Source of the DNA: Glycomyces buryatensis
GTDB taxonomy: Bacteria > Actinomycetota > Actinomycetes > Mycobacteriales > Micromonosporaceae
Direction: 5' to 3'
DNA: 64,000 nt
Assembly (NCBI RefSeq): GCF_004912275.1
Contig: NZ_STGY01000051.1
Location: 2,825 to 66,824 of the forward strand
How positions within the stretch are numbered: the first letter of the stretch is position 1; each line of letters begins with the position of its first letter. Position numbers and translations under genes: made by a program. Below the pieces are notes generated by a model that saw only the letters and a program-made list of their open reading frames with translations, ran no database searches and was not told the DNA's origin. This document shows, piece by piece, positions 1-64,000 of the stretch.

Positions 1-741
1 AAACCCAGTCGCGTGGGCGAGGTCGGTTCCGACGAGGTGGTGAAGGCGCTGCGTGACGGCGGTCAGGTGACTACGTCGCGGCTCGCGCCGGAACTGCTGC
101 GCGAGACCTATAACCGGCTACTGGACGAGGGCGCGTCGGGAATCGTGTCGGTGCACCTGTCCGGGAAGCTCTCGGGGACGGTGGCCGCGGCTGAGGCCGC
201 TGCCGCCGGATTCGGCGGGCGGGTCGCGGTGGTCGACTCGCTGGGGGCCGGCATGGGCATCGGGTACCCGGCGCTCGCGGCCCTGGACGCGGCCGCGAAG
301 GGCGCCGATCAGCTGGCCTGCGCGGCCGCCGCGCAGGAGACCATCGCCCGGACGACCACCTACTTCTACCTCGACACCCTCGAACATCTGCGGCGCGGCG
401 GCCGGATCAGCGCCGCCAAGGCGTTCGTCGGGACCGCGCTGTCGGTGAAACCGATTCTGGGCGTTGACGACGGGCGCATCGACATGATCGAGAAGGTGCG
501 GACGCCGACCCGCGGGCTGCAGCGGCTGGCCGCCCTCGCGGTGTCCGACGCCGGGGAGGCCCCCGTCGAGATGACCGTGCACCACCTGGGGGCCGAGCGG
601 CGCGCCGAGGCCCTCGCGGGCTGGCTGCGCGAGCGGTTCGGCGAGCGTTTGCGCCGCATGGATGTGGTCGAGGTCGGCGCCGCGATCGGTGCTCACTGCG
701 GTCCCGGACTGGTCGGGGTCGTCACCAGGCGATTGGCCTGA
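1..741 (+). CDS. DegV family fatty-acid-binding protein (5' end cut by window edge)
   Basis: The reading frame is open from the first base and stops at 741, so the N-terminus lies outside the window. The visible 246 residues match the DegV/FakB family, proteins that bind one fatty acid in a pocket and, in Firmicutes, present it to a kinase. The family serine-containing segment (VSVHLSGKLSGT) is visible near residue 50, and the usual linker leading to LEHLRRGGRIS, which lines the lipid pocket, follows around residue 130. GC-rich third positions support coding. In actinomycetes degV commonly sits just upstream of comEA, as here, separated by 135 bp. No kinase partner is visible, so the physiological role is inferred from family only. 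Confidence 0.9.
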   Translation, partial: KPSRVGEVGSDEVVKALRDGGQVTTSRLAPELLRETYNRLLDEGASGIVSVHLSGKLSGTVAAAEAAAAGFGGRVAVVDSLGAGMGIGYPALAALDAAAKGADQLACAAAAQETIARTTTYFYLDTLEHLRRGGRISAAKAFVGTALSVKPILGVDDGRIDMIEKVRTPTRGLQRLAALAVSDAGEAPVEMTVHHLGAERRAEALAGWLRERFGERLRRMDVVEVGAAIGAHCGPGLVGVVTRRLA

Positions 742-796
742 GGCGCAGCGGCGCAGTGTGACAGCCCGGGGGAGTGATCGTCCACTCCGATCGTGG

Positions 797-826
797 TTAT
801 CCACAGGGTTTTCCGAGTTATCCACA
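797..826 (+). promoter_or_regulatory. Two perfect DnaA-box sequences upstream of comEA
   Basis: TTATCCACA occurs at 797-805 and again at 818-826 in the same orientation, 21 bp apart (two helical turns), in the short gap between degV and comEA. Both copies match the E. coli DnaA 9-mer exactly; actinobacterial origins more often use TTGTCCACA. A regulatory role for DnaA in competence-gene transcription is inference. No other oriC features (dnaA, dnaN, AT-rich unwinding region) are nearby. Confidence 0.6.
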
Positions 827-876
827 GGCCGAAAAATAGTCGGTCACGGCCGTACCCCCTGCTCGTTGAGCTGGGT

Positions 877-1695
877 ATGGAACGCCGAAACCAAATCGAG
901 CCCGCGGCCCTCGCCGCGAGGCTCCGCCTCAAACTCGACCAGGCCGATGCTCCGCCACCGCGGGACCCGGTGTGCCGGGAGACTGTCGACGCGAGCGACG
1001 GCGAGATCGCTGCCGAACCCGATGTCGAGCCCGAACGCACCTCTGTCGACGATTCCCCGGTGCGGAGCGGTGTGGCCGACCGCGCCGAAAAACTTCAGGC
1101 CCGTCTCGGTCTGTCCCATGTCAATCGGTGGGTGCTGGCGGGGGTGGCGATCGTTGTCGCCGCGGTCGGATTGTCGGTCACGGTGTTGTCGTGGCCGAAA
1201 ACGGAACCGGCCGCCACCGTTCCCGCGGCACCGGTCGAGACGGCCGCGGCGCCGGAGATGATCGTGGTGTCGGTGGCCGGCGCCGTGAATGAGCCGGGCA
1301 TCGTGGAATTGGAGTCCGGTGCGCGGGTCGCCGATGCGATCGAGGCCGCCGGGGGCCTGGCCGAAGGAGCGGATCCGGGGTTCCTCAACCTGGCGCGGGT
1401 GGTCGCCGACGGTGACCTGGTGGCGGTCACCGAGACCGAGGCGGCCCCCGGCGGCGAAGCGGCCACAGGGGAGGGCGAGACGGGTGGCGGTGCCTCGGCG
1501 GGGAATCTGGTCAATATCAATGTGGCCGATGCGACCGCCCTCGATGCCTTGAAGGGCATCGGCCCGGTGCTGGCGGAACGGATCGTCACCTACCGGGAGG
1601 ACAACGGCAGCTTCCAATCAGTGGATGAGCTGACGGAGGTCAGCGGTATCGGGCCGGCCCTGCTGGAGCAGATCCGGGACCAGGTGACGCTGTGA
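877..1695 (+). CDS. comEA: ComEA-type DNA-binding protein
   Basis: 272 residues, starting at ATG 877. ComEA anchors exogenous double-stranded DNA at the cell surface for transfer to the ComEC channel. Visible parts in order are a charged cytoplasmic N-terminus, one transmembrane helix at about residues 85-106, an extracytoplasmic SLBB domain at about 128-185 (VVSVAGAVNEPGIVEL) and a C-terminal helix-hairpin-helix pair at about 210-272 (LKGIGPVLAERI and VSGIGPALLEQI). An earlier in-frame start would add low-complexity residues across the DnaA boxes and is not preferred. The stop overlaps the GTG of comEC by four bases, so the two genes are translationally coupled. Whether this strain is naturally competent cannot be judged from two genes. 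Confidence 0.92.
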   Translation: MERRNQIEPAALAARLRLKLDQADAPPPRDPVCRETVDASDGEIAAEPDVEPERTSVDDSPVRSGVADRAEKLQARLGLSHVNRWVLAGVAIVVAAVGLSVTVLSWPKTEPAATVPAAPVETAAAPEMIVVSVAGAVNEPGIVELESGARVADAIEAAGGLAEGADPGFLNLARVVADGDLVAVTETEAAPGGEAATGEGETGGGASAGNLVNINVADATALDALKGIGPVLAERIVTYREDNGSFQSVDELTEVSGIGPALLEQIRDQVTL

Positions 1696-4043
1696 CGACC
1701 TTCGCGGAAGGCCACCGGGATGCGGCGGCCGTCGTTCGCCGGGACTGGCGACTTCCCTTGGCCGCCATCGGTGCCTGGGCCGCGGCCTTGGCCGGGCTCT
1801 ACGGCACCGCCTTCACCGGAGTCTTCACCGCGTGCGGCCTCGCCGCAATGGCGCTGCTGGGCTTCAAATGGCTGGACCTCAAAAGGCTGGGCATCAAAAG
1901 GGACTGCGGTGCCGCCGCGGCATTCGCCACGGTCGCCTTCGGCGGCGCGCTCGCCGCCGCCGTCACCTCCGTCCACACCCACGTACGCGACGACGACGAT
2001 CTCCAGCGCCTGGTACAGGCCGAAGCCGGCGGCAATGCCGAGCTCGTCGTAGACACCGTCCCCAAACCCTCCACCCGCAGCCCCGGCGTCTACACCGCCA
2101 GTGCCCACCTGCGGGGCTTCACCGAGGACGAGCGCGAGCTCCAGGGGAACTGGCGGGTCCTGCTGGTCGGCAGCGGGGAGGAATGGTCCGAAGTCATCGC
2201 AGGGCAGCGGATCGGCGTGGACGCGGTCCTGCGGGAGGCCGATCCGGGGCGCCTGACCGCGGCCGTGGTCAGCGCGCGGGGTCCGCCCGAGCCCGAGGGT
2301 CGGTCGGCGGCGCCGTACCTCCTGGCCGACCACGTCAGGGACCGGCTCACCGAGGCTGCGGCCGCAGCGCCCGAGCCGGAGTCGGGACTGATTCCGGCGC
2401 TGGCGGTCGGCGACGCGACCGGAATGGATGCCGGGCTCGCCGCGGACTTCCGCACCACCGGACTGGTGCACTTGGTGGTCGTGTCCGGATACCACCTGAG
2501 CCTGGTGGTCGGCGCGGCACTCGCGGTCGCCCTGCTCTTCCGGGCCGGGCCTCGGGCGCGGGTCGCGGTCGGCGCCATCGCCATTGCGGCGATCGTGCTC
2601 ATCGCCGGGCCGCAGCCGAGCGTGCTGCGGGCGGCGGTCATGGCCGGCATGATGCTGCTGGCCTTGGCGGCCGGGCGGCCAGCGGCGGCGATGCCGGCGC
2701 TCGCCACCGCCGTGTTGGTGCTGGTCCTGGTCGATCCGGACATGGCCGCGCAGCCGGGGTTCGCGCTCTCGGTGGCGGCGTGTGCCGGGCTGCTGCTCCT
2801 GGCGTTCAGGTGGGCGAAGCCGCTGGAGCACCGGGGCTGGCCGCAACCGGTGGCGCTGGCGGTCACGATTCCGGCCGCGACCCAGGTGGCGGTGACGCCG
2901 CTGCTGGTGATGCTGGTCGGCGGGATCAGCCTGGTGTCGATCCCGGTGAACCTGCTGGCGGCGTTGGTGGCCGCGCCGGTGGTGGTGCTGTCGGTGCTCG
3001 CGGCGGTCATGGCGGCGGTGTGGCTGCCCGCGGGGGAGTGGTGGGCCCGATTGGCGGCGATCCCGGCGCGCTGGCTGGTGTGGCTGGCCCAGACCGGGGC
3101 GGACGTGCCGGGCGCGATGCTGCCGTGGCCCAAGGGGTTGTGGTGGGGCCTGCTCGCGGCGCTCTGCTTGGCGTTCGTGATCGGGCTGCTGCACGTCCGG
3201 CGGCTGCGCAGGCCGTTGCTGGCCTTGATCGCGGTGGCGGCGTTGGGGATGCTCCCGGCCTGCCTGATCAGGGGCGGTCCGCCGTCGGGCTGGGTAGTGA
3301 CGATGTGCGATGTGGGGCAGGGAGATGCGCTGGTGCTGCCCGCCGGGGAGGCGGTGGTGGTGGTCGATGTCGGTCCCGATGCGGCGCTGGTGGACGCCTG
3401 CCTTGACGACCTGGGGGTCGATCGGATCGCGCTGCTGGTGTTGTCCCACTTCCATATCGACCACACGGCCGGGATCGGCGGGGTGGTGGAGGACCGGGAG
3501 GTGGATGCGATCTTGGCGCCGCCGCCGGGTGAGGCCGCGTACGGCTTCGAGCTGGTGAGCGAGGCCGCCGGAGAAATTCCGATGCTGGATGCGGTGCCCG
3601 GCCAGGAGTTCCGATTTGGGGCGACGCGATTGGAGGTGCTGGCGCCGCCCGAGTTGGCATTGAGCGGGACGCGCTCGGACCCGAACAACAACTCGGTGGC
3701 GCTTCGCGCGGAGGTGGCCGGTTCGAGCGTGCTGCTGACCGGTGACGTGGAGCTGGAGGGCCAAAGAGCGCTCCTCGGGGCGGGGCGGCTGGAAGCGGAA
3801 GTGCTCAAGCTCCCGCACCACGGTTCGGCATTCCAGGACGCCGAGTTCCTGGCGGCGGTGGACCCGACGGTGGCGCTGGTCGGAGTGGGACAGGACAACG
3901 ACTACGGCCACCCCGACCCGGGGCCGTTGGCCCTGTTGAGGGATGCCGGGAGTTTGGTCTTCCGCACCGATGAATCGGGGCGGATAACCGTCGCCCGCAA
4001 CGGCGACGAGTTTCAGGTGACGACCGAGAGAGGAGGCGGTTAG
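1692..4043 (+). CDS. comEC: ComEC/Rec2 competence channel protein
   Basis: 783 residues from GTG 1692, which overlaps the comEA stop. ComEC forms the membrane channel that takes up single-stranded DNA. The protein shows two early membrane segments, an extracytoplasmic OB-like domain near 100-210, a competence domain with many hydrophobic helices (about 230-520), and a C-terminal metallo-beta-lactamase domain from about 535. That domain carries MCDVGQGDAL and the metal motif HFHIDH, later LLTGDVE and KLPHHGS, and is thought to degrade the non-transported strand. Length is typical for the family and no key motif is missing. Confidence 0.95.
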   Translation: MTTFAEGHRDAAAVVRRDWRLPLAAIGAWAAALAGLYGTAFTGVFTACGLAAMALLGFKWLDLKRLGIKRDCGAAAAFATVAFGGALAAAVTSVHTHVRDDDDLQRLVQAEAGGNAELVVDTVPKPSTRSPGVYTASAHLRGFTEDERELQGNWRVLLVGSGEEWSEVIAGQRIGVDAVLREADPGRLTAAVVSARGPPEPEGRSAAPYLLADHVRDRLTEAAAAAPEPESGLIPALAVGDATGMDAGLAADFRTTGLVHLVVVSGYHLSLVVGAALAVALLFRAGPRARVAVGAIAIAAIVLIAGPQPSVLRAAVMAGMMLLALAAGRPAAAMPALATAVLVLVLVDPDMAAQPGFALSVAACAGLLLLAFRWAKPLEHRGWPQPVALAVTIPAATQVAVTPLLVMLVGGISLVSIPVNLLAALVAAPVVVLSVLAAVMAAVWLPAGEWWARLAAIPARWLVWLAQTGADVPGAMLPWPKGLWWGLLAALCLAFVIGLLHVRRLRRPLLALIAVAALGMLPACLIRGGPPSGWVVTMCDVGQGDALVLPAGEAVVVVDVGPDAALVDACLDDLGVDRIALLVLSHFHIDHTAGIGGVVEDREVDAILAPPPGEAAYGFELVSEAAGEIPMLDAVPGQEFRFGATRLEVLAPPELALSGTRSDPNNNSVALRAEVAGSSVLLTGDVELEGQRALLGAGRLEAEVLKLPHHGSAFQDAEFLAAVDPTVALVGVGQDNDYGHPDPGPLALLRDAGSLVFRTDESGRITVARNGDEFQVTTERGGG

Positions 4044-4528
4044 GAAATCGGAGGCGGTGGCGGTGGGTGGGCAAGGGGAAGGGGAAGGGGGGAGAAGCGC
4101 CTGGACGCACGCGGGAGTTTATGGGACGAGGTCGCCAACCTGGCGCTCGCGTTCAAGGACGCGCACCACGCGCGGGGGTACGTCCTCATCCGGGAGAGCG
4201 CGGCATTGAAGGGCACGGACGCGCGCGGCCGATGCCCGAAAGCAGGCAGTGAAAGCGGCGGTGGCGGACGGCGCCTCGAATGGCGCCGGTGGAGACATGG
4301 CAGCACCCCCAGCTCCTTGCCGGAGCTGTGGTGGACGAAGGGATGTGGGGCAGCATGAGACGAACTGGGACCTTCCGAGGGACGAACACCTGGCGATGCC
4401 GATCGAGTGAACGGCAAAGGCGGCGTTTCGGGCCGGAACGGGCTGCGGCGCTGGACGCGGGGGTCTTGCGGGCGACGTTCGCGTGGTCGAACCGGGGCGG
4501 GCCGCCGTGCGCGTGGGAGGATGGTGTG
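4044..4528. other. 485-bp spacer between comEC and holA, no confident gene
   Basis: It begins with a purine-rich run of GGGGAA-type repeats (about 4070-4095). Around 4100-4220 there is an in-frame plus-strand stretch with ordinary-looking codons (reading LWDEVANLALAFKDAHHARG) that lacks a convincing start. It may be a remnant of a small gene; I do not recognise it. The last 20 bases hold the holA ribosome-binding site. Confidence 0.4.
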
Positions 4529-5506
4529 GTGGCTGCACTCCAATCGATTCGCCTGGTGCTGGGCGACGACGAATTCCTCGCCGAGCGGGCCGCCGCCGAA
4601 TACATTGCGGCGGTTCGCGCCGAGTTCCCATCCTCCGACCCCCCGCCGGCGGTCAACCGCATCACCGGCGGTGAGCTCACCGCCGGTGCTATTGCCGAGC
4701 TGACCAGTCCGACGCTGTTCGGCGGCGCGGTCGTCGCCGTCATCGCCTCGGCCCACGACGCCGACAAGGACACCATCGCCGCGATCCTCGCCTACGCGAA
4801 GCAGCCGGCACCCGACATCTACCTCGCGGTGTGCCACAACGGCGGCAACAAGGGCAAGGCCCTCGCCGAAGGGCTCAAGAAGCTCGATGTCGACCTGGTT
4901 CGCGCCTCCAAGATCAAGCGCCAACCCGACCGGGTCGCGTTCGTGCGCGGCGAGCTGCGCGCCGCGGGGGCCTCGCCCCGTTCGGCCTCAGCCGAGATCG
5001 CCGACACCATCATTCAGGCCGTCGGCTCTGACCTGCGCGAGCTCGCCTCGGCGAGCGCCCAGCTCGTATCCGACACCGAGGGCAATATCACAGTGGACAC
5101 CGTGGCGCAGTACTACTCGGGCCGCGCCGAGGTCACCGGCTTCAGCGTCGCCGATGCCGCCGTGGCCGGGAACGCTGGCGAGGCCCTGGGGGCGCTGCGA
5201 TGGGCCATGCAGGTCGGCGTGGACCCCGTTCCGATCGCCGACGCGCTCGCCATGGCGGTGCGCAACCTCTCACGGGTGGCCGCAGAGCGGGGCGGGGCGA
5301 ACCAGTTGGCCGGCCAGCTCGGCATGGCGCCGTGGCAGATCGACAAGGCCCGCCGCCAGGCCCGCACCTGGACCGCGGACGGGCTGGCCGAGGCGATGCG
5401 GGTGTGCGCCAAGCTCAACGGCGACGTCAAGGGCGGCGCCGACGACCGGGCCTGGGCCCTGGAACACGCGATCCTGAAGATCACACGATTGAGCGGTGGC
5501 CGATGA
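4529..5506 (+). CDS. holA: DNA polymerase III delta subunit
   Basis: 325 residues from GTG 4529. The start was chosen because GGGAGG at 4515-4520 sits about 8 nt upstream; GTG 4526 is an alternative. The delta subunit opens the beta sliding clamp within the clamp-loader complex. The N-terminus (LVLGDDEFLAERA) is typical, as is the degenerate P-loop-fold domain, followed by a helical middle domain (ELRELASASAQLVSDTEGNIT) and a C-terminal collar domain. comEC-holA-rpsT order is the standard actinobacterial arrangement. Its stop overlaps the next small reading frame (ATGA). Confidence 0.93.
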   Translation: MAALQSIRLVLGDDEFLAERAAAEYIAAVRAEFPSSDPPPAVNRITGGELTAGAIAELTSPTLFGGAVVAVIASAHDADKDTIAAILAYAKQPAPDIYLAVCHNGGNKGKALAEGLKKLDVDLVRASKIKRQPDRVAFVRGELRAAGASPRSASAEIADTIIQAVGSDLRELASASAQLVSDTEGNITVDTVAQYYSGRAEVTGFSVADAAVAGNAGEALGALRWAMQVGVDPVPIADALAMAVRNLSRVAAERGGANQLAGQLGMAPWQIDKARRQARTWTADGLAEAMRVCAKLNGDVKGGADDRAWALEHAILKITRLSGGR

Positions 5507-5613
5507 CCCGGCGGTTCTCGGCCCGGTTCGGGACCACGGAGGAGATGGACGGCGCGGGACTGCCCGAGGGCCGGTTCGACCTTATGCGCGGGGAGACGGG
5601 TGGAGGTGTCTGA
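5503..5613 (+). CDS. Small 36-residue reading frame coupled to holA
   Basis: ATG 5503 overlaps the holA stop codon in an ATGA arrangement, and the 36 codons have GC-rich third positions like the neighbours. The product (MTRRFSARFGTTEEMDGAGL...) has no domain I recognise. It overlaps the next gene start by about 14 nt. Translational coupling at both ends is the only support, so it may be a genuine small protein or chance. Confidence 0.3.
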   Translation: MTRRFSARFGTTEEMDGAGLPEGRFDLMRGETGGGV

Positions 5614-5851
5614 GTATCGTCACGGCCGTGTGAGCCGTCCCAAACGTCCTTGGTACTCACGGGCGCTGCGCCTGCGGAACCTGTACTTGTCCCATGCCTG
5701 GTGCGTGGTGTTCTTCGAGGGCTCGATCGCGCTCGGACTGCTCATGGCGCTCACCGAGCTGGTGTCGTGGTGGGTCGTGCCGGTGCTGCCGCTGGCGGTG
5801 GCCGCGATGGTGAAGCTCAACGACTTCATCGCCGGCACCGTCGACCGCTGA
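5600..5851 (+). CDS. Small membrane protein of unknown function
   Basis: 83 residues from GTG 5600; GTG 5606 and a GTG near 5630 are alternatives, and GGGAGA at 5591-5596 is the nearest ribosome-binding sequence. A basic N-terminus (RPKRPWYSRALRLRN) precedes two hydrophobic helices at about residues 36-52 and 56-72. No catalytic motif is visible. It is co-directional with holA and convergent with rpsT, with a hairpin between them. The family is not recognised. Confidence 0.6.
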   Translation: MEVSEYRHGRVSRPKRPWYSRALRLRNLYLSHAWCVVFFEGSIALGLLMALTELVSWWVVPVLPLAVAAMVKLNDFIAGTVDR

Positions 5852-5889
5852 CAGCCCGCCCTCCGACAAGGCTTACGAAGGCAAGCCGA

Positions 5890-5919
5890 AGACCCCGACG
5901 GGAGGGCCCGTCAGGGTCT
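5890..5919. terminator. Hairpin between convergent genes, probable bidirectional terminator
   Basis: AGACCCCGACGGG pairs with CCCGTCAGGGTCT, with one mismatch and a short loop, in the 97-bp gap between the small membrane-protein gene (plus) and rpsT (minus). There is no long T tract, as is common in actinomycetes. Confidence 0.65.
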
Positions 5920-5948
5920 CTAAAGCTTGTGTGCTGGGCGGGCCCGCT

Positions 5949-6221
5949 TTACGCGGCGCTGGCCAGCTTGTTGTAGGACGCGGCCAGCTTGGACTTGCGC
6001 TGGGCGGCCTGGTTCTTGTGAATGACACCCTTGGTGGCGGCCTTGTCCAGCTCACGGCTGGCGGCGCGCAGGTGGGATTCGGCGGCGGTGACGTCACCGG
6101 TGGCCGCAGCCTCACGGTACTTCCGGACGGCGGTCTTCAGCGACGACTTCACGGCCTTGTTACGCATCCGGCGCTTCTCGTTCGTCAGAATGCGCTTTTC
6201 CTTGGACTTAATGTTCGCCAC
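5949..6221 (-). CDS. rpsT: 30S ribosomal protein S20
   Basis: 90 residues beginning [11 protein letters not shown], the canonical S20 start, with the full Lys/Arg/Ala-rich helical body. S20 binds the 5' domain and helix 44 of 16S rRNA in the small subunit. It is a single-gene unit on the minus strand opposite holA, the usual arrangement. Upstream sequence 6222-6364 should hold its promoter. Confidence 0.97.
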
Positions 6222-6364
6222 GCGTGAAGCCTCAGTCTCGTGATTACTTGGTTCCTTACAGAATCGCGTCGGGCAAATGACAGCACCGCGCGACGATCAA
6301 CGTTAGCAGAAGCCGAGCGACGTACACGGCTCGGGAGTCTGACCGCGAGCCAGATTACACCAGG

Positions 6365-7000
6365 TCACTTGCCTTCCCGCCCGGGGCGAGCCCCGCTGTC
6401 GCGCACCTGACCCGCCCGGCCCGCCAGCGCGGGCATGAACACGTCGTCGACGATCTCGGTGATCGCCCCCTCGGGGAGATCGCCGGTGAGGAGGAACTGG
6501 CTGCGCGCCAAGTCGATCGGCAGCATTTGCAGCCGGTCGTTCAACTGCTCGGGGGTGGCTTCGCCGCGTTCGAGGGCGCGCGCGATCACCACATTGGTCA
6601 TGAGGTTCCGGATATTTCGTTGGAGCTGCTCCAGGAAATGGGACTCCTCGGCCTCGGGCTGTTGGCTCACGTGGATGAGCAGGCCGAGCATCGGCGACCG
6701 GCCGAGCGTGAGCATCCGGGTGCGCATGAGGGAGAGCAAGGCCACGGTGTCGTCCCGGATCGAACCGGTGTCGGGGATCGATTCGCGGTCCGGCATGAAG
6801 TGCACCGCGGCGGCGGCCAGGAGCTCGATCCGTCCCGGCCAGCGCCGGTAGAGGACCGGTTTGCTGGTGCCGGCCCGTTTGGCGACGCCGTCCATCGTGA
6901 GCTTCGTGAAGCCCACTTCCTGGAGTTCGTCCCAGACGGCCTGGTAGATCGCCTCTTCGAGTTCCTTGCCCCGGCGTCTGGCCGCGGGTTCGCGCCCCAT
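6365..7000 (-). CDS. TetR/AcrR family repressor
   Basis: 211 residues. The N-terminal helix-turn-helix (LTMDGVAKRAGTSKPVLYRRW, about residues 34-54) is typical of TetR regulators, followed by an all-helical ligand domain containing YRRWPGRIELL and a TetR_C-type segment. It is divergent from a membrane-protein gene, and two palindromic sites lie between them. The likely role is ligand-relieved repression of both transcripts. The ligand is unknown. Confidence 0.9.
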   Translation of the reverse strand: MGREPAARRRGKELEEAIYQAVWDELQEVGFTKLTMDGVAKRAGTSKPVLYRRWPGRIELLAAAAVHFMPDRESIPDTGSIRDDTVALLSLMRTRMLTLGRSPMLGLLIHVSQQPEAEESHFLEQLQRNIRNLMTNVVIARALERGEATPEQLNDRLQMLPIDLARSQFLLTGDLPEGAITEIVDDVFMPALAGRAGQVRDSGARPGREGK

Positions 7001-7012
7001 CGAGCCCCCTCT

Positions 7013-7070
7013 AGATACGAGCAGTTTCTTATGCTATACCTAGATCATAGCTTAGATACGAGCCGTATCT
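7013..7070. promoter_or_regulatory. Twin operator sites for the divergent TetR gene
   Basis: AGATACGAGCCGTATCT at 7054-7070 is a perfect 7-bp inverted repeat around AGC. A second copy, AGATACGAGCAGTTTCT at 7013-7029, keeps the left arm and a degraded right arm. They are 41 bp apart in the 79-bp gap between divergent genes. Confidence 0.75.
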
Positions 7071-7079
7071 TACGGACGA

Positions 7080-8135
7080 ATGGAAGCGAACATGGAAACC
7101 GCACCCACCACACCCACACCCGCCCGCACCCCCGTCGGCAAGGTCCTCGGCATCAGCCTCGGCCTGGCCGTCCTCGTCGGCGTCATCACCCTCGCCTTCG
7201 CCTGGCCCTCGACCGACATGGGCCCGGGCGAGGTCCCGATCGCCGTCGTCGGCCCGCCCGAGGCCGCGGACCAGGTCGCCGGGCAGCTCGACGAGGCCCA
7301 GCCCGACGGCTTCGACGTCATCTCGGCGGCCGACGCCGACGCGGCCATCGAGATGATCGAGCAACGCGAGGTCTACGCCGCGCTGGCGATCGGCCCCGAC
7401 GGTGTGAACCTCTACACCGCCTCGGCGGCCTCCCCGGGCATCGCCCGCCTGGTCGGCGGGATCGCCGACCAGATCGCGGCCGGCATGGGCGAGCAGGCCG
7501 GGCAGCCCGGCAGCGTCACGGTCACCACCGAGGACGTCGCCCCGCTGCCCGCGAACGACCCCAACGGAGCCGGACTGGGCGCCTCGGCGTTCCCGATGGC
7601 CGTCGGCGGGATCATCATCGCCGCGCTCCTGGGCATGAACGTGCGCGGTTCGGGTCGCCAGATCGTCGGTGCGGTCCTCGCGCCGCTGGCCGTCGGCGCG
7701 ACCGTTGCGGCGCTGCTGCTCTACGTCCTCGAGGCCATCGAGGGCGACTACCTGGTCGTCGCCGGGGCGGTGTCGCTCACCCTGCTGGCGGCGGCCTGGG
7801 CGGTGCTCGGGTTGCAGAAGGTCTTCGGCCGCATCGGTTTGATCCTCGGCGCGGCCACGATCATGCTGGTCGGCAATCCGCTGTCGGGCATGGTTACCGG
7901 GCCGGAGATGCTGCCCGCCCCGTGGGGCGAGTTCGGGCAGTTCCTGACACCGGGAGCAGGGGCCACCCTGTTGAAGTCCGTGGCGTTCTTCGACAACTAC
8001 GGCGCCACCACCGCCGTGGTCGTGCTCGCCTCCTGGCTGGCCGGCGGGATCGTCCTGTTCACCATCGGCGCCGTCCGCGCCAAGGTGAAGGCCGTCGGAG
8101 CCGATGCCTCGGAACCGGTCGGGGTCGCCGTTTAG
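7080..8135 (+). CDS. ABC-2/YhgE-like membrane protein under TetR control
   Basis: 351 residues from ATG 7080. One N-terminal transmembrane helix (about 20-40) is followed by an extracytoplasmic segment of about 130 residues and a C-terminal block of five to six hydrophobic helices (about 175-340). This is the layout of DUF3533/YhgE-Pip-type ABC-2 permease relatives. No ATPase gene is adjacent, so a transport function is uncertain. Divergent pairing with a TetR gene suggests induction by a toxic small molecule. Confidence 0.6.
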   Translation: MEANMETAPTTPTPARTPVGKVLGISLGLAVLVGVITLAFAWPSTDMGPGEVPIAVVGPPEAADQVAGQLDEAQPDGFDVISAADADAAIEMIEQREVYAALAIGPDGVNLYTASAASPGIARLVGGIADQIAAGMGEQAGQPGSVTVTTEDVAPLPANDPNGAGLGASAFPMAVGGIIIAALLGMNVRGSGRQIVGAVLAPLAVGATVAALLLYVLEAIEGDYLVVAGAVSLTLLAAAWAVLGLQKVFGRIGLILGAATIMLVGNPLSGMVTGPEMLPAPWGEFGQFLTPGAGATLLKSVAFFDNYGATTAVVVLASWLAGGIVLFTIGAVRAKVKAVGADASEPVGVAV

Positions 8136-8178
8136 ATATACGCGAGTCAGGGTCGCCTCCGCGGCGTCGCACCGAATA

Positions 8179-8212
8179 CCAGATCCTATAGGATATATCC
8201 TATAGGATCTGG
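8179..8212. promoter_or_regulatory. 34-bp perfect palindrome upstream of lepA
   Basis: Bases 8179-8212 are identical to their own reverse complement. The site contains ATCCTATAGGAT twice (8183-8194 and 8197-8208), each copy itself a palindrome, separated by AT. It is strikingly AT-rich for this genome and lies 43 bp after one gene and 106 bp before lepA. It could be a repressor operator (GntR-like spacing) or a hairpin. Confidence 0.7.
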
Positions 8213-8317
8213 AACGGCGGCGTGGTGGGGGCGGCCTTTTGCCACGGGTGAGCGGGGATACGTCGACCGGTAAGGCAGAATTGGAGCGCCCACCCCACAC
8301 GAGCAAGGAAGGCCAAC

Positions 8318-10150
8318 GTGACGAACGCGCCAGGTTCGACCGCTCCGGAGTCGATCCGGAACTTCTGCATCATCGCGCACATCGACCACGGTAAATCCAC
8401 CCTGGCCGACCGCATGCTGCAGATCACCGAGGTCGTCGACGCACGCAAGATGCGCGCGCAGTACCTCGACCGGATGGACATCGAGCGCGAGCGCGGCATC
8501 ACCGTCAAGTCCCAGGCCGTCCGGATGCCGTGGAAGGCGCGCTCGGGCGAGGCCGAAGGCGGCGGCTTCACGCTCAATATGATCGACACGCCCGGCCACG
8601 TCGACTTCACCTACGAGGTCTCCCGCTCGCTCGCCGCCTGCGAAGGCGCGGTCCTGCTGGTCGACGCCGCGCAGGGCATCGAGGCGCAGACCCTCGCCAA
8701 CCTGTATCTGGCGATGGGCAACGACATGACGATCATCCCCGTCCTCAACAAGATCGACCTGCCCTCGGCCGACCCCGACCGGTACGCCGCCGAGCTGGCC
8801 AACCTCATCGGCTGCGAACCCGAGGACGTCTTCCGCGTCTCGGGCAAGACCGGCGAGGGCGTCGCCGAGCTGCTCGACGCGATCGTCGAGCAGATCCCGC
8901 CCCCGGTCGGCAATGCCGACGCTCCCGCCCGCGCCATGATCTTCGACTCCGTCTACGACGTCTACCGCGGCGTCGTCACCTACATCCGCGTCATCGACGG
9001 CAAGCTCAGCGCCCGCGACCGCATCCAGATGATGTCGACCCGCGCCGACCACGAGCTGCTGGAGATCGGCGTCATCAGCCCCGAGCCGGTGCCGTCCAAG
9101 GCCCTCGGCGTCGGCGAGGTCGGCTACCTCATCACCGGCGTCAAGGACGTGCGCCAGTCCAAGGTCGGTGACACCGTCACCAACCTGCGCAAACCCGCCG
9201 CCGAGGCGCTGCCCGGCTACACCGAGGCCAAGCCGATGGTGTTCTCCGGGCTCTACCCGATCGACGGCTCCGACTACGGCAACCTCCGCGAAGCGCTCGA
9301 CAAGCTCCAGCTCAACGACGCCGCCCTCCAGTTCGAGCCCGAGACCTCCGCCGCGCTCGGCTTCGGCTTCCGCGTCGGTTTCCTCGGCCTGCTCCACCTG
9401 GAGATCATCCGCGAGCGCCTGGAACGCGAGTTCGACCTCGACCTGATCTCGACCGCCCCCAACGTGGTCTACCAGGTCACGATGGAGGACGGCGAGATCA
9501 TCGAGGTCACCAACCCCTCGGAGTTCCCCGAGGGCAAGACCCGGTCCATCACCGAGCCGGTCGTCAAGGCCACCATCCTGACCCCGAAGGAATACATCGG
9601 AACGGTCATGGAGCTGTGCCAGCAGCGGCGCGGCGTTCAAGAGGGCATGGACTACCTCTCGACCGATCGGGTCGAGATCCGATACACCCTGCCATTGGCC
9701 GAGATCGTCTTCGACTTCTTCGACCAGCTCAAGTCCCGCTCCAAGGGCTACGCCTCGCTCGACTACGAGATCGAGGGCGGCCAGGAGGCCGACCTGGTCA
9801 AGGTCGACATCCTCCTCCAGGGCGAGCGGGTCGACGCCTTCGCCGCGGTCGTCCACCGGGACCAGGCCTACGGCTACGGCGTCAAGCTCGCCGAACGGCT
9901 CAAGAAGCTCATTCCGCGCCAGCAGTTCGAGGTGCCCATCCAGGCCGCCATCGGATCGCGCATCATCGCCCGCGAGAACATCCGCGCCATGCGAAAGGAC
10001 GTCCTCGCCAAGTGCTACGGCGGCGACATCTCGCGAAAGCGCAAGCTCCTCGAGAAGCAGAAGGAGGGCAAGAAGCGCATGAAGAACATCGGCCGCGTCG
10101 AAGTCCCGCAGGACGCCTTCATCAAGGCCCTCCGGACCGACGAGGACTAG
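8318..10150 (+). CDS. lepA: Elongation factor 4 (LepA)
   Basis: 610 residues from GTG 8318, preceded by AAGGAAGG at 8305-8312. LepA is a ribosome-bound translational GTPase associated with back-translocation or initiation and biogenesis. The G1 motif [10 protein letters not shown]3 DTPGH and G4 NKID are present, followed by EF-G-like domains II, III and V and the LepA-specific C-terminal domain ending in a Lys-rich segment. Length is canonical. A strong hairpin follows the stop. Confidence 0.97.
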
Positions 10151-10164
10151 ACAGGTCCGATCGA

Positions 10165-10203
10165 ACCGGCCCCGACGCTCCCGCGTCGGGGCCGGCCCTT
10201 TTC
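10165..10203 (+). terminator. Rho-independent terminator after lepA
   Basis: CCGGCCCCGACGC pairs perfectly with GCGTCGGGGCCGG across a four-base loop and is followed by CCCTTTTCC. It also faces the convergent phoD end. Confidence 0.85.
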
Positions 10204-10235
10204 CCATGTGGGACTGGGATCAGCAAAGACTGCGG

Positions 10236-11876
10236 CTACAGCAGGTCGTCGGCGGTCTCGGGGTTGTACGTCTCGTCCGACTGGATCGAGCTTTCGTCCA
10301 CCGGGCGGTCGTACGTCTCGTGCAGGGTGCGGTCCCCGCTGGCCACGGAGTAGGAGCGGCGGATGTGCACCGCCGAGTCCACCGAGGTCACTCGCGGGAC
10401 GACCTGGAAGTCCACGTCCAGCTGGTCGGGCGTGATCAGGGTGGTCACGAACCCGCGCTGGGAGTTGCGGAACTTGATGTGCGGGTTGACCTTGAGGTCG
10501 TTGTGGTCCGAGGGCACCTCGTCGGTGCCGTTGCCGCCCGACGTGATCGACGAGCACACCAGCTCCACGCCGACGCCCGCCGAGTCCGGGTCGTCCCAAT
10601 CGGACTTGATCTCGCTCGCCCAGTGCCGGTGCACGTCGCCGGTCAGCACCACCGGGTTGAGCGCGCCCGAATCGATCATGCCCTGCGTGATCCGCTCCTG
10701 CGACCCCTGGTAGCCGTCCCAGGCGTCCATGCTCACCCGCTCCGAGTCGCCGGCGATGCTGTCGCGCCGGGAGAAGAACACCTGCTGGCCGATCACGTCC
10801 CACCGCTGCTCGGACTCGTGCAGCCCGTCCAGCAGCCAGTCCTCCTGCTCCTGGCCGGTGATGGTGCGCTCCGGGTCGGAGGCCTCGGCGCAGTCGGTCT
10901 GCGCGCCGTCGCCGCAGGCCTGGTCGTCGCGGTACTGACGCGTGTCGAGCATGTGGAAGTTCGCCAGCTGTCCCCACTGGATGCGCCGGTACGCCAGCAT
11001 GTCGATGCCCGACGGCAGCGAGGAGCGGCGCAGCGGCATGTTCTCCCAGTACGCCCGGAACGCGGCCTCGCGGCGGGCCAGGAAGTCCGGCTGGGGGATC
11101 TCGGGGTGCTCGTAGACCTCGTCGGCCCAGTTGTTGTCCACCTCGTGGTCGTCGAAGACCACCAGCCACGGCGCCACCGCGTGCGCCGCCTGCAGGTCCT
11201 CATCGGCCTTGTACTGCGCGTGGCGCTGGCGGTAGCCGGCCAGGGTGGTCGTCTCGGGTCCCTCGTGGTCGCGGACATTGCCGTCGGGGGAGACGTACGT
11301 GTTCTTCGTGTACTCGTACTGGTAGTCGCCCAGGTGGAGCACCAGGTCGGGCTTGGTCTCGGCCAGGCGCCGGTAGGCGTTGAAGAAGCCGTGCTCGTAC
11401 TGCGCGCACGAGGCGAACGCCATCGTCAGCGACTCGGGCATGTCTCCCGCCGCCGGGGCGGTGCGGGTCGTCCCGGTCGCGGAGACCCACCGGCCGGTCT
11501 TGAACCGGTAGTAGTACTTGGTGTCCGGCTCCAGATCGTCGAGTTCGATGTGGACGCTGTGGCCCCACTCGGGGCTGGCCTCCTCCGTGCCGGAGGCGAC
11601 ACGGCGGTTGAAGCGCTTGCTGGTGGAGACCTCCCACTTCACGTCCAAGGACGCGTCGGGCATGCCGCCCATGCCGTCCTCGGCGAGCGGGTCGACGGCC
11701 AGGCGCGTCCACAGCACCACCCCGTCGGGGGTCGGGTCGCCCGAGGCGACGCCCAAAGTGAACGGATCGGAGGTGACGGTGGCGTGGCGGCGGGTTTCGG
11801 CCCAACCGGCGGAGGGAACGGCGATGGCGGCGCCGGCCGCGGAGGAAGTGAGCAGGGTGCGGCGGGAAAGACGCAT
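10236..11876 (-). CDS. phoD: PhoD-type alkaline phosphatase, Tat-exported
   Basis: 546 residues from ATG 11876, chosen because it places the twin-arginine signal (LSRRTLLTSSAAGAAIAVPS) at the N-terminus. GAGGT on the minus strand precedes it. PhoD enzymes are secreted Ca/Fe phosphodiesterases/phosphomonoesterases that release phosphate. An N-terminal PhoD_N beta-sandwich (about 30-130) is followed by the metallophosphatase core with LGDYQYE, FDDHEVDNNW and LTGDVHRHW, which supply the metal ligands. Several Asp/Asn-rich loops are present. I saw no convincing Pho box upstream. Confidence 0.93.
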   Translation of the reverse strand: MRLSRRTLLTSSAAGAAIAVPSAGWAETRRHATVTSDPFTLGVASGDPTPDGVVLWTRLAVDPLAEDGMGGMPDASLDVKWEVSTSKRFNRRVASGTEEASPEWGHSVHIELDDLEPDTKYYYRFKTGRWVSATGTTRTAPAAGDMPESLTMAFASCAQYEHGFFNAYRRLAETKPDLVLHLGDYQYEYTKNTYVSPDGNVRDHEGPETTTLAGYRQRHAQYKADEDLQAAHAVAPWLVVFDDHEVDNNWADEVYEHPEIPQPDFLARREAAFRAYWENMPLRRSSLPSGIDMLAYRRIQWGQLANFHMLDTRQYRDDQACGDGAQTDCAEASDPERTITGQEQEDWLLDGLHESEQRWDVIGQQVFFSRRDSIAGDSERVSMDAWDGYQGSQERITQGMIDSGALNPVVLTGDVHRHWASEIKSDWDDPDSAGVGVELVCSSITSGGNGTDEVPSDHNDLKVNPHIKFRNSQRGFVTTLITPDQLDVDFQVVPRVTSVDSAVHIRRSYSVASGDRTLHETYDRPVDESSIQSDETYNPETADDLL

Positions 11877-12035
11877 GTGGAGACCTCGCTTGCGGGGGAA
11901 GGCGGGTTGACGCTTCCAGCCCAACAAGCGCGAATGAGGCCACCACGAAACGCGAATAGCGCTTCGATGAACCGCCGCAGAACATGGCGCACCGGTGAAC
12001 GGGCCCGTTCACCGGCACGAAAGGTGACAGTTCAG

Positions 12036-12878
12036 CTACTCCGGGGCAATCAGGGTAATGAACACAGTGGAATCGCTGGTGGCGGACTCCGTGACCTCCG
12101 CGGCCTCCGAATCCGGCGCGGCCCAGCCCTCCTCGCCCGGCTCCCACCGCATGCCACCGAATTCGACCGACGCGATCCCGAACTCATAGGACTTCGCCAC
12201 CGCCCACGCCGCCCGGTTCCAACCCGAATCGCCATCCGTCTCGATCGCGATCGTGAGGTCCTCCACTGTGGCATCAGTACCCCACTGGTGCGCGTGCGCC
12301 TCGGCCAGCGCCTGCGCGTCGACCGAGTCCTCCCCGTTCGAGGCGATGCACGTCATTCCGGCCTCGGCGCCGCCGGCGAAGACGGCCGCTATGGCGAGCG
12401 CGTCGGACTCCCACTGGGCGTAGGCGTCGGGATAGGCGCTCACCTGGACCGCCTGCGCGGCATCGCCGATCTCCATCTCCTGCCAGCCGTCGATGCGGCG
12501 CAGCTTCTCGTAGAACTTGAACGACGCGTAGACGGGGTCGAGGATCTCCTCCTCGGTGCCCCAACCCGACGAGGGCCGCTGCTGGAACAGACCGAGCGAA
12601 TCGTGGTCGCCGTAGTCGACATTGACCAGCTCGGACTCCTGCATCGCGGTGGCGACGGCGACCGCGACGGCCCGCTCGTCCATCCCGTCGCGCTGGCCCA
12701 CCGCGGCAATGGTGGCCGCGTGGTAGGTCTGCTCGGCAGTCAGGTGGACCTGCTCGGCGCCCTCGCCGATGAAGCAGCCGGTCGGGGCCGGGGTGAACAG
12801 GTCGTCGATCGGATCGTCGGCGCAGGCCGCGACTCCGGCGAGGAGCGCGAGCGACAGCAGGACTGGAACAGTGCGCAA
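12036..12878 (-). CDS. Lytic-transglycosylase-like lipoprotein
   Basis: 280 residues. The signal peptide ends in a lipobox (GVAAC, Cys19), so the protein is probably a membrane-anchored lipoprotein. The central segment (about 50-160) carries AMQESELVNVDYGD, DSLGLFQQRPSSGWG and VQVSAYPDAYAQW, the pattern of the actinobacterial muramidase-like/transglycosylase family; E81 of AMQES is the candidate catalytic Glu. The C-terminal ~100 residues are unassigned. Peptidoglycan cleavage is inferred from family only. Confidence 0.75.
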   Translation of the reverse strand: MRTVPVLLSLALLAGVAACADDPIDDLFTPAPTGCFIGEGAEQVHLTAEQTYHAATIAAVGQRDGMDERAVAVAVATAMQESELVNVDYGDHDSLGLFQQRPSSGWGTEEEILDPVYASFKFYEKLRRIDGWQEMEIGDAAQAVQVSAYPDAYAQWESDALAIAAVFAGGAEAGMTCIASNGEDSVDAQALAEAHAHQWGTDATVEDLTIAIETDGDSGWNRAAWAVAKSYEFGIASVEFGGMRWEPGEEGWAAPDSEAAEVTESATSDSTVFITLIAPE

Positions 12879-12905
12879 GGTGCCTCCGAATAGAACGGTG
12901 GCGAC

Positions 12906-13673
12906 CTAATCTACCCAGGGTGGCGACGACTTCTCAATGAACGAACGGACACCTTCGCGGCCCTCTTCGGAGAAGAAGTACTCGGCCGTTACGGCTGCGG
13001 CCGAACGGAGTTCGTCCCGCAGCCCGGGGGTGGCGGTGAGAGCCTTGACACCGGCGAGCGCCTTCGGCCCGCCCGCCAGGAGCTTCTCGACGGTGTCGGC
13101 CTGGTGGCGCTCGACCGAGTCCGGCGCCGTCGCCTTCGTGACCAGGCCCCAGCCGACGCCGTCGACCGCCGAGAACGACTCGCCCGTCATGAACAGCCGC
13201 CGCATCAAGCCCCGTGTCAGCTTGCGCGCCACCACGGGACCGATCACGGCCGGGACCACGCCGAGGCGGACCTCGCTGAAGGCGAACTCGGCCCGGTAGT
13301 CGCTCACGACCAGGTCGGCGGCGGCCAGGAGGCCCACGCCGCCGCCCCGCGCCCCGCCCCTGGCGACCGCGACGACGGGTTTGGGGGACTCGCAGATGTC
13401 GGCCAGGAGCTCGGCCAGATGCGCGGCGGGCAGCTCCTCCAACCGGGTGGCGCGGGCCGATTCGGCCAGGTCGGCGCCGGCGCAGAACCAGGGCCCGGCA
13501 TGGTCGATCACGACCACCCGTTTCCGCTCGTCGGACCGCGCCCGCGCCAGTGCCTCGCGGATCTGGGCGATCATCGAGGTGGAGAGGGCATTGCGCCGCT
13601 GGGGCGCGTCGAGGGTTATCAGGGCCACCTTGTGGGCGTCCTGGTATCGGATGAGAGCGTCGTTGCTGTCCAC
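12906..13673 (-). CDS. Enoyl-CoA hydratase/isomerase family protein
   Basis: 255 residues from GTG 13673. Crotonase-fold motifs are visible: PQRRNALSTSM near the N-terminus, the oxyanion-hole segment FCAGADL at about 64-70, and ARGGARGGGVGLLAAADLV at about 105-123. The position equivalent to the second catalytic Glu lies in SEVRLGVVPA. Fatty-acid beta-oxidation or a related acyl-CoA reaction is likely; the exact substrate is unknown. The start is only 18 bp from the divergent hemW start, leaving little or no 5' leader. Confidence 0.88.
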   Translation of the reverse strand: MDSNDALIRYQDAHKVALITLDAPQRRNALSTSMIAQIREALARARSDERKRVVVIDHAGPWFCAGADLAESARATRLEELPAAHLAELLADICESPKPVVAVARGGARGGGVGLLAAADLVVSDYRAEFAFSEVRLGVVPAVIGPVVARKLTRGLMRRLFMTGESFSAVDGVGWGLVTKATAPDSVERHQADTVEKLLAGGPKALAGVKALTATPGLRDELRSAAAVTAEYFFSEEGREGVRSFIEKSSPPWVD

Positions 13674-13691
13674 GCCAGTACCGTAGTGGGC

Positions 13692-14900
13692 GTGTCCTCC
13701 GAAGTCATTACCGCCGCCGCGAATTCCCCCGAGACCGCCCGGGACGGGTTCGGTCTCTACGTGCACATCCCGTTCTGCGTCTCGCGCTGCGGCTACTGCG
13801 ACTTCAACACCTACACGGCCTCTGAACTGGGCGCCGGGGTCTCGCGGGAGACGTACGCGAGCATCGTGCGGGCCGAGATCCGGGCGGCGGCGGCGCGGTT
13901 CACGCAGCGCAGCGGAGTGAACGATGAGCACCGTGACTCGCCTCCGCGCGTCGACACCGTCTTCTTCGGCGGCGGCACCCCGACGCTCCTGCCGGCCGGG
14001 GACCTGGCCGCGATCCTGGCCGAGATCGACGCCGCCTTCGGGCTCGCGCGCGGCGCCGAAGTCACCACCGAGGCCAACCCCGAATCCGTCGACGCCGACT
14101 ACCTCGCCGAGCTGTTCGACGGCGGCTTCACGCGACTGTCCGTCGGCATGCAGTCGACCTCATCGCACGTGCTCAAGATCCTCGACCGCGAACACTCCCC
14201 GGCCAAAGCCCTGGCCGCCGTCGAATACGCGCACAAGGCCGGATTCGAGCACGTCAGCCTCGACCTCATCTACGGCACGCCCGGGGAGACCGAGGCCGAC
14301 TTCGCCGCGAGCCTCGCCGCCGCCATCGACTCCGGCGTCGACCACGTCTCGGCCTACGCCCTCATAGTCGAGGACGGCACCCAGCTGGCCCGCCGCATTC
14401 GCGCCGGCACTGTCCCGCAGCCCTCCGACGACGTCGCCGCCGACCGCTACCTCGCGGCCGAGGCGGCCCTGAGCGCGGCCGGGTTCTCCTGGTATGAGGT
14501 CTCCAACTGGGCCCGCAGTGACGAAGCCCGCTGCCGCCACAACCTCCTGTACTGGGAGGGCGGGCACTGGTGGGGCGCGGGCCCGGGCGCCCACTCCCAC
14601 CTGCCCGGCGTCCGCTGGTGGAACCACAAGCACCCCTCGACGTACGCGACCGCGCTGGCGCAGGATATTCCGCTCGCCGGGTACGAAACCCTGACGGAAG
14701 ACGACCGGTATCTCGAACAGGTGATGCTGCGCACGCGACTGTCCGGCGGTCTGCCGGTAACGTTGCTGCGTACGAATGGCGAGGCCGCCGCCCAGCGGGC
14801 CGCCGACGACGGCCTGGCCGTCATCGAGGCGGGCCGCCTCCAGCTCACGCTGCGGGGACGGCTCCTGGCCGATGCGGTCGTGAGGGACCTCACGGCCTGA
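13692..14900 (+). CDS. hemW: HemW radical-SAM protein (coproporphyrinogen III oxidase-like)
   Basis: 402 residues from GTG 13692; GTG 13686 is possible. The radical-SAM cluster motif CVSRCGYCDF (Cys29, Cys33, Cys36) is followed by FFGGGTPTLLP and SVGMQSTS, with the HemN_C-like domain at the end. HemW proteins bind haem and are proposed haem chaperones rather than true HemN. hemW just upstream of hrcA-dnaJ is conserved synteny in actinobacteria. Transcription may be leaderless. Confidence 0.93.
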   Translation: MSSEVITAAANSPETARDGFGLYVHIPFCVSRCGYCDFNTYTASELGAGVSRETYASIVRAEIRAAAARFTQRSGVNDEHRDSPPRVDTVFFGGGTPTLLPAGDLAAILAEIDAAFGLARGAEVTTEANPESVDADYLAELFDGGFTRLSVGMQSTSSHVLKILDREHSPAKALAAVEYAHKAGFEHVSLDLIYGTPGETEADFAASLAAAIDSGVDHVSAYALIVEDGTQLARRIRAGTVPQPSDDVAADRYLAAEAALSAAGFSWYEVSNWARSDEARCRHNLLYWEGGHWWGAGPGAHSHLPGVRWWNHKHPSTYATALAQDIPLAGYETLTEDDRYLEQVMLRTRLSGGLPVTLLRTNGEAAAQRAADDGLAVIEAGRLQLTLRGRLLADAVVRDLTA

Positions 14901-14944
14901 TCAATACATCCGACACCCCTGCGTTATCCCCGGAGCTCACACCC

Positions 14945-16075
14945 ATGCGAAGCCCACTCCCCAGTACCCCTTCCCTGCGCCGCCGCGGCCTCCTCGCCGC
15001 CTCGCTGGGAAGCGTCGCCGCCGTAGCCGCCTGCTCCGAGGAGGAGCCCACCGACACCGGTGGCGGCGGTGGCGAGGAGGTGCAGACGGTCGAGGAGTCC
15101 CCCTCCCCTTCGGAGCCGCGCACCATCACCATCACCCACGTCGGCGACACCATGCCGGGCTCCCACCCCAACCAGCTCCCCGACGACGAGGGCGCGAGCT
15201 TCTTCGACGGCGTGAAGGACGAGTTCACCGGAGACGTCGTCATCGCCAACCTGGAGGGCGCCCTGTCGACCCTCGAATACGACAAGTGCGGCGGCTGCGA
15301 CGCCTACTACTTCCGGCTGCCGGGCGAGTACGCCCACATATTCGCCGACGCGGGCTTCCACGCGCTCAACCAGGCCAACAACCACGGCTGGGACGCCGGC
15401 CCCGACGGCGCCGCCGAGACCCAGACCGCGATCCGCGACGCCGGCATGGAGGTCGCCGGCGTCAAAGGCGAGGTCGCCTACGTCGAGGTCGAGAACGGCC
15501 TCACCGTCGGCATCGTCGGTTTCGCGCCCTACGACTTCTACACCGACGTGCGCGACCTCGAAGCGGTCGCCGCGCTGGTGGCGGAGGCGAAGTCCCAGGC
15601 CGACCTGGTCGTCGCCACCGCCCACCTGGGTGCCGAAGGCTCCGACCAGCAGCACACCCCCGAGGGCTCCGAGATCTACTTCGGTGAGGACCGCGGCGAC
15701 ACCCGGGCGTTCACGCACGCCTGCGTCGACGCCGGCGCCGACCTCGTCGTCGGCCACGGACCGCACGTCCTGCGCGGCATGGAGGTCTACAACGGCAAGC
15801 TCATCGCCTACTCGCTGGGCAACTTCGGAGGCGGCCAGAACCTGTTCAGCATCGACGGGCCCCTCGGCATCTCCGGGATCCTCAAGGTGACCCTGGACGA
15901 GGAGGGCGCCATCCAGAGCGGCCAGATCGTGCCCAGCAAGATGGACTCGGACGGCAACCCGCAACTGGACTCCGAGGGCACCGCGATCGCCTCGCTCAAC
16001 GACCTGGCCGGGGATTTCGGGGACGCGGGAGTGACTGTCGACGACGACGGCGCACTCGTCATACCGAGTGCTTGA
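14945..16075 (+). CDS. CapA-like metallophosphatase lipoprotein
   Basis: 376 residues from ATG 14945. The N-terminus has consecutive arginines (LRRRGLLAASL) and a lipobox (VAAC), so it is a lipoprotein possibly exported through Tat. The body matches the PGA_cap/CapA fold: HVGDTMPG, ANLEGALS, ALNQANNHGWD, TAHLGAE and GHGPHVLRGMEVY, which carry the likely metal ligands. Related proteins take part in poly-gamma-glutamate capsule synthesis, but no other pgs gene is present. It is inserted between hemW and hrcA. Confidence 0.8.
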   Translation: MRSPLPSTPSLRRRGLLAASLGSVAAVAACSEEEPTDTGGGGGEEVQTVEESPSPSEPRTITITHVGDTMPGSHPNQLPDDEGASFFDGVKDEFTGDVVIANLEGALSTLEYDKCGGCDAYYFRLPGEYAHIFADAGFHALNQANNHGWDAGPDGAAETQTAIRDAGMEVAGVKGEVAYVEVENGLTVGIVGFAPYDFYTDVRDLEAVAALVAEAKSQADLVVATAHLGAEGSDQQHTPEGSEIYFGEDRGDTRAFTHACVDAGADLVVGHGPHVLRGMEVYNGKLIAYSLGNFGGGQNLFSIDGPLGISGILKVTLDEEGAIQSGQIVPSKMDSDGNPQLDSEGTAIASLNDLAGDFGDAGVTVDDDGALVIPSA

Positions 16076-16108
16076 CGCCACTCGCGGCGCGCCCCGGCCG
16101 CCCCTGGA

Positions 16109-16135
16109 CTGGCACTCCTAGCCGGGGAGTGCCAA
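16109..16135. promoter_or_regulatory. CIRCE element, HrcA operator
   Basis: TGGCACTC and GAGTGCCA are perfect 8-bp arms separated by nine bases, matching the CIRCE consensus (TTAGCACTC-N9-GAGTGCTAA) closely. It lies 60 bp before hrcA, which predicts autorepression of hrcA-dnaJ by HrcA. Confidence 0.93.
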
Positions 16136-16195
16136 ACTGGAGTCCGGCACGGTGAGCACCAACTGCATCGGTACTGAGCGAAGGGACGTGGCGCG

Positions 16196-17218
16196 ATGGA
16201 CGATCGCAAGCTTGAAGTGCTGCGTGCCATCGTCGAGGACTACGTCGCCACGCAGGAACCGGTCGGGTCCAAGGCCGTCGCGCAGCGCCACGCCCTCGGG
16301 GTGTCGGCCGCGACCGTCCGCAACGACATGGCCTACCTCGAAGAGGCCGGCTACATTCACCAGCCGCACACCTCGGCCGGGCGCATCCCGACCGTCAAGG
16401 GCTACCGGCTGTTCGTGGACCGGCTCGGCAAGATCAAGCCGCTCTCGGTCGCCGAGCGGCGCGCCGTGCACCGCTTCCTCGCCGAGGCCATCGACCTCGA
16501 CGACGTCGTCACCCGCACGACCAGGCTGCTCGCCCAGTTGACCCACCAGGTCGCCGTCGTCCAGTACCCGAGCCTGAACCGCTCCGCGGTGCGCCATCTC
16601 GAACTCGTCTCGCTCTCCCCGCAGCGGCTCATGCTCGTCATGATCACCGACACCGGCCGGGTCGAGCAGCGCCAGTTCGAGGCGCCCGCCGAACTCGGCG
16701 AGGGCGACGTGCTCGAACTGCGCCGCCTCATCAACGAGCAGCTCCAGGGCAAGCCGCTCACCGACGCCCCCAAGGCCATCGGCAGCCTGACCGAACTGGC
16801 CCGGCCCGAACTCAAGACCACCACCTCGGCGCTCGCGCGGGTCCTGCTGGACACCGTCGTCTCCCGCACCGAGGAGCGCGTCGCCGTCGCCGGAGCCGCG
16901 AACCTGACCCGCAACGGCGGGTACTTCGCCGGCTCGCTTCGGCCCATCCTCGAAGCCCTGGAGGAGGAGGTCGTGCTCATGCAGCTGCTCGGCCGCACCG
17001 ACGCCGGCTCCGGCGCCCTCCTCACCGTCCGCATCGGCGACGAGAACGAGATCGCCGACTTCCGCGAGACTGCCGTCGTCGCCGCCGGGTACGGTCCCGG
17101 CGCCGTCGTCGGGCACATGGGTGTGCTCGGGCCCACCCGCATGGACTATCCGGGCACGATCGCGGCTGTCCGCGCCGTCGCCCGGTACGTGTCCGAGATT
17201 TTGGAACAGAACCGCTGA
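16196..17218 (+). CDS. hrcA: Heat-inducible transcription repressor HrcA
   Basis: 340 residues from ATG 16196. The winged-helix DNA-binding domain starts [20 protein letters not shown] and includes the recognition region [15 protein letters not shown], then [18 protein letters not shown] and the GAF-like dimer domain. HrcA represses chaperone operons through CIRCE and needs GroEL for activity. A CIRCE site lies just upstream. dnaJ follows at 22 bp, so the two form one heat-shock operon. Confidence 0.97.
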
Positions 17219-17240
17219 CAAAGGGACAATGAGAGCGCAC

Positions 17241-18380
17241 GTGGCAAAGGACTACTACGGCATCCTGGGTGTGGAGAAGAACGCCACCGAGGACGAGCTC
17301 AAGAAGGCGTACCGCAAGCTGGCGCGCAAATACCACCCCGACGTCAGCGACGAGCCCGACGCCGAGGCGCGGCTCCAGGAGATCAACGCCGCCTTCGAGG
17401 TCCTCATGGACCCCCAGAAGCGCGCGATCGTCGACGCCGGCGGCGACCCGTTCGACCGCATGGCCGGCGGCGGCGGGGCGCCCGGGCAGCCGTTCATGGG
17501 CTTCGAAGACATCATGGACGCCTTCTTCGGTGGATCCATGGGCGGATTCGGCAGGCGCGGGCCCCGCTCGCGCACCCGCGCCGGCAACGACGCGCTGCTG
17601 CGCCTCGACCTCGACCTCGAAGAAGTCGCCTTCGGCACCGAGTCGACCCTCGCCGTCGACACCGCCGTCCTCTGCGACGAATGCGAAGGCTCCTGCACCG
17701 AGGGCGACGCCGACCCCCAGACCTGCACCACCTGCGGCGGCTCCGGAGAGGTCCACGTCGTGCAGCGCACGATCCTCGGCCAGGTCCGCACCGCCCGCCC
17801 CTGCTCGGCCTGCTCCGGCTACGGCAGCATCATCACCGACCCGTGCCGCAAGTGCGGCGGCGAAGGCCGCGTCCGCTCGCGTCGGCGCATCACCGTCAAG
17901 GTCCCCGCGGGCGTCGAGGACGGCATGCGCATCCGCCTCTCCGGCGAAGGCGAAGTCGGCCCCGGCGGCGGCCCCGCCGGCGACCTCTACGTCGAAGTCC
18001 ACGAGAAGCCCCACGAGATCTTCACCCGCGAAGGCGCCGACCTGCACTGCCGCGTCCGCGTCCCCATGACCCAGGCCGCCCTCGGCACCAAACTCAACGT
18101 CCACACCCTGGACGAGCAGGTCGAGGTCGACGTCGCGGCCGGCACCCAGCCCGGCACCGTCAAGAAGGTCCGCGGCCAAGGCGTCCCGAAGCTCCGCGGC
18201 GGCGGCATCCGCGGCGACCTCTACGTCGAACTCGACGTGCGAACGCCCACCAAGGTCGACGCCGAACAGGAAGAACTGCTCAAGAAGCTCGCCATCCTCC
18301 GCGACGAAGAGATCCGGGAGATCAAAACCGGTTCCGGTTTTTTTTCAAGAATGAGAGATGCGTTTAACGGCCACGCCTGA
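17241..18380 (+). CDS. dnaJ: Chaperone DnaJ
   Basis: 379 residues from GTG 17241 (VAKDYYGILGV), with ATG 17229 as an alternative start. The J domain carries HPD (YHPDVSD), followed by a Gly-rich linker with FGGSMGGFG. The zinc-binding region has four CxxC-type pairs (CDECEGS, CTTCGGSG, CSACSGYG, CRKCGGEG), and the C-terminal substrate-binding domains follow. It stimulates DnaK ATPase. Near the 3' end the coding sequence contains an 8-T run preceded by a short inverted repeat, unusual for this GC-rich genome. Confidence 0.96.
   Translation: MAKDYYGILGVEKNATEDELKKAYRKLARKYHPDVSDEPDAEARLQEINAAFEVLMDPQKRAIVDAGGDPFDRMAGGGGAPGQPFMGFEDIMDAFFGGSMGGFGRRGPRSRTRAGNDALLRLDLDLEEVAFGTESTLAVDTAVLCDECEGSCTEGDADPQTCTTCGGSGEVHVVQRTILGQVRTARPCSACSGYGSIITDPCRKCGGEGRVRSRRRITVKVPAGVEDGMRIRLSGEGEVGPGGGPAGDLYVEVHEKPHEIFTREGADLHCRVRVPMTQAALGTKLNVHTLDEQVEVDVAAGTQPGTVKKVRGQGVPKLRGGGIRGDLYVELDVRTPTKVDAEQEELLKKLAILRDEEIREIKTGSGFFSRMRDAFNGHA
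18324..18345 (+). terminator. Terminator-like inverted repeat plus T8 inside the dnaJ 3' end
   Basis: AAAACCGGTTCCGGTTTT followed by further T (run of eight T at 18338-18345) lies about 40 nt before the dnaJ stop. The stem is short and the loop tight, so it is weaker than the hairpin just after the stop. It may act as an early terminator or be a chance sequence. Confidence 0.35.
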
Positions 18381-18382
18381 AC

Positions 18383-18415
18383 GGCGACGATCGCCGCAAA
18401 GCGGCGATCGTCGCC
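18383..18415 (+). terminator. Hairpin directly after dnaJ
   Basis: A perfect 15-bp stem (GGCGACGATCGCCGC with its complement) and an AAA loop begin two bases after the dnaJ stop. No T tract follows, as is common in high-GC actinomycetes. Confidence 0.8.
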
Positions 18416-18466
18416 GCTCGCGCGTATTCCGCCCGAACGCGAACGCTGCTACACTCCGGTGCGGTG

Positions 18467-18943
18467 ATGAACAACCTCATCGAATCCCTCACCGGAACCC
18501 TCTGCCTGATCGCCGTAGTCGGCGTGATCGCCATCTTTGTCGTCCACTTGTACCGGTCGACATCTGGGACCCGCGAGGCACGGCGGGACGTGCCGCCCCC
18601 ACCGGACGGCCCGCAGGTCACCGAGCGCTGGTGGGCCGACTTCCCGCACCAGGACGACCCCTCGCAGTTGAAGGAAAGGCCCTGCCTGATCATCGGCTAC
18701 TCCGGCACCGGCTACTGGGTGCTCAAGTGCACGACCCAGGCGCCCCGGGAGGCCCACTGGCGCGTCCCGGTCGACGCCTCCTGGTGGAGCCCGCCGTCCG
18801 ACAAGGACGGCTACATCGACCTCGCCCCGTTCCACCTCCCGCAGGGCTTCCTCAAGCGGAAGCAGGGCGTCCTCGGCGGCGAGATGTACCGCCACGCCAC
18901 CGCGCGCATCCGCTGGGACCGCGCGCACGACTTCCTCCGTTAG
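18467..18943 (+). CDS. Membrane-anchored protein with possible PemK/MazF-like domain
   Basis: 158 residues from ATG 18467 (GTG 18464 also possible). A single N-terminal transmembrane helix (about 9-27) is followed by a soluble domain reading VTERWWADFPHQDD, KERPCLIIGYSGTGYWVLK and YIDLAPFHLP. The order WWADF, then KxRPCLII, then a beta strand resembles the PemK/MazF toxin fold, usually an endoribonuclease. No antitoxin gene is adjacent and the membrane anchor is unusual, so an actual toxin role is doubtful. It sits between dnaJ and rsmE, a place often held by small variable genes. Confidence 0.5.
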   Translation: MNNLIESLTGTLCLIAVVGVIAIFVVHLYRSTSGTREARRDVPPPPDGPQVTERWWADFPHQDDPSQLKERPCLIIGYSGTGYWVLKCTTQAPREAHWRVPVDASWWSPPSDKDGYIDLAPFHLPQGFLKRKQGVLGGEMYRHATARIRWDRAHDFLR

Positions 18944-18983
18944 GCTTGCCCCGGTCAGCAACCAGCAACGGAACAGGACCCAG

Positions 18984-19709
18984 GTGAGCGATCCGGTCTT
19001 CCTCGTCGAAGCCCTTCCCGGCGAAGGCGAATACACCCTCGACGGGCCCGAAGGGCACCACGCCGCCGACGTGCAGCGCCTCCAACCCGGCGAGACGCTG
19101 CTGCTCTCCGACGGCGCCGGCGGCCTCGCCGACGCCCGCGTGACCACCGTCGAACGCGGCTCGCTGCGCCTCGAAATCCTCGCCCGGCGCACCCTCCCCG
19201 CCCCCGACCCGAAACTCACCGTCGTCCAGGCCCTCCCCAAGGGCGACCGCGGCGAGCGGGCCGTCCAGATGCTCACCGAGATCGGCGTAGACGAGATCAT
19301 CCCGTGGGCCGCCTCCCGCTCCATCGTCCAGTGGAAGGGCCCGCGCGGCGACAAGGCCCGCGGCAAATGGGTCTCCACCGCCCGCGAAGCCTCCAAACAG
19401 GCCCGCCGCGCCCGCCTCGCCCACGTCGCCGAACTCCACACCACCAAACAGCTCATCACCCGCCTCCGCCAGGCCGCCCAAGTCCTCGTCCTCCACGAAG
19501 CGGCGAGGCTGCCACTGTCCAAGGTCGAGCTCGCCCCGACCGGCGAAGTCGCGATCGTCATCGGCCCCGAAGGCTCCATCAGCCCCGACGAACTCTCCGC
19601 ACTCAAAGAGTTCGGGGAACCGATCCGCCTGGGTGACACCGTCCTCCGCACCTCCACCGCCGGACCCGCCGCCGCGGCCGTCCTTCAGGCCCGCTTCAGC
19701 CGCTGGTAG
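18984..19709 (+). CDS. rsmE: 16S rRNA (uracil1498-N3)-methyltransferase
   Basis: 241 residues from GTG 18984. RsmE methylates U1498 of 16S rRNA using SAM. The N-terminal PUA-like domain (about 1-70) precedes a SPOUT-type knotted methyltransferase domain with LPKGDRGERAVQMLTEIGVD, AIVIGPEGSISPDE and LGDTVLRTSTAGPAAA, the SAM-binding trefoil-knot segment. Placement between dnaJ and the HIT gene is the standard actinobacterial order. Confidence 0.95.
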   Translation: MSDPVFLVEALPGEGEYTLDGPEGHHAADVQRLQPGETLLLSDGAGGLADARVTTVERGSLRLEILARRTLPAPDPKLTVVQALPKGDRGERAVQMLTEIGVDEIIPWAASRSIVQWKGPRGDKARGKWVSTAREASKQARRARLAHVAELHTTKQLITRLRQAAQVLVLHEAARLPLSKVELAPTGEVAIVIGPEGSISPDELSALKEFGEPIRLGDTVLRTSTAGPAAAAVLQARFSRW

Positions 19710-19723
19710 GTAAGGTTTCGGGC

Positions 19724-20077
19724 ATGAACGACTCAGATTGCCTGTTCTGCAAGATCGTCGCCGGGGACATCCCCTCCACGAAGGTCCGCGAGACCGAGCG
19801 CGTCCTGGCCTTCCGGGACCTCAACCCGAAGGCGCCCACACACGTCCTGGTCATTCCCAAAGACCACTACGCGAACGTCGCCGAGCTCTCGCGCGCCGAC
19901 CCCGCGCTGGCCGGGGAGGTCCTCGCCGTCGCCGCCGACGTCGCCGATGCCGACGGCGCCACCGAGTCCGGCTGGCGCCTGCTGGCCAACTCCGGCGCGA
20001 ACGCGGGCCAAGAGGTCTTCCACGTCCACTTCCACGTCTTCGGCGGCAAACCGCTCGGACCGATGCTGGCGGTCTGA
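19724..20077 (+). CDS. HIT/HINT-family nucleotide hydrolase
   Basis: 117 residues from ATG 19724. The histidine triad HVHFHV supplies His100, His102 and His104, and Cys6 and Cys9 (CLFCKI) are the usual zinc ligands of HINT proteins. These enzymes hydrolyse AMP-lysine or related phosphoramidates. The gene follows rsmE after 14 bp and probably shares its transcript. Confidence 0.93.
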   Translation: MNDSDCLFCKIVAGDIPSTKVRETERVLAFRDLNPKAPTHVLVIPKDHYANVAELSRADPALAGEVLAVAADVADADGATESGWRLLANSGANAGQEVFHVHFHVFGGKPLGPMLAV

Positions 20078-20188
20078 GACCGCCGCGCGTGAGCGATTAC
20101 GCGTTGTCTTGTGTCGTAGCCAGGAACTACCATTGAGGCATCACAAGCGACGGCCGAGGGGCCGTCGCCGGACTCCCAGGGGAAGCAG

Positions 20189-21247
20189 GTGGCGAACAGC
20201 CCTTCGCGGGCGAAGCCTATGACGGATCGAGCTGAAACCGGCCGGATCACCTCCACGATCACCGTCAGCGACCAGCAGGCGCTCATGGCCCTGCTCGGAC
20301 GCGCGGACGAGAACCTGCGCTACATCGAGCGCCGCCACCCCGGAGTCGACGTCCACGTCCGGGGAGACACCATCACCCTCACCGGCGTCAACGGTGAAAT
20401 CCATTCCGCCGAACGCCTTGTGAAGGAGCTGCTCGCCTTGGTTGAAAACGGCGAGAACGTCGATACCGACATCATCCGACGAGCCGAGGACATGATCGAG
20501 AGCGCTCCCCAGGAGCGGCCGGTCGACGTGCTCACCAAGAACATCGTCTCCCGGCGCGGCCGCAATATCCGCCCCAAGACCCTCGGACAGCAGCGCTACG
20601 TCGAAGCGATCGACAGCCACACCATCGTCTTCGGCATCGGACCCGCCGGCACCGGCAAGACCTACCTCGCCATGGCCAAGGCCGTCCAGGCCCTCCAGGC
20701 CAAGGAAGTCACCCGGATCATCCTCACCCGCCCCGCCGTCGAAGCCGGCGAGAAACTCGGCTTCCTCCCCGGCACCCTCGGCGAGAAGATCGACCCCTAC
20801 CTGCGCCCGCTCTACGACGCGCTCCACGACATGATCGACCCCGCCTCCATCCCCAAACTCATGGAGGCCGGCACGATCGAGGTCGCCCCCCTGGCGTACA
20901 TGAGGGGTAGAACACTTAATGATGCATTTATCATTCTCGATGAAGCTCAAAACACCACGCCCGAGCAGATGAAGATGTTCCTCACCAGGCTCGGATTCGG
21001 GTCCAAGATCGTCGTGACCGGCGACATCACCCAGATCGACCTGCCCGGCAACGCCACCTCCGGGCTCCGCGTCGTGCGGCACATCCTGGACGGGGTTGAG
21101 GACGTCCACTTCACCATGCTCAACGCCAACGATGTCGTCCGGCACCAGCTGGTCAGCGATATCGTGAATGCCTACGAGAAATGGGACGCCAAAAAGGGTG
21201 ACCAGGGAAAACGACACAGAGGAAACAGTGGGAATCGAGATCATTAA
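20189..21247 (+). CDS. phoH: PhoH-family P-loop ATPase
   Basis: 352 residues from GTG 20189, preceded by GGGGAAG. The Walker A motif GPAGTGKT is at about 151-158 and Walker [10 protein letters not shown] at about 247-255. PhoH/YbeZ-type ATPases work with YbeY in RNA metabolism, and ybeY follows directly. An odd point: codons 239-255 (20,903-20,955) switch to AT-rich, rare codons (AGG, AGA, ACA, CTT, AAT, GCA, TTT, CAA) exactly over the Walker B region, while the rest of the gene is strongly GC-rich. Confidence 0.95.
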
Positions 21248-21707
21248 CGAGTCCGGCACCGAAGTCGACGAGAACGGCATCTGCGCCGTAGCCGACTTCG
21301 CCCTGAACGAGATGGGCGTCAACCCGCTCGCCGAACTCTCGATCCTCATCGTGGACATCGAGCACATGACCGAGCTCAATCGCCGCTGGATGGGCGGCAC
21401 CGGGCCCACCGACGTGCTCTCCTTCCCCATGGACGACGCCATGCCCGCCCGCCCGGACTCCTCCGAGCCGGGCACGCCCGTGCTCGGCGACCTCGTGCTC
21501 TCGCCCGACGTCGCCGAGACCCAGGCCAAAGAGGCCGGGCACTCCACCGCCGACGAGCTCCACATGCTCACCGTGCACGGCGTTCTCCACATCCTCGGCT
21601 ACGACCACGCCGAACCCGAACAGGCCAAAGAGATGTTCGGACTCCAGAACCGGCTCCTCGACGCCTGGCGCGCCAAACAGCGGGCCGCTTCGGCCGCAGA
21701 GAGTTAG
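21228..21707 (+). CDS. ybeY: Endoribonuclease YbeY
   Basis: 159 residues from GTG 21228, which follows AGAGGAA and overlaps the phoH 3' end by 20 bp; an upstream ATG would overlap more and lacks a site. The zinc motif [11 protein letters not shown] supplies His117, His121 and His127. YbeY is a single-strand-specific RNase needed for 16S rRNA 3' maturation and ribosome quality control. Coupling to phoH fits a shared RNA-processing task. Confidence 0.93.
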
Positions 21708-21716
21708 GACGAACTC

Positions 21717-23033
21717 ATGGGCGTCTCATACGCGCTCCTGGTGGCAGCCGCCGCACTCATCGCACTCGCCGGACTCGCCGCGATGGTCGACTCCGCGCTC
21801 ACCGAAGTCTCGCCCGCCCGCTCGGCCGAACTGGCCGAACAGCACCGCCGCGGCGCCCCCGTCCTCGTGCGCATCACCGAGGACCTGCCCAAATACCTCA
21901 ACCTGCTCATACTGCTGCGAGTCGCCTGCGAGGCCGCCGCCATCGCACTGGTCGCCGTCGTCGCCTTCGAGACCTGGGACGAATCCTGGGCCGCGGTCGC
22001 CGTCGCCGCCGCCATCATGACCGTCGTGTCCTTCGTGGCCATCGGCGTCGGCCCCCGCACCATCGGCCGCCAGCACGCCTACCCGATCGCGCTGGCCGCG
22101 TCCGGCCCGGTCTACCTCCTCGGCGTCGCGCTCGGTCCGCTGGCACGGCTGCTCATCCTGGTGGGCAATGCCGTCACGCCCGGCCGCGGTTTCCGCGAGG
22201 GGCCGTTCGCGACCTCCCAGATCGAGATCCGCGAGATGGTCGACGCCGCCGAGGCCTCGGGCACCGTCGACCACGACGAGCGGGACATGATCGAGTCCGT
22301 CTTCGCCCTCGGCGACACCGTCGCCCGCGAGGTCATGGTGCCGCGCACCGCGATGGTGTGGGTCGACTCCGACGTCTCCGCGGCCGAGGCCGAGCAGGTC
22401 GCACTGCGCTCGGGCTTCTCGCGGATCCCCGTGGTCGGCGAGGACCTGGACGACGTGCGCGGCGTGGCCTATCTCAAGGACCTCGCCCGCCTGGAAGCAG
22501 GCGTCAACCCGCCGGTCTCCGAGGTGATGCGCTCGGTGTCCTTCGTCCCCGACTCCAAACCCGTGGACGACCTGCTGCGCGAGATGCAGACCGCGCGCAT
22601 CCACATCGCGATGGTCGTGGACGAGTACGGCGGCACCGCCGGCCTGGTCACCATCGAGGACATCCTGGAGGAGATCGTCGGCGAGATCACCGACGAGTAC
22701 GACAACGAGCTGCCGCCGGTCGCGTGGCTGGACGACCGGACGGCGCGGGTCACCGCCCGGCTCTCGGTCGAGGACCTCGCCGAGCTGTTCGCCGTGGACC
22801 TGCCCGAGGCCGACGTCGACACCGTCGCCGGCCTGCTCGCCCGCGAACTGGGCAAGGTCCCGCTCGCCGGTGACCGCGCCCTCCTTGCCGGTCTCGAACT
22901 GACCGCGGAGGGTACCGTTGGCCGCCGCAACCGCATCGAGACGGTGCGGATCTCCCGGCTGCCCGAGGCCGATGACACCGCCGCGCGCGACGCGGCCGCC
23001 ACGAACGATGAGAGGCACAAGATCAATGTCTGA
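21717..23033 (+). CDS. CNNM/CBS-pair/CorC transporter-associated membrane protein
   Basis: 438 residues from ATG 21717. Four N-terminal hydrophobic helices (CNNM/DUF21 domain, about 1-150) are followed by a CBS pair (VMVPRTAMVWVDSD to GLVTIEDILEEIVGEI, about 205-330) and a CorC/HlyC-type C-terminal domain (about 345-425). The family is linked to Mg/Co efflux. It lies between ybeY and era, the conserved order, and its end overlaps the next start by eight bases. Confidence 0.92.
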   Translation: MGVSYALLVAAAALIALAGLAAMVDSALTEVSPARSAELAEQHRRGAPVLVRITEDLPKYLNLLILLRVACEAAAIALVAVVAFETWDESWAAVAVAAAIMTVVSFVAIGVGPRTIGRQHAYPIALAASGPVYLLGVALGPLARLLILVGNAVTPGRGFREGPFATSQIEIREMVDAAEASGTVDHDERDMIESVFALGDTVAREVMVPRTAMVWVDSDVSAAEAEQVALRSGFSRIPVVGEDLDDVRGVAYLKDLARLEAGVNPPVSEVMRSVSFVPDSKPVDDLLREMQTARIHIAMVVDEYGGTAGLVTIEDILEEIVGEITDEYDNELPPVAWLDDRTARVTARLSVEDLAELFAVDLPEADVDTVAGLLARELGKVPLAGDRALLAGLELTAEGTVGRRNRIETVRISRLPEADDTAARDAAATNDERHKINV

Positions 23034-23364
23034 CCTGACCGTCGAAGCGCTCGACGCCGAGGACGCGAAGCTCGTCACGCTCGCCCGAGGGGCGGCCGGA
23101 CGGGTTCAGCAGACCACCGGCGCGGCAGTCCGCGACGGCATCGGCCGCACCTATGCCTCGGCGGCGGTCGACCTGGCTTCGCTGCGCCTCTCGGCGCTCC
23201 AAGCCGCAGTGGCCCAGGCCTTCGCGGCCGGGGCCGACACACTCGAGGCCGCCGTGGTCTTCGGGACCGAACCCGACGAGGACGGCGTCAAGGCCGCGCG
23301 AGAGATCGCCGCCGACGTCACCGTCTACTCGGTCATCCGAAAAGAGGTCACTCGCCTTGTCTGA
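23026..23364 (+). CDS. Cytidine-deaminase-like protein lacking catalytic motifs
   Basis: 112 residues from ATG 23026. The sequence GRTYASAAVDLASLRLSALQ aligns with the region where cytidine deaminases carry C/H-A-E and the zinc site; here the His/Cys and Glu are absent, and no PCxxC follows. The only candidates left are structural residues, so it is probably catalytically inactive. This gene between the CBS protein and era is common in actinobacteria, which suggests a conserved non-enzymatic role. It overlaps the upstream stop. Confidence 0.75.
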   Translation: MSDLTVEALDAEDAKLVTLARGAAGRVQQTTGAAVRDGIGRTYASAAVDLASLRLSALQAAVAQAFAAGADTLEAAVVFGTEPDEDGVKAAREIAADVTVYSVIRKEVTRLV

Positions 23365-24301
23365 CAACGACTCACAACCCATCGACGCCGAACGCACCGA
23401 CTCCACGCTGGGCGCCTTCCACGCCGGCTTCGCCTGCTTCGTGGGCCGCCCCAACGCGGGCAAGTCCACGCTGACGAACGCCATCATGGGCCAGAAGATC
23501 GCCATCACCTCGAACCGTCCGCAGACCACGCGCCACATCGTCCGCGCGATCCTGCACCGGCCCGAGTCCCAGCTCATCCTGGTCGACACGCCCGGACTGC
23601 ACCGCCCGCGCACCCTCCTGGGGGAGCGGCTGAACGACCTGGTCCGCTCGACCTGGTCCGAAGTGGATGTCATCGGGCTGTGCCTGCCGGCCAACGAGAA
23701 GCCCGGCCCCGGCGACAAGTTCATCGCCAACGAGATCGCCTCGCTGAAGGCCAAGGTCGTCGCGGTGGTCACCAAGATCGACCTCGTCGGCAAGGACGCG
23801 CTGATGCGTCACCTGACGAACGTGAACGAACTGGCCGACTTCGCCGATGTCGTCCCCGTCTCCGCCAAGACCGGCGAGAACCTGGACGAGCTGGTCAAGG
23901 TCCTCGGCAGCCACCTGCCCGAGTCTCCGCAGCTGTACCCGGACGGGATGATCACCGAGGACCCCGAGCGGGTCATGATGGCCGAGCTCATTCGCGAGGC
24001 CGCCCTCGAAGGCGTCCGCGACGAGCTTCCGCACTCCCTCGCCGTGGTCATCGAGGACGTCGAGGACGAGATGAGCGACGGCGGCCCGCGGAAGAAGATC
24101 TGGGCCGAGATCTACGTCGAGCGCCCGAGCCAGAAGGGCATCATCATCGGCAAGGGCGGCGCCCGCCTCAAGCGCGTGGGCACCAAGGCCCGCAAGGGCA
24201 TCGCCCAGCTCATCGACGGCCGCGTCTACCTCGACCTGCACGTCCGCGTCGCGAAGGACTGGCAGCGCGACCCGAAGATGCTCGAGCGCCTCGGCTTCTG
24301 A
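23357..24301 (+). CDS. era: GTPase Era
   Basis: 314 residues from TTG 23357, overlapping the previous stop; AAGAGG at 23342-23347 supports this start. Era binds the 3' end of 16S rRNA and assists 30S assembly. G1 GRPNAGKST, G3 DTPG and G4 TKID are visible, and the C-terminal KH domain contains KGIIIGKGGARLK. Length is usual. The upstream ybeY gene works in the same pathway. Confidence 0.96.
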   Translation: MSDNDSQPIDAERTDSTLGAFHAGFACFVGRPNAGKSTLTNAIMGQKIAITSNRPQTTRHIVRAILHRPESQLILVDTPGLHRPRTLLGERLNDLVRSTWSEVDVIGLCLPANEKPGPGDKFIANEIASLKAKVVAVVTKIDLVGKDALMRHLTNVNELADFADVVPVSAKTGENLDELVKVLGSHLPESPQLYPDGMITEDPERVMMAELIREAALEGVRDELPHSLAVVIEDVEDEMSDGGPRKKIWAEIYVERPSQKGIIIGKGGARLKRVGTKARKGIAQLIDGRVYLDLHVRVAKDWQRDPKMLERLGF

Positions 24302-24305
24302 GCCA

Positions 24306-24764
24306 ATGACCGCGGACTCTTCCGAGCCGACCGACGACGACATCGTCGCCGGTCTGGCCGCCGCTCCCGCCGAGGCGTGGGAGCGGCTGATCGAGCTCGC
24401 GAACCATCTCACCGACGCCGACATGGAAGTCGAATGGTCCACCGGTCAGGGGACGCCGGACGAGCCGCTCCATTTTCCGTACCCGAACTACAGCCCCGCG
24501 ATCGGTGCGATCCACCACCAGCTGTACGAGGTCGATGCCGTCACCTCGTTCAACTGGCCTGCTTGGTTCCAGGAGAACCCGCAATACCGGGACCCCGCTG
24601 CCATCGCGGCGGCCGGCCCCGCCTTCGCCGCCCGCGTCGCCACGGTGGTGATCCGCCGTGAACGATTCAGCGAGGGCAGTCTCCAGAAAGCCATGGAAAC
24701 CGGCGTCCTCGCCGCGATCCTGGAGCGCCTGACCCGCTGGTACACCGTGGAGCGCGAGCAGTGA
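24306..24764 (+). CDS. DUF6508-like protein of unknown function
   Basis: 152 residues from ATG 24306, four bases after the era stop. The sequence (PHFPYPNYSPAI-type segment, FNWPAWFQEN, IRRERFSEGSLQKAMETGVLAAILERL) resembles the DUF6508 family, small soluble proteins without known function. No catalytic motif stands out. It is the last chromosomal gene before the tRNA and the integrated element. Confidence 0.6.
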   Translation: MTADSSEPTDDDIVAGLAAAPAEAWERLIELANHLTDADMEVEWSTGQGTPDEPLHFPYPNYSPAIGAIHHQLYEVDAVTSFNWPAWFQENPQYRDPAAIAAAGPAFAARVATVVIRRERFSEGSLQKAMETGVLAAILERLTRWYTVEREQ

Positions 24765-24919
24765 GCGGGCGCGGAGTCGAACACCTTGGCCGGCACCGGG
24801 GGATCGGCCCACTTGTGCGCATCGTATGCGCGAAATGGACGGCGGATGCGTAGTGACTGCGCTCACCGAACCCTCGTTGGCACAGGCTTTAACGCATGAT
24901 GTAAGCTTTGTATATACGG

Positions 24920-24993
24920 CGCGGGATAGAGCAGCTCGGTAGCTCGCCAGGCTCATAACCTGGAGGTCGGTGGTTCAAATCCGCCTCCCGCTA
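24920..24993 (+). tRNA. Initiator tRNA-Met (CAT), integration target of the element
   Basis: A full cloverleaf folds: acceptor CGCGGGA with TCCCGC pairing and an unpaired C1-U72, the mismatch that marks bacterial initiators; D arm GAGC/GCTC; anticodon stem CCAGG/CCTGG with loop CTCATAA (anticodon CAT at 24,954-24,956); T arm GGTGG/CCGCC. CCA is not encoded. The three consecutive G-C pairs typical of initiators are reduced to two because pair 29-41 is A-U. The 3' part from base 31 is duplicated at 54,150, marking the attachment site. Confidence 0.93.
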
Positions 24994-24994
24994 C
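24951..24994 (+). repeat. attL: left copy of 44-bp direct repeat
   Basis: It starts at tRNA base 31 (gCTCATAACC...) and runs through the T arm to the acceptor end (...CCCGCTAC). It is identical to 54,150-54,193. The first flanking bases differ on both sides. Confidence 0.93.
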
Positions 24995-25012
24995 AAAGTA
25001 AGACCAGGTCAG

Positions 25013-25045
25013 ACCCGGTTTCCTCGGATGAGGAGCCGGGTTTTT
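25013..25045 (+). terminator. Terminator after the tRNA, inside the element
   Basis: ACCCGG...TCCTC pairs with GAGGA...CCGGGT, followed by TTTTT. It resembles the terminator at 54,211-54,246 beyond attR in layout but not in exact sequence, so the element appears to bring its own replacement tRNA terminator. The rest of 25,046-25,296 holds no gene I can support. Confidence 0.8.
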
Positions 25046-25296
25046 CCTTCTCTTGTTGCTGCTTTGTTGCAACTCTCGATTATGGAGACGCAGGCGACGC
25101 CCGTCCTGAAATTCCATCAGAAGTAATCTGTGTCACTTCTCCTTCCGGGTTCGTTCCGGGAGGAAAGGTGTAAATCATCTGAGTTGTCGATCGTGAAGCT
25201 CGGCTATCCCGCGGAATTTGAACCACTCACCTCCAGGTCGTTATCCAGGCGGTCGCACGTTCAACTACTGCCTTTTCATCGAACGGAATTTCGACA

Positions 25297-26481
25297 ATGA
25301 CCCTCGTCAACACCAAGACTCCGCCGCCATCACCGGAACCGAGTCGGTTCGCCGTGAGCCGGGGCCTGCTCGGTGTCGCCGGAACCGGCCTCGCAATGTG
25401 GTTCTATGCTGCGTTGCTCGGCGGGTACGACCGCTTCTACTACGGCATCGGATTGAACCTGTCCGACCTGTCCCTCGGATTCGAGGAGGCCCTGGTCCCG
25501 CTGCTGCGGCTCGCCATTACGTTCGGATTCTTGGTCGCACTGGTGCTCGCGTGCATCTGGGCGGGCGCGGTGGCGGTCTACAGCATTTTCCGCAAAGAGC
25601 ACCCTCTGACCACCTATACGGTGCTCGTCGTTGTGATCGCTGTGGCGTTCTTCGACTGGCCGTCGTCCGGTGGACTGGCCGAAGTGATGATTACCGGCCA
25701 CATTCTCGGAATATTCGTTGCCGCGCTGGCGCACCTTCCTGCTGCCTTGCGCAGCTTGGCGCCATCGAACGATTCCGAGCGGCACCGACCGCGAAGGGTC
25801 GAGCTCAACATGGTGTTCATCGGAGTGTTCCTGGCGCTCACGCTCGGACTCACCGGATTCTTTCGAGAGCCCGGGCCCGCGGCCGCTTTGATCCAAGCTC
25901 TCGCTACTGTGGTCGCGATGTTGGCAGGTCCGCGATGGCTCGTTCACCGAGGTGAGCGGTCCAGTGTCGGGAATCCTGCAGATGCCGCGAGCACTCTGGC
26001 CCAGTATGTGTGCTCGGTTACGCTTGGAAGCCGCCGCAGGAAGTTCTTTACCATGATGCTCGCGCTCTTGGCGGGGCTGCTGGTACCGATTGCGGCTATG
26101 GCCCATTGGGAACAGCGGATGGAGGACAAGGGCGTCGAAGCGGCACGATACGGGTACGTGCTACCTGGCGACTTCGAGAACCTCAACCCCGAGGGACTTC
26201 GTCCGATCACCATGGCCCGCAGCGATCTCCAAGACGACCCGCTGGGACTGTGTCAAGAGCGCGTCTATGCGGCTAGCCTGGTCGAGCCTGTCACCGACCG
26301 GCAATGGATCCTGCTCCGCCCTGTAGACGGCGGAGAGGACCGGCTCGTCCGCGTCACACCGCTACCAGACGACGCCTACACGTACCAATTCGCTAGTATC
26401 CCGGAATCCAACGAGGACGGCAGTCCAGCAGCATGGACCACCGACGCCTGCCGAGATCGCGGATTGCCTCTGGAACTCTGA
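25297..26481 (+). CDS. Multi-span membrane protein of unknown function
   Basis: 394 residues from ATG 25297. About six to seven hydrophobic helices are visible (near residues 25-45, 70-100, 107-123, 130-148, 170-188, 195-212 and 252-272), followed by a soluble C-terminal region of about 120 residues (CQERVYAASLVEP, WTTDACRDRGLPLEL). No catalytic motif is seen. It is the leftmost cargo gene and convergent with the HEPN gene. Its codon use is less GC-biased than the flanking chromosome, as expected for acquired DNA. Confidence 0.75.
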   Translation: MTLVNTKTPPPSPEPSRFAVSRGLLGVAGTGLAMWFYAALLGGYDRFYYGIGLNLSDLSLGFEEALVPLLRLAITFGFLVALVLACIWAGAVAVYSIFRKEHPLTTYTVLVVVIAVAFFDWPSSGGLAEVMITGHILGIFVAALAHLPAALRSLAPSNDSERHRPRRVELNMVFIGVFLALTLGLTGFFREPGPAAALIQALATVVAMLAGPRWLVHRGERSSVGNPADAASTLAQYVCSVTLGSRRRKFFTMMLALLAGLLVPIAAMAHWEQRMEDKGVEAARYGYVLPGDFENLNPEGLRPITMARSDLQDDPLGLCQERVYAASLVEPVTDRQWILLRPVDGGEDRLVRVTPLPDDAYTYQFASIPESNEDGSPAAWTTDACRDRGLPLEL

Positions 26482-26624
26482 ACCACCGCGTGTGCTAGCA
26501 GTGTCGCCAGGCGGCCTTGCCGGCTTTTTCGGCGTCTGCATCAGATCGCGCACAAGTGCTTCGCCTTCGCCGCCCTCACCTCCCCCCACTGAGACATGCT
26601 CTTGGACGGGACGAGAGTGCTGGG

Positions 26625-28154
26625 TCAATTCGGGGTGACCCTTCGGAGCTGCTCGAGAAGACTGGTCAGGATTTTAAGCTGGCTGGATGTGAGCGGGTCG
26701 GTGGCAAAGTGGGCGATTTCATTCCGGATCTTGTTGGCTTTGGCCATGTTGTCGCAGAAGAGGGCTCGATCCCAATGCCAGCCCAGTTGCTCCCAGCGCT
26801 TGCTGTCCTCGACTAGGATCCGATATCCGTTGAAGGAGAGATCGGATGCGGATTTGATCCGGCTGTTCCCCTTGAAGGCCGCGCGGATCTCGCTTGAGGT
26901 GAACACCTCATCGATCGCCTGGCGGAGCCGTCGCTCTATCTCCTCGACCAGGAGGAACGGTTGAGCTAGCGTGCCGAACTGGATCGCGAGGTCAGCTGCG
27001 GTCATAATGCCGGTGATACTTCGAGCCTGATTCTGAACGAGAATGAAGTCGTTGGTCTCCAGCACAGCGATGACTTCAAGCAGCTCGGCGTCGAAGTCCA
27101 CGACTCGCGCCTGAACCAGGGCATCCGAGATAGTGGCATCTCCTGGGCGACGAAGCGCTGCATCAGCTATGGACTGGCAGGTGATTGTTCCGCGGTACAG
27201 GTTCCCATCGATGACTGGGAGCTGCGAAAATCCATGCTGTGCCATGAGCGTCCAGGCGTACGTCAACGATTCTGTGGAGGCGACCGACACGACTGCCGAA
27301 GGCAGGGTTCCGAGTTGGCGGGTCAACGGTTCGGGCTCGACCACGTCTTCGACGTCTTCATCCACTTCCGGTGCGGTATCGTCCGGTTCTGTGCGGTTCG
27401 GGACGATGTCGACGGTACGGTCAACACTCCCTTCGGTAAAGGGAGGTCTCGTCGTCAATCCGAACTGGGCGAGGTCGGCCTTGACAGACTCGACCGCGGC
27501 TACGGTGCGCCGTTCGAAGCCCCAGTGCTCTAGGAGATGGCGAATGCTCAGTGACACAGGAGTTTCCGCCGGTGCTGAAACGGCTCGCTGGAGGAGGTCG
27601 TCGACCTTCGCCGGTTCGGGCTCGCCAGGGTGGCCAGGATCGGTTCCAAGCTGCGCGATTTCGGCGATTCTTGTTGCAGAATCGTTCCGGCTGAGCTGGC
27701 AGACCGCTAGAAGTGAACGGAGACTCGCCCGCAGGTCGGGTCGCGGAACATCGCGTTCTATGTCCCGGACCCAGCGGACTCGGATCCGGTGCCGAAGGCC
27801 AGACGGGGCATCAGCGCAGTACTCGTAACCGTTCGACGCCTGACCGATCATGAGCCGGTCCCCGGTGTATTTGAGCGGCATCACGATGTAATCCTCGCTG
27901 CGAATCTCAGAGCCGAACCGCCACAACTCGCCGACCCAGATTCGCCGAGTCGACTGAGCTTCCTCCGGATACTCGTCAGCGACGATGTCATCAAGCTCCT
28001 CCCGGTATGGGAAGTGGCCCAAATCGGGTACCCGGTCCCAGCGGATAGCCACGAAGCCTTCGTCGAGCATTGTCTGCTCATCTTGCAGGTTGGCGCCGGA
28101 TCTGACCAGCCAGGCTTTGGCAGAGGGCGCCGATGGGTTCGAGGTTGCGTTCAT
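26625..28154 (-). CDS. PUA/EVE-like + CBS pair + HEPN protein, candidate defence ribonuclease
   Basis: 509 residues from ATG 28154 (GTG 28169 possible; numbering here is from that longer start). Domains in order: an N-terminal beta-rich domain at about 19-140 (AWLVRSGANLQDEQTMLDEGFVAIRW, GELWRFGSEI), of the PUA/EVE-like type found on modification-dependent defence proteins; a helical/wHTH-like segment at 205-245; an acidic linker; a CBS pair at about 284-400 (STESLTYAWTLMAQHGFSQLPVI, SITGIMTAADLA); and a C-terminal helical domain with IRNEIAHF, giving the HEPN Rx4H motif (Arg482-His487). HEPN domains are often RNases. CBS pairs bind adenine nucleotides. Ligand-gated RNA cleavage is inference. 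It stands alone, convergent with the membrane-protein gene. Confidence 0.75.
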   Translation of the reverse strand: MNATSNPSAPSAKAWLVRSGANLQDEQTMLDEGFVAIRWDRVPDLGHFPYREELDDIVADEYPEEAQSTRRIWVGELWRFGSEIRSEDYIVMPLKYTGDRLMIGQASNGYEYCADAPSGLRHRIRVRWVRDIERDVPRPDLRASLRSLLAVCQLSRNDSATRIAEIAQLGTDPGHPGEPEPAKVDDLLQRAVSAPAETPVSLSIRHLLEHWGFERRTVAAVESVKADLAQFGLTTRPPFTEGSVDRTVDIVPNRTEPDDTAPEVDEDVEDVVEPEPLTRQLGTLPSAVVSVASTESLTYAWTLMAQHGFSQLPVIDGNLYRGTITCQSIADAALRRPGDATISDALVQARVVDFDAELLEVIAVLETNDFILVQNQARSITGIMTAADLAIQFGTLAQPFLLVEEIERRLRQAIDEVFTSSEIRAAFKGNSRIKSASDLSFNGYRILVEDSKRWEQLGWHWDRALFCDNMAKANKIRNEIAHFATDPLTSSQLKILTSLLEQLRRVTPN

Positions 28155-28520
28155 CGTTGGTCTGTTCACCTTCGTCTCAGGTCCGGGAGCGCCGGAGGAC
28201 TCCAGGGGTGATTGGCAAATTTGCTCGGTCAGACGGTTCCAGGGAAGGTGAACGACGGGTCCGGCTCAGGCAACTGCGGTCAGGCTCACGTGGATGAGCT
28301 GATGGGGGTTTCGACCTTAACATGATGCGAGCGACGAGTCGCATGTTTTATCATTGGATGTCTGTTGTGGAAGCATGCGTACGTTACTTCATCGGCTATC
28401 AAACGGATGCGTGGAAGTTAGGAAGCCTCAAGCTCTTCCGGCGTTCTGGCGGAATAGGACCTTTTCGATGGCTCCTGCGTCAGCAGCAGCCCTGACCCGT
28501 AGCTTGGGGCATATCGGGGC
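28155..28520. other. Gap of about 366 bp, no gene supported
   Basis: The segment is more AT-rich than the surroundings, has several short frames without ribosome-binding sites and no recognised motif. It should contain the promoter of the HEPN gene (minus strand, near 28,155-28,330) and the 3' end of the CBASS operon transcript. Confidence 0.4.
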
Positions 28521-29192
28521 TCAGCCGGCGGCCGGGGCTTCGCCAGTGCTGAGAGAATTCTCTTGCGGAACGGGACGTTGACTGGAACTCAGGGCCTTTA
28601 GGGAGTGTCGTCTACTCCGAAGAGCTCTGAGCACGCGGACGGGCCATGGCGTGAACGTCAGCAGGTGCATGTGAACCGCGGCCATGAACGACTCCTCGTA
28701 CCTGGCGAGCGCAGCGAGATCGACGAGGGCGGCGGGGATGTTCATCTCGCGGTCTTCGGTGATGGGAGGCGCCTGCCAAGCCTCTCGCATCGCGCCGCCC
28801 GCGATCCTTCTTGTAGCTGAGACCAGGTCGCTATAGGCCTCGCCGACTGCCGTTGACTCGGTCCAGGCCCAGGCGAGGTAGTAACTGAGCCGCTCCTGGG
28901 TCTCTCGGACCTTCTCAGAGATGCGGATACGTTCCTCGCCAGGGCTGTCGGCGTTCCTACGGCGGATCGCGTACGGGTACTCGCGGTACTCGGTGTACGC
29001 CGCAAATGCTTCGGCGAAGACGGTGCGAATCCGGTCGCGCTCCTCACTGCGGCTCTTCCGCCAGGCAAGGCTGATGTTCACGATGCCGGTGAGGAGCGCG
29101 ACTACGACCGCACTGGTGACGATTCCAGTGATCATCCAGACCATCCGAGGTGGGGGGCAGAGCGTCAGTGCGCTGCTTCGGCCCCGGGCCAC
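28521..29192 (-). CDS. Single-span membrane protein, candidate CBASS effector
   Basis: Up to 223 residues (GTG 29192, overlapping the E2 gene by 28 bp; ATG 29144 also plausible). One strong transmembrane helix at about 18-44 (VWMITGIVTSAVVVALLTGIV) is followed by a charged, mostly helical cytoplasmic domain (KSRSEERDRIRTVFAEAFAAYTEYREY) with no catalytic motif I recognise. As the last gene of a CD-NTase/E2 operon it occupies the place of the CBASS effector, many of which are membrane proteins that disrupt the membrane when a cyclic nucleotide binds. It does not match an effector family I can name, so both ligand and mode of action are open. Confidence 0.6.
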   Translation of the reverse strand: MARGRSSALTLCPPPRMVWMITGIVTSAVVVALLTGIVNISLAWRKSRSEERDRIRTVFAEAFAAYTEYREYPYAIRRRNADSPGEERIRISEKVRETQERLSYYLAWAWTESTAVGEAYSDLVSATRRIAGGAMREAWQAPPITEDREMNIPAALVDLAALARYEESFMAAVHMHLLTFTPWPVRVLRALRSRRHSLKALSSSQRPVPQENSLSTGEAPAAG

Positions 29193-29590
29193 CTTCCGGT
29201 CTGCCGGTGGTACTCCTCTTTGATGAGGTGGGCTGCGATATGCCCGAGTAGGGCTGTCGGACCGTTGGAGCGGTGCCAGCGCGCTTCAGGTGGATCATAA
29301 GGGAACCACATGCAAAGGCTTCCGTCCCCATACCGGTGCGGCGAATCGGTGGGACCGTCGGCGAACACCTTCGGCTCCTCGGGCCTGCCGAGAGTGAAGA
29401 CAATCACGATGGCCCGCTGATCGACGCCGGTCGGTTCGATCCTCGTCGAGACCGCGAATCTGCCGCGGAACTCGCGGCGGGGCGCGGTGATTCGCGCTTC
29501 CGGGCAGTCCAGTTCGAGTGTTCGGAGGAATCGGAGGCGGTTCGCGGGGTCGACGAACCAAGGTGGTGGTTGTCGGGCGGGTCTTGCCAC
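29165..29590 (-). CDS. E2-like protein of CBASS
   Basis: 141 residues from GTG 29590, which overlaps the CD-NTase stop by one base behind GGGGAGG. The segment SPHRYGDGSLCMW places a conserved His (85) and the candidate catalytic Cys93 in the pattern of bacterial E2-like proteins (UBC fold, Cap2-related). No E1 or JAB-protease gene is present, so this is the short, E2-only form of type II CBASS, in which the E2 alone is thought to conjugate or prime the CD-NTase. The small size matches that subtype. Confidence 0.8.
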   Translation of the reverse strand: MARPARQPPPWFVDPANRLRFLRTLELDCPEARITAPRREFRGRFAVSTRIEPTGVDQRAIVIVFTLGRPEEPKVFADGPTDSPHRYGDGSLCMWFPYDPPEARWHRSNGPTALLGHIAAHLIKEEYHRQTGRWPGAEAAH

Positions 29591-30603
29591 TACGCCTCCC
29601 CGTAGGAGCGGGTCGGGGGGATCAGGACGGGTGAGCCGCTCACGCCGAGCGCGGGCGCCGGGATGGTGGTCCGGCGCGACAAGAGCGCTGCCGTCTCGGC
29701 GAGTTGCCGGGACTTCGGCGGGGTCACGTAGTGAGGGAAGACGGCGGCGAGCGCGCTTGCGACTTTGTCGGTGTCGCTGTCGTCGCTAAGCGCGTCCTGG
29801 AGTCCCTCAGCGGCTTTTCGGAGCCGAACCTGGACGGTGCCGGCGGGCATGAGCAGTTTGAGGTTCGCCGAGACCCCGACCGGGTCGGGCGTGGCCTGGT
29901 GCGCTTTGATCCGCTGCGCAGCCCCCTTGAATAGGGCCAGCAGGCCGTCCGCGACTCCCATGCCGGGCGTGACGAACTCGTACGCCCAGACCGAGAGCAT
30001 GAACGAGGAGACGCCCGGTTCGGTGTACTGCTTGTTCCAGGCTTTGGCGAGTCGGATGATCTTCCTGCGGATCGAGCGGTGCGAAGGCGTCCCGGAGTTC
30101 AGCAGCGCCACATGGCCTTCGGGGTGGGACGGTTCCCAAGTGCCCTTCTTGAGGTTGGGGATCCACAGGCCGCTGCCTTCGCGGCGGGTCAGCGCCACCA
30201 CCAGGTCGACGGTCGGGTCCTGGCCGTTGACCGGGGAACCGAACGTGAACTTGGGGCCGCGTTTGGAGATGCCGACCCTCGCGTTGGGGTAGGTCTCGCG
30301 GACCAGCGGCCCGATTTGCAAGCGCAGGGCGTCGACGATCTGCTGCGGGTTTTCGCCGCCGCCTTCGGGGCCGAGCCGCGGGAAGCAGCGCCGGTCGAGG
30401 ACCAGGCCGCCGTCGCCGTCGGTCACCGGGTGGTTCATTGTGTGTGCGGCGAGCGACCCGCTCGCGTACGTGCTCAGCGCGCCTTCGAATTCGAGCGCGG
30501 CCGTGCGCACGATGGCGAGGCGTAGCCGAACTTCCGCCAGGGGCTTGTCTTCTGCGTCGATCTGCTTGCGGATCGCTGCCAGCATGTCAGCCGTCTTTCC
30601 CAT
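29590..30603 (-). CDS. CD-NTase, cyclic oligonucleotide synthase of CBASS
   Basis: 337 residues from ATG 30603 behind a perfect AAGGAGG. The nucleotidyltransferase signature is present: Gly49-Ser50 (YASGSLA), Asp62 and Asp64 (TDGDGG) and a third acidic residue Asp133 (TVDLVV). The C-terminal helical lobe follows the cGAS/DncV plan. Such enzymes make a cyclic di- or trinucleotide during phage infection to trigger an effector. It is followed without gap by an E2 and a membrane protein. The C-terminus ends in a short tail (RSYGEA) that could be the E2 target, as in related systems. The exact nucleotide cannot be read from sequence. Confidence 0.85.
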   Translation of the reverse strand: MGKTADMLAAIRKQIDAEDKPLAEVRLRLAIVRTAALEFEGALSTYASGSLAAHTMNHPVTDGDGGLVLDRRCFPRLGPEGGGENPQQIVDALRLQIGPLVRETYPNARVGISKRGPKFTFGSPVNGQDPTVDLVVALTRREGSGLWIPNLKKGTWEPSHPEGHVALLNSGTPSHRSIRRKIIRLAKAWNKQYTEPGVSSFMLSVWAYEFVTPGMGVADGLLALFKGAAQRIKAHQATPDPVGVSANLKLLMPAGTVQVRLRKAAEGLQDALSDDSDTDKVASALAAVFPHYVTPPKSRQLAETAALLSRRTTIPAPALGVSGSPVLIPPTRSYGEA

Positions 30604-30687
30604 GCCGTCCTCCTTGGAACGTGGCGCCGGGACTATCCCGCCGTCACTCGGACTAACGGGACAGACGAGGATTCGTCCACAGCGGCA

Positions 30688-31731
30688 TCAGGAACAGCAG
30701 TCGACGCACAAGCCGAACCCGGTCGCGAACTGTGCAGGGTGCCTCAGTAGAAAGCACCCTGGGCAGATGCGTTCGGCGTCGCGGGTACAGCCGCAGTGCC
30801 CCTCTGGGCAGCGCGGTTCCCGGCATTGCCCGCACCAGTCGGCAGCGGTGAAGCAGGCGGTGCAGACACCGCACTCGGTCGACTCGTCGACGTCGTGGCT
30901 CTGGCGCTCCCGCGGCGGCGAGAAAGGGAGCCAGGGGGCGTCGAACTCGTACATCACGGCGAGCAGGAGTCCGTCGCACCACGCCGCCTGTCCGTAGAGC
31001 GGGGCCGAGTCCTGTCCGGTCGAGTACCGGATCAGCGCGTTACCGTGGCGGATGACCGCGGCGGACGACGTGTTCGTCAAGGAGGCCTTGACGAGTGGGT
31101 TCGCTCGCTGGTCGGAGCCGCGCGCGGGCGGGTAGATCCGGCCGTGGGCGGCTGCGAAGCTGACGGTTCCGGACTCCTCGATGACGGCGGCCACGCCTGG
31201 TCGCTGCATCGCGGCGGCCAGCCGGACGCAGATGGCCGCTCGGGAAGCCGAGGTGCGACTGTACAGCTCCAGCGCGGTCTCCACCGTGGCGCCGTGCTCC
31301 TCGATGACGGCTGACGCCAGCGGCTCGGGCAGGAGTACGGCGGCGGCGAACGCATCGCAGGCGGCGTCCTCGAACGTCTTGGAATCGTCGTGTTCGAGTG
31401 CGGCCTCGCCGAGGGTGAGGTCGTTCTGCTGGAGGTGGTGTCCCAGTTCGTGCAGGAGCGTGAAGCGCTGTCGTCTCGGCGACAGCGACTCGGCGACGAC
31501 CAATGCGGGTGGTGCGGTCCTGGTCGAGTACGCACCGCTGACGGAGCAGCTGCCTGCGGTGGTGCCTTCGAGTTCGGGCACGCGTTTGACGCGGATGCCC
31601 TCCCAGGAGGCGAGCTCGGTGAACGGGTCATCGGCGAGTCGTGCGGCGGCACCGGGTGCGACTTGGTCCAGGTGGTTCAGCATCGCACCGGCCTGGGCCT
31701 GGGCGGCATTGTGGATCGTGGGCATCCGCAT
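30688..31731 (-). CDS. ImmA/IrrE metallopeptidase with Cys-rich tail (CapP-like)
   Basis: 347 residues from ATG 31731 (ATG 31725 possible). The zinc-peptidase motif HELGH is at 94-98, with a downstream acidic ligand in FEDAACDAFAAAVLLP (about 120-135), the ImmA/IrrE pattern. The last ~65 residues hold about a dozen cysteines in CxxC-type pairs (CGVCTACF, CGQC, CPGC, CVDCC), probably zinc-binding. In known CBASS loci a peptidase of this family (CapP) cleaves the repressor CapH to turn on the operon. Here it lies 6 bp after an HTH gene and 84 bp before the CD-NTase, so the same logic is likely. Confidence 0.8.
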   Translation of the reverse strand: MRMPTIHNAAQAQAGAMLNHLDQVAPGAAARLADDPFTELASWEGIRVKRVPELEGTTAGSCSVSGAYSTRTAPPALVVAESLSPRRQRFTLLHELGHHLQQNDLTLGEAALEHDDSKTFEDAACDAFAAAVLLPEPLASAVIEEHGATVETALELYSRTSASRAAICVRLAAAMQRPGVAAVIEESGTVSFAAAHGRIYPPARGSDQRANPLVKASLTNTSSAAVIRHGNALIRYSTGQDSAPLYGQAAWCDGLLLAVMYEFDAPWLPFSPPRERQSHDVDESTECGVCTACFTAADWCGQCREPRCPEGHCGCTRDAERICPGCFLLRHPAQFATGFGLCVDCCS

Positions 31732-31737
31732 ACCGCT

Positions 31738-32700
31738 TCACCGCTCGGTCGGGTGTTCGTCGAGCCGGGCGAGCGAGAGCATCCTGACTCTGCCGCGCCA
31801 AACACTGTCTTCATCGCCTCGCTGCCTCGCGGCCAGCGCGTACGCCTCCCGGCCCAGCGTCTGCCGTGCAGCTCGCTCATCGGTGCCCGAAGCCGCGGCT
31901 TCGGCCTCGACGAGCCGGCGCCATCGGGGCTGCTCCAGTTCGGTCAGGAGTGAGGGTGGCAAGTCCGGTACGAACGGCTGGATCTCGGATTCGGGTATGC
32001 CGGTGGCGCTTGCGAGCCGTTCCAGCTCCTGAGGGTCGAGTGGTCGCTCCCGCCGCAGGATCGCCATGGCGGTCGCCTGCGGAACCCGGAGGATCGCGAT
32101 GACATCGGCGAGTCCGACGGGAAGCTTTGCGGTCACCGGTTCGACCGGTGTCTCCGAGTCCGGCAGCGGCTCCAGGCTCGACGCCCATTCCTCGAAGCGG
32201 TCCTCAATGGCCGCCTGCGCGGTGACGCTGGGGGAGTAGAGGTCGAAATCCGGTGTGCCCGGGCGTGCACCGAGATCGGGTGCGGATGTCGCGCCGTTCG
32301 CCGCGGCCAGCCTGAGGAAGCCGGTCAACGACTCGCCAAGTGTTCCCAGAGGACGGGCGAGTACCCGGACCGGTATGTCGCGGACCAGGCCGGTCCAGAC
32401 CGCCGTCGCCGTCTCCAGCGGTGAGACGCTCGGTGCCAAAACGACGGCGTCTCCGGTTTCGATGCCGGGTTCGATGGTGATTGGGGCGGCCGCCACGGTG
32501 CGCTGGTCACGGTGCACGTCGAGGACGATCAGCAGTTCGCTCGATGATTCCTGCCGTCCGATCCAGAGCTGACCGGGTGCGACGTCGAAGTCCGGGCTGT
32601 CGATGTCGTTGCGGGGGGAAGTGGTCCTGTATACCATTGGTGGCGCGGTCGTCTGCCGGGCCAGTTCGATCAGTTGCTGCCGTGCGCTTGCCGTCGTCAT
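31738..32700 (-). CDS. XRE-type HTH regulator, probable peptidase substrate (CapH-like)
   Basis: 320 residues from ATG 32700, whose ATGA overlaps the stop of the sigma-like gene. The N-terminal ~180 residues are beta-rich and unassigned (FDVAPGQLWIGRQ, PVRVLARPLG). An XRE-like helix-turn-helix reads LADVIAILRVPQATAMAIL at about 198-216, followed by LDPQELERLASATGIPESEI. It is followed closely by an ImmA/IrrE peptidase, the standard repressor-protease pairing. It is much longer than typical CapH, so the N-terminal domain may sense something or bind a partner. Confidence 0.6.
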   Translation of the reverse strand: MTTASARQQLIELARQTTAPPMVYRTTSPRNDIDSPDFDVAPGQLWIGRQESSSELLIVLDVHRDQRTVAAAPITIEPGIETGDAVVLAPSVSPLETATAVWTGLVRDIPVRVLARPLGTLGESLTGFLRLAAANGATSAPDLGARPGTPDFDLYSPSVTAQAAIEDRFEEWASSLEPLPDSETPVEPVTAKLPVGLADVIAILRVPQATAMAILRRERPLDPQELERLASATGIPESEIQPFVPDLPPSLLTELEQPRWRRLVEAEAAASGTDERAARQTLGREAYALAARQRGDEDSVWRGRVRMLSLARLDEHPTER

Positions 32701-33752
32701 CGCGCCTGCCTTTCTACCGGGTCTGACGGGACCGCGACCGGTCCGTCCAGGCTGCTTGCGGAGGAGCTGGAGGCTTCCCTGCACAGTTCGAGCAGCGGGC
32801 CGAGGGTGCCACGTGCTGCTGCGGCGTCGCCCGCCAGCTCCACGAGTTTGGCTTTGAGCTGCTTGATCTTCACCGCGGTGCTCGACCGCTTCTTGCCGAG
32901 GATCTTCGAGGCTTCGGCGGGATCGGTGATCGCCGGTACAAGCCGACGCTCGATCCCCGTCAGCGAGGCGTAGACGCGGTGGGCTTCCAGGGTGTTCCGG
33001 GCAGCTTCTTCGTCGGCGATAACTTGTTCTTCAGGAGTCGGTGCCGCTGAGGGGAAGTCATCGCCCGGTCCCAAGGGGAGGTGCTCGGGCCGGACTTGGA
33101 GGGGCAGCCGGGCCGCGACGACCGTCGTGACCTTCTCGTCGTCCAAGGAGCCCTTCGCGGCCTCGAACACTGCGATCAGCAGTGCCTCGATCTCGCCGGT
33201 CTTTCCCAGTCGCGGCTGCGACGTGCCGCTGCCATGCCGGCCCACGGGGGAAACGCGGCATTCGCGAGCGACTTGAATCAGGGAGTTCGGATCGGTTTTG
33301 GAGGCCGTTGACGGGCCGTCCGCGAGCTGCCAGAAGGACGTGCCCGGGACGCGCTTGAAGCGGGGGTCGCGTTCGAGTCTCTTGCGGAGCGTTTCCCGCA
33401 GGCGTCCTCGAGGGCCTTGTCTGGCCTTGTCGATCATCCGGTTGCGCAGGTACCGGCGCATCATGCGACCGACCGCGTTGTCGTCCTCCGCTCGGGCCAG
33501 GACGTCGGTGACCAGCGCTTTGCCAGATTTCCCGAAGAACTCCAGTGCGAAGTCCACGTGGTCCTTCGACTTGTCGCGCTGCAATTCGGGGAAGCGGTGC
33601 AGTTCGCTCTCCGCCAGCTTGAGCAGCAGTTCGAGCGCTTTGGGCCCGAACTGCCGCTGCGCGTGGAGCTCCTCCAACACTTCGTTCAAGGGCGCACCTT
33701 CTCCATCGAGGTCGTCTGGCCGTGAGATACCAAGGGACTGAAGCATAGTCAT
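32697..33752 (-). CDS. Sigma-factor-like protein, first gene of the CBASS operon
   Basis: About 351 residues from ATG 33752 (GTG 33755 and ATG 33746 also possible; no ribosome-binding site, so perhaps leaderless). A segment at about 90-112 (VGRMMRRYLRNRMIDKARQ) resembles sigma region 2, and about 265-310 (LTGIERRLVPAITDPAEASKILGKKRSSTAVKIKQLKAKL) resembles region 4 with its HTH. The middle and ends are unassigned. A dedicated sigma-like activator in front of a HTH-peptidase pair would give the operon two-layer control. Similarity is by eye only; a role other than sigma factor cannot be excluded. Confidence 0.5.
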   Translation of the reverse strand: MTMLQSLGISRPDDLDGEGAPLNEVLEELHAQRQFGPKALELLLKLAESELHRFPELQRDKSKDHVDFALEFFGKSGKALVTDVLARAEDDNAVGRMMRRYLRNRMIDKARQGPRGRLRETLRKRLERDPRFKRVPGTSFWQLADGPSTASKTDPNSLIQVARECRVSPVGRHGSGTSQPRLGKTGEIEALLIAVFEAAKGSLDDEKVTTVVAARLPLQVRPEHLPLGPGDDFPSAAPTPEEQVIADEEAARNTLEAHRVYASLTGIERRLVPAITDPAEASKILGKKRSSTAVKIKQLKAKLVELAGDAAAARGTLGPLLELCREASSSSASSLDGPVAVPSDPVERQAR

Positions 33753-33778
33753 CACGAGTGAAGAAGTGCTTCCAGGTA

Positions 33779-33795
33779 GTCACCTTAAATGTGAC
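33779..33795. promoter_or_regulatory. Inverted repeat in the divergent promoter region
   Basis: GTCAC and GTGAC flank a 7-base AT-rich spacer (GTCACCTTAAATGTGAC) between the minus-strand CBASS operon and the plus-strand three-gene operon. Further TCAC/GTGA half-sites lie near 33,751 and 33,811. It is a plausible operator for the XRE or sigma-like protein. Confidence 0.45.
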
Positions 33796-33946
33796 GAACA
33801 CCTCGCATTCAGTCACGTATCTGGCGGGACGGTCCGGACTCTTTGGATCTCGGACGCCGTCGGCATCCACAGGGGAACTCCGGCGGATTGGCCCCAAGCG
33901 ACTACTGCCGAATCAAGCCATTGTGTTGCAACAAGGAAGGACCCAA

Positions 33947-34477
33947 ATGAATCTCGGCCCATTCGGCGAGCCCGAAACCGTCTCGACCCTCTTCCGGTCC
34001 GTGCTCTCGATCACGGAGACGGTCCGCGACTTCATCGCCGGCCCGCTGCCTCTCGATCCCGAACCGGTGCAGGTGCTCGCCGCGCACCTCGACGGCGAGA
34101 TCGGTGAGCTCCTGGCTACTAGGGGAGACCTCGAACTGGCCGGAGACCGGCTCGCTGCGGTCCTCGACCACATCTCGCGAAGCTACGACCTCAACTCCGA
34201 GCTCACTCCGGCCGCGTACCCGAACCTCGTCTCGGACCTGCTGCTGATGCGCGACGTACTGGAGCAGGCGTTCGGCATCACCATCACGTTCGCGGGCGAG
34301 GCGGGCCGCGCGTCGTCGGGCACCCGGTTCAAGCAGGAATTCGACCGTATCGACGGCAAACTCGTCGGGCTCAAGGCAACCGGCACGAAACTTCCCGAGG
34401 TTGACATGGAGCAGCGCGGCCGGAGTATCGGCCCGGACGGCTCGGTCGTAGGCATCGAGTACGAGGAACGCCGGTGA
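33947..34477 (+). CDS. First gene of an unrecognised three-gene operon
   Basis: 176 residues from ATG 33947, chosen because AAGGAAGG lies seven bases upstream; the frame is open further upstream but looks non-coding there. The product is mainly helical (VSTLFRSVLSITETVRDFIAGPL, LLATRGDLELAGDRLAAVLDHISRSYDL, VSDLLLMRDVLEQAF) with a polar C-terminus. No motif is recognised. Its GTGA stop overlaps the next start, so the two proteins are made in step. Confidence 0.7.
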   Translation: MNLGPFGEPETVSTLFRSVLSITETVRDFIAGPLPLDPEPVQVLAAHLDGEIGELLATRGDLELAGDRLAAVLDHISRSYDLNSELTPAAYPNLVSDLLLMRDVLEQAFGITITFAGEAGRASSGTRFKQEFDRIDGKLVGLKATGTKLPEVDMEQRGRSIGPDGSVVGIEYEERR

Positions 34478-36885
34478 CTCCCAGGTGGAACCCGTTTCCT
34501 GAACGCCGCTACCGCTCTACACTACCTGAACAGGCAGCACCGATGACTTACGACCAGCCCGGCATTTCCCCGGACGACCAGCTCCGCATCCCGATCGCTC
34601 CGCTCGCAGCCGAATGGCCTCGCTCGAGCCCGCTTCCGCCCGCTGAATCGCAGCAGGACGTGGAGCATTATCTGCCTGATCGCATGGAGCAGCTGCGAAT
34701 CCCGCTATCCAGCCCAGTGGAAACATTGGAATCCCTAGTGGACGAACACCTCGAACCAGTCGCCTCCTCCGAAACCGAAAGCGTTGAAGAAGCCTCCGCA
34801 GCGGTGGACATCAACGTCGAACACAACGAAGGAAGCGTCACTGGCGTCGCGAACACCTTCAACACGGTGCGAGACCTCGGCGTCATCGAACTCGACGAGA
34901 AGGCGATCCGCGACCGGGTCAAGAACGACTTCGTCGCGCCGAACGGCTTCGGCGAACTGCTCCAGGACGTCGCAGCCGCCACGCGCAGCCTCATGGTCCT
35001 CGCAGCGGACGCCGATCACGGGCGGGACCTGACCGCCGAGGCGCTGCTCTGCGCTCGGGAGGACCTGGAGTTCAAAGGCATCGGCGCGATGTCGAAGACC
35101 GACCTGACCGGCGACCGCCTCGCCTGGTCGCCGGAAACCGCATGGCTGGTCGACCTGACCGATGCGGATGGGTTCCGGGCCGACGCCGGCACGTACCTGC
35201 GCAGACTCGAAGCGCTCGCCCCGGCCCTCGTCAGGCAGCATTCTGTCCTGATCGCGGTCGTGCCCCGGTTCGAGGTGCCCGATGACCTCGTCAAGACCTT
35301 CTCCTTCGTCATCGACCTCCACGCCGACGCCCTCCGCTTGGACCGGTCAGCGCTGGTGTGCAAACGCCTCGACAGTCACCCGCCGGCCGTCGGGAATCCG
35401 TCGGGCTGGGAAGCGTTCACAGCCGCGCAGAGGCTCCTCGACGACCTGCCCCCGGCCGAGGCCGTCCGCTTTGCCGAGGTCGTGCGTGAAGTCAGCGAGT
35501 CCTGGATCAGGCTGACCGAGCCCGAGCGCGCGGCGCACCGGGAGAAGTACCGCGAGAACCCGCTCTTTGCGAAGGACGCCGAGAACCCCATCGGTGAAGA
35601 CGAATGGGTCGTACGGCAACTCGTGCTGGAAGGCTTCAAGTCCTGGGACGACGTGCTCACCGACTGGAACACGGCGAACGAGGGCGATGCCGAACTCGCC
35701 GCGTTCCAGATCGCCGCCGCGGTCCTGGCGACCGAACCAGTCGACGAGGTGATCGATGAGAGCAGGCTGCTGCGAGATCCCGATTACAAGGAATCGACCG
35801 AACTGCGCCCCTTCGAAGGACGGGGCGCCCGCTTGCTCACCAAGCGGGCGATGGCCCGCATCGTCGACGACCGGGTCGAGTTCGACCTTCCGGGACTCGA
35901 CGACGCCGTGCTCTGGTACTACTGGCAGGACCGCCGGAAGGAGCGCCCGCAGTTCGTGAGGTGGATGGTCGGCTGTCTGAGCCGACGAGCCGACCGGCCT
36001 GAAGCCGCCGCGTCGCTTGAGAAGCGCATCGGCGACTTCGCCATCCAACTGGCATCGCAGCACCGCGACCGGTCCGTGCTTTCCAGCACGATCGAGACGC
36101 TCTCCGCGGATCCGGCGACGGCGAAGGCCGCGGTTCGGCTGCTGCTTCGTGCTGCGCAGCACGAGAATGTCGGCCGTGAAGTCCGCACCGAGATGCTCAC
36201 CTGGGCGAGTAGCAAGAGCACCGAGCTGGGCCTCCGTGAAGCCGTCGCTACGGTATGCGGTGACGAGGCATTCATGTCTGCCTATCCCAATCACGCCCTG
36301 GTCCGTATCAGGCACCTGGTCGCGCATGACGACATGGCTGAGAGTGAAGCGCTCCTCCAGGCCTGCGCCATGCTCACGCGAGACCCGAAGCACGCCAACG
36401 CACTCATCAGCGACCTCGCGAAGCAGATTGAATCCCCGTCGAAGAGTATCGTTGACCGCAATCTGCGATTCTTCCTGGAGACGGCACGCGTCATCGACGA
36501 GGAGATCGGCATCCCGGCGCTGCAGCAGCACGGGCTCGCCTCCCCTGAGCACCTGCATCACACCGCGAAACTCTGGGGCTCGGCACTGCGTTACCGCAAG
36601 CCGAAGGACTTCGGCGCGACGATCCAGCTGTGGCTCGACGGGGCGGTCCGCACCTCCGGCGCCGACGACCTAACCGAGATGCTGCGGCGATCGATCATCG
36701 CGACCGAGGCCGACTGGAGGACCGCACCCCGCAACCTCATCATCGCAGTGGACAACTGGGAAGAGCAGACCGAAGCCGACCCGGTTCAAGCGAAGCGACT
36801 CGCCGAGCAGCTCACGGCGATGTCCGATGACTTCTTCAATTTGGACACGAAGACAGATACCCGCAGCAACGATGCGAATGATTGA
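34474..36885 (+). CDS. Large protein with degenerate P-loop NTPase-like domain, core of unknown operon
   Basis: 803 residues from GTG 34474 (ATG 34543 possible). After a low-complexity acidic N-terminus (about 1-125) a segment at about 145-300 follows the layout of a STAND/AAA-like domain: a hydrophobic strand then ADADHGRDLTAEALL where a Walker A GxxGxGK(T/S) would be, TAWLVDLTD in the Walker B place, and SVLIAVVPRF as a later strand. The P-loop Lys is absent, so ATP hydrolysis is unlikely. The remaining ~450 residues are helical, HEAT/TPR-like repeats (AKAAVRLLLRAAQHENVGREVRTEM). It has no recognised effector domain. The overlap with the upstream gene and near-overlap with the downstream gene argue for a complex. 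Confidence 0.7.
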   Translation: MTPRWNPFPERRYRSTLPEQAAPMTYDQPGISPDDQLRIPIAPLAAEWPRSSPLPPAESQQDVEHYLPDRMEQLRIPLSSPVETLESLVDEHLEPVASSETESVEEASAAVDINVEHNEGSVTGVANTFNTVRDLGVIELDEKAIRDRVKNDFVAPNGFGELLQDVAAATRSLMVLAADADHGRDLTAEALLCAREDLEFKGIGAMSKTDLTGDRLAWSPETAWLVDLTDADGFRADAGTYLRRLEALAPALVRQHSVLIAVVPRFEVPDDLVKTFSFVIDLHADALRLDRSALVCKRLDSHPPAVGNPSGWEAFTAAQRLLDDLPPAEAVRFAEVVREVSESWIRLTEPERAAHREKYRENPLFAKDAENPIGEDEWVVRQLVLEGFKSWDDVLTDWNTANEGDAELAAFQIAAAVLATEPVDEVIDESRLLRDPDYKESTELRPFEGRGARLLTKRAMARIVDDRVEFDLPGLDDAVLWYYWQDRRKERPQFVRWMVGCLSRRADRPEAAASLEKRIGDFAIQLASQHRDRSVLSSTIETLSADPATAKAAVRLLLRAAQHENVGREVRTEMLTWASSKSTELGLREAVATVCGDEAFMSAYPNHALVRIRHLVAHDDMAESEALLQACAMLTRDPKHANALISDLAKQIESPSKSIVDRNLRFFLETARVIDEEIGIPALQQHGLASPEHLHHTAKLWGSALRYRKPKDFGATIQLWLDGAVRTSGADDLTEMLRRSIIATEADWRTAPRNLIIAVDNWEEQTEADPVQAKRLAEQLTAMSDDFFNLDTKTDTRSNDAND

Positions 36886-37645
36886 GAACAGATCGGAGAA
36901 TAGGTCAGAACCGCCTGCGCCGCTTCGCAAACGCGAGCATGTACTGCCCCCGCTCCGGCTGCAACTGCTCAGCGTCGACACGGACCTGCGGTTCGACAGT
37001 GAAATCACCATCACGATTCGACGCCCCCGCAGGGTCCGGCTCGAGCAGGCGCGGGCCATGGCCTACGGACACGTCCAGGCGCTGGCCGACAAGGCCTCCT
37101 CCGGCTTTCCACTCGACAGGCCGGATGCCGCCAGGATCGCAGTCGAAGCTGCGGTCGCCCGGAGGACGGGTGTTGTGCGGGGCCTCCTCGTCAGGAGCAT
37201 CACGGCGACCATCCATTCGGACGGCGATGGCCTCAGGAAGACCGCCGATCACGTCGCGCTCCGTGCCGCCCGTGATCTCGCGGGCAGCACGGCAGTTGCC
37301 GAAGTCATACGTGCTGAGCTCTTTCACCGCCAGGTCTTCAGCGATCCGGGTAGGCTCGCGTCCCATCTCCTGCTGGCCCGGCCCGACATCGGCACTCGCA
37401 GGGTCGCTGAGGAGGTGGTCGAGCTCATCCGCGCGGTCGAGGGGATGCGACCGGACGCGCCCTCGATCCGGATCGCAGAGGTTCTCTACGAGTTCGTGAG
37501 AGACCGACCCGACGGCGAAAAGCACGACCTCCTGGAGGCGGTGGCCGCAATCGCGATCGGTTTCGATGGAGGCACCGCTGCGAAACTTCGGAAACTCGCG
37601 GAGCAGTTCGCAAGCCCTCCCGAACGGATGCAACAGAGCTGGTAG
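36872..37645 (+). CDS. Third gene of the unrecognised operon
   Basis: 257 residues from ATG 36872 (ATG 36878 possible), overlapping the previous gene by 14 bp. A beta-rich N-terminal half (LQLLSVDTDLRFDSEITITIRRP) precedes alternating charged helices (RVRLEQARAMAYGHVQALAD, VAEVIRAELFHRQVFSDPGRLASHLLL). There is no membrane segment and no catalytic motif. The alternation of a short strand block and long charged helix is faintly like SPFH-type scaffold proteins, but this is only an impression. Function unknown. Confidence 0.65.
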   Translation: MRMIENRSENRSEPPAPLRKREHVLPPLRLQLLSVDTDLRFDSEITITIRRPRRVRLEQARAMAYGHVQALADKASSGFPLDRPDAARIAVEAAVARRTGVVRGLLVRSITATIHSDGDGLRKTADHVALRAARDLAGSTAVAEVIRAELFHRQVFSDPGRLASHLLLARPDIGTRRVAEEVVELIRAVEGMRPDAPSIRIAEVLYEFVRDRPDGEKHDLLEAVAAIAIGFDGGTAAKLRKLAEQFASPPERMQQSW

Positions 37646-37961
37646 GTGGACGCAACCACGAGTGTGACCGTGCCCGCTTGCGTCGAAGGCGGAGAAGTAC
37701 CAACGGTGACGATCTGAAGACCCGGCGATTCGCGAAGTTGAACAACGGAATCAACGAGCCAGTACTGAAACCGGATCGAATCGAACGCGCCCATTGACTT
37801 GGCCTTTCCGTCGGTACGGCAGTGGGCGGCACGGCCACCGCTGATGCTCCGGCCCGACGACGTTGCTCGGCAATGGTGGGTGGTTCCGCTCGGAGACCAC
37901 AAGACGTGAGATCTTCCCGACCGATATGTTGGACGTGCTCCGATGATGAAGGGACCTGCTG
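37646..37961. other. 316-bp gap, no gene supported
   Basis: No reading frame with a ribosome-binding site is visible. It must hold the end of the three-gene operon and the promoter of the exonuclease gene. No hairpin of note was seen. Confidence 0.4.
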
Positions 37962-39029
37962 ATGTATGCCGTGATCGACCTGGAGACGACGGGGCTGTAC
38001 AACAAGGACCGGGTCATCGAGGTCGCGATCGCCCAGCTCGACGCGGCAGGTCGCGTCACCGCGACCTGGGAGACGTTGGTCAATCCCGAACGGGACCTCG
38101 GGCTGCAGGACCGCCACGGCATCCGCGCGGCCGAAGTACTGTCTGCCCCCACGTTTGACCGGAACGCCGGCGACATCGCTTCCATGATGCTCGGACGCGT
38201 GCCGGTGGTCCACAACATCGCATTCGACTCGCGCATGCTCGCAAGCGAGTTTCAGCGCCTGGACCTCCAGATCCCCGACCTGGCCGCGTACGGTGTCTGC
38301 ACCATGTCGTGGGCCGGACACTTCCTGCCCGGTGCCGGTCGCGGCCTGGAAGCATGTTGCGCGGCGTACGGCATTGAGAACGACCACCCCCACCACGCAC
38401 TCTCCGACGTCATGGCCACCGCCGAGCTCTTCGAGCGCTACCTTCGCGACGCCGGTCCGGTCCCGCCATGGGCGGCGCTGTCGGCCTTCGCGCAAGTTGC
38501 TACCTGGCCGGCCTTGGAGACCGGACGTGCCGAGTCGGTGCACCGCGGCAACGGTGAAACCTCCAAGTCGTTCCTATCACGGATGGTCGACCGCCTACCC
38601 GTCGTTCCCGACCCGCCGCAGGCCGACATGTACCTCGCGCAGCTTGATCGGGCCCTGGTCGACCGCCACATCAGCGCTACCGAAGGTGAGGAGCTGCTGC
38701 GCATCGCTGCCGATATGGGCATTGACCGCACCACCGCCACCGAACTCCACCGCGGCTACCTCGCGGCACTCGCTGTCGCCGCGCTGGAGGACGGTGTGGT
38801 CAACGAGGCTGAGTGCGCCGACCTCGAACAGGTCGCTGCGCTCCTGGAACTCGGAGCAGAGGCCGTCGACGCCGCACTGCGTGCTGCAGCAGCCGGCACG
38901 GGCCCGACCCCACAGCGCGCGCCTTCGCACTCAGAAGGGGCGACATCTTGGTCCTCACAGGCACGTTCACCGAGACCAAGGACTACTGGCGCCAGCGCTT
39001 CGAGCAGGCCGGACTCCAGGTCGCCGTGA
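37962..39029 (+). CDS. DnaQ-like DEDDh exonuclease, C-terminal part frameshifted
   Basis: 355 residues from ATG 37962. The DEDDh nuclease motifs are complete: Asp6 and Glu8 (DLETTG), Asp89 (HNIAFDSRML) and His144 with Asp149 (HHALSDVMAT). A helical TerB-like segment follows at about 215-310 (LVDRHISATEGEELLRIAADMGI, VAALEDGVVNEAECADLEQV). After about residue 315 the frame turns into a low-complexity tail, while a BRCT domain continues in the -1 frame to 39,166. Homologous actinobacterial proteins, as I know them, are single exonuclease-TerB-BRCT chains, so this copy has a frameshift near 38,900-38,920, or the base call is wrong there. Confidence 0.75.
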   Translation: MYAVIDLETTGLYNKDRVIEVAIAQLDAAGRVTATWETLVNPERDLGLQDRHGIRAAEVLSAPTFDRNAGDIASMMLGRVPVVHNIAFDSRMLASEFQRLDLQIPDLAAYGVCTMSWAGHFLPGAGRGLEACCAAYGIENDHPHHALSDVMATAELFERYLRDAGPVPPWAALSAFAQVATWPALETGRAESVHRGNGETSKSFLSRMVDRLPVVPDPPQADMYLAQLDRALVDRHISATEGEELLRIAADMGIDRTTATELHRGYLAALAVAALEDGVVNEAECADLEQVAALLELGAEAVDAALRAAAAGTGPTPQRAPSHSEGATSWSSQARSPRPRTTGASASSRPDSRSP

Positions 39030-39166
39030 CCGTCACCAAGAAGACCGCGCTGGTCTGCGCCGCGGACGCCGACTCGATGTCGGGCAAGGCGAAGAAGGCC
39101 CGTCAATACGGCATCCCAGTCGTCGGCGTCGAAGCCTTCGACCTGGTCCTCGCCCGAATGGCTTGA
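38906..39166 (+). pseudogene. BRCT-domain tail of the exonuclease, displaced to another frame
   Basis: In the frame one base back from the exonuclease, FALRRGDILVLTGTFTETKD to VGVEAFDLVLARMA reads as a good BRCT domain (strand, GTF turn, VTKKTALVCAADAD, KARQYGIPVV). It has no plausible start of its own. One added or lost base would join it to the upstream gene. No obvious slippery heptamer is present at the junction, so programmed frameshifting is not favoured. Confidence 0.65.
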
Positions 39167-39348
39167 ATCTCAGGTTCCCGGCAAGGACAAGACTGGTCTG
39201 CCCATCCGAAGAACAACAGCTCGTGGAGGGCTCTTCCACGCTTCTGCAGTCGGCTCGGGATCAGTCCCCGACAGCTCGGTCACACCTTCGCTACTTCCCG
39301 GGGTAACGTGGGTGGCCGAGTGTTGCATACTGCCTGCGGAGTGTGGCC

Positions 39349-40890
39349 ATGGAAGAGGGTGCCGGAGCCGCCTTCGGGCTCGACGCGATCGAGCTCGACG
39401 ATCGCATGCGCCTGTTCTCCTACGCCTCCAGCCCGGACCGGGCCGCCTACCGTTGGATCCTCCTGGCAATGGAGTCGGCTCGCACGGGCTACCAAGTCGT
39501 CCTGTCCAACAAAGAAGTGGCGGCGGCGCTGCTCCAGCTGTGTGAACGACATCCCGAATGCCCCGACCCCGCCGAACTCGACCTCCTGGTCAAACTTGAC
39601 CAGCTCCATGACTGGAAAGTCCTTGACCGCACCGAGGACGCCACCCGCGCGGCGTCGCTCGCGGAATACCGCAACCGCCACTCGGTCTACTGCTTCACCG
39701 AAGCCGGATGGATCGCCCATCAGGCGGTGGAGCGGGTGATCCACGCTCGTGTCGGTGAAGAGGGCCTGTCCCGGACCGTGTTCCGAGAGCTCCTCGCTGA
39801 CCTGGAGGCGTTGGCCGCGGCCAACGCCTCAGGCGACTCCATCGAGGTGTACAGCAGGTTCAACCGGCTCGACAAAGCGCTTGCGGACATTGTCGATCGC
39901 GCCGCGCGCTTTTACACGATGCTCGCCGACCTTGCCCGCACGCAGGAGGCCTCTCCGCAGATCTTCCTGTCGCACAAGGACGCCCTGCTCACCCACCTGC
40001 GCGACTTCCATACTGAGCTGCAACTCTATTCGCCGCTGCTGGCCGAAGCGGTCATGAAGGTCGAACAGACCGGCCCCTACCAGCTCATCCAGCACGCCGC
40101 CGACGCCGACGACCGGTTGTTCACGTCGATGGGTGAGCGACTCGAAGACTGGAACCACCGCTGGGAAGGCCTCAAATCGTGGCTGGCCCCTTCGTCGGTC
40201 GGCGGCCGCAGCGAGGCCGGGCGGCTCGCCGACGCCACTGTGACCGCCATCGGCGACATCACCTCGATGCTCCGCCGGCTGACCGAGGCGACGCGTGGCG
40301 GCGTCAGCCGGGAATCGCAGCTGCGGCACCTCGCCGCCTGGCTCAATGCCGCGCCCACGGAAAGAGCGGCCCACGCTCTGTTCGACGCGGTGTTCGGGCT
40401 CGGGGGACCTCGACATCTCAGCGTCGCCCACGAGGACCACGAGGCGATCTCGACCGCCAAGTCCTGGTGGGATGCTCCGGCAGTCGAGCTGTCACGAACC
40501 CTGACCGAGAAAGGACGCGAACCAGGCAGCCGGAACGGCAACGCCGGCAAGCTGCAGCGCAACGACGCCGAACGCCGACGTCTGCGCGAACGTCAACTCA
40601 CGGACAACGCGAGACGGACCGCCGCTGCGGCCGAACTGGTTGAGCAGACCCGTGACGGATTCGCCGGCCCCGTCCTCACCGAGGCGCAGACCGCGCTACT
40701 GCTGCGCCTGCTTGACGCGGCGCTGGCCTCCCGGAACGGCCCCCTGAACCACCCGATCTCGGCCACCGCCCATGGCATCCGGCTGCGACTCGAACCCGAC
40801 CTTGGAGGCCGGACGACCGTCGCCTGCAAGTCCGGGTCCTTGCACCTCGACGGCGTTCGCCTCACGATCACGGCGGGAGGCCGCCGATGA
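39349..40890 (+). CDS. jetA: Wadjet JetA (kleisin-like subunit)
   Basis: 513 residues from ATG 39349, seven bases after GGAG; GTG 39343 is in frame. The sequence fits the DUF2397/TIGR02677 family: an N-terminal winged-helix region (YRWILLAMESARTGYQVVLSNKEVAAAL, TEDATRAASLAEYRNRHSVYCFTEAG) followed by long helices and a charged C-terminus. In type I Wadjet, JetA is the kleisin bridging JetC heads. Wadjet restricts plasmid acquisition by extruding and cutting small circular DNA. Its ATGA stop overlaps jetB. Confidence 0.88.
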   Translation: MEEGAGAAFGLDAIELDDRMRLFSYASSPDRAAYRWILLAMESARTGYQVVLSNKEVAAALLQLCERHPECPDPAELDLLVKLDQLHDWKVLDRTEDATRAASLAEYRNRHSVYCFTEAGWIAHQAVERVIHARVGEEGLSRTVFRELLADLEALAAANASGDSIEVYSRFNRLDKALADIVDRAARFYTMLADLARTQEASPQIFLSHKDALLTHLRDFHTELQLYSPLLAEAVMKVEQTGPYQLIQHAADADDRLFTSMGERLEDWNHRWEGLKSWLAPSSVGGRSEAGRLADATVTAIGDITSMLRRLTEATRGGVSRESQLRHLAAWLNAAPTERAAHALFDAVFGLGGPRHLSVAHEDHEAISTAKSWWDAPAVELSRTLTEKGREPGSRNGNAGKLQRNDAERRRLRERQLTDNARRTAAAAELVEQTRDGFAGPVLTEAQTALLLRLLDAALASRNGPLNHPISATAHGIRLRLEPDLGGRTTVACKSGSLHLDGVRLTITAGGRR

Positions 40891-42236
40891 GCCGCTTCGC
40901 GACCGCGGTCTCCGATGGGCGACTCGACGAATACCAGCGGGCGCTCCGGCTCCTGCTGAAGCACGGGTACATCACCGAGAACCACCCGGACTCGAAGGCG
41001 CTCCCGCAGGTTCGCAAATACGCGGTGACGTTGCGAGCCGATCTCGCCGAGGCTTTCGGTTACCGGCTCGAACTTCGTGGAGCAATAGCCCGGCTCATCC
41101 GAGCCAAGGACACACTGGACGACGCCCGCTCCGCCTTCGTCAAACCCGAGGGCGGCGGCCCTGCCCGCATCTTCGACCGGCGACGCTACGCCTACCTCGC
41201 TCTCACGCTGGCCGTCCTGGGCCGGGCCGGGCTTCAGACAATGGTGAGTGAACTGGCCCGTTCCGTCGGCGCCGACGCTTCCCGCATCGACGGCTTGGGC
41301 TTCGACCAGCAGGACATCAACCACAAACGGGCGTTCTACGACGCGGTGACCTGGCTTGAGGAACGGGGCGTCGTCACCGTTGCTGACGGTTCGACCAGCT
41401 CATGGGCCGCAAACCCGGATACTGGAGAGGCCCTTTACGACGTCGACCGCGATGCGCTTTTCGCGCTCTGGCGGCCGGGCAGGACCTTGCAGTCGATCAC
41501 CGGCGTCAAGGACCTGCATGTCCGACCCGAAGCACGCAGCGACAACGAACGGCGCCGTGAAGCGGGGCGGGCCGCCCGTCGCGCAGTAGTCGAGAACCCA
41601 GTCGTCTACTTCCACGATTGCGCGGACAGCGTCGCCAACCATCTGCGCTCCCCGGTGTTCGCCGCCGACATCGAGCGGCTCACGGGCCTTCGACTGGAGC
41701 GCAGGGCTGAAGGAGTCACCTTGATCGACACGGTGCGGTTCTCTGTCGAGCAGTTCCCGGGAACCGGTGCGGTAGCGCAGGCGGCGATCCTGCTCTCGGT
41801 GGAGGCCTGCGACGCGGCCGCCGACCCCGATCATCCGGTGCGGACCGTCGCCTACCCCGCAGCGTCCGCCTCGGAGCGCCTCGCGTCCCGGATCGACAGT
41901 GCCCTTCCCGCAGGCTCCCGAGTGGACCTTCCGGACACGTTGACTGTGGACGACGCCGACGCCGTCGAATCATCCCGCGGGCCCGCTGCCGACGCGCCGT
42001 TCGTCACCGACGCGTTCCTCCAGCAGTCGACAGTGATGATCCTGGCGCGCTATGGAAAAGCATTCGGGGCAGATTGGCACGCCAACCCCGCCCGGCTGTG
42101 CTGGGAAGCGGTCGATCTGCTCACCAGGTTCGGACTGGCGCGGCGCGTCGACGGCGGTGTGCTCGTCGAGCCCGCGGCCGGCCGCTACCGCAACACCGTG
42201 GCCGAGTTCAAACCGCGGCACGAGACCCTGTTCTGA
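40887..42236 (+). CDS. jetB: Wadjet JetB (winged-helix, KITE-like subunit)
   Basis: 449 residues from ATG 40887, overlapping jetA by four bases. The family hallmarks of DUF2398/TIGR02678 are visible: YAYLALTLAVLGRAGLQTMVSEL, RRAVVENPVVYFHD and RLTGLRLERRAEGVTLID. JetB binds the JetA kleisin in the SMC complex. jetC begins 16 bp after its stop. Length is typical for the type I system. Confidence 0.88.
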   Translation: MSRFATAVSDGRLDEYQRALRLLLKHGYITENHPDSKALPQVRKYAVTLRADLAEAFGYRLELRGAIARLIRAKDTLDDARSAFVKPEGGGPARIFDRRRYAYLALTLAVLGRAGLQTMVSELARSVGADASRIDGLGFDQQDINHKRAFYDAVTWLEERGVVTVADGSTSSWAANPDTGEALYDVDRDALFALWRPGRTLQSITGVKDLHVRPEARSDNERRREAGRAARRAVVENPVVYFHDCADSVANHLRSPVFAADIERLTGLRLERRAEGVTLIDTVRFSVEQFPGTGAVAQAAILLSVEACDAAADPDHPVRTVAYPAASASERLASRIDSALPAGSRVDLPDTLTVDDADAVESSRGPAADAPFVTDAFLQQSTVMILARYGKAFGADWHANPARLCWEAVDLLTRFGLARRVDGGVLVEPAAGRYRNTVAEFKPRHETLF

Positions 42237-42252
42237 CCGGGAAGGCGAACCG

Positions 42253-45200
42253 ATGACCGAGCGCTACCGGCCGACCCGGGCTGGCATCATCAACCTCTGG
42301 GACTACCGCGACGAGGAGTTCAGCTTCGTCGACGGCTGGCTGGTCCTGCGCGGCCCCAACGGATCGGGAAAGACGAAGGCACTGGAGCTGTTGTTCCCGT
42401 TCTTGTTTGACGGCCGCATCGATGCTGCCCGGCTCAACCCGTTCGCTAGCCGTGACCGCGGAATGAAGTCGAATCTGCTATACCGGGGCCAGGAGGTCAA
42501 CCAGGGCTACGTCTGGATGGAGTTCGAACGCGATGGCGCCTACCAAACGATCGGCATCGGTCTTCGTGGCCACCGACACCAGGACAAGGTGCCACGCTGG
42601 CATTTCACCACACGAGGCCGGATCGGGGTCGATTTCGGGCTTCTCGACGAGCAGGACCGGCCCCTGTCCAAGAAGCAGTTGACGGACGCGCTCGGCGCGG
42701 AATCCGTGGTGGACACGTCCCGCGAGCACCGCGAGAAAGTCAACGCCGCTCTGTTCGGACTCGCCCAGGACCGGTACGAGCAGATGCTCGATCTCGTGAT
42801 CACCTTGCGGCGCCCGCAACTGGCCAAGGACCTCAAACCCGACGACCTGTCGGACACACTCTCGGCCGGGCTCAGGCCGCTCGACGATCGGCTTGTTGCC
42901 AAGGCCGCCCGGTCCTTCGAGGACATGGAGCAGGTCGCCGCCGTCTTGGAAGGCCTCAAAGACGCCGACGAGGCCGTCACCGACTTCCTCGGCGTGTATA
43001 CGACCTACCTGCGCACCCACTCCCGAGCGGCCGCACTCGACGTCGCCACCCGTCTCGACACCAGCACCGCAGCGCGGGGCGACCTCGCAGACCTTGCCGA
43101 AGCCGTCGAAGCCGCCAGAACAACGGCCGAACAAGCCGAGGCCGCACACCGGGAACTTCGCGGCGAGCCTGAACGCCTCCGCGGCGTCCTCACCGGATTG
43201 AAGGAGAACGAGGCGTACAAGTCGGTCGCGACACTCGACCAGCTGCGCGCCCGAGTCGGCGACCTGGCGACCGCCCGCAGCAAAGCCGAGAAGCGAGCCG
43301 CCGACGCCCGGAAACGGGAGACCGACAGCGAAACCGAGGTCAAGCATCGCCGCGGTGCGCTCAGCGAGATTGCAGCGGCCGTCGAGTGGCACGCCGCCGA
43401 CATGATGGCCACCGCGGAAGCGTCGGGCATCACGTGGGAAGCCGAGACCGCTGACCCCGACCGCGCCGCAGAGGTCGCACTCATCGAACGACGCAGCGAC
43501 ATCACGGCAGTGGAAGACGCCGGGCGGCATCTGCAGACCGCAGTGGACGAACGTGAGCGCGCCGAACGGCGCCACGGCGAAGCCGAACGAGAAGCCGAAC
43601 AGGCCGAGCAGACCGCGGAGAATGCGTCCGTCGCGGTCGAGACCGAACGCGACCGACTCCGTGAGGCCACCGCCACATGGGCCGAGGAACACCGCGGCCT
43701 TTTCGACGACTTCGGCATCGGCTCCGTGCGCCCGGTACTGGACGCGGCGGTCACCGAACTGGGCCACCCGGACAGCCGCGGATTGCGCCACGCCGCCGAA
43801 AAGCTCACCGCCAACGCCAGGGACCGCCGACTTCGCGGACAGGAACGCGACCGCCACGACAAGGAGGCGATCGAAGCCGACACGGCCGGACTGGGCACCG
43901 AACGCGCCGCGATCGAGGCTGAGCACGACGACGCACCACCGGCGCCGCGCACACGAACCGCCGACCGCACAGGGCAGCCCGGAGCACCGCTGTGGCGGGC
44001 GGTGGACTTCGCCGAAGGCATCGACGTAGCCGACGAGGCCGCCATCGAAGCTGCCTTGGAAGCGGCAGGCGTCATTGACGCCTGGATCGGCGCAGAGGGC
44101 CCCGGCGGCGACGAATCCGACGTTCATCTGCGGCCCCTGTCGCCGTCCGCGCGACCGGCGGGACTGACCCTCGCCGACTACCTCGTTCCCGAGCCGGACG
44201 CGCCGCTCCCGCACTCCATGATCACCGACATCCTTGCCTCGATAGCGGTGAGCGACAACATGGCGAGTCCAGGGCTCGGGCCCGCGATCGACCGCCAGGG
44301 CCGATTCGCGAACACCGTGCTCCTCGGCCGGTACACCAAGCCTGAACCCGAATTCATCGGCGCCTCCGCCAGAGCTGCCCGACGTGCCGCCCGTATTGAC
44401 GAGATCGACACGCGGCTCAGCGAACTCGCCATCCGGCTCGGCGAGGTGACCTCCCGGATCGAGGCCACCGCCCGGCTCCTGTCTCGGTTCGCGGCCGCGC
44501 TCGACAACCTCCCTCTCCAAGGGACGCTGCTCACCGCGGTCCAGGCGGCCGCGACCGCCGCCGGAATCGCTGCCGAAAAGCACCGGGCGGTCAAACGTGC
44601 CAAGGGAGCTCTTGATGACGCGATCCAGATGCAAAGCGAGGCCGCTCAGCGGTTGCACACCGTCTGCACCGAACGCGCCTTGCCCGCCGACCGCCTCGAA
44701 ACCGTGCGCGCCAACGTGCAACGCTTCGAATCGGCCGCAGGCAAGCACCGCTCCGAGCGCGCGAAGGCCGACGGCGCCCGCGCCCGGATCACCGAAGCCG
44801 AGGAGCACCTCCGCCGCGCCTCCGAGGAACGTGACACCGCCGACGGTGATCTCGAAGAGGCCGCCGAGCGCTGGGCCCTCGTCAACGCCGAATACGAGTC
44901 TATTCAAGAGACCTCCGGAGCCGAGGCCGACGAGATCCTGCGCCGGATCGCCGCCACCGAGCAGGCCATCAAAGCAGCCGCGGCAGCAGCCGCGAAAGCC
45001 GAACAACGTGCCAAGAACACCGACCGCGAACACGCCAAACTCCAAGAACGGCACACCGGCGCCGAATCGAACGTCGCGACCGCCGCCGCTGAAGCCGCCG
45101 CCACTGCACTACGGCTGCGGCCCTTCGCGCAACCCGACCGCCTCAAACTCCTCGGATGCCCGACCGACCTACGTTGGCCCCCTGCCGAAACACGCACCGA

Positions 45201-46311
45201 GGAAAGCGCCGACCTGCCGCAGGCCGTCACCGCACTCCACCAGGCCATTCTAGTCGCGACCGAAGGCCTCACCCCCACCGAGAACTCGCTCAAGCAGAGC
45301 GCCACCCGACTCAGCCGATCCCTCGAGTCCCTCGTGGACCGACTCCCCGCCTCCGGACTCGACTACCGCGTCGAATGGGACACCGAAGAAGGCGTCTTCG
45401 TCGTCAAGATCGCCGACGACGAAGGCCTCGCCCCCGTCGTCTACTTCGCCGACCGCATACGCGCGCAACTTCGCGAACAGGAAGCGCTGCTCTCCGAGGC
45501 CGAACAACGGGTCCTGGAAGACACCCTCCTCACCGAACTCGCCCTCCAGATCCACGACCGCGTCATCGACGCCAGAGACCTCGTGCGCGACATGGACAAA
45601 CACATGCGCACCAGGAAGATGTCCTCCGGACTCACCGTCGGCGTCTCCTGGACCCTCGACGACAAGCGCATCGACGACGAGCAGCGGAAAATCGCCGCGA
45701 TCTTCGACAGCGCGCCCGCACAGCTCGGGCCCAGATTCGCCGAACTGCGAAGCCATTTCTCCGACCGCATCAAGCAAGCCCGGGCCGAATCCCCCGAGAC
45801 CCCCTACCGGGAGCTCATGGCCGAGGTCCTCGACTACCGGCGCTGGCGGCGCTTCTCGTTCACGCTGTACCGGCCGGGAGGTAAGACGCAGACTCTCACC
45901 CGATCGATCCACTCCCTGCTCTCCGGCGGCGAGCAGTCCGTGTCCCTCCACCTGCCTTTGTTCGCCGCCGCCAACGCCGTCTTCGCCTCCGCCCGCGACG
46001 ATGCGCCCCGCATGATTGCTCTCGACGAAGCATTCGCCGGCGTCGACGAACAAGGCCGATCCGAACTCATGAGCCTGGCCGGCCAGTTCGACTTGCAACT
46101 GTTCATGACCGGCTTCGACCTATGGGCCACCTTCGAATCCGTGCCAGGCGTCGCCCACTACGACCTCGCCCACTCCGCGCTCGACAACACCGTCTCATCG
46201 GTTCTCATGGTCTGGAACGGCGAAGAAGAGGAATACGACGCCGACGGCACCCTCGCGGCCGCGCTCGGCTCCCCCGAAACCCGTAGAGTCCCATCCGGAG
46301 ACCGCCCGTGA
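42253..46311 (+). CDS. jetC: Wadjet JetC (SMC-like ATPase)
   Basis: 1,352 residues from ATG 42253 behind GGGAAGG; an upstream in-frame start inside jetB is rejected because it precedes the conserved N-terminus. Walker A GPNGSGKT is at about 34-41, and long coiled-coil-forming stretches lie at about 260-520 and 770-960 (repeated AEAER/AEQAEQ patterns) around a hinge-like middle. The ABC signature LLSGGEQS is at about 1222-1229 and Walker B IALDEAFAGVD at about 1255-1265. It belongs to TIGR02680. JetC is the loop-extruding ATPase. jetD overlaps its stop. Confidence 0.93.
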   Translation: MTERYRPTRAGIINLWDYRDEEFSFVDGWLVLRGPNGSGKTKALELLFPFLFDGRIDAARLNPFASRDRGMKSNLLYRGQEVNQGYVWMEFERDGAYQTIGIGLRGHRHQDKVPRWHFTTRGRIGVDFGLLDEQDRPLSKKQLTDALGAESVVDTSREHREKVNAALFGLAQDRYEQMLDLVITLRRPQLAKDLKPDDLSDTLSAGLRPLDDRLVAKAARSFEDMEQVAAVLEGLKDADEAVTDFLGVYTTYLRTHSRAAALDVATRLDTSTAARGDLADLAEAVEAARTTAEQAEAAHRELRGEPERLRGVLTGLKENEAYKSVATLDQLRARVGDLATARSKAEKRAADARKRETDSETEVKHRRGALSEIAAAVEWHAADMMATAEASGITWEAETADPDRAAEVALIERRSDITAVEDAGRHLQTAVDERERAERRHGEAEREAEQAEQTAENASVAVETERDRLREATATWAEEHRGLFDDFGIGSVRPVLDAAVTELGHPDSRGLRHAAEKLTANARDRRLRGQERDRHDKEAIEADTAGLGTERAAIEAEHDDAPPAPRTRTADRTGQPGAPLWRAVDFAEGIDVADEAAIEAALEAAGVIDAWIGAEGPGGDESDVHLRPLSPSARPAGLTLADYLVPEPDAPLPHSMITDILASIAVSDNMASPGLGPAIDRQGRFANTVLLGRYTKPEPEFIGASARAARRAARIDEIDTRLSELAIRLGEVTSRIEATARLLSRFAAALDNLPLQGTLLTAVQAAATAAGIAAEKHRAVKRAKGALDDAIQMQSEAAQRLHTVCTERALPADRLETVRANVQRFESAAGKHRSERAKADGARARITEAEEHLRRASEERDTADGDLEEAAERWALVNAEYESIQETSGAEADEILRRIAATEQAIKAAAAAAAKAEQRAKNTDREHAKLQERHTGAESNVATAAAEAAATALRLRPFAQPDRLKLLGCPTDLRWPPAETRTEESADLPQAVTALHQAILVATEGLTPTENSLKQSATRLSRSLESLVDRLPASGLDYRVEWDTEEGVFVVKIADDEGLAPVVYFADRIRAQLREQEALLSEAEQRVLEDTLLTELALQIHDRVIDARDLVRDMDKHMRTRKMSSGLTVGVSWTLDDKRIDDEQRKIAAIFDSAPAQLGPRFAELRSHFSDRIKQARAESPETPYRELMAEVLDYRRWRRFSFTLYRPGGKTQTLTRSIHSLLSGGEQSVSLHLPLFAAANAVFASARDDAPRMIALDEAFAGVDEQGRSELMSLAGQFDLQLFMTGFDLWATFESVPGVAHYDLAHSALDNTVSSVLMVWNGEEEEYDADGTLAAALGSPETRRVPSGDRP

Positions 46312-47945
46312 ACCGACCCATCGACAGTCCAGGATGGATGCGGATCCTGACCAGCGCCCGCGCCGGCATTGAACGCGGCAGCCGCACCATCTCGATCAGC
46401 GACCCGACCGAAACCGAACGCCGCCTCCTGATCGGCGTCACCGGCAAACACCGTGACACCGATGTTGCCCGCATCCGCGTCGCACTCGCCGACCTCGATG
46501 CCTACTTCACCGTCGCACACGGCATGGACCTGACCGAGACCATCACGTCGGTCACCGGAGCAGCGCCCCGCGATCGACGTGCCGAAGCGGAAATCCGGCA
46601 AATCGCCGTCGCCGTGATCCGAACCGCCGCCGAGCGAAGCCGACACCACGGCAGCCTCTGGTATGACGCCTGGCTCGACAAGCTCACCACTAGCGGCGGC
46701 CTTACCCGACTCGTCACCGAAGGCAGGAACCTGACCGACATCTGCACGGCACTCGACGCCCTGCCCGCCGATGATGAACCGCTCCCCGCGTTCGCCGAAC
46801 GCGTCCTCGGTGACACGAAAGCACTCGCGAATGGACGAACCCGGTCGCTCCTCATGAGCGCGTTGGCCGCCTGGAGTGGCATGACCCCGCCGCGAGGAGC
46901 TGAAGCCGAACGGGATCTCCTCGAATGGGCCGGCGTCGTGCCCGACGACCTTGCGAGCCAAGTCCTCGTCCTCAACGTGCCCGCCGAAGGGGGACTGGTA
47001 GGGCGGTGGCTGACTGAAGCGGCCGCAGTCGGCATCCCGATGCGCATCACCCTGCATCAACTGCGACTCGCGCCCCTTGTCGTTGATGCTCGGGAACTGT
47101 TCGTCACCGAGAACCCCGCCATCCTGCGAGAAGCCGCCCGTGCCCTCGGTCCGGACTGCCCGCCCCTGATCTGCACCGAAGGATTCCCCTCCGCCGCCGC
47201 ACACCGGCTCCTCGCCGCCGGCGACACAGCGAATATCCACTGGCGTAACGACTTCGACTGGACCGGACTGCGAATCTGCGCCACGGCATTGCAGCGCTAT
47301 CCGAGGGCCACTCCATGGCGCATGAGCGCCGGCGACTATCGAGAGACGGAAGCGGGAATCGAGCTGAACGGCAGCGAAGCCGCCTGCCCCTGGGACGACG
47401 AACTCACCGACGCGATGCGAACCCGAGGCCGCGCTGTCATGGAGGAACGCCTCATGCCGAGGCTACTGGCCGATCTGGCGGACCGAGCAGCGTTACGTCT
47501 GCTCGATGTCGTCCTCCGAATCACCCCAGCTTGTGAACTCGAAGAGTTCAAACTCGCGGACTATCGGCCGAGCCGCCTGGTGAAAGCGGAGCCCGTCCGA
47601 TTCAGCGGTACCGTGCGGCGGCACTTCGATGAGCCAGTCGAGGACCGCATCTGTCAAGTTGTCGGGGTCGGCGGCGGCGTCGATGAACGACTCCGCTCCT
47701 TGCTCATCGAACGGGGACGGCAGTGGGATTCCCGCAGTTTGCGCGTCGAGGATGACCCGCCGACAGATCCCAGTCCACCGCCCCTGCCCCCACCACCGGT
47801 CGGAGTAGCTCGTCGCGCCGCCGACGCTGAAGAGCCGCATGGTCGCTTCGGGACCGAGTACTTCCTCATCGAGCCGCCTCCAGGACCGGACCTGGTCGCG
47901 GACCGTTCGCTTTACTTCATTCCAGCCGTCACCGAACAAGGCTGA
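46308..47945 (+). CDS. jetD: Wadjet JetD (toprim-like nuclease), unusually long 3' end
   Basis: 545 residues from GTG 46308, overlapping the jetC stop. The DUF2399/TIGR02679 core is clear, with the segment HWRNDFDWTGLRI (Trp312-Asp317) and TEGFPSAAAHRLL. JetD cleaves DNA once the complex stalls on a small circle. The family pattern ends near residue 395-400 (MPRLLADLA, about 47,490). The last ~150 residues (Pro-rich, PPLPPPP) do not look like the family and are antisense to the convergent gene, so the native stop has probably been lost or replaced by a junction. Confidence 0.85.
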   Translation: MNRPIDSPGWMRILTSARAGIERGSRTISISDPTETERRLLIGVTGKHRDTDVARIRVALADLDAYFTVAHGMDLTETITSVTGAAPRDRRAEAEIRQIAVAVIRTAAERSRHHGSLWYDAWLDKLTTSGGLTRLVTEGRNLTDICTALDALPADDEPLPAFAERVLGDTKALANGRTRSLLMSALAAWSGMTPPRGAEAERDLLEWAGVVPDDLASQVLVLNVPAEGGLVGRWLTEAAAVGIPMRITLHQLRLAPLVVDARELFVTENPAILREAARALGPDCPPLICTEGFPSAAAHRLLAAGDTANIHWRNDFDWTGLRICATALQRYPRATPWRMSAGDYRETEAGIELNGSEAACPWDDELTDAMRTRGRAVMEERLMPRLLADLADRAALRLLDVVLRITPACELEEFKLADYRPSRLVKAEPVRFSGTVRRHFDEPVEDRICQVVGVGGGVDERLRSLLIERGRQWDSRSLRVEDDPPTDPSPPPLPPPPVGVARRAADAEEPHGRFGTEYFLIEPPPGPDLVADRSLYFIPAVTEQG

Positions 47946-49052
47946 AATCCTGCGCCCGTCTGCAAGCTGCCAGGTCTCACTTGTCAGGGCCTGTTCCACT
48001 GCTTCCCAGTCGACGCCCTCATACGGGTCGATGAGATCCTGCACCGCCTTAGTGGCTGCGATGTTCACGCGGGCCATGAGGACGTCCGAGGGTAGATGAT
48101 GCGCCTCGACAGCGGTGTTATTGCGCCAGCACCATGTGGCTATCCCGAGCGCTACGGCGCTGGGAACCAGGTCCGGCACCACTCCGTGGCCGGCGGTGAA
48201 GCAGGCCAACCCCAGGTACGGCTTCAGGGATGCGTCGTCGAGGATCGTTTCGATCGGCAGTCCGCTCGACCGCTGCGCCGAAGCGAACACGAATTCGCTA
48301 TAGAGCTGGCCGAGGAGTTTCTCGGTGCTCACGTCGCTGGTCTCAGCGGCTTTGAGTCGTGTGGGGTCGAGCAGCCCGTGCGCTCCTGCGATCGCTTCGA
48401 CCTCGGCACGGCCCTCGCCGCCGGGGCTGGGGTGGATCTCGAGTACATCGTCAAGCATGTCGAGGTCAGAATCGAAGCTGACGGCTTCATCGGGTCCCAG
48501 CGTCAGGCGGTTGCCGTTGACTTCGTACCCGACAGTGATGACCATGTTCGTGCGGGTGAGAAACCCGAACAGGAAGGGCCCGTGCTCGAAATCGAAATCG
48601 CTGTCGTAGGACTCCGGGATCTCCCACCCCGCCCATGCCAGGGGTGACAGCAGGTCGGCCAGCCTGTCGACGTAGGAGCCCCAGTCCTCGTCGCTGGGGC
48701 CTTCCTTCCAACGCATGACCGCGATCGCCGCCCGCACACCCGCCTGAAACGACGCACTGTGCTGGGGTCGCTCCAGCAGGTCTCTGATCCGGCGCTCCGC
48801 TTCGTCGAGGCCCTCCTGAAGGCTATGCTCGCGGAACTTCTCGATCGAGCGGTCCACCTTCCAGGAGGCGTGAGCGACATGATCTTCGGGCTCACCGTTC
48901 GCCACCCGCTGATCCAAGGTCCGGAGTTCATCGATGAGTTCGGCCTTACGCAGGTACAAGTTTCGGACGGGGCGTTTCTCGGCAATCTGACGCAGTCGAG
49001 CCAAGGACATCTGCTCGTAGGCGTCGGGGGTGTCGGCCATGCCGGCCATCAT
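47493..49052 (-). CDS. Uncharacterised protein, convergent with jetD
   Basis: 519 residues from ATG 49052 (ATG 49049 and 49040 nearby). A short N-terminal segment (LARLRQIAEKRPVRNLYLRKAELIDELR) looks like a SAP/Rho-N-type nucleic-acid-binding helix pair. The rest alternates acidic helices and aromatic-rich strands (GPFLFGFLTRTNMVITVGYEVNG, ALFGDGWNEVKRTVRDQVRSW). No catalytic motif is recognised. It starts 52 bp after the end of the upstream same-strand gene, so they probably form an operon. Its 3' end overlaps the jetD extension by 453 bp. Confidence 0.65.
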   Translation of the reverse strand: MMAGMADTPDAYEQMSLARLRQIAEKRPVRNLYLRKAELIDELRTLDQRVANGEPEDHVAHASWKVDRSIEKFREHSLQEGLDEAERRIRDLLERPQHSASFQAGVRAAIAVMRWKEGPSDEDWGSYVDRLADLLSPLAWAGWEIPESYDSDFDFEHGPFLFGFLTRTNMVITVGYEVNGNRLTLGPDEAVSFDSDLDMLDDVLEIHPSPGGEGRAEVEAIAGAHGLLDPTRLKAAETSDVSTEKLLGQLYSEFVFASAQRSSGLPIETILDDASLKPYLGLACFTAGHGVVPDLVPSAVALGIATWCWRNNTAVEAHHLPSDVLMARVNIAATKAVQDLIDPYEGVDWEAVEQALTSETWQLADGRRISALFGDGWNEVKRTVRDQVRSWRRLDEEVLGPEATMRLFSVGGATSYSDRWWGQGRWTGICRRVILDAQTAGIPLPSPFDEQGAESFIDAAADPDNLTDAVLDWLIEVPPHGTAESDGLRFHQAARPIVREFELFEFTSWGDSEDDIEQT

Positions 49053-49104
49053 AACCAATTGTGGACTCACAGCTCCGGTGTGCATGGTGGGCCGATTTGG
49101 ACGT

Positions 49105-50517
49105 TCATCTCCGGCCGTAACTGCTTTCGGGACCGTAAGGGCTCCAACGGCCCAGGAACGGTTTGAGATCCTCGGCTTTGAACTCTGGAGCAGTCGGCAT
49201 TGCCGGCAGTGTTCGGAGCGGATCGGTCGAATCGGCAAAGGTGCGGGCCCATGCCAGCCACTGCCGTGCAGCATCGTTGTCGGGGTGGTCGGCCTCCTCT
49301 TCTTGGAGTCGCTCCTCAAGTAGGTCGCAATACGCTGTGAGCCTCTTGAAGCGTTCGAACGCTTGAGATTGCTGCTCGAGCGCGGAAGCGTAGTGGTGCT
49401 CCAGGGCTTGAACCTTCGCATTGGCCATGACCGTCTCCCACTGACGCTGCCGCTCGACCTTGGCCTTCTCCGCGGCGATAGCGCTTCTGCGGTCCCCTGC
49501 AGCGCTCTTGGCGAGCCCATCCATGACTTCGGGTAGGCGATCCTCCAACGTCATCGTCTTGCGGTCGGCCCATTTGTGCTGGCCGTAACTGGAGTACGGC
49601 AATTCGAGCTTCAGGTTCTTGGCCTTGATCGGGTTCTCGGATTGGGGGAACTCCTGATCGATCGTGACCGCGTAGGTGAATCCGTCGATCCCAACCTGGA
49701 CCGCTCCCTCTCTGCGGTCATACCTGCGGCGGCTTCCGGAGCCGTAGTGGTGGCGCTGGTCGACCGGTTGGTCGCGGACCTTCCACCCACGATCGTGGGC
49801 GGCCGAGGCGATCGCCTGAAAGATCAGCAGACTGCGACGACGGAGATCCTTGGGCATGGTCAGGCGATCGACGTCATCACGGAGGCGGGCCACGACCGGG
49901 TGGGGGCGCTGCAATCGTTCCGGAACGGGTACCGGCTCGAGTCCTTGGGCGTGTTTGCGGGCGGCATTGGGGTGGACGGCGGCGATCAGTCTGATGGTCG
50001 CACTGGTGTCGGCGCTGCCGATGAATTCGATGTGGTGGCCTTCCGGCACGAGACCGTTGCGCTTGGCGTGGTCGACGGTCTTGCGCCATCGGGCGAACTC
50101 GGATTCGCTCAAGGCGGGAAGGCGGACGGTGCGCTCCGAGGACAGGCGATTGATCAGCCCGATGGCGTCCGCGCGACGGTCCCGGGGGATCTCCGTGGGG
50201 ATCTCACGGGTCTTGCGGGGCTTTACGGCCTTCCCGGGAGAGGGAACGGTGCGAGCCTCCTCCGTCGTTCGCCCCGAGTCCTTCGAGGTCCGGCGAGCGT
50301 CAGGATGGTAGCCGTGCTCGAGGTAGAAACGCCCGTCGGCGGTGATCGTCGCTCGCCACTGCCCAGTGCTTTTGCTGATGGACACCAGGCCACGCGACTC
50401 CAACGCCCGCGCGGTGATCCGCAGAGGTTCCCGCTCGGTGCTGCTGAGGTCGTCTCCAGAGCCCACGAGTTGCAGGGCCTCGAGTTGGCGGTCGTTCAGT
50501 GGGCCGGTGCGTTCCAT
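49105..50517 (-). CDS. Uncharacterised protein with N-terminal winged-helix-like domain
   Basis: 470 residues from ATG 50517. The first ~75 residues (LNDRQLEALQLVG, ITARALESRGLVSISKSTGQW, TITADGRFYLEHG) read as a winged helix. The middle has a beta-rich block (VQVGIDGFTYAVTIDQEFP), and about 345-430 is a charged coiled-coil-like stretch (AIAAEKAKVERQRQWETV, LLEERLQEEEADHP). Similar proteins occur in actinobacterial mobile elements but I know no function. It is divergent from the DUF4143 gene with a 158-bp gap. Confidence 0.65.
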   Translation of the reverse strand: MERTGPLNDRQLEALQLVGSGDDLSSTEREPLRITARALESRGLVSISKSTGQWRATITADGRFYLEHGYHPDARRTSKDSGRTTEEARTVPSPGKAVKPRKTREIPTEIPRDRRADAIGLINRLSSERTVRLPALSESEFARWRKTVDHAKRNGLVPEGHHIEFIGSADTSATIRLIAAVHPNAARKHAQGLEPVPVPERLQRPHPVVARLRDDVDRLTMPKDLRRRSLLIFQAIASAAHDRGWKVRDQPVDQRHHYGSGSRRRYDRREGAVQVGIDGFTYAVTIDQEFPQSENPIKAKNLKLELPYSSYGQHKWADRKTMTLEDRLPEVMDGLAKSAAGDRRSAIAAEKAKVERQRQWETVMANAKVQALEHHYASALEQQSQAFERFKRLTAYCDLLEERLQEEEADHPDNDAARQWLAWARTFADSTDPLRTLPAMPTAPEFKAEDLKPFLGRWSPYGPESSYGRR

Positions 50518-50675
50518 GCGCGGCTCCTTCCGAATAGAGCATCAGCCATCGCCGGTGAGGCGGCGTAGACGGAGACTGATCCGACGAACTCACGACTGTC
50601 AGATCGACGAACCTCCTGCCAATCCATCGACAAATCTGTTACTTGAATGAGGATGTTGTCGTATACGCTTCGATT

Positions 50676-51959
50676 ATGTCACCACTGCTGCCCCGCCGCG
50701 CTCTCGCTGGACTGAACGAGCGCTTGGACGCCTTCCGGATCGTCATCGTGGGCGGTCCGCGCCAGGCGGGGAAGACTACGCTCCTGCGGCTGCTGCACCA
50801 GGGGCGCGGCGGCACGTTCAACACCCTCGACGATGCCACCACCCTGCAGACCGTGCGCGCCGACCCGACCGGGTTCGCCGAGTTCGGGGCGTCTCCGCGG
50901 ATCATCGACGAGGTACAGCGTGGCGGTGATGACTTGCTCATCGCCATCAAACGCCTCGTGGACCTCGACGACGCCGCTGGCCAGTTCGTGCTCTCGGGTT
51001 CGACCCGGTTCCTGACCGTACCGACCCTGTCGGAGTCACTGGCGGGCCGGGCGGTGTTCGTCGACCTGTGGCCCCTCAGCGCCGCAGAGCGGACCCGAGC
51101 CGACATCGACGCACCAGCGCTGCTGTTCGAACCCGAAGCGCTCCGCGCCTTGCCGCTTGCCTCCGTGTGGAAACGCGCGGACTATTTCGATCTGATCTGC
51201 GCTGGCGGCTACCCCGAAGCCGTCCGGATCGGGTCGGCCCGCCTCCGGGGCGACTGGTTCGAAGGTTACGTCTCCACGGTCGTCCTCCGCGACGTCGCCG
51301 CGTTCGCCGACATCCGCCGCGCCGACCTCATCCCGCGCCTGCTGCGACTCATCGCCGCCCGGACCGGGTCGGGTCTCGTGATGGCTGACTTCGCGCGGAG
51401 CCTCGAACTCAACCACGCCACAGTTCGCGACTACCTCGGCTACCTCGACATCGTCTACCTCACCGGCAATCTGCCGCCGTGGTCGACGAATCTGACCTCC
51501 AAACTGGTCAAGACCCCGAAGTCCTACGTCACTGACTCCGGCCTGGCCGCTGCGCTTCTCGGCGCCGAACCCGGCGCGCTCGCACAGCCCGGCCATGAAC
51601 TCGCCGGGCCGCTGGTCGAGACCTTCGTGTTCACCGAACTCACCCGCCAGCTGGCGACCAGCGCGGTCCGGGCCGAGTTGTCGTTCTTCCGCGACCGCGA
51701 CGGCCGAGAAGTCGACTTCCTCCTCGAACGCCGCGACGGGACCGTCATTGGCATCGAGGTCAAGGCCGCCGCGACCGTCCGCGATGACGCGTTCAAACAT
51801 CTGCGGTGGATGAAGGAACGCCTGGGCGAACGGTTCAAGGCCGGATACGTGATCTACCTCGGCGACCAGCTCAGACCATTCGGGCCCGATTTCACCGCAC
51901 TGCCGTTGTCGGCATTGTGGGCCGGCCGCCAGCTCTTACGGTCGGTCGGGGCAAGCTGA
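50676..51959 (+). CDS. DUF4143-type AAA ATPase
   Basis: 427 residues from ATG 50676; TTG 50643 is in frame but has no support. Walker A GGPRQAGKTT lies at about 26-35 and Walker B RIIDEVQ at about 75-81. The C-terminal DUF4143 part ends with the PD-(D/E)xK-like pattern REVDFLLERRDG...IGIEVKAA. A winged-helix segment (NHATVRDYLGYLDIVYLTGNLPPW) lies between. These ATPases are common in accessory DNA and poorly understood. TATACG directly upstream of the start suggests a leaderless transcript. Confidence 0.85.
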   Translation: MSPLLPRRALAGLNERLDAFRIVIVGGPRQAGKTTLLRLLHQGRGGTFNTLDDATTLQTVRADPTGFAEFGASPRIIDEVQRGGDDLLIAIKRLVDLDDAAGQFVLSGSTRFLTVPTLSESLAGRAVFVDLWPLSAAERTRADIDAPALLFEPEALRALPLASVWKRADYFDLICAGGYPEAVRIGSARLRGDWFEGYVSTVVLRDVAAFADIRRADLIPRLLRLIAARTGSGLVMADFARSLELNHATVRDYLGYLDIVYLTGNLPPWSTNLTSKLVKTPKSYVTDSGLAAALLGAEPGALAQPGHELAGPLVETFVFTELTRQLATSAVRAELSFFRDRDGREVDFLLERRDGTVIGIEVKAAATVRDDAFKHLRWMKERLGERFKAGYVIYLGDQLRPFGPDFTALPLSALWAGRQLLRSVGAS

Positions 51960-52025
51960 GGCTATTGGGGGACAACGAATGCGACATTCTCTGTCCCGCG
52001 ATAGCGGGTGTGGCAGCAGTCGGCT

Positions 52026-52507
52026 TCAGCGCTTGTAGAAGAAGTTGCCGAGCCGCGCACGGTCCTTGGCGGGGATCACGAGCCTCGGATGGCCCTCGAT
52101 ACGGATCTGGCCCGTCATCAGGGACAGGTCGAGATCCCACTCGTACTTCCGGCGCCATGCGAAGCGCAACTCGGCATTTTCTAGTGAGAGCCGGATTTCG
52201 ACATCGTTCCAACAGTTGACCGCACGCAGATGCCGGAGCACCAGCGGCAGTTCACCGAGAGCATGCCACTGGTTTCGCGGACCGGGATGAGAACCCGATC
52301 CCAATCGGCTTTCGAGAGGATGCCGCGCAGGTTCGAGCCCCAGACGATCTCCCGCAACAGGTCCGGGTAGATCAGGCCCGGCCTGATCGGCAGCACCTCG
52401 ATGAACGCGGGATTGGGAGAATCGACCTGCTGCTTTGCATGCGGGTATGCGTTGTTTTCCGGTGCGGCCCCGGAGCCGGGCCTCCTTCGTTTGAAGGGCC
52501 ACATCAC
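52026..52507 (-). pseudogene. Frameshifted small gene after the integrase
   Basis: The N-terminal half (MMWPFKRRRPGSG to LIPVRETSG, from 52,507) and the C-terminal half (HALGELPLVLRHLR to ARLGNFFYKR, ending at 52,026) lie in different minus-strand frames and join near 52,265. Together they would make a protein of about 160 residues. The start overlaps the integrase stop, so it was once translationally coupled to it. The family is not recognised. A sequencing error is possible. Confidence 0.6.
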
Positions 52508-53985
52508 GCCGCTCCCCAGGCATCGCTGCCGAGCCGTTTGGCCATTTCGGCCTGTAGTTTCGCGATCTGACCGAACAGTTCGCCGTTCGACAGCAAGCCT
52601 AGCTCCTCGACAGTGGTCGCGGCAGGAGCGGTCGTTTCATGGCCGTCCGGTCGGTACTGCTTGCGGACCTTGTCGAGTGCTGTCAGGGCGGTCTCGTCGG
52701 CGTTGTCGATGGTGTGGAGGTAGCGCTCGGTGGTGACGATGCTGCCGTGGCCGAGTCGTTCTTTCACGACGACGAGGTCGGCGCCGCCGTTGAGGAGCCA
52801 TGAGGCGTGGGCGTGGCGCAGTAGGTGCATGCGGATGTCGACCGGGAGGTCGGCTTCGGCGAGGGCGGGTTTGATGATCTGGTTGCGGAACCACTGGTTG
52901 GGGATGTGGCCGTCGGTGTCCCAGACGCGGCGTTGTCGGGGTCGGTCCTTGCCGCCCGCGCGGCGCCGTCGCCGGTAGGCGGCCATGGCACCTCGGCAGT
53001 GTTCGCACCGACAGCGCCCAGCGGTGTAGGCGCTCATGGTGCCGTGGGCGTAGGTGAATCCGCCGGTGTTGGGTTCGGTGAAGCCGAGGTGACCGAAGTC
53101 GGGTGTCGTGGTGTTCTCGGGTTTGGTCGGGATGGTGCCGGTGTACCAGAACAGGAGGTCGTCCTTGGCGAGGTTGTGCTCTTTGATGTGGGACTGGATC
53201 TTGTCGCGGAGGGCGCCCGCGATCTTGATGAAGCGGTATTTGCCGTTCTTGGGGTAGTTCTTGACGAAGAATCGCTTGCCTTCGGGGTGGAAGGCGGGAC
53301 TGACCTGTAGGACGGCGCGGCGGACGGTGAAGGCGCTGCGGTCGGGGTCGAAGTCCTGGGCGCGCAATTCGGTGAGTTCTCCCCAGCGCATTCCGGTTTC
53401 GATCGCCGTCTCCACGAGCAGCTTCGACATCTCGTCCGGCAGGGCCTGGTGGAAGACGTCGAACTGCTCGGGGGAGATGATCTCCAGCGGCTTCTTCTCC
53501 ACGCGCTCGCCCTTGACGAGCATGCATGAGTTCGCGCCGAGGTACTCGTCGTCGACGGCGGCGCTCAGGATCGAGCTGAGGAGCTGCTTGAGCTTCTTCC
53601 GGTTCGCGGCGGTGATGCCCTGCTGCTTGAGGCGCGACTGCCATTCCTTGATGTCGGTGGCGTAGATGTTGACCATCTGCTTCTCACCGAAGAAGTCCAT
53701 GAGGTGGGCGTAGAGGTTGTAGGTGTAGTTCTCGCGGGTCTTGACCTCGACGGTGAGGTTCGGCAGCCAGATCTCCTCAGTGTATTCGCGGAACCGCTTC
53801 CGGCCGCGGGTGAGATGGTTGCCTCTGCCAGCTCGGATCTTGGCCTCGGCGTCCTGCCATGCCTGGTCGGCTTCCTTTCGGGTGGCGAAGGTGCCGGCGG
53901 AGCGGCGCTCGCCTTGCGCGTCGGTGTACATGGCGAGGAATCGGGGCTTGCCGTTGTCGTTCGTGCGTTTGATGCAGCGTCCCAT
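52504..53985 (-). CDS. int: Tyrosine-type site-specific integrase of the element
   Basis: 493 residues from ATG 53985. An N-terminal arm-binding region (about 1-60) and SAM-like core-binding domain (about 65-160) precede the catalytic domain with Arg200 (TGMRWGEL), His387 and Arg390 (HLLRHAHAS), His413 (LGHGS) and Tyr422 (TTERYLHT). A Cys/Arg-rich insertion at about 323-342 (GRCRCEHCRG then AYRRRRR) may bind DNA. It sits about 165 bp inside attR, matching integration into the tRNA. No excisionase gene is adjacent. Confidence 0.95.
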   Translation of the reverse strand: MGRCIKRTNDNGKPRFLAMYTDAQGERRSAGTFATRKEADQAWQDAEAKIRAGRGNHLTRGRKRFREYTEEIWLPNLTVEVKTRENYTYNLYAHLMDFFGEKQMVNIYATDIKEWQSRLKQQGITAANRKKLKQLLSSILSAAVDDEYLGANSCMLVKGERVEKKPLEIISPEQFDVFHQALPDEMSKLLVETAIETGMRWGELTELRAQDFDPDRSAFTVRRAVLQVSPAFHPEGKRFFVKNYPKNGKYRFIKIAGALRDKIQSHIKEHNLAKDDLLFWYTGTIPTKPENTTTPDFGHLGFTEPNTGGFTYAHGTMSAYTAGRCRCEHCRGAMAAYRRRRRAGGKDRPRQRRVWDTDGHIPNQWFRNQIIKPALAEADLPVDIRMHLLRHAHASWLLNGGADLVVVKERLGHGSIVTTERYLHTIDNADETALTALDKVRKQYRPDGHETTAPAATTVEELGLLSNGELFGQIAKLQAEMAKRLGSDAWGAA

Positions 53986-54149
53986 CCGGGATCCTTCCTT
54001 GTTGCAGTTTTGTTGCTCAGACGGATCAGTACGGATCGATCTGGCTCAGTGCGTTTCAGCACTGAACTTGCTTCAAAACAGCAGGTGAGGAAGGAAATTA
54101 GTCCGGAAAACGGCCACCGTCCAACGTTAAGAAAAGTTGTGTCTTGGCC

Positions 54150-54193
54150 GCTCATAACCTGGAGGTCGGTGGTTCAAATCCGCCTCCCGCTAC
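54150..54193 (+). repeat. attR: right copy of 44-bp direct repeat
   Basis: Identical to 24,951-24,994. It is the displaced 3' fragment of the initiator tRNA gene and has no 5' half, so it is not a tRNA gene. Confidence 0.93.
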
Positions 54194-54210
54194 TATAGAA
54201 AAACGGTTAG

Positions 54211-54246
54211 AACCCGATTTCCTCAATTGAGGGAGTCGGGTTTTTT
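54211..54246 (+). terminator. Original terminator of the initiator tRNA gene
   Basis: ACCCGA...TTCCTCAAT pairs with the following ATTGAGGGA...TCGGGT, then TTTTTT. It lies just after attR, so it is the chromosomal terminator separated from its tRNA by the insertion. Confidence 0.8.
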
Positions 54247-54358
54247 CGTGCCTATCGCCCATTCATTGTTCGGACGTGAGACGCCGGCTTTCGTCGGCGC
54301 CTCGGCCCATGGTCCCGGCTCATGGTCTTGCCAGGTTCGATTGGGGCCGGTATGGTGA

Positions 54359-54378
54359 TCAGCGAACCGGTTCGCTGA
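54359..54378. promoter_or_regulatory. 20-bp perfect palindrome upstream of the glycoside hydrolase
   Basis: TCAGCGAACCGGTTCGCTGA reads the same on both strands and contains the central CCGG typical of LacI-family operators. It is 80 bp before the hydrolase start. A LacI gene lies downstream of the hydrolase. Confidence 0.75.
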
Positions 54379-54458
54379 GGGCTTTGGGATGATTCGTGAC
54401 CACGCAGCACCCCTCCATCGGCTTCGGGCGGACTTCTCAACGATGAGAGCGAGGCGCA

Positions 54459-57400
54459 ATGAACGTACGAAGACGACCGGCCGCGAGAGCCGCGGGACTG
54501 CGGGCGCCCACGGCGATGCGGGCCACGGGATTGGCGACGGCGGCGGTCATGGCCGCGGCCGTCATCGTCCCGCTGGCGGCGGATGCCGCTGCGGCAGCGG
54601 ACCTTGACGACCACCTGATCCTCTCCTACTCCTTTGAGGATGGACAAGTCGACGGCGGGACCGTGGACGACCTCTCGCCCTCGGGTCTGGACGGCACGCT
54701 CGTCAATCCCGAGCGGGCGCCCCTGGTGGCCGGCCGGACGGACGGCTCCTCCGCTCTTGAGCTGACCGGCGGCGGGTCCACTTCTGCCACCTCGCCCTAT
54801 GTCGAAGTCCCGCACGGACTCTTCGAGGGCCTGGAGGGCATGACGATCGCGACCTGGCTGCGATGGGACGGCGGCGCCGACTTCCAATGGATCTACAACC
54901 TCGGCCGCGACAAGGACACCGCCACCTTCGCGACGCCCTCGTTCCAGAGCGACGGCAAGAACCGCTCCTCGATCAAGCCGGTGAACGGCAGCAGCGAGGT
55001 CGGGGTCTCGGGCACCGGCAAGCTGCCGACCGGGCAGTGGGTCCAGGCCGTCACAGCGATCGACGGTGAACAGATCGTCTACTACCTCAATGGCGTCGAG
55101 GTCGGCCGGACCGCGGCGCAACTCGACCTCGACGCGGTGATGCACGACCCGAACGGGTCGACCTCCGGCTTCATCGGCAAGGCCTTCTGGGGCGGGCACC
55201 CGTTCTACGACGGCGCGATCGATGAATTCCAGGTCTACGACACCGCATTCGATGCCGCGCAGGTCGCCGAGATCTACGGCGGCGAACTGCCGGCGCTGGA
55301 ATCGCTGGACCAGGCCGAGTTCGAGGTACAGACACTCGCGGGCGAGGCTCCCGAGCTGCCCGCCGCGGCCCCGGCGTCCTTCAGCGACGGCATCGGCCGC
55401 ACGGTCGGCATCGACTGGGACGAGATTCCGGCCGAGCAGTACGCCCGGGCGGGTTCGTTCACCGTGTCGGGCAAGGTGATCGGCCATGACCTGGCGGTGT
55501 CGGCGGCCGTCGAGGTGCTCGAGAACGCCGTCACGGTCGACCTGGCCAAGCCGACTGGAGACTTCCTGGGCGGCGCCTCCGGAACCCTCTACGGCCTCTA
55601 CGACGAGGGCCTGCCCTCCGAGAACCTCATCGACGGCATCGACCTCCAGACCGTCGCGACCAAGGCCCAGGACGGCCCGCAGCACCCCGGCGCCGATGCC
55701 CTCGAAGTCCTCGGACCCCTGGTCGAGTCGTCCAATGGGGACGTCTACGTCTACATGACCGACATCCACCGCGGCTTCCCCTACCAATGGCCGGGCGACA
55801 CCCCCGAGGAAAAGCTCGACATCTACCTCGAGAAGATCCGGGACCAGGCCGAACAGGTCGCCACGGTGCCCGAGGAGCAGCGCGACAACGTCGTGTTCAT
55901 GCCCTTCAACGAGCCCGAGGGCAATATGTTCGGCACCGGCGAATGGAGCTACAACGGCACCAGCTGGCTCGACGACCCGCAGGACTACTTCGCCGCCTGG
56001 GACCGCGCCTACGAGGTGATCCACTCGGTCCTGCCCGACGCGCGGATCGGCGGGCCGAACACCAGCGTGCTCTACGACCAGGTCTACGGCTTCATGGAGC
56101 ACACCATCGAGGCCGGGACCGTCCCCGACGCGATGGTCTGGCACGAACTCTCCGACCCGGCCAAGATCCGGGCGAACGTCGACAAGTACCGCGGCTGGGA
56201 GGCCGAGTTCTTCGCCGGCACCGAACACGAGGGCACCGAGCTGCCGATCAATATCAGCGAATACGCCTTCAACTACCACACTTCGGTTCCTGGCCAGATG
56301 ATCCAGTGGATCTCCGCGCTCGAAGACTCCAAAGTGTACGGCGACATCGCGTACTGGAACATCGACGGCAACCTGTCCGACTCGGCCGTGCAGGCCAACC
56401 GGGCCAACGGCCAGTGGTGGCTGCTGAACGCCTACAGCCAGATGAGCGGCTCCACGGTGGAAGTCACACCGCCGCAGCCCGGAACCAGCTACACCCTCCA
56501 GGGCGTCGCCACACTCGACAGCGAGCAGCGGCAGGCCCGCGTGCTCCTCGGCGGCGGTGACGGAGCCTCCACGGTCGCACTCGACAATGTCCCCACGGAC
56601 GTCTTCGGGGACACCGTTCACGCGGCCGTCCGCGAGATCGGCTGGAGCGGCCAGATCGGCGACTCGGCGGCGCCGGCCCCGATCGCCGAACTCGACCTGC
56701 CCGTCACCGATGGCGCGGCCCGACTCGAATTCGGCGCGGGCGACCTCCCCGAACTCGACGCCGAGTCCTCCTACGAGGTGATCCTCACGCCGTCCGTGAC
56801 GCCGGGAGAGGCGGCCGAGCCGCGCACCACATGGGAGGCGACGTACGAGGCGGAGGACGCCGGATTCGTCGGCGAGGGACTGAACATCAACGGCCCCGAG
56901 GGCTCGCCCGGCGACGTCGGCAAGTTCTACACCTCCGGCGGATACAACGTCGGCGGCATGCGGACCGGAACCGAGAACGGGCTCGCATTCGACGTGAACG
57001 TGCCCCAGGACGGCACCTACGACCTCAGCGCCTTCACCAGCACCCTCAATACCGATCCTGAAGTGGCCGAACAGGGCCCGACCAACCTCTTCCTCACGGT
57101 GGACGGCGACGCCGAGACCGAGCAGGAACTGTTCCTGCCGTTGGGCTACAAGTGGGTGGTGTGGGACCACGTCGACACCCACGTCGATCTCGACGCCGGT
57201 GAACACACCATCACGTTGTCCACCACCAGCATCGCGGGAGACGGCGCCATCGCGGGCGACACCCTGGTCGACAAGATCGACCTGTCACTGGCGAACCCCG
57301 ACCACAAGATGGACGTGTACGAGGCCGAATTCGCCGAGCTCGAAGGCGGAGCGAACACGGTGTACGAGGACCACGACGGCTCCGGCCCCGGCGCGGCCTC

Positions 57401-58136
57401 CGTGCCGGACGGCGCCACGGCCACATTCTGGGTCTACTCGCCCGACGACGCCGGCGCCAGACTCGAACTCGACACCACCGGCGACGGCACGGCCGAAATC
57501 GACGTCAACGGCGAAACCGCGCCGAACGGATCGGACGGCACCGTCGACGCCTTCCTCCTGGGCGGCATCAACAAGATCGTGGTGCACGGCGCCGAGGGCC
57601 TGACGGTCGACCGCCTCGCCGTGGAACCGGGCGACGTCCTCGAACCCGCCGTCTACGAGGCCGAGGACGGTACGACCAATGGCGCCGCCGAAGCCACCGA
57701 CCTCTCCCTCGCCTCAGGCGGGGCGGCGGTCACCGGCATCGGAGGCGAACCCGGCAACGGGAACTCACTCCACATCGACGGCATCGAGGTCGACCGGGCA
57801 GGGCGGTACGCACTGACCTTCCGCTACTCCAATGAGGAACAGTCGCCCGCGACGCACTACAACCCGGACCCGGTGGCGAGGTACGCGCTGGTCTCGGTGA
57901 ACGGGGCGGAGCCGATCCGAGTGATCTTCCCGCATTCGTTCCACGAGAACAACTTCTGGGAACTCACGGTCCCGGTGGACCTCGAAGCCGGAGCGAACAC
58001 GATCACCGTCAACGGCGAGGAGAAACCGCAGTTCGACGGGACGAGCTACGCGTCCGACGTGTGGCCCGACGTGCTGCTGAGGTCGCAGTACGCGCCGAAC
58101 CTGGATCGACTGGCCGTGACGCCGCTGTTCGAATGA
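54459..58136 (+). CDS. Secreted GH-A-clan glycoside hydrolase with LamG and CBM domains
   Basis: 1,225 residues from ATG 54459, preceded by GAGG. A long signal peptide (Arg-rich, then hydrophobic, ending near ADAAAAA) directs export. Domains in order: LamG/concanavalin-like (about 50-275), a bacterial Ig-like linker (about 285-370), a TIM-barrel catalytic domain (about 375-650), a beta-sandwich, and two or three CBM6/35-like modules (each starting near YEAE). In the barrel, Glu485 (FMPFNEPEG) is the likely acid/base and Glu601 (NISEYAF) the nucleophile, the clan GH-A layout. The nearest family may be GH39-like; the substrate is not evident. The operator and LacI gene suggest sugar induction. 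Confidence 0.85.
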   Translation: MNVRRRPAARAAGLRAPTAMRATGLATAAVMAAAVIVPLAADAAAAADLDDHLILSYSFEDGQVDGGTVDDLSPSGLDGTLVNPERAPLVAGRTDGSSALELTGGGSTSATSPYVEVPHGLFEGLEGMTIATWLRWDGGADFQWIYNLGRDKDTATFATPSFQSDGKNRSSIKPVNGSSEVGVSGTGKLPTGQWVQAVTAIDGEQIVYYLNGVEVGRTAAQLDLDAVMHDPNGSTSGFIGKAFWGGHPFYDGAIDEFQVYDTAFDAAQVAEIYGGELPALESLDQAEFEVQTLAGEAPELPAAAPASFSDGIGRTVGIDWDEIPAEQYARAGSFTVSGKVIGHDLAVSAAVEVLENAVTVDLAKPTGDFLGGASGTLYGLYDEGLPSENLIDGIDLQTVATKAQDGPQHPGADALEVLGPLVESSNGDVYVYMTDIHRGFPYQWPGDTPEEKLDIYLEKIRDQAEQVATVPEEQRDNVVFMPFNEPEGNMFGTGEWSYNGTSWLDDPQDYFAAWDRAYEVIHSVLPDARIGGPNTSVLYDQVYGFMEHTIEAGTVPDAMVWHELSDPAKIRANVDKYRGWEAEFFAGTEHEGTELPINISEYAFNYHTSVPGQMIQWISALEDSKVYGDIAYWNIDGNLSDSAVQANRANGQWWLLNAYSQMSGSTVEVTPPQPGTSYTLQGVATLDSEQRQARVLLGGGDGASTVALDNVPTDVFGDTVHAAVREIGWSGQIGDSAAPAPIAELDLPVTDGAARLEFGAGDLPELDAESSYEVILTPSVTPGEAAEPRTTWEATYEAEDAGFVGEGLNINGPEGSPGDVGKFYTSGGYNVGGMRTGTENGLAFDVNVPQDGTYDLSAFTSTLNTDPEVAEQGPTNLFLTVDGDAETEQELFLPLGYKWVVWDHVDTHVDLDAGEHTITLSTTSIAGDGAIAGDTLVDKIDLSLANPDHKMDVYEAEFAELEGGANTVYEDHDGSGPGAASVPDGATATFWVYSPDDAGARLELDTTGDGTAEIDVNGETAPNGSDGTVDAFLLGGINKIVVHGAEGLTVDRLAVEPGDVLEPAVYEAEDGTTNGAAEATDLSLASGGAAVTGIGGEPGNGNSLHIDGIEVDRAGRYALTFRYSNEEQSPATHYNPDPVARYALVSVNGAEPIRVIFPHSFHENNFWELTVPVDLEAGANTITVNGEEKPQFDGTSYASDVWPDVLLRSQYAPNLDRLAVTPLFE

Positions 58137-58169
58137 GCCGGTTCGAGTGAGCCTGTTCGATTGAGCCAG
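58128..58169 (+). repeat. Three 14-bp tandem repeats over the stop codon
   Basis: TTCGAATGAGCCGG, TTCGAGTGAGCCTG and TTCGATTGAGCCAG follow each other. Each holds a TGA; because 14 is not a multiple of three the three TGAs fall in three different frames, the first being the actual hydrolase stop (58,134-58,136). Confidence 0.85.
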
Positions 58170-58172
58170 CGA

Positions 58173-58206
58173 GGGGCGGCCGACGGCGACTGCGGTCGGC
58201 CGCCCC
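58173..58206 (+). terminator. Terminator hairpin after the glycoside hydrolase
   Basis: GGGGCGGCCGAC pairs perfectly with GTCGGCCGCCCC across a 10-base loop. No T tract follows. Confidence 0.75.
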
Positions 58207-58214
58207 AAGATCCG

Positions 58215-58228
58215 CGAAACGGTAAACT
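58215..58228. promoter_or_regulatory. Possible degenerate LacI operator before lacI
   Basis: GCGAAACGGTAAAC resembles the core of the palindrome at 54,359-54,378 (GCGAACCGGTTCGC) at 10 of 14 positions. It lies 40 bp before the lacI start, so autoregulation is possible. Weak evidence. Confidence 0.4.
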
Positions 58229-58268
58229 CAGCCGCGCGAATGGCATCGAGTGAAAAGGGGGGGACGAC

Positions 58269-59264
58269 ATGGCCAACATCGGCGATGTCGCACGCGAGGC
58301 CGGCGTCTCGCGCAGCACCGTCTCCTCGGTCCTGACCGGCCGCAAATACGTCAGCCCACAGACGCGCGCCCGGATCGAGGACGCGATCGCCAAACTCGAA
58401 TACTCCGTCAACACCGGGGCCCGCGCACTGGCGACGTCCAAGACGATGACGTTCGGCGTCGTCGTCCGCTTCCACGAGGCCGAGTTCAGCCCCGCGCTGG
58501 CGACTTACCTTGTGGCACTGTCGGATGCGGCCCGCGAGCAGGGCTACGCCGTGATGCTCCTGACCGAGGCCGACGGCACCGAGGCGGTACGGCGGGCGAT
58601 CGCCGGCCGCCAGGTCGACGGCCTCATCCTGCTGAACGTGCTCGACGGTGATCCGAGGCTGGACCCGATCAGCGAGTCCGGTTTTCCGGCGGTGCTCGTG
58701 GGGATGCCGGAGGACCCGCGCGGCATCGACGCGGTCGACCTCGACTTCGCGGCCGCGGCCGCCATGCTCGTCGACCACCTGGCCGAGCACGGGCACCGCG
58801 AGGCGATGTTCGTGCGCTGGCCCGACGAGCTGTACGCGGCCGGGAGCACCTACGCGACCAGGTTCGAACGGGCGGCGTACGCCCGCGCCGACGAGCGGGG
58901 GCTGCGGCTCGTGCCGGTGCCGGTCCCGGTGGGGCCCGCGCAGGTGCGGGCGACGCTGCGGGCCGCGCTGGCGGACCCGGCGAATCCGCGGACGCTGCTC
59001 ATTCACAATGACGCCGCGGTGGCGATGCTGCCGTTCGTGCTGAACGACCTCGGGCTGGAGGTTCCCGCCGATCTCCGGGTGGTTTCGCTGCACTCGGCGG
59101 AACTGGCGGGCTTGTACGTGCTGTCCTTCACGGCGGTCGAGTCCAAGCCGACTGCCGTCGCCGCGGCGGCGGTGGAGATGCTGTGCAAGCGGGTCGCGGA
59201 GCCGAGGGCCGAGGCGCAGAAGCGGCTCATCGCGCCGCGCTTGGAGCGGAAGGCGTCCGTCTAG
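58269..59264 (+). CDS. LacI family transcriptional regulator
   Basis: 331 residues from ATG 58269, behind a G-rich ribosome-binding sequence. The N-terminal HTH reads MANIGDVAREAGVSRSTVSSVLTG with hinge region ARALATSKTMTFGVVV, followed by the periplasmic-binding-protein-like effector domain (VDGLILLN, AVLVGMPEDP, HNDAAVAMLP). Probable repressor of the upstream hydrolase, relieved by a sugar. The two genes are separated by a terminator, so it is probably transcribed from its own promoter. Confidence 0.92.
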   Translation: MANIGDVAREAGVSRSTVSSVLTGRKYVSPQTRARIEDAIAKLEYSVNTGARALATSKTMTFGVVVRFHEAEFSPALATYLVALSDAAREQGYAVMLLTEADGTEAVRRAIAGRQVDGLILLNVLDGDPRLDPISESGFPAVLVGMPEDPRGIDAVDLDFAAAAAMLVDHLAEHGHREAMFVRWPDELYAAGSTYATRFERAAYARADERGLRLVPVPVPVGPAQVRATLRAALADPANPRTLLIHNDAAVAMLPFVLNDLGLEVPADLRVVSLHSAELAGLYVLSFTAVESKPTAVAAAAVEMLCKRVAEPRAEAQKRLIAPRLERKASV

Positions 59265-59279
59265 CGTCGGAGGCCGTCC

Positions 59280-59897
59280 CTAGCTGTCCGAGGCTGTTCC
59301 GGTGGCCTCCCCGGCGATCAGCGCGGCGGTGACCGTATCGGCGACGATCCGGGTGAGCGTCGGCAGCCGATCGTGGTCGCCGATCAGAATCAGCAGCCAG
59401 AAGAATATCGGGCCGATGACCAGCGCGTGCACCGTGGCGGTGTCGGGAAGTTCGGCCAACTCGCCGCGGGCGACCGCGCGGCCCAAGACCTCGTCGAGCG
59501 CGGCCTGCTCGCGTTCGATGAACGTGGCGTTGAACCTGGCCCCCAGCGAAGTGTCCGCGTGGATGTCGGCGAGCAGTCCATGAAGGACGTCCGCGGGGGC
59601 TGAGGAGAGCTGCGTCGCAATGGTTCCGCAGATGGCTTCGAGATCCGCTCGCAGCGATCCCGCGTCGGGTGGTGCCTGCTCCTGCATGTCATGCACGGTG
59701 GAGGCGAAGATCATTTCCTGCTTGGTGTCGAACCGGCGGTAGATGGCCGCCTTGCCGATGCCCGCCTTCGATGCCACCGCGTCGACGGTGAGCTTTCCGT
59801 ATCCGCGCTCGGCCAGCACCTCGCGGGTGGCCCGCGCGATGGCGTGGTCGATCTGACCGTCCCTGGGCCGGCCGACCCCTTGCTTCGGTTTCGACAT
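59280..59897 (-). CDS. TetR family regulator
   Basis: 205 residues from ATG 59897; further upstream reading in the same frame is non-coding. The HTH (LTVDAVASKAGIGKAAIYRRF, about 36-56) is typical, with a TetR_C-type helical domain (DVLHGLLADIHADTSLGARF). It is divergent from a DUF6463-like gene, with an inverted repeat between them. The ligand is unknown. Confidence 0.9.
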   Translation of the reverse strand: MSKPKQGVGRPRDGQIDHAIARATREVLAERGYGKLTVDAVASKAGIGKAAIYRRFDTKQEMIFASTVHDMQEQAPPDAGSLRADLEAICGTIATQLSSAPADVLHGLLADIHADTSLGARFNATFIEREQAALDEVLGRAVARGELAELPDTATVHALVIGPIFFWLLILIGDHDRLPTLTRIVADTVTAALIAGEATGTASDS

Positions 59898-59911
59898 CGT
59901 CCTACTATATA

Positions 59912-59939
59912 GAACTGTCAGTACCGAAACTAACAGTTC
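59912..59939. promoter_or_regulatory. TetR operator between divergent genes
   Basis: GAACTGT (59,912-59,918) and ACAGTTC (59,933-59,939) form a perfect 7-bp inverted repeat in the 63-bp gap. TATA-rich sequence at 59,905-59,910 may be a promoter element. Confidence 0.7.
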
Positions 59940-59960
59940 CGTAATTGGAGTGGAGTGCAC

Positions 59961-60377
59961 ATGATCAAGTGGGCCGGACGCATCATCGTCTTCCTGGGAC
60001 TCGCGCACATGCTGATCTCGCTGTCGATGACCCTTCCGACATATGCCGACTCGTGGCTCGGCGGCGACCTGTGGATGCCGGAGGGCGGTCTCATCGGAGC
60101 GGAGCCGACCGTGGCCGCGTTCTGGTTCTCCATCGGCAGCTTCGGCATGCCGCTCATCGTGGTCGGCGCGACCGTGCTGTGGATGGACCGTCGCGGCATC
60201 GTGCCCCCGGTCTTCATCGCGTGGACCCTGGGCGGCTGGTCGCTCGTCTCCGCCGCCCTGATGGAGCCCGCGCCTTGGCCGCTCGTCTGGATCGCCGTGG
60301 GGCTTCTGCTCGCGGGGGCCCGAAAGGGGGAGCGCCCCAAGGAGATCGCTCCGACGCTTCAGGAGTCGGGGGCTTAA
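59961..60377 (+). CDS. Small membrane protein, DUF6463-like
   Basis: 138 residues from ATG 59961 (GTG 59955 possible) behind TGGAG. Four hydrophobic helices are visible (about 5-25, 52-75, 85-102 and 105-122) separated by short loops. The pattern KWAGRIIVFLGLAHM and FWFSIGSFGMPLIVVG resembles DUF6463. Function unknown; adjacent TetR suggests inducible expression. Its stop overlaps the convergent hydrolase gene by four bases. Confidence 0.7.
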   Translation: MIKWAGRIIVFLGLAHMLISLSMTLPTYADSWLGGDLWMPEGGLIGAEPTVAAFWFSIGSFGMPLIVVGATVLWMDRRGIVPPVFIAWTLGGWSLVSAALMEPAPWPLVWIAVGLLLAGARKGERPKEIAPTLQESGA

Positions 60378-61243
60378 CGGCGCTCGTTCAGGAAGCGGTC
60401 GATGAGCGGCGCGATGACGTGCAGGTGGTCTTCGAGCGCGAAGTGTCCCGTGTCGAGGAGGTGGAGCTCGGCGCCCGGAAGATCGGCCAGGTAGGCGCGG
60501 GCGCCGGATTCGGGGAAGAACATGTCGTGCTCGCCCCACACGATGAGGGCCGGCGGCGTGTACTTGCGCAGCCACGCCTGCCAATCCGGGTATTGCTCGA
60601 CATTCGACTTGTAGTCGAAGGCGAGGGCGATCTGGGCCTCCTTGCGTCCCGGGAGATCGAGAAAGTGCTGGTCGAGCAGCCAGCCTTCGGGCGCGATGAG
60701 GCTCGGGTCGGCGGTGCCGCCCTCGTACTGGCCGCGCGTACCCTGCAGGGTCAGCAGCCCGCGGATGGTGTCCTCGGCGCCTTCGTCCTCGGGCCGCAGC
60801 CCGATGAAGCCGCGCGCCTGATCGGACAGGCCCGTCTCGTAGGCATTGCCGTTCTGGATGACGAGGCCGGTGATCCATTCGGGGTGGCGGAGGGCGAGGC
60901 GGAAGCCGATCGGGGCGCCGAAGTCGAAGAGGTACATGGCGAATCGGTCAAGACCGAGCCGCTGAATGAAGCCTTCGGTGATATCGGCGAGCCGGTCGAA
61001 GGTGTAGGCGAAGCCGGCTGGGGCCTCGGTCTGCCCGAAGCCCGGGTAGTCGGGGGCGATGAGCCGGTACTTGGAGCCGAGGGTGTCGATGAGGCGGCGG
61101 AACTGGTGGGAGCCCGAGGGGAAGCCGTGCAGCAGCAGGAGGGTTGGGGCGTCGGCCGCATCGGGGACGGATTCGCGGTAGAAGACGTTGACGCCGTTGA
61201 CATCGAGGTGGCGGTGGTGGACGCGGGGCAGCGGGGTGCTCAT
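60374..61243 (-). CDS. Alpha/beta hydrolase (epoxide hydrolase/haloalkane dehalogenase type)
   Basis: 289 residues from ATG 61243. LLLHGFPSGSHQFR provides the oxyanion region, YPGFGQTEAP a cap-related loop, and YLFDFGAPIGFR the nucleophile elbow with Asp instead of Ser, as in epoxide hydrolases and haloalkane dehalogenases. Acid and His candidates are in WGEHDMFFPES and DTGHFALEDH. The substrate is unknown. Divergent from the CGNR zinc-finger gene, which may control it. Confidence 0.85.
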   Translation of the reverse strand: MSTPLPRVHHRHLDVNGVNVFYRESVPDAADAPTLLLLHGFPSGSHQFRRLIDTLGSKYRLIAPDYPGFGQTEAPAGFAYTFDRLADITEGFIQRLGLDRFAMYLFDFGAPIGFRLALRHPEWITGLVIQNGNAYETGLSDQARGFIGLRPEDEGAEDTIRGLLTLQGTRGQYEGGTADPSLIAPEGWLLDQHFLDLPGRKEAQIALAFDYKSNVEQYPDWQAWLRKYTPPALIVWGEHDMFFPESGARAYLADLPGAELHLLDTGHFALEDHLHVIAPLIDRFLNERR

Positions 61244-61268
61244 CAATACACATGCTTTCTTGAGGCTT

Positions 61269-61303
61269 TAATGCATTAGGAAGAATCTAGCACGGTCTAA
61301 TGC
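61269..61303. promoter_or_regulatory. Palindromic motif in the divergent promoter region
   Basis: TAATGCATTA (61,269-61,278) is a perfect 10-bp palindrome, and CTAATGC recurs at 61,297-61,303. They lie between the alpha/beta hydrolase and the CGNR gene and may bind the CGNR protein. Confidence 0.5.
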
Positions 61304-61331
61304 TTGATTCGCATGGAGTACCATTAGCGTG

Positions 61332-61889
61332 ATGAACGCGTCCGAACCGCTGGTCGGCGAGCCGCTCGCCGTCGACCTGGTCAATACCCGGCCGGTCGGC
61401 CAGGACCTGCTGGCCACCACCGGGATGTTGGCGTCCTGGCTCGCACTGGAGGCCGACCGCCTGCCCGGGCTTGAGGTCGACCGGAATCTGACCGATGACG
61501 ATCTGGAGGCGGTCCACCGTGTCCGCGAATGCATCGCCAATGCGCTTGCCGCCCTGATGAATGGACAACACCCGCCGAAATCCGCATTGGACGGTCTTAA
61601 TCGGGCATTGGCCGCCGCGCCCGCGACTCGGCGCCTGGAATGGGTCGACGGAGCGGTGGTCGCCGGGTCGAAGCGCGCAGGTACGTCCGCGGAGTGGTTG
61701 GCCGCCATGCTGGCCGAGTCCGCCGCCGACCTGCTCACCGACCCGTCGATATCGAAACTCAGGCGCTGCGAGGCCGACGACTGCGTCATGCTCTTCCTGC
61801 CCGCCCACCCGAGGCGGCGCTGGTGTGCCCCGGAACGCTGCGGCAACCGAGCCCGCGTGGCCCGGTATTACCAGCGGCACAAGGAATAA
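61332..61889 (+). CDS. ABATE/CGNR zinc-finger protein, probable regulator
   Basis: 185 residues from ATG 61332 (GTG 61329 possible). The N-terminal ABATE-like domain (about 10-120) precedes a C-terminal CGNR zinc finger (RRCEADDCVMLFLP, RRRWCAPERCGNRARVARYYQRHK) with four cysteines. CGNR proteins are thought to bind DNA. It is divergent from the hydrolase gene and probably controls it. Confidence 0.88.
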   Translation: MNASEPLVGEPLAVDLVNTRPVGQDLLATTGMLASWLALEADRLPGLEVDRNLTDDDLEAVHRVRECIANALAALMNGQHPPKSALDGLNRALAAAPATRRLEWVDGAVVAGSKRAGTSAEWLAAMLAESAADLLTDPSISKLRRCEADDCVMLFLPAHPRRRWCAPERCGNRARVARYYQRHKE

Positions 61890-61967
61890 GGCCCGGGCCG
61901 AACCCTTTCGAGTACTCCCGCGCAGGCACGCGCCGCGAATTACGGGCCGGACTCGACCAGACCGCCG

Positions 61968-62741
61968 ATGGGATCGGCCGACGACCGCGGCGACACCCCG
62001 TGGGGCAACACCGGAGTCACCGGTTCGGTGGCCATGATGCGGACCGTCCTGGAGGCCGGACCGGACCTGTCGATCCCGAACCGGGTCGGCGGCACGCCCG
62101 TCCATCCCGCGTCCGAGCGGGCCGGAGCCGACTACGTAATGCTCGGCAACCACTACGGCTACGGCGACACCAGCGGAAGGATCACCGAGCGCACTCCGCT
62201 CGATGCGACGACCCGCAAGGGCCGGGTGCGCGCCGAGCTGTGGCGCGAGGCCGAGTCCGCGCACCGGGCCGGCCGGCTGCGCGCGACCGAGGTCCGGGCG
62301 GGCCAGTTCATCGGCGCGGGCGCGTACTCGGCCTTCACCTTCCTGGTCGAGCCGCACGTGCTGGCCGGGGAGCTGGCGCTCGTCCACGGCAACCCGGACG
62401 CGGTCCACTCCTTCACGTACATCGAGGACGCGGCCGCGGCACTCGTGGCGGCCACCGGTAGCGAGACGGCGTGGGGGCGGGCGTGGAACGCCCCGGTCAT
62501 CCTCGCGACGGTGCGGCAGCTGGCCCAGCGGCTGGCGGAGCTGCGCGGTGCGCCCGAGCCCCGCCTGGAGATGCTGACCGAGCGGGAGATCACCGTGCTG
62601 GGCTACACCAATCCGCTGTGGACCGAGTTCCGGGAGATGGGCTACATGTCCGAGCGTCCGTTCATCGTGGACGACTCCGATTTCCGGGAGGCCTTCGGTC
62701 TCAAGGCGTCGTCAGTGGCTGCAGCGCTGCGAGTGGCGTAG
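61968..62741 (+). pseudogene. NAD-dependent epimerase remnant lacking its N-terminal nucleotide-binding part
   Basis: About 240 residues align with the middle and end of extended-SDR epimerases (MLGNHYGYGDTSGRITE, VRAGQFIGAGAY, FTYIEDAAAALVAAT, APVILATVRQLAQRLAEL). The first ~35 residues are unrelated and the GxxGxxG motif and first ~60-80 residues are missing, so it cannot bind NAD normally. It is a truncated gene, immediately after the CGNR gene. The catalytic YxxxK pattern is also unclear. Confidence 0.65.
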
Positions 62742-62875
62742 TCACCTTGCGGCCGGGGCCCGCCGGGTCCCGGCCGCTCCCGCAGCCGGGCCGGCACCGC
62801 CATCGACTTCGGGGCCCCGGAGTGCGGTCTGGCCGCTTCGCTCCGAGTTTCACTCGCCTGCCCTAGACTGCGCGC

Positions 62876-64000
62876 ATGGCGATGAACCCCTCCCGGCGGA
62901 TGCCGGCCGCGGTGGCGATCGGAGCGGCTGCGCTGCTCGCGGTCGCCGGCTGCTGGGGCGATTCCGGAGCAGGTGAAGCGACCGATCCTCCCGAATCCGA
63001 ATCGCCGCAGGTCATCCACGTGCCGCCGAGCCAGGCCGCCGTCACAGACCTCGACGGTCGATCGCTCATCGCTATCCGCGACGGCCGAGCCCACCCGCTC
63101 GACGGCGTCGAAGTCCCTGAATCGGGCCGCGTCGCGTGGTCGCCGGACGGCACGCTCATGGCGGTCGACGTCAGGGGCGGATTCTGGGAATGGGAGGGGC
63201 CCGGTGAGGACCCGCTCGACCACGAATGCGGTCAGGGATGCGACGCCGCCTACGTCGGTGATGACCCCGATGACCTGTACTCATACCGCGACAATGCCTT
63301 TCAGCGGGTCGACGGCGACGCCGGGCCCGAAATCACCGCCGACCTGCCCGAGGAGCACTCCGTCCTGTGGGGAGCGATCGGCGGTCACCTGCTCGTCGGG
63401 ACCGCGAACGACGGGGCCCGCTTCGAGGACGAGGACTACCTCGGCACCGAGCAGCTGTGGCTCATCGACCCGGCCGACGGCGAGCCGAAGGGATCGGTGG
63501 ATCTGTCGAACCAGCCCGACGGCTACACCAATCGCGTCACGGCCAGCGCCGACGGGTCCCAGGTAGCGGTCGAGTACACCGGCGCCTCGCTGAATCGGTG
63601 CGGCTATACCTCGGGGTTCTCCCTAGTGGATGGTGCGGACCTGGGATCGGCTCGGGCCCTTCCGCCGCCGCCGAATGAGGTTGGCGCCGAGCCGATCGCC
63701 TGGGACGTGTTCTTCAACGGCGGCAGCCTGTTCGGAGTGTTCGGGGAGCCGAGCGGCCCGGCTTCGAATCCGTGCCAGAGCTATGAGGCGATGGGGGTGT
63801 GGCGCTGGGGCGAGGCGGGGTGGAAGCAGGTCAGCGCCGGCGACTTCTATGCGGTGCGGCCGCTCGAAGGGCTCGACGGCGGTGGGAGCGAGGCCGCGTT
63901 GATTCAGGACCACGACTTCAACTGCCGGGTGGTGGACCTTCCGGGCGGAGAGGTCCGAGCCGACTTGGGCCGGTGCGATGTAGGCGTGTGGTCCACCCCG
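62876..64000 (+). CDS. Lipoprotein, possibly beta-propeller-like (3' end cut by window edge)
   Basis: 375 codons are open from ATG 62876 to the window end. A signal peptide with lipobox VAGC (Cys26) is followed by an acidic linker and repeated strand patterns (RVAWSPDGTLMAVDV, GGHLLVGTANDGARF, VTASADGSQVAVEY) of the WD40/TolB-like kind. Several cysteine pairs (CGQGCDAAY, NPCQSYEAM) suggest extracytoplasmic disulfides. Function unknown. 62,742-62,875 upstream holds no gene. Confidence 0.75.
   Translation, partial: MAMNPSRRMPAAVAIGAAALLAVAGCWGDSGAGEATDPPESESPQVIHVPPSQAAVTDLDGRSLIAIRDGRAHPLDGVEVPESGRVAWSPDGTLMAVDVRGGFWEWEGPGEDPLDHECGQGCDAAYVGDDPDDLYSYRDNAFQRVDGDAGPEITADLPEEHSVLWGAIGGHLLVGTANDGARFEDEDYLGTEQLWLIDPADGEPKGSVDLSNQPDGYTNRVTASADGSQVAVEYTGASLNRCGYTSGFSLVDGADLGSARALPPPPNEVGAEPIAWDVFFNGGSLFGVFGEPSGPASNPCQSYEAMGVWRWGEAGWKQVSAGDFYAVRPLEGLDGGGSEAALIQDHDFNCRVVDLPGGEVRADLGRCDVGVWSTP

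Follow-up and report, generated by a model that had tools for sequence, protein, structure and literature searches.

A three-gene operon family of Actinomycetes combining a pseudo-STAND protein, a predicted SPFH-fold protein and an exchangeable candidate effector

We report that an operon of Glycomyces buryatensis, found in a window of 64,000 nucleotides (the whole stretch of DNA that was analyzed), is a member of a large operon family of Actinomycetes, a family of filamentous soil bacteria that, by sequence comparison, is named by none of the libraries used. Its composition, conserved gene order, motif sharing, predicted folds and effector exchange were all computed here, and we somewhat favor reading them as an SPFH-scaffolded, motif-templated three-part effector module, which would work like an NLR-effector amyloid signalosome and would probably be immune.

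The operon and its relatives

Three intact, overlapping open reading frames make up the operon, all of them on the forward strand, as are the features described below. Gene 1 (33947..34477) encodes a 176-aa helical protein, a candidate effector or adaptor in the position of a Bell protein. Gene 2 (34474..36885) encodes an 803-aa pseudo-STAND protein from a GTG start, with an alternative in-frame ATG at 34543. Gene 3 (36872..37645) encodes a 257-aa protein with a helical tail, assigned to the SPFH fold by a model and matched by a cross-validated profile built without this copy (E = 1.8e-18); an alternative ATG at 36878 would give 255 aa. Genes 1 and 2 overlap by 4 bp (GTGA), and genes 2 and 3 by 8 or 14 bp. 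A preliminary description of this DNA had noted three overlapping genes encoding 176, 803 and 257 aa and had called the operon unrecognized, and both statements hold: none of the three proteins has a Pfam or NCBIfam match near the curated cut-off, PADLOC returned zero matches, and no paper matching the three-gene composition was found among the entries listed for the terms searched in the open-licence PMC literature. In a single-protein search, P0002 had no match in phages, in viral contigs (exact peptide patterns) or in the PDB (sequence), and a single weak match in plasmids, in an unannotated stretch.

The operon is real rather than a chance arrangement, as judged from homologues that recur in the same order. 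Within the order, the family profile has matches (E≤1e-9) in 83 of 397 genomes, and gene 3 is the top profile match of its own locus in 85 of the 88 loci tested, 4 of the 92 loci not being entered (L176 with no candidate; L055, L177 and L196 with poor candidates). The preliminary description had asked for such a search and would have been contradicted by scattered homologues; the order is conserved, so this is not the pattern found. The G. buryatensis copy belongs to the family in each of its genes, gene 2 with a profile E of 4.9e-162 (that copy being one row of the profile), gene 3 as given above and gene 1 by falling within a 25-member alignment; its two nearest relatives, L031 and L032, are without a visible gene 1. 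Presence is patchy within the genus, where 11 of 22 genomes have the operon.

Predicted folds of genes 2 and 3

Modeling predicts for gene 2 an AAA+/STAND-like fold with an eroded P-loop. The AAA+-like NTPase core (residues 141-390; 34894..35643) is followed in the model by a winged-helix-like segment (residues ~452-486) and helical repeats (~488-800; together 35827..36873, from model secondary structure and Foldseek), as in STAND NTPases. The top Foldseek rows were mostly ARM/HEAT proteins, with a best E of 1.2e-3, to repeat proteins, and structure comparison gave a middling VIA Z of 9.9; Pfam found no NACHT or NB-ARC match. The STAND-like protein with a helical-repeat C-terminus proposed earlier is thus recovered by model and fold comparison, and ADADHGRDLTA lies where it had been placed, as a Walker A motif that has lost its lysine (residues 178-188; 35005..35037). 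Gene 2 fails both the Walker A pattern GxxxxGK[ST] and the Walker B pattern hhhhD[DE], having HGRDLT and LVDLT: the lysine, G178 and G181 are lost from the P-loop, and the second Walker B acid is absent. Among 92 gene 2 relatives the lysine is absent from 87 and kept in five, with arginine at its position in 65, so that the loss is a family trait and not a peculiarity of the G. buryatensis protein. Avs/AVAST immune receptors likewise combine a STAND fold with helical repeats, and an AVAST5 chain is at VIA rank 2 for the gene 2 model, but gene 2 differs from them in its eroded P-loop, in having no recognized fused effector and in being accompanied by a separate candidate effector gene and an SPFH partner.

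Gene 3 is predicted to adopt the SPFH (stomatin/prohibitin/vault) fold, with the SPFH-like domain at residues 20-117 (36929..37222), which makes specific the strand-plus-helix architecture described for it at first. It resembles SPFH/Band 7 proteins (stomatin, prohibitin, HflK/C, vault MVP) in this predicted fold and in the transmembrane-like N-terminus of 27 of 85 relatives, a count over 92 loci less L176 and the poor or missed L051, L055, L177, L182, L196 and L207. It differs from them in operon context, and the G. buryatensis protein has neither a Pfam Band_7 match nor a transmembrane segment. Among 11 gene 3 relatives tested, Band_7 appeared in L180 only (E 0.05; 14.1 bits against a cut-off of 23.6), and a profile search of the PDB with gene 3 returned two weak unrelated matches and no SPFH protein.

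A shared motif and interchangeable gene 1 domains

In the gene 1 alignment the N-terminal part has a hydrophobic stretch and the C-terminal part two repeats; the hydropathy maximum ranges from 0.1 to 1.6 across 18 helical-type proteins, and a PDB profile search gave four weak, unrelated hits. The repeats, r1 (residues 124-149; 34316..34393) and r2 (residues 150-176; 34394..34474), the latter carrying the motif common with gene 2, were compared with r0, a segment in the N-terminal part of the gene 2 protein (residues 111-125, VDINVEHNEGSVTGV; 34804..34848). HMMs of r1 and r2 did not find r0 significantly in single gene 2 sequences, and profile-profile comparison was therefore used. For the G. 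buryatensis type, hhalign gave probabilities of 46% (r1-r2, score 16.0), 49% (r1-r0) and 20% (r2-r0), and r0-overlapping blocks ranked first to fourth of 75 tiled gene 2 blocks for r1 and r2 alike. As single sequences the G. buryatensis pair is weak and not significant (score 25; rank 5/28 and 10/28; 15/73), and a low-confidence model places helices, not strands, around r0. In this copy it is only the profile comparison that supports the motif pair.

Across the family, an operon-specific motif recurs at the gene 1 C-terminus and at the gene 2 N-terminus of the same operon. Over 73 non-redundant operons, left after the removal of six loci whose gene 1 is not clear and, next, of 13 loci redundant with others at 50% identity in gene 2, the mean score was 55.1 versus 26.8 when shuffled (z=29.5, 0/10000 shuffles), while seven other segment pairs used as controls gave z of -1.5 to 1.1; inside each gene 1 label z was 6.2 to 13.5. 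The first 31 loci, less L031, L032 and L051, which have no clear gene 1, yielded a summed score of 1592 over 28 operons versus 797±58 (0/20000 shuffles).

The domain that carries the motif is exchanged. Among the relatives, gene 1 is short and helical as in G. buryatensis (18/92), TIR-like (15/92; 14 by pattern, one by eye) or cyclase-like (~51/92; 33 by pattern, 18 by eye), types set by patterns, length and eye with Pfam run on few of each. TIR_2 was above its curated cut-off in 3/3 TIR-type proteins tested. The cyclase-like profile matched Ma1120, a class III cyclase, at 1.2e-4, and its D and GDG are invariant in 22/22 rows; 0/11 cyclase-like proteins tested reach any Pfam cut-off. On a quick gene 2 tree, gene 1 type changes 9 times over 70 rows, the minimum possible being 3; the rows exclude 19 labeled 'other', of which 18 look cyclase-like by eye, and three whose type is unclear.

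We infer a trigger, a scaffold role, an amyloid nature and an outcome as follows. Gene 2 would be the receptor, its C-terminal helical repeats sensing the trigger and its STAND/AAA+ core, which has lost the catalytic P-loop residues, probably assembling without ATP hydrolysis. The gene 3 protein would form a scaffold in the shape of a ring or cage, which some relatives would anchor in the membrane, and the gathered gene 2 N-termini would display r0, nucleating a like-with-like beta stack that recruits r1 and r2 of the gene 1 C-terminus. Clustering would switch on the gene 1 N-terminal domain (helical and possibly membrane-acting here, TIR or cyclase-like in relatives), the likely outcome being dormancy or cell death against phage or other invaders. 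Tentatively, and a little short of an even bet, we would see here a new signalosome class, widespread in Actinomycetes, whose NLR-like receptor has given up the ATP switch for SPFH ring or cage assembly and which uses operon-private homotypic motifs and interchangeable effectors. If true, a large unnamed family would be added to bacterial innate immunity or cell-death signaling, SPFH scaffolds (relatives of vault, prohibitin and stomatin) would be tied to NLR-like receptors, many naturally occurring motif pairs, both matched and mismatched, would be available for testing the specificity of homotypic (amyloid-type) signaling, and receptor function with an eroded P-loop would become testable.

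The motif might instead mediate homotypic docking or beta-arch oligomerization in the manner of effector-associated domains (EADs), without amyloid templating, which is quite possible though on balance we doubt it, and which is compatible with the rest of the proposed module. Gene 1 would then be recruited stoichiometrically; the comparisons demonstrate sharing rather than fibrils, the motifs differ widely between operons, and an EAD logic is described for iSTAND in passages of PMC8195603. However, the motifs are short, glycine-rich and terminal, in the layout that passages of PMC7889193 describe for BASS pairs, and a few (L054, L056 and L061) have a RHIM-like core. Across the set that core is rare (3/73 gene 1 tails and 6/73 gene 2 segments), which counts against the amyloid reading.

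Genomic setting and relation to known systems

The G. buryatensis operon lies on an integrated element bounded by a perfect 44-bp repeat of the tRNA-Met 3' end, attL (24951..24994) at the tRNA-Met on its left edge and attR (54150..54193). Its neighbors encode a CBASS cyclase, a CapP-like M78 protease, the PDC-S48 exonuclease and the Wadjet proteins JetA, JetB and JetC; the element carries CBASS, Wadjet and two candidate defense genes, PDC-S48 and PDC-S01. Around 23 named relatives, 111 flanking genes matched 13 PADLOC families at 1e-15 with one member each, so that between about five and 13 of these genes, probably nearer five, match, in a set that has no control and omits L236, the near-duplicates L217, L218, L225, L228 and L235, and 6/117 genes. 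Linkage to defense islands beyond the G. buryatensis copy is weak, and general enrichment is unsupported by these flanks. The defense role suggested in the preliminary description retains its CBASS and Wadjet neighbors and gains a mobile element, but defense is not established, with at most 13 of the 111 flanking genes matching PADLOC.

A rival reading is a membrane-stress or second-messenger module, in which the SPFH and receptor-like proteins would watch the envelope and gene 1 would send a cAMP-type signal to transcription. Its attractions are the SPFH fold, the preponderance of cyclase-like gene 1 proteins, a Crp-like cNMP-binding regulator directly upstream of the operon in 2/2 loci tested, and relatives that mostly do not adjoin known defense genes. 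We consider it unlikely: against it speak the TIR-like and short helical gene 1 proteins and the G. buryatensis copy riding with CBASS and Wadjet on a mobile element, and patchy presence in the genus fits conflict systems. That the order reflects co-transcribed housekeeping genes and the motif similarity a recent common insert is a null reading with nothing specific in its favor and is highly improbable, since motif pairs are operon-specific in the set below 50% gene 2 identity and gene 1 domains are swapped while pairing persists.

The preliminary description named no known system of this composition. The principle is nevertheless a known one: a motif common to genes 1 and 2 follows the manner of BASS amyloid pairs, and relatives have a TIR or a cyclase-like domain in place of this gene 1. 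As portrayed in parts of PMC7159879 and PMC8195603, the iSTAND/iSTAND2 MoxR-vWA systems likewise have an inactive STAND core, modular TIR and cyclase domains and a matching receptor/effector element, iSTAND being reported as almost absent from actinobacteria and iSTAND2 as occurring there; the G. buryatensis operon differs in having an SPFH protein instead of MoxR or vWA, for which Pfam found no match among 14 neighboring ORFs. The likeness to the BASS/Bell-NLR pairs of bacterial amyloid signaling is one of layout: adjacent or overlapping genes with the motif at the effector C-terminus and the receptor N-terminus (passages of PMC7889193), and small helical or TIR effectors in filamentous actinobacteria (passages of PMC7889193 and PMC8086366). 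The operon family departs from them in a receptor with an eroded P-loop and without NACHT or NB-ARC, in the adjoining SPFH gene and in the occurrence of cyclase-like effector candidates. Two motif copies in the effector and one in the receptor, as in G. buryatensis, recall the r1/r2 and r0 arrangement of HET-s (portions of PMC8086366).

The operon and its relatives

The window operon comprises three overlapping genes on the forward strand, as the preliminary description proposed, and all three are intact. Gene 1 (33947-34477; 176 aa) encodes a helical protein; gene 2 (34474-36885; 803 aa), which overlaps both neighbors, a pseudo-STAND protein with an eroded P-loop; and gene 3 (36872-37645; 257 aa) a protein for which the present analysis predicts an SPFH fold. 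The claim that the operon is unrecognized also stands: Pfam matches are at chance level (TPR_12, 0.08, for gene 1; HMG_box_2, 0.13, for gene 2) and neither NCBIfam nor PADLOC matches any of the three genes, the family has no name in these or the other libraries searched, and no system of this composition was among the papers listed in searches of the open-licence PMC library.

Relatives of gene 2 occur in 30/250 genomes of the family (protein query, E ≤ 1e-3), 11/22 of the genus, and, with the gene-2 family profile at E ≤ 1e-9, 83/397 of the order and 62/394 of the class. A phylum sample of 396 genomes gave 36 at 1e-3, the weaker matches mostly covering the P-loop region only, and eight at 1e-9, seven within the class and one (G527) outside. 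All counts include the window's own genome, which carries a second, cyclase-type copy (L181, G000:C68). The closest relative of the window's gene 2 shares 24% identity. Of 92 gene-2 loci (the window, L031-L061 and L148-L207), 88 entered a gene-order test. Using a profile built without the tested loci, although the folds it was trained on include close relatives of some of them, gene 3 was the top-scoring ORF in 85/88 loci (E < 1e-3; window, 1.8e-18), failing at L051, L182 and L207. Homologues are thus not scattered without conserved order, the outcome that would have counted against the preliminary description.

Gene-1 types and their exchange

Gene 1, the candidate effector, was assigned a type at each of the 92 loci from patterns, protein length and visual inspection. 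Patterns mark it as cyclase-like at 33 loci and inspection by eye at another 18, with L186 a doubtful case; it is helical in 18 including the window, TIR-like in 15, of another type in one (L180), unclear in three and absent from three (L031, L032 and L184). TIR_2 scored above its curated cut-off in all three TIR-type proteins tested. None of 11 cyclase-like proteins tested passed a Pfam cut-off, the one Guanylate_cyc match standing at 0.18; a profile from 22 of them has an invariant D and GDG and matches the class III cyclase Ma1120 at 1.2e-4. On a quick gene-2 tree (70 rows), gene-1 type changes nine times where three is the minimum, with branch support for changes such as L177/L178 (93) and L186/L187 (99), indicating that effectors are exchanged among operons.

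At both cyclase-type loci tested (L037 and L038), a Crp-like cyclic-nucleotide-binding regulator lies directly upstream of gene 1, and ORFs of similar appearance occupy this position at L042 and L046. Among 85 loci, a TM-like gene 3 N-terminus accompanies 11/13 TIR and 0/18 helical gene 1 proteins, a link that may reflect shared descent.

A motif common to gene 1 and gene 2

The C-terminal 50 residues of gene 1 resemble a gene 2 segment 35-110 residues before the P-loop, specifically within operons. In 28 operons the summed score was 1592 versus 797±58 for shuffled pairings (0/20000), and in 73 non-redundant operons the mean was 55.1 versus 26.8 (z 29.5; 0/10000), the cognate partner ranking first in 30. 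Each gene-1 label alone gave z of 6.2 to 13.5 and seven control segment pairs of equal lengths -1.5 to 1.1, the gene 2 segment having been picked after inspection of the first 31 loci. The window's own pair (score 25, rank 15/73) is not significant.

Support for the window's putative motif pair comes instead from 25 window-type operons, through the ranking of gene 2 blocks. There, the gene 1 C-terminus carries a tandem pair of repeats, r1 and r2, which match each other in profile-profile comparison with a score of 16.0 and a probability of 46%. Among 75 tiled gene 2 blocks, the top four with both repeats are those overlapping residues 110-127, around the N-terminal motif r0 (residues 111-125). 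They score 17.0, 16.7, 16.6 and 11.2 with r1 (next, 7.6) and 14.5, 14.3, 14.1 and 14.0 with r2 (next, 9.6 for a block reaching residue 119, then 8.5). Because hhalign probabilities of these matches are at most 49% (r1) and 20% (r2), the block ranking, not any single score, carries weight.

This arrangement matches that of BASS amyloid signaling, for which PMC7889193 and PMC8086366 describe, in filamentous bacteria, overlapping genes with like motifs at the effector C-terminus and receptor N-terminus, and small helical or TIR effectors. The operon family has the same motif layout, overlapping genes and helical or TIR candidate effectors, but gene 2 lacks a working NLR P-loop, a defining feature of BASS. 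The pairing of a double repeat (r1/r2) on the effector with a single one (r0) on the receptor recalls HET-s. Principles are likewise shared with iSTAND/EAD systems (PMC7159879, PMC8195603), but the defining MoxR-vWA genes were not found among 14 neighboring ORFs searched with Pfam. We therefore take the operon as a variant outside both BASS and iSTAND/EAD proper.

Taken as a whole, the operon is best explained, with somewhat better than even confidence, as an NLR-effector-like signalosome, SPFH-scaffolded, motif-templated and probably immune. Like-with-like motifs would signal in the BASS manner. As gene 2 lacks catalytic P-loop residues, a hydrolysis switch is not to be expected; the SPFH partner, of a kind that forms rings or cages in known structures, could gather the receptor instead, presumably with an immune outcome. 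The operon may alternatively serve non-immune signaling, in keeping with its cyclase-like effectors, the Crp-like regulators and the neighborhoods of 23 named relatives, which are poor in known defense genes (PADLOC).

The integrated element around the operon

The operon lies inside an integrated element of 29.2 kb, bounded by a perfect 44-bp direct repeat of a tRNA-Met 3' end (24951-24994 and 54150-54193), with a tyrosine integrase (52504-53985) adjoining one copy. A relative, G011, may preserve the empty integration site: 8 bases past its copy of this tRNA begins a 39-bp segment with 87% identity (E 1.7e-5) to window positions 54212-54250, which lie 18 bases beyond the right repeat.

Cargo includes CBASS (a cyclase and a CapP-like protease), Wadjet (JetA, JetB and JetC) and two PADLOC candidate defense genes, PDC-S48 and PDC-S01. 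Within 29590-33755 on the reverse strand, two unrecognized ORFs (31738-32784 and 32697-33755) lie upstream of the CBASS cyclase and the CapP-like M78 protease, in the same orientation. Two further adjacent ORFs (47493-50517, reverse strand; 519 and 470 aa) had no Pfam or PADLOC match. In PDC-S48, the exonuclease and its BRCT portion occupy two overlapping frames (37962-39029 and 38948-39166) that together match a single 411-position model; the gene seems to be interrupted, whether by a genuine frameshift or an assembly error.
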